Assembly: GCA_024277895.1 (NCBI GenBank)
Contig: JAJRUH010000037.1
Span: 1 to 38,704, forward strand
Length of the DNA: 38,704 bases
From: Bacteroidota bacterium
GTDB taxonomy: Bacteria > Bacteroidota > Bacteroidia > Bacteroidales > JAADGE01
Reading direction: 5' to 3'
The position numbers and the translations under genes are program-made. Positions within the stretch are counted from its first letter, which is position 1, and the number at the start of each line of letters is the position of its first letter. Shown one piece after another: positions 1-38,704 of this stretch. The notes below the pieces were generated by a model. That model was not told the DNA's origin, did not search any database, and worked only from the letters and a program-made list of their open reading frames with translations.

Positions 1-52
1 ATTGCTTGAAAAAATTGTTAATAACTTTTACAAAATTTGCTTGTTTTAATCA

Positions 53-287
53 TAGAATACTGAAAAGCTCACAGGTGCATTAGATTTCAAGTTTCTCGTT
101 TGAAGTCGTATATAAATACTACGAAATAAGAGAAATTTGACAGATGATGTGCCTGTGGGCAGCTAAAATATTTTACACAAGTGCAAGGAAATAGGGTAAA
201 ATGAATTAAAAACCTTGTATTTGCATATGTAAATATCCTTATAAGTAACTGAACTACAAATATATTAGCGTTTTTCAGCAAGCCCTA
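53..287. repeat. MITE-like repeat, copy 1 (left terminus decayed)
   Basis: About 235 bp, matching the element at 6610-6846 in the same orientation with roughly 13 substitutions counted by eye. The right end reads GTTTTTCAGCAAGCCC followed by TA. The left end (TAGAATACTGAAAAGCTC) is a decayed form of the intact TAGGGCTTGCTGAAAAAC terminus seen in copy 2. A 64-codon open frame on the minus strand is shared with copy 2, but many of the differences change amino acids, so I do not read it as a gene. The terminal inverted repeats, small size, flanking TA and lack of a transposase suggest a non-autonomous miniature transposable element. The family is not identified. Confidence 0.7.
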
Positions 288-303
288 TTTAAAAATAAAA
301 AAC

Positions 304-361
304 AGGTAAAAATACCTATATTTAAAATTTCAGTATTAAGAGTAAAAATACCGGTATTTTT
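304..361. promoter_or_regulatory. Operator-like direct repeats and palindrome upstream of the sensor kinase
   Basis: GTAAAAATACC occurs twice in direct orientation, at 306-316 and 342-352, exactly 36 bp apart. The second copy is half of a perfect 18-bp palindrome, AAAAATACCGGTATTTTT (344-361). The first copy is itself an interrupted dyad (AGGTA-AAAA-TACCT, 304-317). The array lies just upstream of a -7-like box (377-384), which suits a transcription-factor binding region. Alternatively, if transcribed, the two copies could compete for the same complementary arm. Confidence 0.35.
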
Positions 362-376
362 TTGCCTGTAAAATCA

Positions 377-384
377 TAACTTTG
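377..384 (+). promoter_or_regulatory. Possible Bacteroidetes -7 box for the sensor-kinase gene
   Basis: TAACTTTG matches the TAnnTTTG -7 consensus and lies 28 bp before the ATG at 412. No well-spaced TTG -33 element is visible: the nearby TTTG at 361-364 is only 12 bp away. The call rests on the -7 box alone. Confidence 0.3.
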
Positions 385-411
385 AATTTATTTAAATTTA
401 AATGATTTTTA

Positions 412-3400
412 ATGTCAAATCCTGTTAAAATACTTATTCTCGAAGATGTTACAAGCGATATTTTCTTACTTGAACACCGGCTTAATAAGTCAGATTTTAA
501 TTATAAAACAGAATCTGTCAAAACAAAATCTGATTTTATCAGCACATTAAAAAGTTTTGAACCCGATATCATCCTATCCGATTATCACTTACCGACATTC
601 TCAGGATTAGAAGCACTGGAAACAGTCAAAAATACCAACCCCGATACACCTTTTATTTTCGTTACAGGCGTATTAAATGAAAAAACAGCTGTAAAATTAC
701 TCAAAAAAGGCGCTTGGGATTATGTTTTAAAAGACAATTTAGTCCGTTTAGTTCCTGCAGTTGAAAACGCTCTTATATTAAAACACAAAAATGAAGAAGT
801 AAAAAAAACACAAAAATATCTGAAAGAAAGCAGAACTAAATATCTTGACTTATATGAAAATGCACCCGATATGTTTCTGACTTTTAATTTCAATACAGGT
901 ATTATCAGCGAATGCAATAATACATTAATTCAAAAAATCGGTTATAAAAAAACAGAAATAATCAATCATTCAATCAGTGAATTTTATTCATCCGATGATT
1001 TGCACAAATTAAAAAATAAATATCTCCAATATATTCTTAAAAATAAAGAAATAGAAAATGAGGAAATCTCAGTCAAAACAAAAAAAGGATATATTATATA
1101 CGGTACAATAAATTCAAAAGTTGATTTTTATACAACCGGATTTATAAAAAATATTCATATTACCATAAGAGATATTACCGAATTAAAAGAAAAAGATAAA
1201 GTGTTGAAAGAAAGTGAAAAACGGTTTAAAATGATTTTTGAAAAAACATCCGATTCCGTTCTTATTTTAGATGCCGAATTAAACCGAATTCCCATTCTTA
1301 AAGAAGCAAACTCTGCTGCAAAACAATACATTTTTGATTCAAAACAAACATATTTTAACAAACCGATAAGTATTTTACTCCCTCATATTCCCGAACAAGA
1401 AATAATCAAGGCGATTAATCAGATAAAAAACGGAGAAACATTTCGTGATAATATTACTTTAAATACGAAAAACTCCAAAACATTTTATTTTGATATAATA
1501 GCAAATCTCATATACCTGGAGAACAAAAAACACATTTTGATAACAGCACGAGATATTACAGAACAATATCTTGCAGAATTAAAATTAAACAAACAAAAAG
1601 AAACATTCAAATCTCTCTATAAAGAATACCTGAACCAAAATTTAGATTTAGAATACACTATTCAAAAATTACATAAAAGTCAAAAAGAACTTTCATCTAA
1701 AATAGACATTATTAACAGAAGTCCGGTTGTCAGTTTTTCGTGGAAAAATAAACCCGGTTGGCCGGTAAATTATGTATCAAAAAATGCGGAAAAAATATTC
1801 GGGTATTCTTCCGAAGAGTTCTTAAATAACAATATTTTATTTGAGAAAATTATACATCCCGAAGATTTATTACACGTAAAGCGGGAAATTGAAGAAGCTT
1901 CAGAGAAAAAAACAAATTATAAAATAACTCATAAATCATATCGTATCATTACAAAAAATAATACAATAAAATGGATAAAAGACGATACTATAATTATTCG
2001 AAAAAACGGCGAAATAATCAATTATGAAGGCATAATATCGGATATTACCGAAAATATTAAATATCAAAAGGCTTTAGAGGCAAGTGAACAAAAATATCGA
2101 TCAATGTTGGATGTTAATCCCGATATAGTAATAATTACTTCCGAAAATAAAAAAATTCAGTATATGAATCCGAAAGCAATTCAAAAATTCGGAAATTTTG
2201 ATAAAAAAACTTCTTGCCATAAATTCCTGTTTGATTTTGATACACCATGTTTTTGGTGTGCACAAAAGGAAGCAGATATATACGAAAACATTCAAAATGA
2301 GATTGTAATTCCCGATGACAGCAAACAATATTTGGTAACATTTTCCAAGATACAAGAAAATAGCGGAAAATCAACTTATATGACTTCTTATAAAGATGTA
2401 TCGGAATTACGACAATTACAAAATGAACGCTTGCAATTTTTTAATGCGTTGGAAGTTGGTCTGAATGAGGTTTATATGCTTGATCAAAATTTCGGTATTA
2501 AATACGTGAACTCGGTACCTGTACAAAATTTAGGTTTTTCAAAGTCGAAATTGCTCAAAATGAAATTATACAATTTTCAGACGGGGCAAAACAAAAAAAC
2601 ATACAAAAAATATTTTAATATACTGAAAAAAGGAAAAGAGAAAGAAGTTTATTTTGAAACTCGGCATAAACGTTTTGACGGAACATCGTATCCTGCATCT
2701 GTATATTTAAAATTGATAAAACAGAACTCTAAAATCGTTTTGTTAGCATTTGTCAATGATATTTCCGAAAAACAACAAAAAGATGAAATAATCAAACTGT
2801 TATCAACAGCAATTACACAAAGTCCTACAGAAGTTATTATTACTGATATTGACGGAAATATTAATTATGTGAATCCGAAATTTACAGAGATTACCGGGTA
2901 TTCGGCTTCTGAAGTTTTAGGAAAAAATCCTCGATTTATGAAATCGGGCAGGCAATCGGATGATTTTTATAAAGAAATGTGGAATACTGTTTCATCAGGC
3001 AAGGTTTGGAAAGGCGAATTTTACAATAAAAAGAAGAACGGTGAATTTTATTGGGAAAATACAATAATAAATCCCGTAAAAAATGAAACTGGTCATATTA
3101 CACACTATATTGCTCTGAAAGAAAATATTACAGAACAAAAACACATTCGTGAAAAACTGATTGCTTCCGAATTGCATTTTCGATTATTATTTGAAAACTC
3201 CTTAATCGGAATGTACCTGACCACTCCCGACGGCACAATTTTAGATGCCAATAAAGCACTGTGTAAAATGTTGGGGTACAATTCGCCGGAAGAATTAAAA
3301 AATATTAATATAGCACAAAATGATGAAATTATTGTAAACCGTAAAGAATTTGAAACAGAGATTAATAATAAAGGATTTGTTTACGGAATGGAAAGCATTT

Positions 3401-5031
3401 GGTCTGACAGGAACAATAAACTTATATATGTCAGAGAAAATGCCCGTAAATTTGTTGATAAAAACGGAGCCGTATTTTATGAGGGTACAGTAGAAAATAT
3501 TACAGACGTTAAATTAGCTGAAAGAAAATTAAAAGAAACTCACGAATTTAATAAACATATTATTAGGGTAGGTAATTTAGGCTATGCAATATATGAAACG
3601 AACGGAGATTGTATTGATGCAAATAAAACATTTGCTGAAATTTTTGAAACCAATGTGCCTGAATTATTAAAAGAAAATTTCAGAAAAAATAAAAACTGGG
3701 TAAAATATCAAATGATTGAAATTGCTGATAAATGTCTGAAATACGGCGAAAGAACAAAAAGAATATTCAATGGTAAAACGATATATAACAGAGATATCTG
3801 GATTGAATATAATTTCAGCAGAATATACAAAGGCAACAAACCGCAACTTCTGATTATAATACAGAATATTTCTTCTTATATGAAAGCTAAAAGAAGACAA
3901 ATACAAACTAAATCCGAGTACATTAATTTAATCGAAAGTGTAAATGTTCCGATTTTCGGGATTGATTCGAACGGAAAAATAAATCAATGGAATACGGCAA
4001 TTGAAAATTTAACCGGATATAATCGTCAAGAAATAAAAAGAAAAGATATAACGCGTATTTTTAAAACCGAAGGTGATTATGTTTTTCATGAATTTATTAA
4101 TAATGCTTTAAACGGATCAAAGATGTTAAACGAAGAATTAGATATAATCAGCAAAAAAGGCAAAACAATACGTTTATTATTAAGCAGTACTCTGCAAATT
4201 AATAATGATGACCATATCAGCGGAATAGTCTGCGTTGCTCAGGATATTACACAACGAGAAATTTATAAAGTGAATTTGGAAAAACAAATTGAAGAACGCA
4301 CACATAAATTAATTCAAGCTCTGAAAAAAGAAAAAGAATTGAGTGATTTAAAATCACAATTTGTATCTATGGCATCCCATGAATTCAGAACACCGCTCTC
4401 GGCAATTAAATTTGCCGCCGGTTTTATTAATAAATATTATGACAGAGCCGAAAAAAATAAAATACTGGAAAAAACTCGAAAAATAGATACTCAGGTAAAT
4501 CATATGACAAGTTTACTTGAAGATGTTTTAACAATCGGAAAAATTGAAAGCAAGAAATTAAAATTTGAACCTAAGCAATTATATCTTACGGAAGAATTAA
4601 AATTAATGATTGAAGATGTGTTAATCGCAACAAAAAAAACACATACAATTAATTTTACATTTAACGATCCGAAATGTCCGATAATTTCAGATGATAAAAT
4701 TCTCAGAAACATTTTTAATAACTTATTAACTAATGCCGTAAAATTTTCACCCGATGCAGATGAAGTAGTTCTTAGTTTAAATGCTGATGAAAAAAATGTA
4801 ATTTTGAAAGTCCTGGACAAAGGAATAGGTATTAAACCCGAAGAATTAAAAGATATTTTTAATCCGTTCAGGCGCGGACAAAATGTTGAAACTATTCAGG
4901 GAACCGGCTTGGGATTAGCCATTGTTAAAGAATCAATTGATTTATTAAAAGGCCGAATTTCGGTTAAAAGTAACATCGGTAAAGGAACTGAATTTACTGT
5001 AATTTTACCAAAACAGAAAATGATAAAATAA
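412..5031 (+). CDS. Soluble sensor histidine kinase: receiver, about 9 PAS, HisKA, HATPase
   Basis: A 1539-residue signalling kinase. The N-terminal receiver (about 1-125) has acidic residues E11/D12, phospho-acceptor D57 (SDYHLP), T85 and K107. By my reading nine PAS-like domains follow, at about 140-260, 267-385, 427-548, 561-668, 676-793, 794-913, 917-1043, 1044-1166 and 1168-1290, most ending in the D-I-T-E/Q type motif. The fourth carries C602-H603 and a C613-x-x-C616 cluster. A short coiled stretch leads to HisKA with H1323 in SHEFRTPL, then HATPase with N-box N1441, G1 box D1469-KGIG and G2 box GTGLGLAI near 1497. There is no signal peptide, transmembrane segment or HAMP domain, so it should sense cytoplasmic cues. 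It sits 20 bp before a CheY-like gene, inside the repeat-bracketed island. The ligands of the PAS domains are unknown. Confidence 0.93.
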   Translation: MSNPVKILILEDVTSDIFLLEHRLNKSDFNYKTESVKTKSDFISTLKSFEPDIILSDYHLPTFSGLEALETVKNTNPDTPFIFVTGVLNEKTAVKLLKKGAWDYVLKDNLVRLVPAVENALILKHKNEEVKKTQKYLKESRTKYLDLYENAPDMFLTFNFNTGIISECNNTLIQKIGYKKTEIINHSISEFYSSDDLHKLKNKYLQYILKNKEIENEEISVKTKKGYIIYGTINSKVDFYTTGFIKNIHITIRDITELKEKDKVLKESEKRFKMIFEKTSDSVLILDAELNRIPILKEANSAAKQYIFDSKQTYFNKPISILLPHIPEQEIIKAINQIKNGETFRDNITLNTKNSKTFYFDIIANLIYLENKKHILITARDITEQYLAELKLNKQKETFKSLYKEYLNQNLDLEYTIQKLHKSQKELSSKIDIINRSPVVSFSWKNKPGWPVNYVSKNAEKIFGYSSEEFLNNNILFEKIIHPEDLLHVKREIEEASEKKTNYKITHKSYRIITKNNTIKWIKDDTIIIRKNGEIINYEGIISDITENIKYQKALEASEQKYRSMLDVNPDIVIITSENKKIQYMNPKAIQKFGNFDKKTSCHKFLFDFDTPCFWCAQKEADIYENIQNEIVIPDDSKQYLVTFSKIQENSGKSTYMTSYKDVSELRQLQNERLQFFNALEVGLNEVYMLDQNFGIKYVNSVPVQNLGFSKSKLLKMKLYNFQTGQNKKTYKKYFNILKKGKEKEVYFETRHKRFDGTSYPASVYLKLIKQNSKIVLLAFVNDISEKQQKDEIIKLLSTAITQSPTEVIITDIDGNINYVNPKFTEITGYSASEVLGKNPRFMKSGRQSDDFYKEMWNTVSSGKVWKGEFYNKKKNGEFYWENTIINPVKNETGHITHYIALKENITEQKHIREKLIASELHFRLLFENSLIGMYLTTPDGTILDANKALCKMLGYNSPEELKNINIAQNDEIIVNRKEFETEINNKGFVYGMESIWSDRNNKLIYVRENARKFVDKNGAVFYEGTVENITDVKLAERKLKETHEFNKHIIRVGNLGYAIYETNGDCIDANKTFAEIFETNVPELLKENFRKNKNWVKYQMIEIADKCLKYGERTKRIFNGKTIYNRDIWIEYNFSRIYKGNKPQLLIIIQNISSYMKAKRRQIQTKSEYINLIESVNVPIFGIDSNGKINQWNTAIENLTGYNRQEIKRKDITRIFKTEGDYVFHEFINNALNGSKMLNEELDIISKKGKTIRLLLSSTLQINNDDHISGIVCVAQDITQREIYKVNLEKQIEERTHKLIQALKKEKELSDLKSQFVSMASHEFRTPLSAIKFAAGFINKYYDRAEKNKILEKTRKIDTQVNHMTSLLEDVLTIGKIESKKLKFEPKQLYLTEELKLMIEDVLIATKKTHTINFTFNDPKCPIISDDKILRNIFNNLLTNAVKFSPDADEVVLSLNADEKNVILKVLDKGIGIKPEELKDIFNPFRRGQNVETIQGTGLGLAIVKESIDLLKGRISVKSNIGKGTEFTVILPKQKMIK

Positions 5032-5051
5032 AATTATTAAAATAAAAAAAG

Positions 5052-5423
5052 ATGAAAAAAAAGATTTTAGTTGTAGAAGATACATCAGCTGTCCGAGAAG
5101 AAATTTGTGATATATTAAAAATGGAAGGTTTTAATGTATCGGAAGCCGTAAACGGAAAAGAAGGCTTAAGACTGGCTCAAACCGTTAAACCGAATTTAAT
5201 ACTTACAGATATTGTAATGCCTGAAATGAACGGGTTTGAATTATATGAAAATATTGCAAAAAATTCAAAAATACAAAATATTCCGATTATTTTTCTGTCT
5301 GCCAATGCAGATAAAGATGCTTTGGAACGGGCAAAAAAAATGGGAACCGGTGAATACATCGTTAAACCGGTAAGTCCTGATATTTTAATTAAAACAATAA
5401 CAAACAGAATCAATAAACATTAA
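5052..5423 (+). CDS. CheY-like single-domain response regulator
   Basis: A 123-residue protein consisting only of a receiver domain. It has the acidic pair E9/D10, phospho-acceptor D53 in LTDIVMPEMNGF, S83 at the switch Ser/Thr position and K105 in the VKP motif, so the fold and phosphorylation site look intact. It has no output domain, so it would act by protein contact or as a phosphate shuttle or sink. It lies between the large kinase (20-bp gap) and the LuxR-type regulator (14-bp gap), most likely in one transcript. No Hpt domain is encoded nearby, so a full kinase-receiver-Hpt-receiver relay would need a partner elsewhere. Confidence 0.92.
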   Translation: MKKKILVVEDTSAVREEICDILKMEGFNVSEAVNGKEGLRLAQTVKPNLILTDIVMPEMNGFELYENIAKNSKIQNIPIIFLSANADKDALERAKKMGTGEYIVKPVSPDILIKTITNRINKH

Positions 5424-5437
5424 ATAACATTGTCATT

Positions 5438-6535
5438 ATGTCTAAAAAAAAGATTTTAGTAATCGATGATTTTGCACCGCTGCTTGAAGAAGTTACAGAT
5501 TTCTTAACTTTTGAAGGCTTTAAAACTTTTTCGGCGAAGGACGGAACCGAAGGTATTCAAATGGCTCTTCAATGTAAACCGGATTTGATAATTTGTGATA
5601 TTGAAATGCCTAAAATGAACGGTTTTGAAGTATATAAAACACTTGAAAAGATTCCGGCTGTCAATTCAACTCCTTTTATTTTTTTAACAGCAAGAGCACA
5701 AGCTGAAGATTTTAAAAGCGGCTTAAAATTAGGTGCAGATGACTACATTACCAAACCGTTGGAAATGGATTATCTCTTGGCAAGTATTTTAAAACGTTTA
5801 GATAAAATAGAACGCATCGAAAACAAATATCGTAAAGAATTTGAAATTCTTTTACACAATCCGTTAATCGGAATTTTTATTTATAAAGCAAATCAATTTT
5901 ATCTTATTAATAATAAATTTCGAGATATCATAGGTTATTCAAAAAAAGAACTCAATAATCTTAAATTATCAGACATCATAATAAGCGATTCGGAAATCTT
6001 ATTACGAAAATTAAAATCAGTTTCTGACAATATTCACGATTCGGTTCAGGTTAAAATCTCAATTATTAAAAAAAATAAAAAAGCGGTAATTATTGAATTA
6101 TTTGTTAAATATATAGAATCAAAAAATGAAAAAGGACTGATAGGATCTGTAATTGAACTCTCATCGGAAAAATCCGGTTCTGTATCAAATTCTGATAATT
6201 CTTCAGTTACAGAATTCGAAAAAATTGTAGATTTCCTGAATTCTTCCGGAAAAGGAGAAATTGCCGATGAAATTATTAATGTAAAAGAAATTGTATCTTT
6301 CAATTCAGATTCAAAAAAACAAAAACTTCAAAAAAAAATTAAACTGACTAAAAGAGAAACAGAAATTTTGCAATTAATTTGTGAAGGCTATACAAATGTT
6401 GAAATTGCCGTAAAACTTTTTATCAGTAATCGTACAGTTGATAATCACCGAGCAAATCTGTTATCAAAAACACATACTAAAAATACGGCTTCTCTGGTTG
6501 CTTTTGCCGTTCAAAACAGGATTGTTGAAATATAA
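5438..6535 (+). CDS. Response regulator with receiver, PAS-like and LuxR-type HTH domains
   Basis: 365 residues. The receiver (about 1-125) has D10/D11, phospho-acceptor D54 in ICDIEMPKMNGF, T-A-R at the switch position and K-P in DDYITKPLE. A PAS-like middle (about 135-225) contains FRDIIGYSKKEL. After a charged, low-complexity linker comes a C-terminal LuxR/NarL-type helix-turn-helix (about 300-362) with LTKRETEILQLICEG and SNRTVDNH. The usual NarL class is about 210 residues, so the extra length is the PAS insertion, which could make DNA binding depend on a second signal. It is the only DNA-binding gene of the island and the natural output for the kinase. It could also be autoregulatory at the dyads upstream of the kinase. 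Confidence 0.9.
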   Translation: MSKKKILVIDDFAPLLEEVTDFLTFEGFKTFSAKDGTEGIQMALQCKPDLIICDIEMPKMNGFEVYKTLEKIPAVNSTPFIFLTARAQAEDFKSGLKLGADDYITKPLEMDYLLASILKRLDKIERIENKYRKEFEILLHNPLIGIFIYKANQFYLINNKFRDIIGYSKKELNNLKLSDIIISDSEILLRKLKSVSDNIHDSVQVKISIIKKNKKAVIIELFVKYIESKNEKGLIGSVIELSSEKSGSVSNSDNSSVTEFEKIVDFLNSSGKGEIADEIINVKEIVSFNSDSKKQKLQKKIKLTKRETEILQLICEGYTNVEIAVKLFISNRTVDNHRANLLSKTHTKNTASLVAFAVQNRIVEI

Positions 6536-6609
6536 TTTCAGTGATTTGACAGAAAACTTTTTTACTGTATTTTGGAAGTGAAAACTTTTTTCTTTGAATT
6601 TCAATTGTT

Positions 6610-6846
6610 TAGGGCTTGCTGAAAAACTCACAGGTGCATTAGATTTCAAGTTTCTCGTTTGAAGTCGTATATAAATACTGTGAAATAAGAGAAATTTGAA
6701 AGATGGTGTGCCTGTGGGCAGCTAAAATAGTTTACACAAGTGCAGGGAAATAGGGTGAAATGAATTAAAAACCTTGCACTTGCATATGCAAATAACCTTA
6801 TAAGTAACTGAAACACAAATATATTAGCGTTTTTCAGCAAGCCCTA
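6610..6846. repeat. MITE-like repeat, copy 2 (intact terminal inverted repeats)
   Basis: About 237 bp with matching ends: TAGGGCTTGCTGAAAAAC on the left and its exact reverse complement on the right, giving 18-bp inverted repeats if the flanking TA is counted. The TA at both ends could be a 2-bp target duplication. Internal dyads include TTGCATATGCAA (6780-6791) and TGCC-tgtg-GGCA (6709-6720). It is about 94% identical by eye to copy 1 at 53-287. The right end abuts the 3' end of the PorE/SPOR gene, and its last bases form part of that reading frame's TAG stop. No transposase is encoded. This element fills the 308-bp stretch between the LuxR regulator and the next gene. Confidence 0.75.
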
Positions 6847-7224
6847 CTTATACCATTCTAATTCTCTGATAAATGCATCTTTGAAACCCATTTTATGAAC
6901 TGTTACTAAATATTTTTCAGCATCGGATTTATATTTGTATTTTCCGTATGTATAGTGATATAAAACATCATTTCCGTTTCTGATTTTCACCTTTCCTCTG
7001 AAATCTTTAAAAAAGCGATCAGTATTCGGTAATTTCCTTCTGAATGCACCAAGTTGAATTGTGTAAATACCTTTAAAACCGCCGTTATCTAAATCACCGG
7101 CATTTGTGTTATTATTTGCTACAACATTGTTAAATGCGTTCTTGGCACTTTCGCTGTCCAATACCGTTACTAATATATCTTCTTTATTTGAATTATAATC
7201 TGTTAAATCAACAAATATTCTGTT
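6844..7224 (-). pseudogene. Downstream fragment of the PorE-like gene: end of OmpA region plus SPOR-like domain
   Basis: This stretch is in the same frame as the PorE-like gene (7225-8970) and separated from it only by the TAA at 7225-7227. It would add about 126 residues. The first part completes the OmpA-like region (NRIFVDLTD), followed by a short linker. The last about 75 residues look like a SPOR domain: the opening YTIQLGAFRRKL and the late GFKDAFIRELEW segments are typical. SPOR domains bind denuded peptidoglycan glycan. It could restart only at a TTG at 7161, without a ribosome-binding site or signal peptide. The frame ends in a TAG formed at the junction with repeat copy 2. It is probably untranslated unless the stop is read through or the reference base is wrong. 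Confidence 0.6.
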
Positions 7225-8970
7225 TTAGGAAATATCCTGAGAATTTAAAAAATTGATTATTTCTTGTTTTCTTTTTTTTGCAAGATTTTCATCAATATCT
7301 TTCGACGAATATAAATTTATTACCAAATCAGGATTTTTATTTAAGAAACGTGCTAATGTATTCAAAAATAAATCATTTTCATTATTCAAATCCTTACTGT
7401 TCTTGTCAAAATTCATAGAATAAATTTTATGAATCTTCCCTTTTTCAATTTTTTGTAAGCTATATGACCCTAAATTTTTTGTCTGATTATCATCGTACGG
7501 TGCTGAAAAAGTAAATGCTTCAAAGTAATGATTATCAGACTCTAATGCAACAAAATAATTACGATCTCTTTTCACATTAAAAGAAAAATCTCCCGAAAGA
7601 TTTGCCGGCGTATTATAAATAGTATTTTTATTCATTATATCTGCAACTCTCACATTACATAATGTTTGATTCGTGTTGGTAACATTTCCTTTTACGGTTA
7701 AAAAATATAAAGAAGAATCGGCATAATTAACTTTATAAATGTCCCCTCGCCCTTTTCCCTCAGGTCTTTTTGACATAAAATAAGCAATTTTATTATTATT
7801 TGTTACAAAGTAAAATAAATCATCTTCAACAGAATTTATGGGCATACCCAAATTCACGGGTTTTGAAAATTTCCCGGGTCCCCCCCTGCCTTCGGCACTA
7901 AAAATATCATATCCTCCGATAGAATTATGTCCTTTCGAAGAAAAATATAATATCCCGTCTGCATGAATAAACGGACTTTCTTCATCAAACTTTGTATTAA
8001 TTTTTCGTCCGAGATTTTTAGGTTCAGACCATTTATCGCCTGTTTTTTTTATATAATAAATATCTTTTCCTCCTCTGCCGCCGGGTCGGTCACTTGAAAA
8101 ATAACACAATGTTCTGTCTTGATTCATTGAGGCATGTGTTTCGTTATATTTTGAATCTACAGGCTTAAATTTGGTTGGTTTTGTCCAGTTATTACCTTTA
8201 AATTCACTTTGATATATATCACCGTCTTTATATAATAACATATAAGTTCCGTCTTTCGACACCCAACAATCCGCTTCATTATTTTTAGAATTCAACGGTT
8301 TGGAATACGGATCGGGTTCCCTGTCATTTTCATTATTAAGATTAATAAAAAATATGTTTTCATCATACTCGCCGTCAGCAGTTTTATTATCTCTGAAATT
8401 TGTTTTTTCTTTAGATGTGTAGATAAAAATCCCTTTATCTTCGATATAAAACGGAGAATGTTGTGTCATTTCAGTATTAATACCCGGCCCCGGAGATACA
8501 ACTTTTAATAATTTTTTCTTTTTAAATTCTTTTTTTGCTGCTTCACAAGCTCGAATTTCATTTTTTAAAATATCCGCAGATTTATATTTTTTATATTCCT
8601 TATTGATAATAAGTTCATTAAATACTTGAATTGCTTCGTCAAACAAATAATTTACATGATATGCTTCTCCCAATAAGAATTTGGCATTAATAAAATCTTC
8701 ATTTTTATGTTTTGTTTCAAAAATTCGAACTGCTTTTTGCAAAACCGGAATTGCCATACCTTGAATTTGAGGTGTTCTTAAATAACATTCGCCTAAATTC
8801 ATATGATATTCACCTTTCTCCGGATATTTTTCAACCAATTTTTCATACGCTTTTATTGCTTCCGGAATATTTCCCGACAATAATAATTTTTTAGCTTTTT
8901 TAGCACTTTGAGAAAATACTACTGTTGATGAAACTATCACTATTACAGCAAGCAGGAAAACTTTTTTCAT
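7225..8970 (-). CDS. PorE-like envelope protein (TPR, PD40 propeller, CarboxypepD_reg, truncated OmpA)
   Basis: 581 residues with an N-terminal signal peptide (MKKVFLLAVIVIVSSTVVFSQ; no lipobox). Domains in order are TPR-like helices (about 22-150), PD40/WD40-like blades (about 170-410, with FSSDRPGGRGGKDIYY and YFSSKGHNSIGGYDIF), a CarboxypepD_reg-like beta domain (about 425-510), and the start of an OmpA-like peptidoglycan-binding domain (about 540-581). This order is that of PorE, the type IX secretion component proposed to anchor the machinery to peptidoglycan. The related proteins I know finish the OmpA domain, whereas this one stops at TAA within it and the same frame continues for another 126 codons. 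Its start faces the lipoprotein gene at 9213 across a 242-bp divergent gap. It may be a recent nonsense pseudogene. It could also be one of several PorE paralogues rather than the dedicated secretion component. Confidence 0.8.
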   Translation of the reverse strand: MKKVFLLAVIVIVSSTVVFSQSAKKAKKLLLSGNIPEAIKAYEKLVEKYPEKGEYHMNLGECYLRTPQIQGMAIPVLQKAVRIFETKHKNEDFINAKFLLGEAYHVNYLFDEAIQVFNELIINKEYKKYKSADILKNEIRACEAAKKEFKKKKLLKVVSPGPGINTEMTQHSPFYIEDKGIFIYTSKEKTNFRDNKTADGEYDENIFFINLNNENDREPDPYSKPLNSKNNEADCWVSKDGTYMLLYKDGDIYQSEFKGNNWTKPTKFKPVDSKYNETHASMNQDRTLCYFSSDRPGGRGGKDIYYIKKTGDKWSEPKNLGRKINTKFDEESPFIHADGILYFSSKGHNSIGGYDIFSAEGRGGPGKFSKPVNLGMPINSVEDDLFYFVTNNNKIAYFMSKRPEGKGRGDIYKVNYADSSLYFLTVKGNVTNTNQTLCNVRVADIMNKNTIYNTPANLSGDFSFNVKRDRNYFVALESDNHYFEAFTFSAPYDDNQTKNLGSYSLQKIEKGKIHKIYSMNFDKNSKDLNNENDLFLNTLARFLNKNPDLVINLYSSKDIDENLAKKRKQEIINFLNSQDIS

Positions 8971-9176
8971 ATCTGTATTATTTTTTTCATTAAATGAAGC
9001 AACAATCGTGCAAAAATGAAATAATAAATATAATTATTAAATCAGATTCACTATATATTGCAAAAATATTGATTACTTTATTAAATAGTTAATTTTTTTT
9101 ATGAGTTGCATATTTTATAATGTTGATAAACTGAAAAAGTATATATAAAAATCAATTCTTTAAATATTATTTTTTA

Positions 9177-9184
9177 TAATTTTG
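9177..9184 (+). promoter_or_regulatory. Possible -7 box for the lipoprotein gene
   Basis: TAATTTTG fits the TAnnTTTG consensus 28 bp before the ATG at 9213. No convincing -33 TTG is visible. The rest of the divergent intergenic region (8971-9212) is AT-rich. It also contains CAAAAATA at 9061-9068, a possible minus-strand -7 box for the PorE-like gene. Confidence 0.35.
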
Positions 9185-9212
9185 TAAACTCAATAAATTT
9201 AAATTTTCAATT

Positions 9213-9767
9213 ATGAAATTCAAATATCTTTTCTTCATTTCAGTATTATTTATTTCTGCCGTATCTTGCAAGCAAAAATCAACCGACCAAATAAAAAACA
9301 ACACTGTGCATGATATTAATCTTGAAAAGCTGAATGCACCGCAATCTGCAGTAAAAGTTGCAGACAGTATTATGTATATTACAAATGTAAAAAATCCTGA
9401 TTCTGCATCTGCATACTATATGAATCAATGGTTGTCAGGAGTTAAAACTCAAGATTTAGCTAATAAAATTTTTCAGGCAGTTTACGATAAAAGATTAAAA
9501 GCTTATAATTATATTACCGGAAAAGAGATGAGTATTAAAGAAGTAAAAGAACTTGAAAATGAATTCAGCAGAAAGGATATCGGTCAAATTTTATTTACGG
9601 AAGATTGGTATTTTGACGAAAAAAAATTAAAAATGTACAAACAGGTCAATTCAATTATGCTTGCATATTTCAGATATGACGATGACGGAAATTTATTGGG
9701 GAATAAAGCGGGTATCCGGGTTTATCTGAACGGAACAAAACCAATGCGAGGAGCACAAGACTATTAA
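9213..9767 (+). CDS. Small lipoprotein, weakly GldN/PorN-like
   Basis: 184 residues with a lipoprotein signal: a hydrophobic stretch followed by SAVSC, giving lipidated Cys19, so it should be anchored in the outer or inner membrane facing the periplasm. I do not recognise the family with confidence. The segment ILFTEDWYFDEKK followed by a short beta-rich tail resembles the WYFDK...GICP region of GldN/PorN, which forms the type IX secretion ring with PorK. However, the protein is much shorter than GldN and the rest does not match clearly. It lies beside a PorE-like gene and upstream of PorV-like and PorD genes, which makes a secretion-related role possible but unproven. The dehydrogenase gene follows after 20 bp. 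Confidence 0.75.
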   Translation: MKFKYLFFISVLFISAVSCKQKSTDQIKNNTVHDINLEKLNAPQSAVKVADSIMYITNVKNPDSASAYYMNQWLSGVKTQDLANKIFQAVYDKRLKAYNYITGKEMSIKEVKELENEFSRKDIGQILFTEDWYFDEKKLKMYKQVNSIMLAYFRYDDDGNLLGNKAGIRVYLNGTKPMRGAQDY

Positions 9768-9787
9768 ATTACTTTTATCCGTTCAGA

Positions 9788-10732
9788 ATGTTCAAAATTC
9801 TTACAGCAGAACCGACACATAAAATTTTACAAGAAAGTTTAGAAAATGCCGAATTTATTTGCGAATATCTTCCGAAACTTTCATTTACGGAACTTAAAAG
9901 TATCATTCCGGAATATGACGGACTGGTAATCAGAAGTAAATTTAAAATTGACAAAGATTTTATTGATACCGCAAAAAAATTAAAATTTATAGCACGTGCA
10001 GGTGCCGGAATGGAAAATATTGATACCGGTTATGCGGAAAGTAAAGGTATAAAATGTATAAATTCTCCGGAAGGGAACAGAGATTCAGTAGGCGAACATG
10101 CACTGGGAATGTTACTGACTTTATTTCACAAAATAAATATTGCCGATAAAGAAATACGCAGAGGAATATGGAACAGGCAATATATCGGAACGGAAATTCA
10201 AGGTAAAACAATAGGTATCATCGGATACGGAAATATGGGCAGTGCATTTGCACAAAAGCTTAAAGGTTTTTCCGTAAACGTAATTGCTTACGATAAATAC
10301 AAAACCGGATTCTCCGATGATTTTGTTAAAGAAGTGAGTTTGAAAACTTTATTTTCGAAAACTGATATTTTCAGTATTCACATACCTCTGACAGATGAAA
10401 CTCATTTTTTGATTAACAATGAGTTCCTCAAAAAATTTCAAAAACCAATATACATTATTAATACAGCAAGAGGAAAAGTCCTCAAAACAGATGATTTGGT
10501 AAAAAATATGAAATCCGGAAAAATTCTCGGTGCTTGTTTAGATGTTTCAGAATATGAAAAAACTTCGTTTACCGATATTTTTGCCGGAAAAAATTCTGCT
10601 TCTCTTCAATATCTCATTAATTCCGACAAAGTAATTATGACACCGCATATTGCCGGCAGTTCAGAAAACTCGTATAAAAAAATCGCAGGAGTTTTGGCAG
10701 AAAAAATTATTCATAATTTTAAATTACAGTAA
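9788..10732 (+). CDS. D-2-hydroxyacid dehydrogenase, probably phosphoglycerate dehydrogenase (SerA-like)
   Basis: 314 residues, NAD-dependent D-isomer-specific 2-hydroxyacid dehydrogenase family. The Rossmann dinucleotide loop GYGNMG is at 146-151, followed by an acidic residue (AYDK) expected to select NAD over NADP. The substrate loop RAGAGMENID, the INTARGKVL segment with catalytic Arg, and MTPHIAGSSENS with catalytic His are all present. The length matches the short SerA class without ACT or ASB regulatory domains. The likely reaction is oxidation of 3-phosphoglycerate to 3-phosphohydroxypyruvate, the first step of serine synthesis. No serC or serB is nearby, so another 2-hydroxyacid substrate is possible. 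It may be cotranscribed with the lipoprotein gene upstream, and it converges on pssA. Confidence 0.88.
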   Translation: MFKILTAEPTHKILQESLENAEFICEYLPKLSFTELKSIIPEYDGLVIRSKFKIDKDFIDTAKKLKFIARAGAGMENIDTGYAESKGIKCINSPEGNRDSVGEHALGMLLTLFHKINIADKEIRRGIWNRQYIGTEIQGKTIGIIGYGNMGSAFAQKLKGFSVNVIAYDKYKTGFSDDFVKEVSLKTLFSKTDIFSIHIPLTDETHFLINNEFLKKFQKPIYIINTARGKVLKTDDLVKNMKSGKILGACLDVSEYEKTSFTDIFAGKNSASLQYLINSDKVIMTPHIAGSSENSYKKIAGVLAEKIIHNFKLQ

Positions 10733-10764
10733 TTCTTATTATCTTAAAAACAACTTTCTTAAAT

Positions 10765-11592
10765 TCAAACTTTCTCTTTTAAAAAATGATTAACAATATC
10801 AATTCCTGCCGAAAACAAAATATACAGTATAATAATAATCGGTATTATAAAACATTGAATAAATACAAACAATAATACAGCTAAAATCAAGAATATATAT
10901 TTTCCTGAATTTTGCATAAAAGAATAATTCTCAAGTTTAAAAGAAAACATCGGAATTTCAATAAGCTGCAGTACAGCAAATACAAAAATTGAAACAACGT
11001 AAAACCAAAAATTAGTCAAAAGATAAACCTGTACGCCTATTACTGCAAGAATAAAATCAAAAGGCATATTAACATCCAACCAAGTTTTTAAAATTAACAA
11101 ATTATCAGGGTCAAAAGCGTTTACCAAAGGTAAAGAAGCAAAAAATATTGCCGAAACAGGAACCGGCATACCCAAAAAATGGTGAGTTTGACGACTGTCA
11201 ACATTAAATTTTGCCAAACGCAAAGCAGCTGCGATAATCAAAACTATCGGAGACAATAAAATCAAAACCTGCACATAAGGCAAATCAATTGAAAATGCTT
11301 TAACCTCCAAAGCTGCTTTTAACATCAGAAAAATAACTGCTGCAGGTGCAATTCCGAAACTTACAAGATCAGCTAAAGAATCAAGTTGTTTACCTATTTT
11401 CGATTGTCTGTTTAATAATCTGGCAACAAATCCGTCAATAAAATCAAAAAATACTGCAACAAATATTAATATAGCGGCATATGTCAGTTTACCGGGATGT
11501 TCAAAAGCATAAAAAATTGCCGTACTTCCGGCAACCAAATTTAATAAAGTTAATACATTCGGCAAGCTAAAATATCTTAATTGTTTGTCCAT
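10765..11592 (-). CDS. pssA: CDP-diacylglycerol-serine O-phosphatidyltransferase
   Basis: 275-residue integral membrane enzyme of the CDP-alcohol phosphatidyltransferase family. The full signature D-x2-DG-x2-AR-x8-G-x3-D-x3-D is present: D50, D53, G54, A57, R58, G67, D71 and D75. These residues bind the metals and the CDP moiety. Several hydrophobic helices follow, including a long hydrophobic C-terminal tail. The length and opening (RYFSLPNVLTLLNLVAG) fit the Bacteroidetes/Bacillus-type phosphatidylserine synthase, which makes the precursor of phosphatidylethanolamine. No phosphatidylserine decarboxylase gene is adjacent in this window. Its start faces the PorV-like gene across 88 bp, and its end converges on the dehydrogenase gene with a 32-bp gap and no obvious hairpin. 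Confidence 0.87.
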   Translation of the reverse strand: MDKQLRYFSLPNVLTLLNLVAGSTAIFYAFEHPGKLTYAAILIFVAVFFDFIDGFVARLLNRQSKIGKQLDSLADLVSFGIAPAAVIFLMLKAALEVKAFSIDLPYVQVLILLSPIVLIIAAALRLAKFNVDSRQTHHFLGMPVPVSAIFFASLPLVNAFDPDNLLILKTWLDVNMPFDFILAVIGVQVYLLTNFWFYVVSIFVFAVLQLIEIPMFSFKLENYSFMQNSGKYIFLILAVLLFVFIQCFIIPIIIILYILFSAGIDIVNHFLKEKV

Positions 11593-11680
11593 AATTATTT
11601 TTTACTTTATGCAATAAGTATTCACTTTTGCAGTTTAAAATTAAATTAATCTTTGGTAAAAATATCTTAAATTTTGTAAA

Positions 11681-12772
11681 ATGCCAAAAATAATAAGTTT
11701 GATTTTTATTATTTCCTGTTTTTTTGTTAATTCATACGGACAAATTCGCATATACAGTAATGAATTTCTGAGTATAGGCATAGGAGCAAAAGCTTTAGCC
11801 ATGTCAAATGCCGTTGTCGCTTCTTCGAATGATGTTTATTCCGGTTTTTGGAATCCGGCAGGATTAAATTTTATTGAAAACAAATATGAAATTGCCGCTA
11901 TGCACTCAGAATATTTTGCAGGCATCGCCAAATTCGATTATCTCGGAACCGCATACAAAATCGGAGATTCATCAGTAATTGCCGGCAGTTTGATCCGATT
12001 CGGTATTGATAATATTCCCAACACATTAGAGTTAATTGACGAAAACGGAAATATTGACTACAATCGTATTTCTTATTTTTCAACGGCAGATTGGGCTTTT
12101 TTGCTTTCATACGCAAAAAAAAGTTTAATACCCGGATTATCATACGGCATAAATGCAAAAATTATTTTCAGAAATCAAGGCGAATTTGCCAAAGCATTTG
12201 GTTTCGGATTTGATATCGGACTAAAATACGTCAAGAAAAAATGGTTGTTCGGAGCAAATTTAAAAGATGCTACTTCAACCTTTAATGCCTGGTTTTATAA
12301 TACAGATAAGTTGAAAGAAGTTTTCATCCGTACCGGAAACGAAATTCCTGCAAACAGTTTAGAAATAACAATGCCGGAACTTATTACAGGAGTAAGCAGA
12401 AATTTCAAACTTTCCGAAAAATTCAGTTTAAGTCCCGAAATTGATATAGATGTCAGTTTTGACGGGAAAAAATACGTCATTATAAGTTCAAAAGCAGTAA
12501 GTATTGACCCGTATTTCGGAACAGAATTAAATTTTAAAAATATTATTTTCTTCAGAACAGGAGTAGGAAATTTTGCTCAAATACCTGATTTTGACAAGAA
12601 AACACTTAATTTCCAACCGAGCATCGGCTTAGGAATCAATATTTTAAACTTCAAATTAGATTACGCATTAACAGACATCGGCAATCAATCCGTTGCTTTA
12701 TATTCAAATGTTTTTTCATTAAGCTATGGTTTTAATAAATTAAATTTAAAAAAACAAATACATAACAGGTAA
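11681..12772 (+). CDS. PorV/PorQ-like outer-membrane beta-barrel protein
   Basis: 363 residues with a signal peptide (cleavage near NSYGQ, about residue 20). The N-terminal part has the pattern of the PorV/PorQ and UPF0164 branch of FadL-like barrels: LSIGIGAKALAMSNAVVAS followed by NDVYSGFWNPAGL. The rest alternates beta strands and ends in an aromatic-rich strand (SLSYGF), as expected of an outer-membrane barrel. PorV binds type IX secretion substrates and helps sortase attachment, and related PorV2/PorQ proteins are common in Bacteroidetes. The exact subgroup cannot be decided here. It stands 85 bp before bamD, the assembly factor such barrels need. Confidence 0.78.
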   Translation: MPKIISLIFIISCFFVNSYGQIRIYSNEFLSIGIGAKALAMSNAVVASSNDVYSGFWNPAGLNFIENKYEIAAMHSEYFAGIAKFDYLGTAYKIGDSSVIAGSLIRFGIDNIPNTLELIDENGNIDYNRISYFSTADWAFLLSYAKKSLIPGLSYGINAKIIFRNQGEFAKAFGFGFDIGLKYVKKKWLFGANLKDATSTFNAWFYNTDKLKEVFIRTGNEIPANSLEITMPELITGVSRNFKLSEKFSLSPEIDIDVSFDGKKYVIISSKAVSIDPYFGTELNFKNIIFFRTGVGNFAQIPDFDKKTLNFQPSIGLGINILNFKLDYALTDIGNQSVALYSNVFSLSYGFNKLNLKKQIHNR

Positions 12773-12844
12773 CTTTTTAAAACCTTTTATCGTTAAAGCA
12801 TAAAAAGAAAATACAAAAAAGATTTCTCTTTAAGAATAAAATAT

Positions 12845-12852
12845 TAATTTTG
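12845..12852 (+). promoter_or_regulatory. Possible -7 box for the bamD operon
   Basis: TAATTTTG, a TAnnTTTG match, is only 5 bp from the bamD ATG (12858). If used, transcription would start at or very near the start codon, giving a leaderless or nearly leaderless mRNA. No TTG -33 is evident. Confidence 0.33.
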
Positions 12853-12857
12853 CAGCC

Positions 12858-13682
12858 ATGTTTAAAAAAATAACTTTTCTCATATCAATCATATTATCAA
12901 TAAGTTTTCTGAATTCTTGCGAATTTAATACAGCAAAAAAAATTCAGGATCCGGAAAAAAAATATATAAAAGCCGCCGAATATTACAAAACCGGCAAATA
13001 TGCCAAAACACAAATTTTACTTGAAGATGTTATTCTTTCTTTAAGAATGACAAAAAGCGGTGAAGATGCTTTATACAAATATGCTGATTCATATTATCAT
13101 ATGAAAGATTATATTCTTGCAGGATATTATTTCAGAAAATATACAACCGACTACCCAAAAGGAAAACACGCTGAAGAGGCACAATTTATGAGTGCAAAAT
13201 GCTATTATTTAGATGCTCCGAAATCAACATTAGACCAACAAGCAACATATACAGCCTTAAAAGAATTTGAACTTTTTATAACAAAATATCCTGACAGTAA
13301 ACGTATTGAAGATTGTAATAATCTGATTGACGAATTAAGAGCTCGCTTAGAAAAAAAATCTTATAATAATGCAAAATTATATTTTGATATAGGATACTAT
13401 AATGCTGCATCCATTGCTTTAAAAAACAGTATGACAGATTATCCGGATACAAAATACAAAGAAGATATCATATATCTTATTGCTAAATCAAAATATAAAT
13501 ATGCCCAAAACAGTATAATTATTAAACAAAAAGAACGCTATGAAGATGCTCTGAAATCTTTAAACGAATATACAGAAAAATATCCTTCGGGAAAATATTT
13601 AAAAGTGCTTAATTCAATTAAAAAAAATATTAAAAAAGAGCTGTCAAAATTACAAAAAAACCAAACGGCAAGTATTAATTAA
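12858..13682 (+). CDS. bamD: Outer-membrane assembly lipoprotein BamD
   Basis: 274 residues with a lipoprotein signal ending in LNSC (lipidated Cys21). The mature part is built of TPR-type helical pairs: KYIKAAEYYKTGKYAKT, then ALYKYADSYYHMKDYILAGYYFRKY with TDYPKGKHAEEA, then FITKYPDSKR and LNEYTEKYPSGKY. This is the BamD/ComL (outer membrane assembly lipoprotein YfiO) pattern at normal length. BamD partners with BamA to fold and insert outer-membrane barrels. In Bacteroidetes the gene is typically followed by the omega-subunit gene and coaBC, as here, which supports the call. It starts a run of closely spaced genes reaching at least to porD. Confidence 0.87.
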   Translation: MFKKITFLISIILSISFLNSCEFNTAKKIQDPEKKYIKAAEYYKTGKYAKTQILLEDVILSLRMTKSGEDALYKYADSYYHMKDYILAGYYFRKYTTDYPKGKHAEEAQFMSAKCYYLDAPKSTLDQQATYTALKEFELFITKYPDSKRIEDCNNLIDELRARLEKKSYNNAKLYFDIGYYNAASIALKNSMTDYPDTKYKEDIIYLIAKSKYKYAQNSIIIKQKERYEDALKSLNEYTEKYPSGKYLKVLNSIKKNIKKELSKLQKNQTASIN

Positions 13683-13699
13683 AAAGCAATTCACAGATT

Positions 13700-14032
13700 A
13701 TGGACTATAAAAAAACAAATGCATCCGATACAACAATAACAAGAGATTTTACGGATTTAGAAAAAAATACAGGAAACATCTATAAATCAGTTGCAATCAC
13801 TGCAAAACGTTCTAATCAAATTCAAAAAGAAATTAAAGAAGAATTAAATAAAAAATTAGAAGAATTTGCCTCTTACACTGATAATTTAGAAGAAATTTTT
13901 GAAAACAGAGAACAAATTGAAATTTCAAAATTTTACGAACGTCTTCCGAAACCGACTTTAATTGCTTTAGAAGAACTTCTTGAAGATAAAATCTATTTCA
14001 GAGACCCGGAAGAAGACGAAGAAATCAAATAA
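13700..14032 (+). CDS. rpoZ: RNA polymerase omega subunit, Bacteroidetes type
   Basis: 110 residues, soluble, with many charged residues and an acidic tail (RDPEEDEEIK). The segment NIYKSVAITAKRSNQI matches the conserved omega/Rpb6 helix that contacts the C-terminal part of beta prime, and the position between bamD and coaBC is typical for this phylum. Omega helps assemble and stabilise RNA polymerase. The gaps are 17 bp to bamD and 12 bp to coaBC, so it should be cotranscribed with both. Divergence from the proteobacterial omega is large, so the assignment leans on the short motif and gene order. Confidence 0.75.
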   Translation: MDYKKTNASDTTITRDFTDLEKNTGNIYKSVAITAKRSNQIQKEIKEELNKKLEEFASYTDNLEEIFENREQIEISKFYERLPKPTLIALEELLEDKIYFRDPEEDEEIK

Positions 14033-14044
14033 AACTTCCTTAAA

Positions 14045-15250
14045 ATGAACGGGAAAAAAATAATTGTCGGAATAACCGGCGGAATTGCAGCGTACAAAGC
14101 TGCAATTCTTATAAGATTATTGATAAAAAAGGGTGCCGAAGTTCAAGTTTTAATAACACCTTTTGCCGAAAAATTTATTACTCCCCTCACCCTTTCAACA
14201 TTATCACAAAAACCGGTTTTAAAAATGTTCTGTAATCCCGAAACCGGCGATTGGAACAGCCATGTAGATTTAGGATTATGGGCAGATGCTTTTATAATAG
14301 CTCCCGCAACAGCAAATACAATAGGCAAGGCTGCTAACGGTATTGCCGACAACCTTCTTCTTACAAGTTATTTATCTGCAAAATGCCCGATATTTTGGGC
14401 TCCGGCAATGGATTTGGATATGTTCAGGCATCCTGTCGTTCAAAGTAACATCAAAAAATTAAAATCTTTCGGTAATCATATTATTGATGCAGAAACAGGG
14501 GAACTCGCAAGTGGTTTGGAAGGAAAAGGCAGAATGGCAGAACCGGAAAATATCGTAAAATTTTTAGAAAAATATTTTACCGAAAAAAAAAAACTTCAAG
14601 GATATAAAACACTAATTACACTCGGACCGACTTATGAAAATATTGATCCCGTAAGATATATCGGTAACCGTTCAAGCGGTAAAATGGGTTTTGCACTTGC
14701 AGATGTTTTTGCTGACAGCGGAGCAAAAGTTACGGTAATAGCAGGTCCCGTGAATATAAAACCGTTAAATAAAAACATTAATGTAATAACCGTTCAAAAT
14801 GCGGAAGAAATGCTTGAACAAACAAAAAAGTATTTCTCAAAAAACAATATAATCATTTTCGCAGCAGCAGTTGCCGACTACACACCGGCAAATCCCGAAG
14901 ATTTAAAAATAAAAAAACAAACAAAAACACTCTCAATTAAACTAAAACCCACAAAAGATATTGCAAAAGAAACAAGCATCTTAAAAACCAAAAATCAAAT
15001 CACTGTCGGCTTCGCCTTAGAAACTGATAATGAGGTAATTAATGCAGAGAAAAAGATACAGAAAAAAAAATTTGATTTTATTGTGCTAAATTCTTTAAAC
15101 GACACAGGTGCCGGTTTCGGATACGATACCAATAAAATTTCTATCATTGATAAATACAATAATATCGAAAATTTTGAGTTAAAATCAAAAACTGAAGTTG
15201 CACAAGACATCTTACAAAAAGTAAGCAACCTCTTAAATATCGATAAATAA
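14045..15250 (+). CDS. coaBC: Bifunctional phosphopantothenoylcysteine decarboxylase / phosphopantothenate-cysteine ligase
   Basis: 401 residues; catalyses two steps of coenzyme A synthesis. The N-terminal FMN-dependent CoaC domain (about 1-180) has GITGGIAAYK, catalytic His73 (NSHVDLGLW) and APATANTIGKAANGIADNLL. The C-terminal CoaB ligase domain (about 190-400) has TLGPTYENIDPVRYIGNRSS, followed by GKMG and the AAAVADYTP loop. Two CoaC positions differ from E. coli: PAMD (Asp123) replaces the PAMN Asn, and ELASG has Ser156 where E. coli has the active-site Cys. I recall this pair as common in Bacteroidetes, so it is probably a lineage variant rather than a defect. It sits 12 bp after rpoZ and 11 bp before porD. 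Confidence 0.93.
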   Translation: MNGKKIIVGITGGIAAYKAAILIRLLIKKGAEVQVLITPFAEKFITPLTLSTLSQKPVLKMFCNPETGDWNSHVDLGLWADAFIIAPATANTIGKAANGIADNLLLTSYLSAKCPIFWAPAMDLDMFRHPVVQSNIKKLKSFGNHIIDAETGELASGLEGKGRMAEPENIVKFLEKYFTEKKKLQGYKTLITLGPTYENIDPVRYIGNRSSGKMGFALADVFADSGAKVTVIAGPVNIKPLNKNINVITVQNAEEMLEQTKKYFSKNNIIIFAAAVADYTPANPEDLKIKKQTKTLSIKLKPTKDIAKETSILKTKNQITVGFALETDNEVINAEKKIQKKKFDFIVLNSLNDTGAGFGYDTNKISIIDKYNNIENFELKSKTEVAQDILQKVSNLLNIDK

Positions 15251-15261
15251 TTTCTTTATCC

Positions 15262-16173
15262 ATGAAACACTTTCTTCTCACAACAGTATTCTTTATAATT
15301 TCATTCCAAATATTTTCGCAAGAATTAAATTGCAGAATAAATATTAACAGAAGTCAAATCCAAGGAAGCAACGAAGAACTGTTTCGGGCAATGCAAAAGG
15401 ATATATTTGAATTTATGAACAACCGAGTATGGACGAACAATATATTTTCCAATAATGAAAGAATTGAATGCCAAATTCAAATTACCCTGTCGAAATACAA
15501 CGGTATCGATAAATTTACAGGAAATATTTCAGTGCAATCATCTCGTCCTGTTTTTAATACAAATTATAAATCAACTTTATTCAACTACAAAGAAGATAAT
15601 AATTTTGACTTTTATTATACCGAAGGACAATCTCTTGAATTTAATGAAAATACGCACATTTCAAATTTAACTTCAGTTTTGGCATTCTATGCTTACATAA
15701 TCATAGGTTTAGATTATGATTCGTTCGGTTTAAATTCCGGAACAATTTATTTCGATAAAGCAAAACAAATTATGAATAATGCTCAATCCGACCCCGACAA
15801 TAATTGGAAAGCATTCGGAACACGCAATCAAAATAATCGTTTCTATTTAATTGAAAGTATAACAAGCAGTGAAAATGCACCGTTAAGAAAATTTTATTAT
15901 CGTTATCATCGCCTTGGCTTAGATGCCATGTCCGACAACCTCGAAGAAGGAAGAAATCAAATAATAAATGCCTGCCGGTTCTTAAAACAAGTCTATAACA
16001 GAAAAGCAAACTCATATTTTTTAAAAATTATTTTAACAACAAAAACAGATGAAATTGTAAAAATATTCTCCGAAGCACCTGTTCAGGAAAAGAAAACCGT
16101 TTACAATATTCTAAAAGAAATTGATCCTACCAACCCAAAAATTGACAAAATAATGAAAACCGGACAAAATTAA
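15262..16173 (+). CDS. porD: PorD/DUF4835 family periplasmic protein
   Basis: 303 residues with an N-terminal signal peptide (hydrophobic MKHFLLTTVFFIISFQIFSQ). Recognisable family segments include ELNCRININRSQIQGSN, the strand region QIQITLSKYNGIDKFTGNI, and LAFYAYIIIGLDYDSFG. This family (DUF4835) is named after Porphyromonas PorD, which is listed among proteins linked to type IX secretion; its biochemical role is unknown. It directly follows coaBC (11-bp gap), the usual Bacteroidetes order, where recN often comes next. Here uridine kinase follows instead. Predicted location is the periplasm or outer-membrane inner face. Confidence 0.82.
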   Translation: MKHFLLTTVFFIISFQIFSQELNCRININRSQIQGSNEELFRAMQKDIFEFMNNRVWTNNIFSNNERIECQIQITLSKYNGIDKFTGNISVQSSRPVFNTNYKSTLFNYKEDNNFDFYYTEGQSLEFNENTHISNLTSVLAFYAYIIIGLDYDSFGLNSGTIYFDKAKQIMNNAQSDPDNNWKAFGTRNQNNRFYLIESITSSENAPLRKFYYRYHRLGLDAMSDNLEEGRNQIINACRFLKQVYNRKANSYFLKIILTTKTDEIVKIFSEAPVQEKKTVYNILKEIDPTNPKIDKIMKTGQN

Positions 16174-16206
16174 ATCTGAAATTCATTCTGAATTCATTTT
16201 TTTTTT

Positions 16207-16214
16207 TAATTTTG
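16207..16214 (+). promoter_or_regulatory. Possible -7 box for udk
   Basis: TAATTTTG follows a long T-run, 28 bp before the udk ATG (16243), in the 69-bp gap after porD. It matches TAnnTTTG. No TTG -33 is visible, so the support is partial. Confidence 0.35.
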
Positions 16215-16242
16215 AATATCGATAAATCTATAATTATTTAAG

Positions 16243-16857
16243 ATGTTAATAATCGGAATCGCAGGCGGAACAGGTTCAGGAAAAACAACAGTCGTTAAAA
16301 AATTAGTCGAAAAAATTCCGAAAGGTGAAGTTACAATAATCTCACAAGACTCTTACTATAAAGACAACAGCCATCTGCCCTTAGAAGAAAGACAAAAAAT
16401 TAATTTCGACCATCCTAATTCTATTGAATGGAATCTTTTAATTGAACACGTTAAGAAATTAAAAAAAGGAAAATCAGTTGAAGAACCGATTTATTCATAC
16501 CTCTCTTGTACACGCGACACCAAAACAAAAACTATTGAACCTCACAATGTTATAATTGTTGAAGGCATTTTAGTTTTAACAAATAAAAAATTAAGAGACC
16601 TTTTTGACATCAAACTCTTTGTTTATGCCGACGATGACGACCGCCTCGGAAGAGTTATAGAAAGAGACATTGAAGAAAGAGGACGAACCGTAAAAAAAGT
16701 TTTAGAACGATATGCAAAAGTCGTAAAACCGATGCACCTTCAATTTATTGAACCTTCAAAAAGTTTTGCCGATTTAATAATACCGCAAGGCGGACATAAT
16801 AAAGTTGCCATCGTAATGCTGTCAGCAATTATTGAAAAATATTTACATAAAACATAA
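16243..16857 (+). CDS. udk: Uridine kinase
   Basis: 204 residues, the normal length for uridine/cytidine kinase. The Walker A loop GGTGSGKTT is at residues 8-16. Other family motifs are SQDSYYKD, the NFDHPNSIEWNLL substrate segment, EPIYSYLSCTRD, VEGILVL and the lid region RVIERDIEERGRT. It phosphorylates uridine and cytidine to UMP and CMP using a nucleoside triphosphate, in the cytoplasm. With the nucleoside symporter (18248) and uracil phosphoribosyltransferase (19565) downstream it forms a local pyrimidine-salvage set. The exonuclease gene follows after only 2 bp, so the two are translationally close. Confidence 0.94.
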   Translation: MLIIGIAGGTGSGKTTVVKKLVEKIPKGEVTIISQDSYYKDNSHLPLEERQKINFDHPNSIEWNLLIEHVKKLKKGKSVEEPIYSYLSCTRDTKTKTIEPHNVIIVEGILVLTNKKLRDLFDIKLFVYADDDDRLGRVIERDIEERGRTVKKVLERYAKVVKPMHLQFIEPSKSFADLIIPQGGHNKVAIVMLSAIIEKYLHKT

Positions 16858-16859
16858 AA

Positions 16860-17570
16860 ATGCTTAATCAAATTAACAATAAGCAAATTTTATTTATTGA
16901 TATTGAGACAGTTCCTGCTTCCCCCGATTTTAATAACCTAAACTCGCAAATGAAAAAACTTTGGGAGAAAAAATCAAAATACCTTATTAAAAATGAAGAA
17001 GAAACAGCCGAAACTGTTTATAAAAAAGCAGGAATATATGCCGAATTCGGTAAAATAATATGTATTTCAGTCGGGTTTTTCAATGAAGAAATTTTTAGGC
17101 TGAAATCTTTTTTCGGCGATGATGAAAAAGAAGTTCTGCTTCAATTCAAATCTTTACTTAAGAAAACATATAACAAGGATTATAAATATCTTTGTGCACA
17201 CAACGGTAAAGAATTTGACTATCCGTATATCGCACGCCGTATGCTTATCAACGGAATAAAACTTCCCGAGATATTAAATCTTGCAGGGAAAAAACCGTGG
17301 GAAATAAACCATCTTGACACTTTGGAGCTATGGAAATTCGGTGATTACAAACACTATACATCATTGGAATTGTTAACGGCAATTTTCAACATTCCCACCC
17401 CCAAAGATGATATTGACGGAAGTATGGTTGCAGAAATTTATTATAAAGAAAAAAATTTAAAAAGAATTGCCGTATATTGCGAAAAAGATGTCGTTGCAGT
17501 TACACAACTTTTTTTGCGATATAAAAATCAAGATTTAATAAAAGACGAAAATATCATTTCCGTAACTTAA
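16860..17570 (+). CDS. PolB-type DEDDy 3'-5' exonuclease
   Basis: 236 residues; the whole protein is a DnaQ-like fold of the predicted PolB-exonuclease family. The four catalytic acids are visible: D14 and E16 (FIDIETVPA), D120 (HNGKEFDYPY), and the Y206-x3-D210 pair (YCEKDVV) that marks the DEDDy type. It should degrade single-stranded DNA or RNA ends with two metal ions. It has no polymerase domain and is not adjacent to a polymerase gene. The start is 2 bp after the udk stop, so expression is coupled to udk. The in vivo substrate is not deducible. Confidence 0.85.
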   Translation: MLNQINNKQILFIDIETVPASPDFNNLNSQMKKLWEKKSKYLIKNEEETAETVYKKAGIYAEFGKIICISVGFFNEEIFRLKSFFGDDEKEVLLQFKSLLKKTYNKDYKYLCAHNGKEFDYPYIARRMLINGIKLPEILNLAGKKPWEINHLDTLELWKFGDYKHYTSLELLTAIFNIPTPKDDIDGSMVAEIYYKEKNLKRIAVYCEKDVVAVTQLFLRYKNQDLIKDENIISVT

Positions 17571-17577
17571 AAAAATC

Positions 17578-17607
17578 TTGTTATTTTTGTACGAATTTAT
17601 AATTTTG
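17578..17607 (+). promoter_or_regulatory. Bacteroidetes-type promoter upstream of the nuclease-family gene
   Basis: TTG (17578-17580), a 19-bp spacer, then TAATTTTG (17600-17607): both elements and the spacing match the Bacteroidetes sigma consensus TTG-N19-TAnnTTTG. A second -7-like box, TATTTTTG, lies at 17582-17589. The gene starts at 17646, leaving a leader of roughly 30 nt. It is the best plus-strand promoter match I found. Confidence 0.55.
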
Positions 17608-17645
17608 CTCATATTTCTAAAATTCAGATACGGCAAATCCTATCA

Positions 17646-18230
17646 ATGAAAAAAATTAAAATAAAAATAGCCGGATTATCATACAGTCAGACACGCTCCG
17701 GTGCCTATGCCTTAATTCTGGAAGAAGATGACGGAAGCAGAAGACTGCCGGTCATAATAGGAACTGCCGAAGCTCAATCAATTGCGATTCAGTTAGAAAA
17801 CCTTAAACCATATCGTCCCCTTACGCACGATTTATTTGTAAGTATGGCAAATTCATTTCATATAGAAGTTCTTGAAGTCAATATTATACGCTTGGAAGAA
17901 GGAATTTTTTATTCGGAAATTGTTTGTAAACGAGAACACGCCGTAATAAAAATTGATTCCAGAACTTCTGATGCCGTTGCTATTGCTCTGCGTTTTCATG
18001 CACCGATTTATGTTACCGAAGATATTATGAATAAAGCAGCAATGATTTTTGACGACGAAACAGCACCCCCTCCTCCCGAAAAAAAACCTGACAAAAACTC
18101 TGACAAAACCGATTTTACTGAAATTACTGAAAAAAAACTGAAAAAAATGATGCAAGATGCAATTGAAAATGAAGAATATGAAAAAGCTTCTGTAATAAGA
18201 GATGAATTAAAAAGAAGAGAAAATAAATAA
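17646..18230 (+). CDS. Bifunctional nuclease (DUF151) family protein with C-terminal UvrB/UvrC motif
   Basis: 194 residues. The N-terminal domain (about 1-135) is the BFN/DUF151 fold, with RSGAYALILEEDDGSRRLPV followed by an IGTAEAQSIA segment, and later IKIDSRTSDAVAIALRFHAP. A Pro- and Lys-rich linker leads to a short UvrB/UvrC helical hairpin (about 165-192, DAIENEEYEKASVIRDELK) thought to mediate protein contacts. Plant members cleave RNA and DNA and Mycobacterium MmuBFN is related, but the bacterial role is unsettled. The symporter gene follows after 17 bp, and a good promoter lies upstream. It is probably cytoplasmic. Confidence 0.88.
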   Translation: MKKIKIKIAGLSYSQTRSGAYALILEEDDGSRRLPVIIGTAEAQSIAIQLENLKPYRPLTHDLFVSMANSFHIEVLEVNIIRLEEGIFYSEIVCKREHAVIKIDSRTSDAVAIALRFHAPIYVTEDIMNKAAMIFDDETAPPPPEKKPDKNSDKTDFTEITEKKLKKMMQDAIENEEYEKASVIRDELKRRENK

Positions 18231-18247
18231 TATAAATTAATAAACTG

Positions 18248-19492
18248 ATGAGCATAAAACTAAGATTAACGATTTTAAACTTTTTACAATTTTTTGTTTT
18301 CGGAACCTGGCTTTTATCATTCGGAAAATATATGGGAGTAACTTTACATTTTTCGGGAACTGAAATAGGTGCCGTTTTTATGACCCTCGGAATTGCATCC
18401 TTATTTATGCCCGGAATTATGGGAATTATTGCCGACCGATGGACAGGACCAAACAAATTATATGCCGCTTCTCATATCATAGGTGCCGTTTTTTTATATT
18501 TTGTTTCTCTACAAACAAATTTTGACGGACTATATTTATTTACATTATTATATCTGATGTTTTATATGCCCACAATAGGTCTGGATAATACTATTTCATA
18601 TTGCATTATGGAAAAACATAAGATGGATATAGTTAAAGAATTTCCGCCTATCAGAGTTTGGGGTACAATCGGCTTTATTATTGCTGTTTGGATTACCGAT
18701 TATTTCGGATGGGGAATAAACATACACCAATTCTGGTTTGCAGGTATTGCATCCCTTGCTTTGGGTTTATATACTTTCATACTTCCTAATTGCCCTATCG
18801 AAAAAAATGCAGAAAAGAAAACACTGGCACAGGCACTCGGATTAGATGCTTTTGTTTTGTTTAAAGATAAAAAAATGGCTGTTTTCTTTATCTTTTCTAT
18901 GCTCCTCGGTGCTGCATTACAAGTTACTAACATGTGGGGTGAAGCTTTTCTTCACGATTTTACCAATTCCTTTAAAGATACTTTTATCGTTAAAAACAAC
19001 GGAATTATTATGTCAATTTCCCAAATCTCCGAAACTGTTTTTATCTTAACAATTCCGTTTTTCTTAAAACGCTTCGGAATTAAAAAAGTAATGCTGATGA
19101 GTATGTTTGCCTGGTTTTTAAGATTTGCACTGTTCGGAATAGGAAGTCCCGTAGGAATAGGTGCCGCATTTTTAATATTATCAATGATTATTTACGGGAT
19201 GGCATTCGACTTTTTCAATATTTCAGGTTCATTATTTGTTGAATTAGAAGCCAAGCCGAAAATAAGAGCTTCTGCTCAAGGCTTATTTATTATAATGACA
19301 AACGGACTAGGAGCAATTATCGGAGCATACGGAAGCGGTTATATTATTGATTTATATACAGAAAAAGGAATAAAAGATTGGCATTCAATCTGGTTTATTT
19401 TCGCAGCTTATGCCCTTGTAATCGGAATTTTGTTTGCTTTACTGTTTAAATATAAACATAATCCGGAAAAAATTAAAGAAATAAAACATTAA
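18248..19492 (+). CDS. Nucleoside/H+ symporter family MFS permease (NupG/XapB-like)
   Basis: 414 residues with about twelve hydrophobic helices. The opening LNFLQFFVFGTWLLSFG and the loop GIIADRWTGPNKLYAASHI are typical of the nucleoside:H+ symporter (NHS) branch of the major facilitator superfamily, as are PTIGLDNTISYCIM and PPIRVWGTIGFIIAVW. It should import nucleosides across the inner membrane using the proton gradient. The context agrees: uridine kinase lies upstream and uracil phosphoribosyltransferase downstream. The exact specificity (uridine, broad nucleoside or xanthosine) cannot be read from sequence. A clear terminator hairpin follows the stop. Confidence 0.87.
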   Translation: MSIKLRLTILNFLQFFVFGTWLLSFGKYMGVTLHFSGTEIGAVFMTLGIASLFMPGIMGIIADRWTGPNKLYAASHIIGAVFLYFVSLQTNFDGLYLFTLLYLMFYMPTIGLDNTISYCIMEKHKMDIVKEFPPIRVWGTIGFIIAVWITDYFGWGINIHQFWFAGIASLALGLYTFILPNCPIEKNAEKKTLAQALGLDAFVLFKDKKMAVFFIFSMLLGAALQVTNMWGEAFLHDFTNSFKDTFIVKNNGIIMSISQISETVFILTIPFFLKRFGIKKVMLMSMFAWFLRFALFGIGSPVGIGAAFLILSMIIYGMAFDFFNISGSLFVELEAKPKIRASAQGLFIIMTNGLGAIIGAYGSGYIIDLYTEKGIKDWHSIWFIFAAYALVIGILFALLFKYKHNPEKIKEIKH

Positions 19493-19504
19493 TAATATCG
19501 ACAA

Positions 19505-19527
19505 AAAAGCGGTTTCATACCGCTTTT
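19505..19527 (+). terminator. Intrinsic terminator after the nucleoside symporter gene
   Basis: A 9-bp perfect stem, AAAAGCGGT / ACCGCTTTT, with a 5-nt loop (ttcat), starts 12 bp after the symporter stop. The T-rich 3' arm ends the hairpin on the plus strand. The A-run before it would also give a T-run on the minus strand, so it could work both ways. Confidence 0.7.
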
Positions 19528-19564
19528 ATTATATCAATATACATTCATACCTAAAAACAATACC

Positions 19565-20215
19565 ATGATACATATCCTCAGCGAACAAAACTCAATTTTA
19601 AATAAATTTATTTCTGAAATTCGAGACATCAATATCCAAAATGATCGATTACGATTCAGACGAAATATTGAGCGTATAGGTGAAATATTCGCTTACGAAA
19701 TAAGCAAAGAGTTAGAATATGAAAATAAAGATGTTACGACACCGCTCGGTATCTCAAATATGAATATTTTAAAAGACAATATTGTGTTGGCAACGGTATT
19801 AAGAGCAGGTTTACCTTTGCATCAAGGTTTATTAAATTATTTTGACAGAGCACAAAATGCGTTTATCGGTTCTTTCAGAAAATACCATAAAGACAACAGT
19901 TTTGAAATAAAATCAGGATATTTATCATCGCCCGATATTGAAGACAAATTTTTAATCCTTTCCGACCCGATGCTTGCAAGCGGTGCATCAATGGTTCTGG
20001 CACATAAGGATTTAACAAAAGACTCTTGCCCTAAACACACTCATATAGTTACTGTTATTGCAGCAAAAGAAGGTGTTGAATATATGCAGGAACATCTGCC
20101 CAAAGGTAAATTCACTATTTGGATAGGAGCTTTAGACAAAGAATTAACTGCAAAATCATACATTGTACCCGGTCTGGGCGATGCCGGAGATTTGGCATAC
20201 GGTGATAAAATGTAA
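19565..20215 (+). CDS. upp: Uracil phosphoribosyltransferase
   Basis: 216 residues, close to the usual 208-210. The PRPP-binding loop is SDPMLASGAS (about 133-142), preceded by TVLRAGLPLHQGLL, and the uracil-binding C-terminal loop YIVPGLGDAGDLAYGDK is complete. It converts uracil and PRPP to UMP, closing the salvage set with udk and the nucleoside symporter. The ATG at 19565 follows the terminator by about 37 bp, so it probably has its own promoter, though I see no consensus boxes in that short gap. Sequence around the active site is divergent from E. coli Upp, but the key motifs are kept. Confidence 0.92.
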   Translation: MIHILSEQNSILNKFISEIRDINIQNDRLRFRRNIERIGEIFAYEISKELEYENKDVTTPLGISNMNILKDNIVLATVLRAGLPLHQGLLNYFDRAQNAFIGSFRKYHKDNSFEIKSGYLSSPDIEDKFLILSDPMLASGASMVLAHKDLTKDSCPKHTHIVTVIAAKEGVEYMQEHLPKGKFTIWIGALDKELTAKSYIVPGLGDAGDLAYGDKM

Positions 20216-20234
20216 GTTTAAAAAAGGATAAAGG

Positions 20235-20261
20235 TTAACAGCAATTAGAAAGTACTGTTAA
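20235..20261 (+). terminator. Possible weak terminator after upp
   Basis: TTAACAG (20235-20241) and CTGTTAA (20255-20261) form a 7-bp AT-rich stem with a 13-nt loop, followed by TCGTTTTC. The stem is weak and the T-run short. The rest of the 328-bp gap between upp and the START-like gene holds a second hairpin and the tRNA. Confidence 0.25.
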
Positions 20262-20324
20262 TCGTTTTCAAAATTTTCCTGCATATTATGAAACTCCCTA
20301 ATTACTTTTTTCTTAAAATTAAAA

Positions 20325-20354
20325 AAAGACCTCTTAATTTCCCAAGAAGTCTTT
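20325..20354 (-). terminator. Terminator of the tRNA-Met transcript
   Basis: AAAGACCTCTT and AAGAAGTCTTT form an 11-position stem with one mismatch and an 8-nt loop. On the minus strand it lies 8 bp beyond the tRNA 3' end and is followed by a run of seven T, so it should end tRNA transcription. It could also act on read-through from upp. Confidence 0.6.
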
Positions 20355-20362
20355 ATTTTTAG

Positions 20363-20436
20363 TGGCGAGAACGAGAATTGAACTCGTGACCTCCGGGTTA
20401 TGAATCCGACGCTCTAACCGACTGAGCTACCTCGCC
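20363..20436 (-). tRNA. tRNA with anticodon CAT (tRNA-Met, elongator-like)
   Basis: 74 nt folding as a cloverleaf: acceptor GGCGAGG pairs with TCTCGCC (one G-T), the D-arm is GCTC/GAGC, the anticodon loop is TTCATAA with CAT, and the T-arm is ACGAG/CTCGT with loop TTCAATT. The discriminator is A and no CCA is encoded. The last pair of the anticodon stem is an A-C mismatch. The standard 5' G-C acceptor pair argues against an initiator tRNA. A CAT anticodon could instead be lysidine-modified tRNA-Ile2, which cannot be excluded by eye. Confidence 0.9.
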
Positions 20437-20450
20437 TTATTTTGCGGTCG

Positions 20451-20478
20451 CAAAGATATAAATTTTAACTAAATCAAA
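20451..20478 (-). promoter_or_regulatory. Promoter of the tRNA gene, overlapped by a dyad
   Basis: Read on the minus strand: TTTG (20478-20475), a 16-bp spacer, then TATCTTTG (20458-20451), a good match to the Bacteroidetes promoter. It lies 14 bp before the tRNA 5' end. The last four bases of the -7 box start a short dyad, TTTGCG-AC-CGCAAA, that covers the likely start of transcription. Confidence 0.55.
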
Positions 20479-20543
20479 AAGAAATTATATTTTTTTATTG
20501 ACTTTTTTTTCATATATTGCAATACTTAAAAAAAGGAGGAAAG

Positions 20544-20921
20544 ATGCAACATGAACGAATAGAATTAGAATATACAATCAATACACCGCCTAACATTTTA
20601 TACTACCGATTAAATAATCCCTCAGGTTTAGAAGAATGGTTTGCAAACAGAGTTAACGAAAAAGACGGAATATATACTTTTAAATGGGACCAATCAGAAC
20701 AAAAAGCAAAATTATTAGAAACAAAAAAAAATGTATTTGTAAAATTCAAATGGTTAGATTCTGAAGATGGTACTTTCTTTGAATTTCGTATTCAAAAACA
20801 AGAACTCACAGGAGATGTTGCCTTGAAAATCACAGATTTTGCCGAAGCCGACGAAAAAGAAGATATTATCGGAATGTGGGATGAACAAATTGACGGATTA
20901 AAACATACATTAGGAGTATAA
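20544..20921 (+). CDS. START-like (SRPBCC superfamily) domain protein
   Basis: 125 residues from the ATG at 20544. A longer frame from a TTG at 20517 exists, but the ATG is preceded 4 nt upstream by GGAGG, which decides the start. Segments such as ELEYTINTPPNILYYRL, PSGLEEWFANRVN, YTFKWDQSEQKAKLL and VALKITDFAE match the START-like family found in Bacteroidetes, a single helix-grip fold that can bind a hydrophobic ligand in its cavity. No signal peptide is present, so it is cytoplasmic. The ligand is unknown. It stands alone between the divergent tRNA and the LptF-type gene. Confidence 0.8.
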   Translation: MQHERIELEYTINTPPNILYYRLNNPSGLEEWFANRVNEKDGIYTFKWDQSEQKAKLLETKKNVFVKFKWLDSEDGTFFEFRIQKQELTGDVALKITDFAEADEKEDIIGMWDEQIDGLKHTLGV

Positions 20922-21112
20922 TAATTTATATTCAGCTTTTTTAAAACTCATAAATCTTATACGTTTCAGTTTCATATCAGTTAAATCTTTATCTAAACAT
21001 ATAATTACTTAATTTATATAATTTTTTAACCGGGTAAAAGATAATAAAATTCCTGATTATAAGTTTTAAGGATATTTAACTTTTATAAGTTCTGACATAT
21101 TTCCTTTTTTTC

Positions 21113-21120
21113 TATTTTTG
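21113..21120 (+). promoter_or_regulatory. Possible -7 box for the lptF-glycosyltransferase-ribBA operon
   Basis: TATTTTTG matches TAnnTTTG, 20 bp before the GTG start at 21141. No TTG is found at the expected -33 distance. The 219-bp intergenic region before it shows no gene or strong hairpin. Confidence 0.35.
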
Positions 21121-21140
21121 TTTTCTAAATTTATTTTTCC

Positions 21141-22631
21141 GTGAAAAAAATTCACCGTTTAATTTTAAAATCATTTATAGGTCCGTTTCTTTTAACTTTT
21201 GCCATTTCATTGTTTTTCTTATTAATGCAATTTATTTGGGTTTGGGTTGATGAACTTATAGGCAAAGGTCTTAATGTCAGCATTATATTAAAGATATTAT
21301 ATTATGCCTCCGCTATGTTGGTTCCTATGGCATTACCTTTAGCTGTACTGTTAGCATCTGTTATGACTTTCGGAAATTTAAGCGAACATTTTGAATTAAC
21401 GGCAATGAAAACTTCAGGAATATCTCTTTGGCGAATTATGAGTTCGCTTATATTTTTTATAGTTGCCCTCAGCATCGGTGCTTTCTTCTTTTCAAATAAT
21501 GTATTACCTTATACTAATTTAAAATATGCACAATTACTTTATGACGTATCCAGAAAACGGCCTGAAATGAGTATTAAAACAGGCGTTTTTAATAATGAAA
21601 TTGACGGTTTCAGTATTAAAGTTGACAAAAAAAATACAGAAACCGGAATGATGTACAGTTTTATGATTTACGACCATACTAAAAGAAAAGGAAATAAAAA
21701 AGTAACGGTAGCAGATTCCGGACAAATAAGTATTACAACCGATCAAAAAAATATGATTGTTACTCTTTACAGCGGCAGAAATTATAATGAAATGAAAGAA
21801 AAAAATACTGCCGGTAAAATTAAAAAAGAATATCCGTATCGTCAAGATAAATTCGATAAAGAAACAATCATTTTTCAATTGCCCGACAACAGTTTAAAGA
21901 AAAGTAATGACAGAATGTTTAAAAAACATTACGAAATAATGAACACCTCACAACTGTCTGTGGTTATTGATTCTTTAAATAAAGAATATAATATTAGGAA
22001 AAATCAATTCCAAAACAGATTATTAGAATACAATTATTTTAAATATGAGCCTAAAATTTTCCGGGACAAAGATCCGACAAAATTCATCAATGATTCCATT
22101 CGGAAATACAAAGAACCTGATAAGCTTACAACCGAATTTAATTTAGACAGTATTTATAATAACCTAAACAACAAAGATAAATTAGCAGTTATCAGAGGAG
22201 CTTATAAATCGGTTAAAATTATAAGATCAAATATTGAAAACAACGGACAATCACTTGAAAACAGATTAAAATGGCTTAAAAAACATGAATTAGCATGGTA
22301 TAAGAAATTCTCTTTATCCTTTGCGTGTTTGGTATTCTTTTTTATTGGTGCTCCTTTAGGTGCAATAATAAGAAAAGGCGGCTTCGGATTTCCGTTCCTT
22401 ATTTCTGTCGTTCTTTTTATGTTCTATTATGTTTTATACATTACAGGAGAAAAATCTGCTGTCGAAAATGCTGTACCGGTATTTGTAGGTGCTTGGCTGG
22501 CTTCAGGCATTTTATTTCCTCTCGGAGTTTTTATTACTTATAAAGCAACTAAAGATTCAAAAATTGTAAATAAAGAACAAATTGAAACTGTTGTTAAAAA
22601 AATACTGCATTTTTTAAAAATTTCCAAATAG
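21141..22631 (+). CDS. LptF/LptG-family (YjgP/YjgQ) permease
   Basis: 496 residues, starting with GTG (MKKIHRLILKSFIGPFLLTF, the usual family opening). Three N-terminal transmembrane helices reach about residue 120, with AMALPLAVLLAS-like and ELTAMKTSGISLWRIM segments; the latter is the cytoplasmic coupling helix region that contacts the LptB ATPase. A large periplasmic domain (about 125-390), longer than in proteobacteria and rich in Lys and Asn, precedes three C-terminal helices. The family forms the inner-membrane part of the LPS transporter. Bacteroidetes often have one or two such genes, so F versus G is not assigned. It heads a run of genes reaching 27179, with glycosyltransferase genes next to it. 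Confidence 0.85.
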   Translation: MKKIHRLILKSFIGPFLLTFAISLFFLLMQFIWVWVDELIGKGLNVSIILKILYYASAMLVPMALPLAVLLASVMTFGNLSEHFELTAMKTSGISLWRIMSSLIFFIVALSIGAFFFSNNVLPYTNLKYAQLLYDVSRKRPEMSIKTGVFNNEIDGFSIKVDKKNTETGMMYSFMIYDHTKRKGNKKVTVADSGQISITTDQKNMIVTLYSGRNYNEMKEKNTAGKIKKEYPYRQDKFDKETIIFQLPDNSLKKSNDRMFKKHYEIMNTSQLSVVIDSLNKEYNIRKNQFQNRLLEYNYFKYEPKIFRDKDPTKFINDSIRKYKEPDKLTTEFNLDSIYNNLNNKDKLAVIRGAYKSVKIIRSNIENNGQSLENRLKWLKKHELAWYKKFSLSFACLVFFFIGAPLGAIIRKGGFGFPFLISVVLFMFYYVLYITGEKSAVENAVPVFVGAWLASGILFPLGVFITYKATKDSKIVNKEQIETVVKKILHFLKISK

Positions 22632-22641
22632 AAATCCGATT

Positions 22642-23859
22642 ATGAACATTCTGCAACTATTTAATAAAGTCCCCTACCCACCCAAAGACGGCGGTTCAGT
22701 TGCCGTTTTTAATTTATCGAAAGGCTTTGCAAAAGCAGGACATTATGTTGATTTATTGTGTTTAAATACTAATAAACATTTTATAAACATTTCGGAAATT
22801 AAAGATAAACTTCCGGAAAATATAAACTTAAAAGCAATAAATATAAATACGGATATTAAAATACTTTTTGCCCTAAAAAATATTATTTTTTCAAATCTGC
22901 CGTATATTGCCGAACGATTTATTTCAAAAGATTTTGAAACAGAACTAATAAATATTCTTAAAACCACATCATACGACATTATTCAAATCGAAGGTTTATA
23001 TATGATGCCGTATATTAATACAATACGAGAATATTCCGAAGCAACAGTTTCATACAGAGCACATAACATCGAAAATGAAATTTGGCAATTAAATCTAAAT
23101 CAAGAAAAAAATATCCTTAAAAAAATATATTTAAAACACCTGACTAAACGACTTAAGAAATTTGAGCTGTCATTTTTAAACACTTATGACATACTTATCC
23201 CAATAACTGCACGCGACGGAGAAATTTTCAAGAAATACGGAAACAAAAAAACCGTGCATATCAGCCCGACAGGAATTGACATAAAAACAGACAACAGCTC
23301 AAAAAAAGATTTTTCCGAAATAAAACTTTTTCATCTTGGTTCACTCGATTGGGTTCCGAATATTGAAGGTTTACAATGGTTCCTGAAAAATATCTGGATA
23401 AAAATAATAAGCAAATATCCCGACCTTCAATTTACCGTTGCAGGAAGAAATGCTTCAAAGGAATTTATAAAAACTCTGAAATCATACAAAAACATAATTT
23501 TTAAAGGAGAAATTGATAATGCAATTGATTTTATGCATAATTACAACATTATGATTGTGCCGTTACTGTCGGGAAGCGGAATGCGAATAAAAATAATTGA
23601 AGGCATGGCATACGGAAATGTTATTATTTCAACTTCAAAAGGAGCAGAAGGAATTAATGCCGAAAACAAAAAAGAAATATTAATTGCCGATAATCCGAAT
23701 GAATTTATACAACAAATTTATTTCGTTCTGAACAATAAAGAAAAAATCAAAACAATATCCGAAGCCGCAAAACAATTTATTTCCGTAAATTTTAATAATT
23801 TTGCAATCTCAAATTCATTATTGAATTTTTATTCTGAAGTTATTAAAACAAATAATTAA
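22642..23859 (+). CDS. Glycosyltransferase family 4-type enzyme
   Basis: 405 residues with the two-Rossmann GT-B layout. The acceptor-side domain opens with NILQLFNKVPYPPKDGGS, including the glycine loop common in GT4 enzymes. The donor-side domain has LFHLGSLDWVPNIEGLQWF, VAGRNAS, the LLSGSGMRIKIIEGMAYG segment with the conserved Glu that contacts the nucleotide-sugar, and GAEGI. It probably transfers an activated sugar to a glycan or lipid on the cytoplasmic face. It starts 10 bp after the LptF-type gene and ends with a single TAA directly followed, in frame, by the GT2 gene. The sugar and acceptor are unknown. Confidence 0.87.
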   Translation: MNILQLFNKVPYPPKDGGSVAVFNLSKGFAKAGHYVDLLCLNTNKHFINISEIKDKLPENINLKAININTDIKILFALKNIIFSNLPYIAERFISKDFETELINILKTTSYDIIQIEGLYMMPYINTIREYSEATVSYRAHNIENEIWQLNLNQEKNILKKIYLKHLTKRLKKFELSFLNTYDILIPITARDGEIFKKYGNKKTVHISPTGIDIKTDNSSKKDFSEIKLFHLGSLDWVPNIEGLQWFLKNIWIKIISKYPDLQFTVAGRNASKEFIKTLKSYKNIIFKGEIDNAIDFMHNYNIMIVPLLSGSGMRIKIIEGMAYGNVIISTSKGAEGINAENKKEILIADNPNEFIQQIYFVLNNKEKIKTISEAAKQFISVNFNNFAISNSLLNFYSEVIKTNN

Positions 23860-25026
23860 TTGGCAATTTTCTTTCAAATACTTTTTTGGTCAGGCGTTTT
23901 TGCAATCTTTCATTCTTACGTTTTGTTTCCGTTTATTTTGAAACTGAAAGCAAAAGATAAAAAAGAAAATACAATTTGTTATACTCTTTCGGATAATTTA
24001 CCGAAAGTATCAATTATTTTAGCTTCATACAACGAAGAAAAAAATATTGAACACAAAATTATCTCAACTTTAGAAACTGACTATCCTTCTGAAAAAATTG
24101 AATTCCTGATAGGTTCGGATAATTCTTCCGATAAAACAAATGAAATTATTCAAAAATATGCTGAAAAATACAAGCAAATAAGATTTTTCCCGTTCAATAA
24201 AAGAACAGGAAAAACAGGAATAATTAATTATCTGAAAAAAGAAACTGAAAATGATTTTTTAATACTTACCGACACAAAAGTATTCTTTAAAAAAGATACA
24301 ATTTTTCAATTAATTAAACACTTCAAAAATACGAACATAAAAATTGTAGGAGGTGTTCTGCAAAATAAGAAAAAAAATACAGATGATATTTCAATTCAGG
24401 AAGATGCATATATGAAACGTGAAATGCTCATAAAATACCGAGAAGGCTTAGTTTATGGCAAATCAACCGGAGTTTTCGGAGCAATTTATGCAATAAGGAA
24501 AGAAAATTTAGTCGATATTCCTTCAAATTTTACGGTTGATGATTTTTATGTCAGTATGAAAGTCGCCGAAAAAAATCAAATAATTATATTTGAAAAAAAT
24601 GCTGTTGCGGAAGAATTAATTACAGGAAATATAAAGGAGGAATTTAAACGAAAGGTCAGAATTGCAACAGGGAATTTTCAAAATATGAAAACTTTTCTTC
24701 ATATTTTAAAGAAACCGTTTTCGGGAACGGCATTTTGCTTTTTCTCGCATAAAATTATACGATGGACAGGACCTTTCATATTATTTTTTGCTTTGATAAG
24801 TAATCTTTTTTTAATAAATATATTATTATATAAAATAACTTTACTGATTTTTACAGTCTCTTTTATTATACCCCCGATAGATTATATGTTTAAAAAAATA
24901 CATATTAATATTAAATTATTTAGATATTTTACACACTTTTACGGAATGAATATTGCCCTTGCAATCGGCTTTCTAAAATATATAAAAGGCATAGAATCAG
25001 CTGTTTGGGAACCTTCAAAACGTTAA
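23860..25026 (+). CDS. Membrane-associated family 2 glycosyltransferase
   Basis: 388 residues if translation begins at the TTG immediately after the GT4 stop; no ATG precedes the catalytic domain. There is one N-terminal transmembrane helix (about 1-27). The GT-A domain opens with KVSIILASYNEEKNIE, with D138 in LTDTK at the DxD position, D227-D228 in TVDDFYVS as the catalytic acidic pair, and RKVRIATGNFQ in place of the usual Q-x-x-RW. Two or three C-terminal transmembrane helices (about 300-370) follow. The layout is that of processive, cellulose-synthase-like or polysaccharide enzymes, but it may act on one sugar only. It shares the reading frame of the upstream GT4 gene and has no spacer, so translational coupling is likely. 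Confidence 0.82.
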   Translation: MAIFFQILFWSGVFAIFHSYVLFPFILKLKAKDKKENTICYTLSDNLPKVSIILASYNEEKNIEHKIISTLETDYPSEKIEFLIGSDNSSDKTNEIIQKYAEKYKQIRFFPFNKRTGKTGIINYLKKETENDFLILTDTKVFFKKDTIFQLIKHFKNTNIKIVGGVLQNKKKNTDDISIQEDAYMKREMLIKYREGLVYGKSTGVFGAIYAIRKENLVDIPSNFTVDDFYVSMKVAEKNQIIIFEKNAVAEELITGNIKEEFKRKVRIATGNFQNMKTFLHILKKPFSGTAFCFFSHKIIRWTGPFILFFALISNLFLINILLYKITLLIFTVSFIIPPIDYMFKKIHINIKLFRYFTHFYGMNIALAIGFLKYIKGIESAVWEPSKR

Positions 25027-25039
25027 ATAAACAATTATA

Positions 25040-26260
25040 ATGACAAAAAATAAACTTAATACCATTGAAGAAGCAATTCAAGCAATAAAAAACGGTGAAA
25101 TTATTATCGTTGTCGATGACGAAGACAGAGAAAACGAAGGCGATTTTATAACTTCGGCAGAATTAATAACTCCTGAGAAAGTGAATTTTATGGCAACACA
25201 CGGCAGAGGTTTAATTTGTGTTCCGCTTCCTGAAACACGATGCGTTGAATTAGATTTGGAATTGATGATAGGAAAACAAAAAAATACATCGCTGCACGAA
25301 ACACCGTTCACTGTTTCAGTTGATTTAATCGGACAAGGATGCACAACCGGAATTTCGGTTCACGATCGTTCAAAAACAATTAAAGCATTAGTAGATGATA
25401 CAACTACTCCCGGAGAACTTGGTCGTCCCGGGCATATTTTTCCGCTTAAAGCAAAAAATATGGGCGTTTTAAGACGTACCGGACATACCGAAGCTACCGT
25501 TGATTTAACAAATTTAGCCGGTTTAAAATCCGGCGGTGTTTTGGTTGAAATTATGAATGAAGACGGAACGATGGCTCGTTTGCCCGATTTATTTAAAGTT
25601 GCGGAACGCTTTAATCTTAAGATAGTTACTATTAAAGATTTAATTGCATACAGATTAAAAACCGAAAGCTTAATTGACAGGGGTGAAAGAGTAAAACTTC
25701 CCACAAAATACGGTAATTTTGAATTAATACCATACCAACAACTGTCGAACGGCTTGGAACATTCGGCACTTATCAAAGGCGAATGGAAAAAAGACGAACC
25801 GGTACTGGTAAGGGTACACTCATCCTGTATAACCGGCGATATTTTCGGTTCAAAAAGATGCGATTGCGGCGATCAACTTCATGAAGCTTTACGAATGGTC
25901 GAAAAAGAAGGAAAAGGCGTAGTATTATATATGAACCAAGAAGGCAGAGGTATCGGTTATTTAAATAAAATAAAAACATACAAATTGCAGGAACAAGGAT
26001 ATGATACCGTTGAAGCTAATCATAAACTCGGTTTCGATGATGATGAACGCGACTACGGTGTCGGTGCCCAAATTTTAAGAGATCTCGGCATTTGTAAGAT
26101 ACGACTTATGACTAATAACCCGGTAAAAAGAGCAGGTTTGGAAGGATACGGTTTAGAAATTACAGAAACTGTACCGATTGAAATTCCGACAAATAAATAC
26201 AATCATTTTTATATGGAAACCAAAAAAACTAAGATGGGACATAATTTGCACAAATTATAA
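25040..26260 (+). CDS. ribBA: Bifunctional DHBP synthase / GTP cyclohydrolase II
   Basis: 406 residues, full length for RibBA; supplies both precursors of riboflavin. The N-terminal DHBP synthase (about 1-205) has the metal/substrate loop [11 protein letters not shown] (26-36) and [10 protein letters not shown], plus [14 protein letters not shown]. The C-terminal GTP cyclohydrolase II (about 210-406) has the zinc cysteines C263, C274 and C276 ([16 protein letters not shown]), then [14 protein letters not shown] and [15 protein letters not shown]. Both active sites look complete. It lies 13 bp after the GT2 gene; no FMN-riboswitch-like leader is seen in that short gap, so control would be from the operon promoter or internal. 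Confidence 0.95.
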
Positions 26261-26282
26261 ATATTAATTCCTGCTGTTTAAT

Positions 26283-27179
26283 ATGAAAAAATATGATGTT
26301 GCAGTTCTCACAAAAAAAGGATTTTTCGAACCTGAAAATCCCGATTGGTATGCAAAGCAAGCAATAAAAGAAGATGAATTTGTTTTGAAAGCTCTTGAAA
26401 AAAAAGGACTGAAAGTTATCAGAACATATTGGGACAATCCGGATTTTAATTTTTCTGAAGTAAATATTACGCTTTTCAGAACTATTTGGGATTATTTTAA
26501 TCGCTTTCAAGAATTTTCTGCTTGGATGAACAAAGTAAAGAATCAAACAAAACTTATTAATCCGCCTGAAATTATCTTTGAAAACATTGACAAGCACTAT
26601 CTTAAAAAACTATCTGACAACGGAATAAATATTCCTCCTACTTTTTTTATAAACAAAGGGGACAGACGTTCATTAAAAGAACTTCATAAAGAATTTAACT
26701 TATCGGAAAGTGTTTTAAAACCGTGCGTTTCGGGTGCGGGAAGACATACCTACAAACTTTCGCAAAAAAATTTATTTCAATATAAAGAAATTTACCGTAA
26801 ATTAATTTCGGAAGAAGACATGATGCTGCAAGAATTTCAACATAACATATACAAAAAAGGCGAACTCGCATTTATGATGTTCGACGGAAAATTCAGCCAT
26901 GCAGTTCTGAAAAAAGGAAAAAAAGGCGATTTTCGTGTTCAGGATGATTTCGGAGGCAGTGTTTTTGAGTATAAACCTTCCGTTGAAGAAATTGAATTTG
27001 CCGAAAAAGTAGTTTCTGCCGTTAAACCTTTGCCTGTTTATGCAAGAGTTGATATAATAACAGACAACAATAACAAACCGGCAATAGGAGAAATTGAACT
27101 TATAGAACCCGAATTATGGTTCCGTTTCTATCCTCCTGCAGCCGATTTATTGGCAGATGCAATTATTAAATTACTTTAA
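26283..27179 (+). CDS. ATP-grasp superfamily ligase of unknown substrate
   Basis: 298 residues, cytoplasmic, no signal peptide. The fold is suggested by the pre-ATP-grasp opening (KKYDVAVLTKKG), FRTIWDYF, then the ATP-binding part SVLKPCVSGAGRHTYKL with the conserved Lys, the MMLQEFQHNI segment, and the late metal-binding block GEIELIEPELWF. This resembles RimK/glutathione-synthetase-like enzymes and the DcsG-type stand-alone ligases. Such enzymes join a carboxylate to an amine through an acyl phosphate. I cannot name the substrate. It follows ribBA by 22 bp and ends convergently, overlapping the DUF3467 gene by 4 bp. Confidence 0.75.
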   Translation: MKKYDVAVLTKKGFFEPENPDWYAKQAIKEDEFVLKALEKKGLKVIRTYWDNPDFNFSEVNITLFRTIWDYFNRFQEFSAWMNKVKNQTKLINPPEIIFENIDKHYLKKLSDNGINIPPTFFINKGDRRSLKELHKEFNLSESVLKPCVSGAGRHTYKLSQKNLFQYKEIYRKLISEEDMMLQEFQHNIYKKGELAFMMFDGKFSHAVLKKGKKGDFRVQDDFGGSVFEYKPSVEEIEFAEKVVSAVKPLPVYARVDIITDNNNKPAIGEIELIEPELWFRFYPPAADLLADAIIKLL

Positions 27180-27487
27180 GCTTTTGCTGTCGGTCCGCCG
27201 AAATTCATCGGAATTTGCGGTCCTTTTTGCTCTTTTATTTCACCGAAAGCTTGTTCGTATTTTCGAATATTATCTCCCAAAGCTTTTAATAATCTTTTAG
27301 CATTATCCGGTGATAAAATTATACGAGATTTTACAGGTGCTTTTGGGATACCCGGCATCATTCTGACAAAATCAATGATAAATTCCGATCCGGAATGTGA
27401 TATCACAGCTAAATTAGAGTATATACCTTGTGCAATATCTGCTGAAAGTTCGATATTTAAACCGTTTTTGTTGTCTTGTTGTTCCAT
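27176..27487 (-). CDS. DUF3467 family protein
   Basis: 103 residues, small and soluble. The DUF3467 family is recognisable from IELSADIAQGIYSNLAVISH, FIIDFVRMMPG and SRIILSPDNAKRLLKALGDN. The function is unknown. It lies downstream of rpoC in the same direction, 83 bp away with a terminator-like hairpin in between, so it would get either read-through or its own transcripts. Its stop overlaps that of the convergent ATP-grasp gene by 4 bp. I recall this gene following rpoC in other Bacteroidetes, which hints at a link to gene expression but proves nothing. Confidence 0.85.
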   Translation of the reverse strand: MEQQDNKNGLNIELSADIAQGIYSNLAVISHSGSEFIIDFVRMMPGIPKAPVKSRIILSPDNAKRLLKALGDNIRKYEQAFGEIKEQKGPQIPMNFGGPTAKA

Positions 27488-27507
27488 AATTATTATTTTT
27501 ATTGAAA

Positions 27508-27535
27508 AAAGGTCAAGCCTTACGACCCGACCTTT
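27508..27535 (-). terminator. Terminator-like hairpin after rpoC
   Basis: AAAGGTC and GACCTTT form a 7-bp stem with a 14-nt loop, and on the minus strand the 3' arm runs into TTTTTT. It lies 36 bp beyond the rpoC stop and 20 bp before the DUF3467 start, so it could end most rpoBC transcripts while letting some through. Confidence 0.55.
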
Positions 27536-27570
27536 ATTTATTTTAAATTAGTTATTCTTCTGATTAAAAA

Positions 27571-30500
27571 TCAATTATTCTTTTCTTCATTTAATTTGTC
27601 CAATTCTTCTTTTGAACCCACAATCATTGTCCTATATTCTTTCATACCGGTTCCGGCAGGAATTTTATGTCCTACAATAACATTTTCTTTCAAACCGAGT
27701 AAATAATCTGTTTTTCCGGAAATTGCCGCCATATTAAGAACTTTTGTCGTTTCTTGAAATGATGCTGATGATAAGAAACTCTTAGTTCCCAAAGACGCTT
27801 TTGTAATTCCCTGCAACACAGGTCGTGATGTTGCCTGAACGGCATCTCGTGCGGTCATTTGTTTCAAATCTTTACGTTTCAGCATAGAATTTTCATTTCT
27901 CAATTTTCTGTTAGAAATAATTTCTCCTGCTTTATAGTTTTGAGAATCTCCGGCATCTTCGATTACTTTCATTCCGTAAATATTATCATTTTCATCAATA
28001 AAATCCCATTTATCAACAATTTCTTTTTCACGGAAAATAGTATCACCTGTATCCTCAATTTCAACTTTTTTCATCATTTGTCTGACAATGACTTCAAAAT
28101 GTTTATCATTAATTTTTACACCTTGTAAACGATAAACTTCCTGAACTTCATTAACAATATGTTCCTGAACTTTTGTTGCACCTTTAATATCAAGTATATC
28201 GTCCGGTGTAACAGCACCGTCAGACAGAGGCGTTCCAGCTTTAACAAAATCGCCGGGTTGTACTAAAATTTGTTTTGATAAAGAAATAAAATATTTCTTA
28301 GTATCGCCGGTTTTAGATGTTATTACGACACCTTTTTTACCTCTTTTAATTTTATCAAAAGAAATAATACCGTCAATTTCAGCTACTGTTGCAGGATTTG
28401 AAGGATTTCTGGCTTCTACAAGTTCTGTAACTCTCGGAAGACCACCTGTAATATCGCCTGCTTTACCTGCCATTCTCGGAATTTTTGCAATATTATCACC
28501 TTGAATAATTTTATCCCCGTCACTAACAGTAAGGTGCGAACCTACAGGTAAGTTATAAGTCATCAAATCTTTTCCGTCTTTATCCAAAATAACAACTTCA
28601 GGATTTTTACGTTTATCCTTTGTTTCAATAATTACTTTTTCAATAAAGTTTGTTTGTTCGTCTTTCTCAATTTTATATGTAATACCTTCTTTAAGATTTC
28701 TTAATTCAATATTTCCTGTAAATTCAGAAATAATCAACGCATTATAGGGATCCCATTCACAAATTAATTCACCTCTTTTAATTTCACCGGGTTTTACATA
28801 TAATCTTGCACCGTAGGGTATTGAATAGCTTGTAAGTTGAATGCCGGTATTTTTATCAAAAACTTTCATTTCAGTCATACGACTGACGACAATATGGTGT
28901 TTTTTACCATCTTTTTCAGTGTCAACCGTTCTCAATTCTTCAAACTCACAAATTCCGTCATATTTTGCAGAAATACTGTTTTCGGAAGCTGCACCGCCGG
29001 CAACACCGCCAACGTGGAAAGTACGAAGTGTCAACTGAGTACCCGGCTCGCCGATAGATTGAGCAGCAATAACCCCGATAGCTTCGCCTCTTTGTACCAT
29101 TCTTCCGGTAGATAAATTTCTGCCGTAACATTTCGCACAAACTCCTTGTCTTGTTTCGCAAGTAAGTACCGAACGTATTTCAACTGTTTCAATCGGAGAA
29201 TTTTGAATTTCCTGAGCAATTTCTTCCGTAATTTCTTCTCCGGCAGCAATAATTAAATAATTTTCATTCGGGTGATAGATATTATGAACAGTAGTTCTTC
29301 CGAGAATTCGTTCGTAAAGAGTTTCAACAACGTCATCTTTGTTCATAATTGTTGTTGCTTCCAAACCTCTTAATGTTCCGCAATCTTCTTCAGTAATAAC
29401 CACATCCTGAGCTACATCAACTAAACGTCGTGTCAAATATCCTGCATCAGCAGTTTTCAATGCCGTATCAGCCAAACCTTTACGAGCACCATGGGTAGAG
29501 ACAAAATATTCTAAAACAGATAATCCCTCTTTAAAATTGGACAAAATCGGGTTTTCAATAATTTGTCCTGTTGTTGCACCGGATTTCTGAGGTTTAGCCA
29601 TTAAGCCTCTCATTCCGGATAACTGGCGAATTTGTTCTCTTGAACCCCGAGCACCGGAATCCAACATCATATATACAGAGTTAAAACCGTCCTTATCTTT
29701 ACTGATTGTATTCATTACCTGTTGAGTCAGGCGAGCATTCGTATGTGTCCAAATATCAATAATTTGATTATAGCGTTCATTATTTGCAATAAATCCCATA
29801 TTGAAGTTATTCATAACTTCTTCAACCAAACGATAACCTTCATCAACTAATTCTTGTTTTACATCCGGAATAATAACATCACCGAGATTAAATGATAATC
29901 CGCCTTCAAATGCCATTTTATATCCTAAACTCTTAATATCATCAAGAAATTTTGCAGTTTTAGAAGTTCCGCAAATCTTTAATATATTTCCGATAATAGT
30001 TCTTAATGATTTTTTTGTTAAGACTTCATTAACATAGGCTACTTCTTCAGGAATATGTTGGTTAAATATAACACGACCGACAGTAGTTTCAATAATTTTA
30101 TCTTTTATTAAAACTTTTATTTCGGCATGCATATCCACAGCATCTTCATTAAGTGCTATAATAACTTCCTCGGAAGAATAAAAAGTTAAACCGGCCCCTT
30201 TAATCGGATTTTCTTTTGTAGATTTCTTAGGTTTAGTAATATAATAAAGCCCTAAAACCATATCTTGAGAAGGAACCGTAACCGGAGCACCGTTGGCGGG
30301 ATTCAAAATATTATGTGATGCTAACATTAAAACTTGCGCTTCTAAAACAGCAGCATTACCCAAAGGTAAATGGACTGCCATTTGGTCTCCGTCAAAATCG
30401 GCGTTAAAACCTGTACAGACTAACGGATGTAATTGAATTGCTTTCCCTTCAATTAATTTTGGCTGAAATGCTTGAATACCAAGTTTATGCAGTGTTGGTG

Positions 30501-31812
30501 CACGGTTTAACAGTATAGGATGCCCTTTTAAAATATTTTCTAAAATATCCCATACTACAGCATCTCTTCTGTCAACAATTTTTTTAGCAGATTTAACTGT
30601 TTTTACAATTCCTCTTTCGATTAATTTTCTAATAATAAAGGGTTTATAAAGTTCTGCCGCCATTTCTTTCGGAATACCGCATTCATGCAGTTTTAATTCC
30701 GGACCGACAACAATAACAGAACGCGCAGAATAATCAACACGTTTACCAAGCAGATTTTGTCTGAAACGACCTTGTTTTCCTTTCAAACTGTCACTTAAAG
30801 ATTTAAGGGGTCTGTTTGCTTCAGTTGTAACAGCACTTGATTTACGAGAGTTGTCAAATAATGAATCAACGGCTTCCTGAAGCATTCTTTTTTCATTTCT
30901 TAAAATGACTTCGGGAGCTTTAATTTCAATTAATCGTTTTAATCTGTTATTTCTTATAATTACTCGTCGGTATAAATCATTTAAATCGGAAGTTGCAAAG
31001 CGTCCTCCGTCAAGAGGAACCAAAGGTCTTAACTCAGGAGGAATTACGGGTAAAACCTTTACAATCATCCATTCAGGTTTATTAATATTTTTTGAAGCAT
31101 TGAATGCATTAATAACATTTAATCTTTTTAAAGCCTGACTTTTTCGTTGTTGAGAAGTTTCGGTATTCGCTGCAGCACGAAGATCAATTGCTAATTGTGT
31201 TAAATCAATTTTAGCAAGCATTTGTTCAATTGCTTCCGCTCCCATTTTTGCAATAAACTTATTCGGATCATCATCAGGAAGCATATGATTATCTTTAGGC
31301 AAGGAATCTATAATTTCGATATATTCTTCTTCCGAAAGGAAATCCATAACATTAACACCGTCTTCTTCTTTAACACCCGGTTGAATTACAACATATTTTT
31401 CGTAATAAATAATTGAGTTCAGTTTTTTTGTGGGAATACCGAGAAGATAACCTAATTTGTTGGGTAATGAACGAAAATACCATAAATGAACGACCGGAAC
31501 AACCAATGAAATGTGTCCTCTTCTTTCACGTCTGACTTTTTTTTCTGTAACTTCTACCCCACATCGATCACATACGATTCCCTTGTACCGAATTCTTTTA
31601 TACTTCCCGCAATGACATTCATAATCTTTCACGGGACCGAAAATTCTTTCGCAAAATAAACCGTCGCGTTCAGGTTTATATGTTCTGTAATTTATTGTTT
31701 CAGGTTTTAATACTTCACCGTAAGAATGTTCTAAAATTTCTTCGGGAGAAGCTAAACTAATGACAATTTTTGAGAAATTATTATCAGCGTTATTCTTTTG
31801 TCTGAAAGCCAT
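27571..31812 (-). CDS. rpoC: RNA polymerase beta' subunit
   Basis: 1413 residues, normal for the phylum. The N-terminal zinc site has C66, C68, C81 and C84. The catalytic NADFDGDQ motif binds magnesium through D472, D474 and D476. The second zinc site includes [11 protein letters not shown] (about residues 880-900). The trigger-loop/bridge-helix region with the GARGS and [19 protein letters not shown] segments is complete. With beta, alpha and the omega encoded at 13700 it forms the core polymerase. It is 50 bp downstream of rpoB and its stop is followed by a terminator-like hairpin. There are no frameshifts or insertions visible. Confidence 0.98.
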
Positions 31813-31862
31813 ATTTTTATATTAAAATGTAATTAGATAAATGAATTTGTATTTACAATTGG

Positions 31863-34800
31863 TTATTCTAAACCTATATGTAAACCTAATCCTCTTAGTT
31901 CGTGCAAGATAACTTTAAATGATTCGGGAACACCCGGTTCCGGAATTATCTTACCTTTCACAATTGCTTCATACGCTTTAGCTCTTCCTACAACATCATC
32001 TGATTTTATTGTCAGCATTTCCTGAAGAATATTTGCAGCACCGTATGCTTCAAGTGCCCAAACTTCCATTTCACCAAACCGTTGACCTCCGAACTGAGCT
32101 TTACCTCCGAGTGGTTGTTGAGTAATTAAAGAATACGGACCGATAGAACGTGCATGCATCTTATCGTCAACCATGTGCCCCAGTTTAAGCATATAAATTA
32201 CACCTACAGTTGCAGGTTGATGAAATTTCATTCCTGTTCCTCCGTCATAAAGATAGGTTCTTCCGTATCTCGGAATACCTGCTTTATCGGTATATTCATT
32301 AATATCATCTAATGAGGCACCGTCAAAAATCGGTGTAAAGAATTTCACACCCAATCTCTTTCCTGCCCAACCGAGAACTGTTTCATAAATTTGTCCTAAG
32401 TTCATACGTGAAGGTACTCCTAAGGGATTCAGTACAATATCTACAGGAGTTCCGTCTTCGAGGAACGGCATATCTTCATCTCTTACAATTCTGGCAACAA
32501 TACCTTTATTTCCGTGACGACCAGCCATTTTATCGCCAACTTTTATTTTACGTTTTTTTGCAATATATACTTTTGCTAATTGTAAAATTCCTATCGGCAA
32601 TTCATCACCTACCGTAATACTGTATCTTTTTCGTTTATATTTACCTTGTATGATTTTAAATTTAATTGAATAGTTATGTAATAATTTTTCAATTAATTTG
32701 TTTGTATCCTTTTCGGTTGTCCAATTTACGGGGTTTACCGAAATATAATCTATTTCTTTTAATCTTTTAAGTGCAAATTTCTTACCTTTAGGAATTATTT
32801 CTGCATTTAAAAAATCAGTAACACCTTGCGATGTTTTTCCGTTAACAAGAATAAATAATTTATCAACAAGTTTTTCATACAATTGAGAAAGTTCTCTTTC
32901 TTGTTCAAAATCAATTTTTTCAATCAGCGGTTTTTCGGCATTTTTTATTTTTTTACTTTTTACGGATCGTGAAAAAAGTTTCTTATTAATAACAACTCCT
33001 TTTAATGAAGGAGAGGCCTTCAAGGAAGCATCTTTTACATCACCGGCTTTATCACCGAAAATAGCACGTAATAATTTTTCTTCGGGTGAGGGGTCAGATT
33101 CTCCTTTAGGTGTAATTTTTCCTATCAGAATATCACCGGGATTAACATGAGCACCGATTCGAATCATTCCGTTTTCATCCAATTGTCTTGTTGCTTCTTC
33201 ACTAACATTCGGAATATCAGGGGTTAACTCTTCCATTCCTCTTTTGGTATCTCTGACTTGCAAAATATGTTCTACAACATGAATTGATGTAAAAACATCT
33301 TCTCTTACAACTCTTTGAGATATAACAATAGCATCCTCAAAATTATATCCTTTCCAAGGCATAAATGCAACTTTAAGATTCTTTCCTAAAGCTAATTCAG
33401 CATTTTCAGTTGAATATCCGTCCGTTAAGATTTGACCTGTTGTTACTTTATCACCTTTTCTGACAACAGGGATTAAATTAACTGTTGTATTTTGATTTGT
33501 TTTTCTGAATTTCGGCAATCTGTATCTTACCGTATCATCTTCAAAACTTACAAATTTTTCTTCTTCAGAACGTGCATATCTTATAACTATCTCATCTGCA
33601 TCAACATATTCAACAACTCCGTCGCCTTCTGAAAATAGTTGATTTCTTCCGTCCCTGACAATAATCGGTTCGATTCCGGTTCCTACAATCGGAGCTTCAC
33701 AAGTAACCAAAGGTACTGCTTGACGCATCATATTAGATCCCATCAAAGCTCTGTTTGCATCATTATGTTCCAAGAACGGAATTAAAGAAGCTGCTATTGA
33801 AGCAATTTGATTGGGTGCAACATCCATATAATCAAGTTTTTCTTTCTCAATATAGGGAAAATCTCCTTGTGAACGTGCTTTTATTTTTTCTGCCATTAAT
33901 TCTCCTTTCTCATCGAAATTTGAATTTGCCTGACCTATAATCTTATTATCTTCTTCTTCGGCACTAAGGTAAACTATACCTTTTTCAGTAATATCAATTT
34001 TCCCGATAATAACTTTTCGATAGGGTGTTTCAATAAACCCGAGATCATTGATTTTTGCATAAACACATAAAGAAGAAATCAAACCGATATTCGGTCCTTC
34101 GGGAGTTTCAATGGGGCAAAGTCTTCCGTAATGTGTATAGTGAACATCACGAACTTCAAATCCGGCTCTTTCTCTGGATAAACCTCCGGGACCTAAAGCA
34201 GACATCCTTCTTTTATGTGTCATTTCGGCCAAGGGATTCGTTTGGTCTAAGAATTGAGACAGCTGATTTGTTCCGAAAAAAGAATTTATTACTGATGATA
34301 ATGTTTTTGCATTAATCAAATCAATAGGAGTAAAAACTTCATTATCTCTCACATTCATTCTTTCGCGGATAGTTCTTGCCATTCTGGCTAAACCCACTCC
34401 GAATTGATTTCCTAATTGTTCTCCTACAGTTCGAACTCTTCTGTTACTTAAATGGTCGATATCATCAACATCAATTTTTGAATTTATTAATTCAATAAGG
34501 TATTTAATGATTTCAGTTATATCTTCTTTGGTAAGAATTCTGGTTTCTACAGGAATATTCAGACCAAGTTTTTTGTTCATTTTATATCTTCCTACAGCAC
34601 CGAGATCATATCTTTTATCTGAAAAGAATAAATTATCTATTACTTCTCTTGCAGTAGATTCATCCGGCGGTTCTGCACTTCTCAGTTGTCTGTATATATA
34701 TAGAACTGCTTCTTTCTCAGAATTACACGGGTCTTTTTGTAATGTACTGTATATCAGTGCGTAATCTATAGGATTTGTTGTTTCTCGATGTAATAAGATT

Positions 34801-35669
34801 GTTTTAGCTCCGGAATCAATAATTTGTTCGACATGTTCCTCTTCAAGAACAGTTTCTCTGTCGATAATTATTTCATTTCTTTCGATTGAAACGACTTCAC
34901 CGGTATCTTCGTCAACAAAATCCTCAATCCAAGATTTCAATACTCTGGCAGCTAATTTTTTACCGACAGATTCTTTTAATGAGGTTTTTGTAACCTTAAT
35001 TTCGTCAGCTAAATCGAAAATTTCTAAGATTTCCTTATCACTTTCGTATCCGATAGCTCTCAATAAAGTAGTTACGGGTAATTTTTTCTTTCTGTCGATA
35101 TATGCATGCATTACATTATTAATATCGGTAGCAAACTCAATCCATGATCCTTTAAAAGGAATAATTCTGGCTGAATAAAGTTTTGTACCGTTGGCATGCA
35201 AACTTTGACTGAAAAATACACCCGGAGAACGATGTAATTGGGAAACAATAGCACGTTCTGCACCGTTAATAATAAATGTTCCTTTCGGAGTCATGTACGG
35301 AATTTGATCAAGATATACATCCTGAATAACTGTATCAAAATCTTCATGTTCCGGGTCGGTACAATAGAGTTTTAATTTAGCTCTGAAAGGTAAGCTGTAC
35401 GTTAAACCTCTTTCCAAACATTCATCTTTAGAATATCTGGGAGGGTCTAAAGTATAATCCAAAAATTCAAGAACAAAGTTATTTCTGGTATCTGTAATCG
35501 GAAAATTATCAGTAAAGACTTTATAAAGTCCTTCTTGTTTTCGTTCTTCGAAAGTTGAGTTTAATTGGAAAAATTCCTGAAATGATTTTAATTGAATTTC
35601 AAGAAAATCAGGATAATCAAGGCTTTGACCTGTAGAAGCAAAATTTATTCTTTGATTGGAAGATGTCAT
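31863..35669 (-). CDS. rpoB: RNA polymerase beta subunit
   Basis: 1268 residues from the ATG at 35669; a TTG two codons upstream is also in frame but the ATG is the better start ([10 protein letters not shown]). The rifampicin-binding region [20 protein letters not shown] and the following MSALGPGG have the sensitive-type residues D475, H485 and S490 at the positions matching E. coli D516, H526 and S531. Other conserved segments are [27 protein letters not shown] and [12 protein letters not shown]. Size is typical of Bacteroidetes beta. It follows rplL across a 95-bp gap containing a strong hairpin, and precedes rpoC by 50 bp. Confidence 0.98.
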
Positions 35670-35711
35670 CAGCAATAAAAATTTAATAATTGTTTACTAA
35701 TTACAATAAAA

Positions 35712-35743
35712 GGTTTAGAGTTAAATCTCTTCAACTCTAAACC
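35712..35743 (-). promoter_or_regulatory. Hairpin between rplL and rpoB (attenuator or processing site)
   Basis: GGTTTAGAGTT and AACTCTAAACC form a perfect 11-bp stem with a 10-nt loop. On the minus strand it starts 22 bp after the rplL stop and is followed by TTTTATTG, a weak T-run. The position matches the E. coli attenuator/RNase III region that sets the ratio of ribosomal protein to polymerase mRNA. Confidence 0.55.
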
Positions 35744-35764
35744 CAAGAAAACCGAAAAATATAA

Positions 35765-36142
35765 TTATTTCAGTTCTACTTCAGCACCTTCAGCTTCTAA
35801 TTCTGCTTTTAAATGTTCAGCTTCTTCTTTAGTAACACCTTCTTTAATTGTTGCAGGGGCACTGTCAACTAAGTCTTTAGCTTCTTTTAAACCGGCACTG
35901 GTTAATTCTTTAACTTTTTTTACGACTTTTAATTTAGCAGCACCTGCTGATTTTAAGATTACATCAAAAGATGTTTTTTCTTCAGCATCGGCACCGTCTC
36001 CGGCTCCGCCGGCAACAGCGACAGCTACAGGAGCAGCTGCGGGTTCAATTCCGTATTCATCTTTAAGAATATCTGCTAATTCTTTAACTTCTTTTACAGT
36101 TAAATTTACTAATTGCTCTGCAAAATCTTTAATATTTGCCAT
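35765..36142 (-). CDS. rplL: 50S ribosomal protein L7/L12
   Basis: 125 residues, normal length. The N-terminal dimerisation helices ([25 protein letters not shown]) are joined by the usual Ala/Gly/Val-rich hinge (about 38-55) to the C-terminal factor-binding domain, with [20 protein letters not shown] and [18 protein letters not shown]. It is present in several copies on the ribosome stalk and recruits translation GTPases. It is 35 bp downstream of rplJ, whose product anchors it. The start ATG at 36142 is the only sensible one. Base composition is a little less AT-biased than neighbours, as expected for a highly expressed gene. Confidence 0.97.
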
Positions 36143-36177
36143 TTTATAAAATTTTAAACTGGTTTTAATTTACTTTG

Positions 36178-36705
36178 TTAATTATTCTTTTCTTCAAGAG
36201 TTTTAAGAACACCTGTAAGGGTATTTCCTCCTGATTGTAATGCTGAAAGCACACTTTGAACCGGTGATTGTAATAAACCGATAACATCTGCAATAAGTTC
36301 TTCTTTCGATTTAATTGATACTAATATATCAATTTGATCATCTCCGATATAGAAACCGTCTTCAACAAAAGCACCTTTTAAAAAGAGCTTTTCGATTTTG
36401 TTTTTCTTTTTGAAATCTTTGATGAGTTTTGCCGGTTTATTACCGACTTCTGAAAGCATTACAGATGTTTGTCCTTTGAGTACTTCAAACAATTTTGATA
36501 AATCTTTATCAGATTTTTCAATCGCTTCTTGCAATAAGGTATCTTTTGCAACAACTAACTCAATATCATTTTTATAACACTCTTTTCTTAAATTAACGGT
36601 ATCTCCGGCATTTAAACCTAAAGAATCCGTAATATAAATATGAGCGGCATTATTGATTTTGTCAGTTAATACATCAATTACCTGATTTTTTTCTTCACGT
36701 GTCAT
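36178..36705 (-). CDS. rplJ: 50S ribosomal protein L10
   Basis: 175 residues. The segments REEKNQVIDVLTDKI, AHIYITDSLGLNAG, VNLRKECYKNDIELVVAKDTL and KLIKDFKKKNK match the L10 globular domain that binds 23S rRNA, and the C-terminal helix (about 135-175) is where L7/L12 dimers attach. In E. coli L10 represses its own mRNA at a leader site; here only 20 bp separate rplA and rplJ, so an equivalent leader would have to lie within rplA or elsewhere. It sits in standard order between rplA and rplL. Confidence 0.95.
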   Translation of the reverse strand: MTREEKNQVIDVLTDKINNAAHIYITDSLGLNAGDTVNLRKECYKNDIELVVAKDTLLQEAIEKSDKDLSKLFEVLKGQTSVMLSEVGNKPAKLIKDFKKKNKIEKLFLKGAFVEDGFYIGDDQIDILVSIKSKEELIADVIGLLQSPVQSVLSALQSGGNTLTGVLKTLEEKNN

Positions 36706-36725
36706 AATCAGATTATTTGAAATTT

Positions 36726-37427
36726 TTAATTCTCAGAAATAACTGATTTCTCATCTATTCTGATACTCGGACTCATTGTTCCTGACATAAATATACTTTG
36801 AATATAGCCGCCTTTAGCAGATGCCGGTCGTAATTTTAAAATTGTTTTTAAAAATTCTTTGGCATTATCGGTAATTTTATCAGCATCAAAAGAGACTTTA
36901 CCGACAGCGGAATGAATAATTCCGTATTTGTCAACTTTAAAGTCAATTTTTCCTTGCTTTAAATCTTTTACCGTATTTGCTATATCCATAGTTACTGTAC
37001 CGATTTTCGGATTAGGCATTAATCCGCGAGGACCTAAAATTCGACCTAACGGACCAACTTTTCCCATAACCGAAGGGGTTGCTACAATAACATCAATATC
37101 TGTCCAACCGTCTTTGATTTTTTTAACATATTCATCTAACCCGACATGATCAGCACCTGCAGATTTTGCTTCTTCTTCTTTATCAGGTGTACACAAAACA
37201 AGAACTCTTACATCCTTACCTGTTCCGTGCGGAAGAGAAACTGTTCCTCTTACCATTTGATCGGCTTTTCGCGGATCAACACCTAATTTTACATCAATAT
37301 CTACAGACGAATCAAATTTGGTATTGGAAATATCTTTTACCAAAGATGCAGCTTCTGACAATGAGTACTTCTTATCTTTATCAATTTTTGATAAAGCTAA
37401 TTTTTCGTTTTTTGTTATTCTTGCCAT
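36726..37427 (-). CDS. rplA: 50S ribosomal protein L1
   Basis: 233 residues, usual length. The family signature lies in [20 protein letters not shown] and [20 protein letters not shown], the latter being the rRNA-binding loop; the C-terminal part [19 protein letters not shown] is also typical. L1 forms the mobile stalk at the tRNA exit site and in many bacteria represses the rplK-rplA mRNA. It lies 27 bp after rplK and 20 bp before rplJ. I see no clear L1-binding mimic in the short rplK leader. Confidence 0.97.
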
Positions 37428-37454
37428 TTTGTTTGAAAGCTTAAATAATTCATC

Positions 37455-37892
37455 TTAACCGGGAAATTCGCCTTTAACTACGATTCCCATACTTCTTGCC
37501 GTGCCTGCAACCATTTTCATTGCTGATTCAATTTTAAAGGCATTTAAATCTGCCATTTTATCTTCAGCAATTTGTTTGATTTGCTCCCATGTTACGCTTG
37601 CGACTTTATCTCTGTTAGATTCACTTGAACCGGATTTGATTTTGGCAATTTGTAACAATTGAACAGCAGCGGGAGAAGTTTTTGTAACAAAATCAAAGGT
37701 TTTGTCTTTATAAACCGAAATTTCTACCGGAATAACCTGTCCTGCTTTTTCTTGTGTTCGGGCGTTAAACTGTTTACAGAATTCCATAATGTTTACACCT
37801 GCAGCACCAAGAGCGGGACCAACCGGAGGAGACGGATTTGCAGCACCGCCTTTGATTTGTAATTTAACAACTTTTGTAACTTCTTTAGCCAT
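37455..37892 (-). CDS. rplK: 50S ribosomal protein L11
   Basis: 145 residues. Motifs are [20 protein letters not shown] and [15 protein letters not shown] in the N-terminal domain, which contacts the GTPase-associated centre and thiostrepton site, and [19 protein letters not shown] with [12 protein letters not shown] in the rRNA-binding C-terminal domain. The protein also activates RelA-type stringent response enzymes in other bacteria. It follows nusG by 54 bp and precedes rplA by 27 bp, the standard order. Confidence 0.97.
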
Positions 37893-37946
37893 TTTCTTTC
37901 TTTTTGAAAGTGTATAAATTTGGAAGCATTTATATTAACGTAACAG

Positions 37947-38504
37947 CTATTCTTTTTCTACTTGCATGTAACTTAATTCCAGAGGTGTTTTTCTGCCGAA
38001 AATTTTCACCATAACTTTCAGCTTTTTCTTTTCTTCATTAACCTCTTCAATAACTCCCGTAAAACCGTTAAACGGTCCGTCGGTAACTTTAATATTTTCT
38101 CCGGGAAAATAAGGAATTTCATTCAATTCATCAGATTCCAGTAATTCATCAACTTTTCCTAACATTCTGTTCACTTCACTTTGTCTTAAAGGAACAGGAT
38201 CGCCTCCTCTTGTTTCGCTGAGAAAACTGATAACATTGGGTACATTCTTTAATATATGCGGAATTTCTCCGACTAAAACTGCTTCTATAAAAACATATCC
38301 CGGAAAATAATTTCTTTCTCTGCTTATTTTTTTCCCGTTTCTTACTTGGTAAACCTTTTCAGTAGGAATGATAACTTGAGTAATATAATCTTGAAGATTA
38401 AGACGGGAAACTTCACTGTCAATATAATTTTTGACTTTTTTTTCTTTTCCGCCTATAGCTCTAAGAACATACCATTTGGGCATTTTATCCGTAACTTCGT
38501 TCAT
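37947..38504 (-). CDS. nusG: Transcription termination/antitermination factor NusG
   Basis: 185 residues. The NGN domain (about 8-115) starts with KWYVLRAIGGKEKKVKNYI and includes RNYFPGYVFIEAV. The C-terminal KOW domain (about 130-185) has FPGENIKVTDGPFNGFTGVI. NusG binds the polymerase clamp and increases processivity; its KOW domain contacts Rho or ribosomal protein S10. The chosen ATG (38504) is 4 bp after the secE stop; a second in-frame ATG seven codons later (MPKWYV) would also give a complete NGN domain. Highly conserved neighbour order. Confidence 0.95.
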   Translation of the reverse strand: MNEVTDKMPKWYVLRAIGGKEKKVKNYIDSEVSRLNLQDYITQVIIPTEKVYQVRNGKKISRERNYFPGYVFIEAVLVGEIPHILKNVPNVISFLSETRGGDPVPLRQSEVNRMLGKVDELLESDELNEIPYFPGENIKVTDGPFNGFTGVIEEVNEEKKKLKVMVKIFGRKTPLELSYMQVEKE

Positions 38505-38508
38505 TTTA

Positions 38509-38697
38509 TCAAACCAACTTATAAATTTGTTCCATTATAAAACTGAAAGATATATCCATCAGGTATACCACAACAGCTATAATAAAGGATGCAATCATTA
38601 CCACAATAGCACTGTTTTGCAACTCAGACCAAGAAGGCCAAGTAACTTTTTTTACCAATTCTATATATGCTTCTTTTAAATAGCCTTTTATCTTCAT
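38509..38697 (-). CDS. secE: Preprotein translocase subunit SecE
   Basis: 62 residues, the short single-helix form common outside enterobacteria. An amphipathic N-terminal helix (KGYLKEAYIELVKKVTWPSW) contains the conserved V-x-WP motif, followed by one transmembrane segment (about 28-50). SecE clamps SecY in the inner membrane. It starts 7 bp from the window edge, so its promoter and any upstream tRNA-Trp or tuf gene lie outside. It is complete and is followed by nusG after 4 bp. Confidence 0.93.
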   Translation of the reverse strand: MKIKGYLKEAYIELVKKVTWPSWSELQNSAIVVMIASFIIAVVVYLMDISFSFIMEQIYKLV

Positions 38698-38704
38698 AAC
38701 TGTA

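What the first reader, a model, noticed from the sequence alone, without database searches (positions are those of the whole stretch)
53..6846. Signalling island bracketed by two direct copies of a MITE-like repeat
Seen: two about 235-bp repeats in the same orientation flank exactly three signalling genes and nothing else; the right copy has perfect 18-bp inverted ends with TA on both sides, the left copy has lost its left end. Inference: the genes may have been gained or rearranged with the repeats, or homologous recombination between the copies could delete the about 6.56-kb unit, leaving one repeat. That would make the sensory system an on/off accessory trait within the population.
Basis: partly seen in the sequence, partly recalled or inferred. 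Interest (0 to 1): 0.6.

Follow-up and report, generated by a model that had tools for sequence, protein, structure and literature searches.

The report
RNA-guided insertion into a MITE end
The two repeats beside these sensor genes belong to a very common small mobile element; the left one looks broken only because a second mobile element, whose likely guide RNA spells out that repeat's end, has inserted there, and the genes themselves look like ordinary inherited neighbours, not an acquired switchable island.

Summary
The repeats are real: two direct copies, 94% alike, of a MITE-like element flanked by TA. Its 15-nt end occurs 183 times (up to one mismatch) in the 3.19-Mb genome against 0 for the control pattern. 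The 'island' reading fails: the kinase-receiver-LuxR trio stands in the same order in five other species of the genus (cut by a contig end in one), and the closest one, G012, has no match to the MITE.

Left copy: its 'lost end' is a junction with an IS110-type element; window 1-59 is that element's right end. In this genome 15 of 15 left ends found read TAGGGCTTG|IS and 8 of 8 right ends found read IS|CTGAAAA plus MITE. The IS leader holds a bridge-RNA-like target loop with AGGGCTTGCT and TTTCAG, the two halves of the MITE end. Over this and seven sister elements, guides fit their own flanks better than each other's.

Right copy: it joins segments that lie on separate G012 contigs; their G012 neighbours begin in MITEs elsewhere in this genome. 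MITE-MITE crossover or misassembly: undecided. Nothing supports on/off excision.

IS110 elements targeting other mobile elements' ends are known; I found no report with a MITE end.

The parts
1..59 (+). Right end of an IS110-type insertion sequence: 1-9 = last two codons and stop of its transposase, 10-59 = non-coding right end; the rest of the element lies beyond the contig edge
   Evidence: all 59 nt identical at C11, C24, C55, C81, C89, and the 48 and 18 nt available at C62 and C156; C81 continues it upstream into 70 aa of an IS110-type transposase C-terminus
60..285 (+). Left MITE copy (subfamily A), outer 7 nt of its left end replaced by the IS110 insertion at GGGCTTG^CTGAAAA; TA at 286-287
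412..5031 (+). Hybrid histidine kinase: receiver, many PAS, HisKA, HATPase, 1539 aa
   Evidence: 92% identical relative in G012
5052..5423 (+). Single-domain response regulator, 123 aa
5438..6535 (+). Receiver-PAS-GerE (LuxR-type) response regulator, 365 aa
6612..6844 (+). Right MITE copy, intact, subfamily A, flanked by TA (6610-6611, 6845-6846); sits at a synteny break with G012
6844..8970 (-). PorE-like TPR/PD40/SPOR gene with an in-frame TAA at 7225-7227 (581 + 105-aa ORFs in one frame); its terminal stop codon overlaps the MITE/TA junction

Best explanation
Two layers of mobile DNA lie on an ordinary inherited signalling locus. (1) A MITE family (subfamily A about 233 bp, B about 242 bp without the TAs, plus variants) has spread by insertion at TA; one copy landed upstream of the kinase, another just after the LuxR regulator, another at the stop codon of the PorE-like gene. 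(2) An IS110-type element with a bridge-RNA-like leader, whose target loop reads the two halves of the MITE end (AGGGCTTGCT, and TTTCAG = complement of CTGAAA), inserts into MITE ends between GGGCTTG and CTGAAAA; one such insertion replaced the outer end of the left MITE and, being repetitive, ended the contig there. (3) The right MITE now joins LuxR to PorE because the MITEs at the LuxR and PorE sites recombined (or were misjoined in assembly). Shown: copy number, junctions, the guide match, sister elements with other guides, empty sites in a relative. Inferred: the order of events; that the leader is transcribed and guides recombination as in IS621; that the right junction is biological.
For: IS110 layer: 15 of 15 left-end junctions found read TAGGGCTTG|CCTTTAG and 8 of 8 right-end junctions found read ATAGAATA|CTGAAAA followed by MITE A or B (both searches scored at most 40 candidates, so these are lower bounds). 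The leader between left end and ATG carries AGGGCTTGCT and, downstream, TTTCAG between the arms of one stem, plus ATAGAAT and TAAAGG, which match the element's own right end and the complement of its left end. In 8 elements (own + 7) guides fit their own flanks: mean 13.75 of 17 positions against 7.05 for mismatched pairs; 2 of 40,320 permutations reach it; 1 of 200,000 random targets scores as well against the own guide as the MITE end does. 11 of 24 predicted pairs of the leader alignment, 10 of them in the target loop, have changes on both sides that keep the pair. Full-length sisters carry PF01548 and PF02371. Genome layer: window 297-6545 and 6845-18919 are collinear with two different G012 contigs, the alignments ending 10, 65 and 1 nt from the MITE/TA units; the G012 neighbours of LuxR and PorE lie in this genome at C107 and C86, both starting in a MITE; C72, which ends in the IS left end, carries the sequence directly upstream of the kinase in G012.
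Against: No full IS110 copy was seen in this genome (PF01548 search of the own genome: 0); only its ends are seen, and the 70-aa own fragment alone hits no Pfam model. RNA expression is not shown; the own leader folds only modestly better than shuffles (z -1.98, 10 of 200 shuffles as good), and the donor-loop stem that I read by eye is not in the consensus fold. The G013 left guide fits 6 of 9, and only in the second register; right guides of L236 (5 of 8) and L244 (4 of 8) are weaker; four of the eight share nearly one left target. Left junctions read CC where the target has CT. For the right MITE, a 91-nt stretch is identical between C13 and C86, so a misjoin is possible.
Confidence: 0.85

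Rival explanations
1. Signalling island that can be switched off by recombination between the two direct repeats.
For: Two direct copies, 94% identical over about 230 bp, start-to-start 6559; the kinase is patchy between species (6 of 14 genus genomes, own included, at E 1e-60).
Against: The trio is conserved in order in five other species, four without a MITE match; the left repeat is a clean insertion between the kinase and its G012 neighbour; MITE ends are very common (183), so two near each other are not surprising; no deletion form was seen, though none could be looked for.
Confidence: 0.06
2. The right-hand junction LuxR-MITE-PorE is an assembly misjoin; in the cell LuxR-MITE-C107 and PorE-MITE-C86 are both simple insertions.
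For: C107 and C86 begin inside MITEs; 91 nt are identical between C13 and C86 and 47 nt between C13 and C107; both G012 sites can be read as plain MITE insertions at a TA. Misassembly at repeats is documented for Porphyromonas gingivalis in PMC5771137 (passages).
Against: Of 14 in-contig MITEs with both flanks mapped on G012, 10 are clean empty sites, so the assembler mostly resolved them; two A/B chimeric MITEs (C55, C107) share only about 15 identical nt at the switch, hard to create by k-mer joining, so MITE-MITE recombination probably happens in this genome.
Confidence: 0.4
3. The left copy simply decayed or was deleted at its outer end, without a second element.
For: None beyond the missing 7 nt.
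Against: The same break with the same adjoining DNA (59 nt at five places, the 48 and 18 nt available at two more) recurs at seven other places, and that DNA is the end of an IS110-type transposase gene.
Confidence: 0.01
4. The IS110 transposase or local DNA features choose the MITE end; the guide-like match in the leader is coincidence.
For: No expression or functional test; predicted fold of the own leader is weak (z -1.98).
Against: 1 of 200,000 random targets scores as well; the guide differs between sister elements in step with their flanks while the stem and donor guides are kept.
Confidence: 0.04

Closest known systems
IS621 and other IS110 elements with bridge RNA (PMC11208160; passages)
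   Same: Left-end non-coding region with a target loop whose left and right guides both include the core dinucleotide, and a donor loop that reads the element's own ends; insertion into a dispersed repeat
   Different: IS621 goes to REP sequences; here the target is the end of a MITE; left junction reads CC where the target has CT; transcription untested
IS1383 in the inverted repeats of IS1384 (cited title seen in the reference list of PMC11208160)
   Same: Element specific for the ends of another mobile element
   Different: Target is an IS in Pseudomonas putida, not a MITE; original paper not read
IS4321 / IS5075 in Tn21-family terminal repeats (cited title seen)
   Same: Same logic: the target is the terminal repeat of another transposon
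   Different: IS1111 members with subterminal inverted repeats; original paper not read
ISPye46 of Paracoccus yeei (PMC11578231; passages)
   Same: IS110 element that the authors suggest may insert preferentially into other ISs
   Different: Target ISs of the IS256/IS5 families; no guide read out in the passages seen
MITECca01 of Cardinium, about 240 bp, from an IS982 element (PMC9769881; passages)
   Same: MITE of similar size with many copies in a member of the same phylum (phylum recalled)
   Different: Parent IS identified there; no parent found here; end sequences not compared

Membership tests
MITE | Short, no transposase, terminal inverted repeats | tested here: met
   233 bp between the TAs, too short for a transposase, 16-nt perfect ends
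MITE | Target-site duplication | tested here: met
   TA on both sides in 47 of 60 paired elements; G012 empty sites carry a TA at the insertion point
MITE | Many dispersed copies, inserted into otherwise contiguous sites | tested here: met
   183 end matches, 60 paired elements in the stretches held, 10 clean empty sites among 14 with both flanks mapped; the G012 stretches held (1.40 Mb) have 0 exact, 1 one-mismatch and 10 two-mismatch ends
MITE | Parental autonomous element with the same ends | tested here: inconclusive
   DDE_Tnp_1 search of own genome: 0; other transposase families not searched for this; end pattern 0 in viral contigs
IS110 family | DEDD domain PF01548 plus PF02371 | tested here: inconclusive
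   Own copy: only 70 aa of the C-terminus and the first codons seen, no Pfam hit, own PF01548 search 0, probably because the middle is unassembled; sisters L236 (64%) and G013 (67%, ORF split in two) hit both domains
IS110 family | Long non-coding left end with a two-loop RNA, guides for target and donor | tested here: met
   (sequence and covariation for the target loop; donor loop by sequence match only)
IS110 family | Site-specific insertion at a core dinucleotide matched by the guides | tested here: met
   15 of 15 left and 8 of 8 right junctions found; CC at the left junction departs from the CT of the target
IS110 family | Bridge RNA transcribed and bound by the recombinase | not testable with these tools
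   needs RNA data
Composite transposon / mobile island | Genes between two repeats absent from the orthologous site in relatives | tested here: not met
   G012 holds the trio, contiguous with the same upstream DNA, without the repeats

The most novel reading that the evidence does not exclude
A two-tier parasite system reshapes this genome: a bridge-RNA element is programmed for the terminal repeat of a resident MITE family, which gives it about 180 safe landing sites and cripples each MITE that it enters, while recombination among MITEs and IS110-loaded MITEs moves gene blocks; the guide would then evolve to follow the MITE.
Probability: 0.2. Interest if true: 0.65.

Novelty: new member of a known kind. 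Interest (0 to 1): 0.45.

Why it matters
It shows how a natural IS110 guide can be read from draft-genome contig ends and checked against many insertions: 23 junctions found, one target, one guide. The elements compared here, with several different guides and targets, are a natural data set on how bridge RNAs are reprogrammed, and a transposon end as target would let such an element spread without harming genes. It also warns that a repeat-bracketed 'island' at a contig edge can be an assembly and nesting effect.

Tried and rejected
Rejected: acquired or switchable island; decay of the left end; a known RNA family (Rfam: none in window 1-9000; in five IS loci only two below-threshold group II intron hits, both in L087); plasmid copies of the MITE (none); the exact 18-nt MITE end in viral contigs (none); a DDE_Tnp_1 parent (none). 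An apparent A/B chimera at C126 proved to be an A fragment beside a whole B element, so I do not use it as a crossover. The list of mixed types is mostly subfamily-A elements read on the reverse strand; by eye only C55 and C107 are chimeras. MITE secondary structure: strong folds (z -9.0 and -7.9), but both-sided changes in only 4 of 52 pairs between subfamilies A and B; too few independent events to claim RNA function.

Dropped rows: I used 8 elements; L243 (degenerate right end, contig end) and L245/L246 (divergent loop, right end not located) had loops but were left out, as were the other loci (L237, L240, L247-L255) and the other IS110 loci, in which no such loop was read. In one search, of 60 paired elements (two of them overlapping calls at C67) 27 had some flank hit; 16 had hits on both sides, and I set aside two whose left hit was a short repeat (C67:17596) or a 70% paralog (C72:4959). 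Of the 14 left, 10 are clean (C12:9090 with an indel of about 190 nt) and 4 lie on different G012 contigs: C13; C126; C100, with a 76% right flank; C150, whose hits lie near G012 contig ends and may be only a contig break.

Papers: PMC11208160, PMC11187229, PMC9769881, PMC11578231 and PMC5771137 were seen as found passages; others as search listings. That an IS110 in a MITE end is not in print was looked for only, in open-licence papers (12 of the 20 papers were listed).

Full report
What the window is. The window is one whole contig, C13, of a 183-contig, 3.19-Mb genome (G000). It carries genes that look like type IX secretion or gliding genes (PorE-like domains; a GldN hit just under Pfam's cut-off). 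The 20 IS relatives fetched from named records are from Bacteroidota (titles; the phylum of some genera recalled); the organism itself is not named by any search.

The observation. Both repeats are present in the same orientation, 94% identical. The right copy, 6612-6844, has perfect 16-nt inverted ends and TA on each side; the left copy, 60-285, lacks its outer 7 nt. Between them lie the kinase, the single receiver and the LuxR-type regulator. The repeat belongs to a MITE-like family: 41 matches, partial ones included, to the 241-nt query (which scored 40 candidates), 183 end matches with at most one mismatch against 0 for the control, and 60 paired elements in the stretches I held, 47 of them with TA on both sides. 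By halves they are subfamily A (30), subfamily B (21) and 9 partial, nested or mixed. Of 40 genomes in the relatives search (own included; at most 19 candidates scored in each), only G000 and G001 have full copies of subfamily A, and G004 one weak match.

Why the left copy looks broken. The DNA before it also occurs at seven other places, joined to a MITE end at the same point: all 59 nt at five, the 48 and 18 nt available at two. At C81 the sequence continues upstream into 70 aa that match IS110-type transposases (67% in G013; 47-72% in 20 loci). Window 1-9 is the end of that gene. Searching for the half-end followed by anything but G (18 matches) unexpectedly gave four contig ends with AGGGCTTGCT inside a non-coding leader, just before an ATG where the contig reaches that far: the left end of the same IS. 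A search with this leader gave 17 matches, of which 15 have the exact left end; all 15 are preceded by TAGGGCTTG. So the IS lies between GGGCTTG and CTGAAAA of a MITE end, in either end of the MITE (C24 is in the opposite end) and in both subfamilies.

The guide. Within the leader, a stem AGAATGGGG/CCCCATTCT encloses AGGGCTTGCT and, further on, TTTCAG; a second loop has ATAGAAT and TAAAGG, which match the IS's own right end and the complement of its left end. This is the layout described for the IS621 bridge RNA, where each guide includes the core dinucleotide (PMC11208160, passages). The sister element in G013 has the same ends and donor guides but a different target loop and different flanks. 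Over 8 elements, guides fit their own flanks (13.75 of 17 on average against 7.05 off-diagonal; 2 of 40,320 permutations); four of the eight share nearly one left target, so the right guides carry most of the independent weight (5.9 of 8 against 2.5). Pairs are kept by changes on both sides in 11 of 24 predicted pairs, 10 of them in the target loop. Against: G013, L236 and L244 fit less well, the own fold is only weakly better than shuffles, the donor-loop stem is not in the consensus fold, and there is no RNA evidence. The domain test passes for full-length sisters, not for the own 70-aa fragment.

Why it is not an island. The kinase search at E 1e-60 over 26 genomes (own included) found 7 with a match, 6 of them in the genus. 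The trio stands in the same order in G012, G001, G005, G008 and, cut by a contig end, G013. In G012, G005 and G008 the LuxR gene is followed by the same two genes; in G001 these lie on the other side of the kinase. In G012, which has no match to the MITE, the sequence directly upstream of the kinase is the one that in G000 stands at the end of C72 against the IS left end. So the left MITE plus IS is an insertion at the ancestral place.

The right copy. Window 297-6545 matches G012 C38 and window 6845-18919 matches G012 C42; the blastn alignments end 65 nt before and at the right MITE/TA unit, and by eye the 65 nt still resemble the G012 site. In G012, LuxR is followed by DNA that in G000 lies at C107, which begins in a MITE; PorE is followed by DNA that in G000 lies at C86, which begins in a MITE. 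Both G012 sites can be read as plain MITE insertions at TA, the second at the PorE stop codon. Hence either two MITEs recombined or the assembler joined the wrong halves; C13 and C86 share 91 identical nt. Of 14 MITEs with both flanks mapped on 1.40 Mb of G012, 10 are clean empty sites and 4 lie on different contigs, one of them weak and one explicable by contig ends. Two A/B chimeric MITEs (C55, C107) argue that MITE recombination does occur. I put real recombination at about 0.6.

Known or new. Elements of this kind that enter the ends of other mobile elements are known by title (IS1383 in IS1384; IS4321/IS5075 in Tn21-family ends; reference list), and bridge/seeker RNAs are published (PMC11208160, PMC11187229; passages). 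I found no report of a MITE end as the guide-encoded target in the searches named, which cover open-licence papers only. I file it as a new member of a known kind.

Noticed in passing
window 7225-7227: In-frame TAA splits the PorE-like gene into 581 and 105 aa. Of 12 other genus genomes with a match at 60% identity or more, 11 have an open frame of 708-756 aa and one (G007) is split between contigs.
   Followed up: partly
L035 about 40-150; L042 about 190-290; L044 from about 550; C42:24067-24382: A second dispersed inverted repeat (CGCAAGTCATCGTATCA ... TGATACGATGACT) sits inside or beside several MITEs.
   Followed up: no
L038 72-309 (C55) and L040 1-163 (C107): MITEs that are one subfamily on the left and the other on the right, switching in the right hairpin arm.
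   Followed up: partly
L087 775-1085: Below-threshold group II intron matches beside the G013 sister IS110.
   Followed up: no
L084 7461-14094 (G001): The trio lies on the other side of, and inverted relative to, its usual downstream neighbours in G001.
   Followed up: no
L239, L241, L242, L243, L244: A sister IS110 sub-clade whose left target is AACGTTTTG (AACGTTTGG in L244); the identity of that repeated target was not pursued.
   Followed up: no
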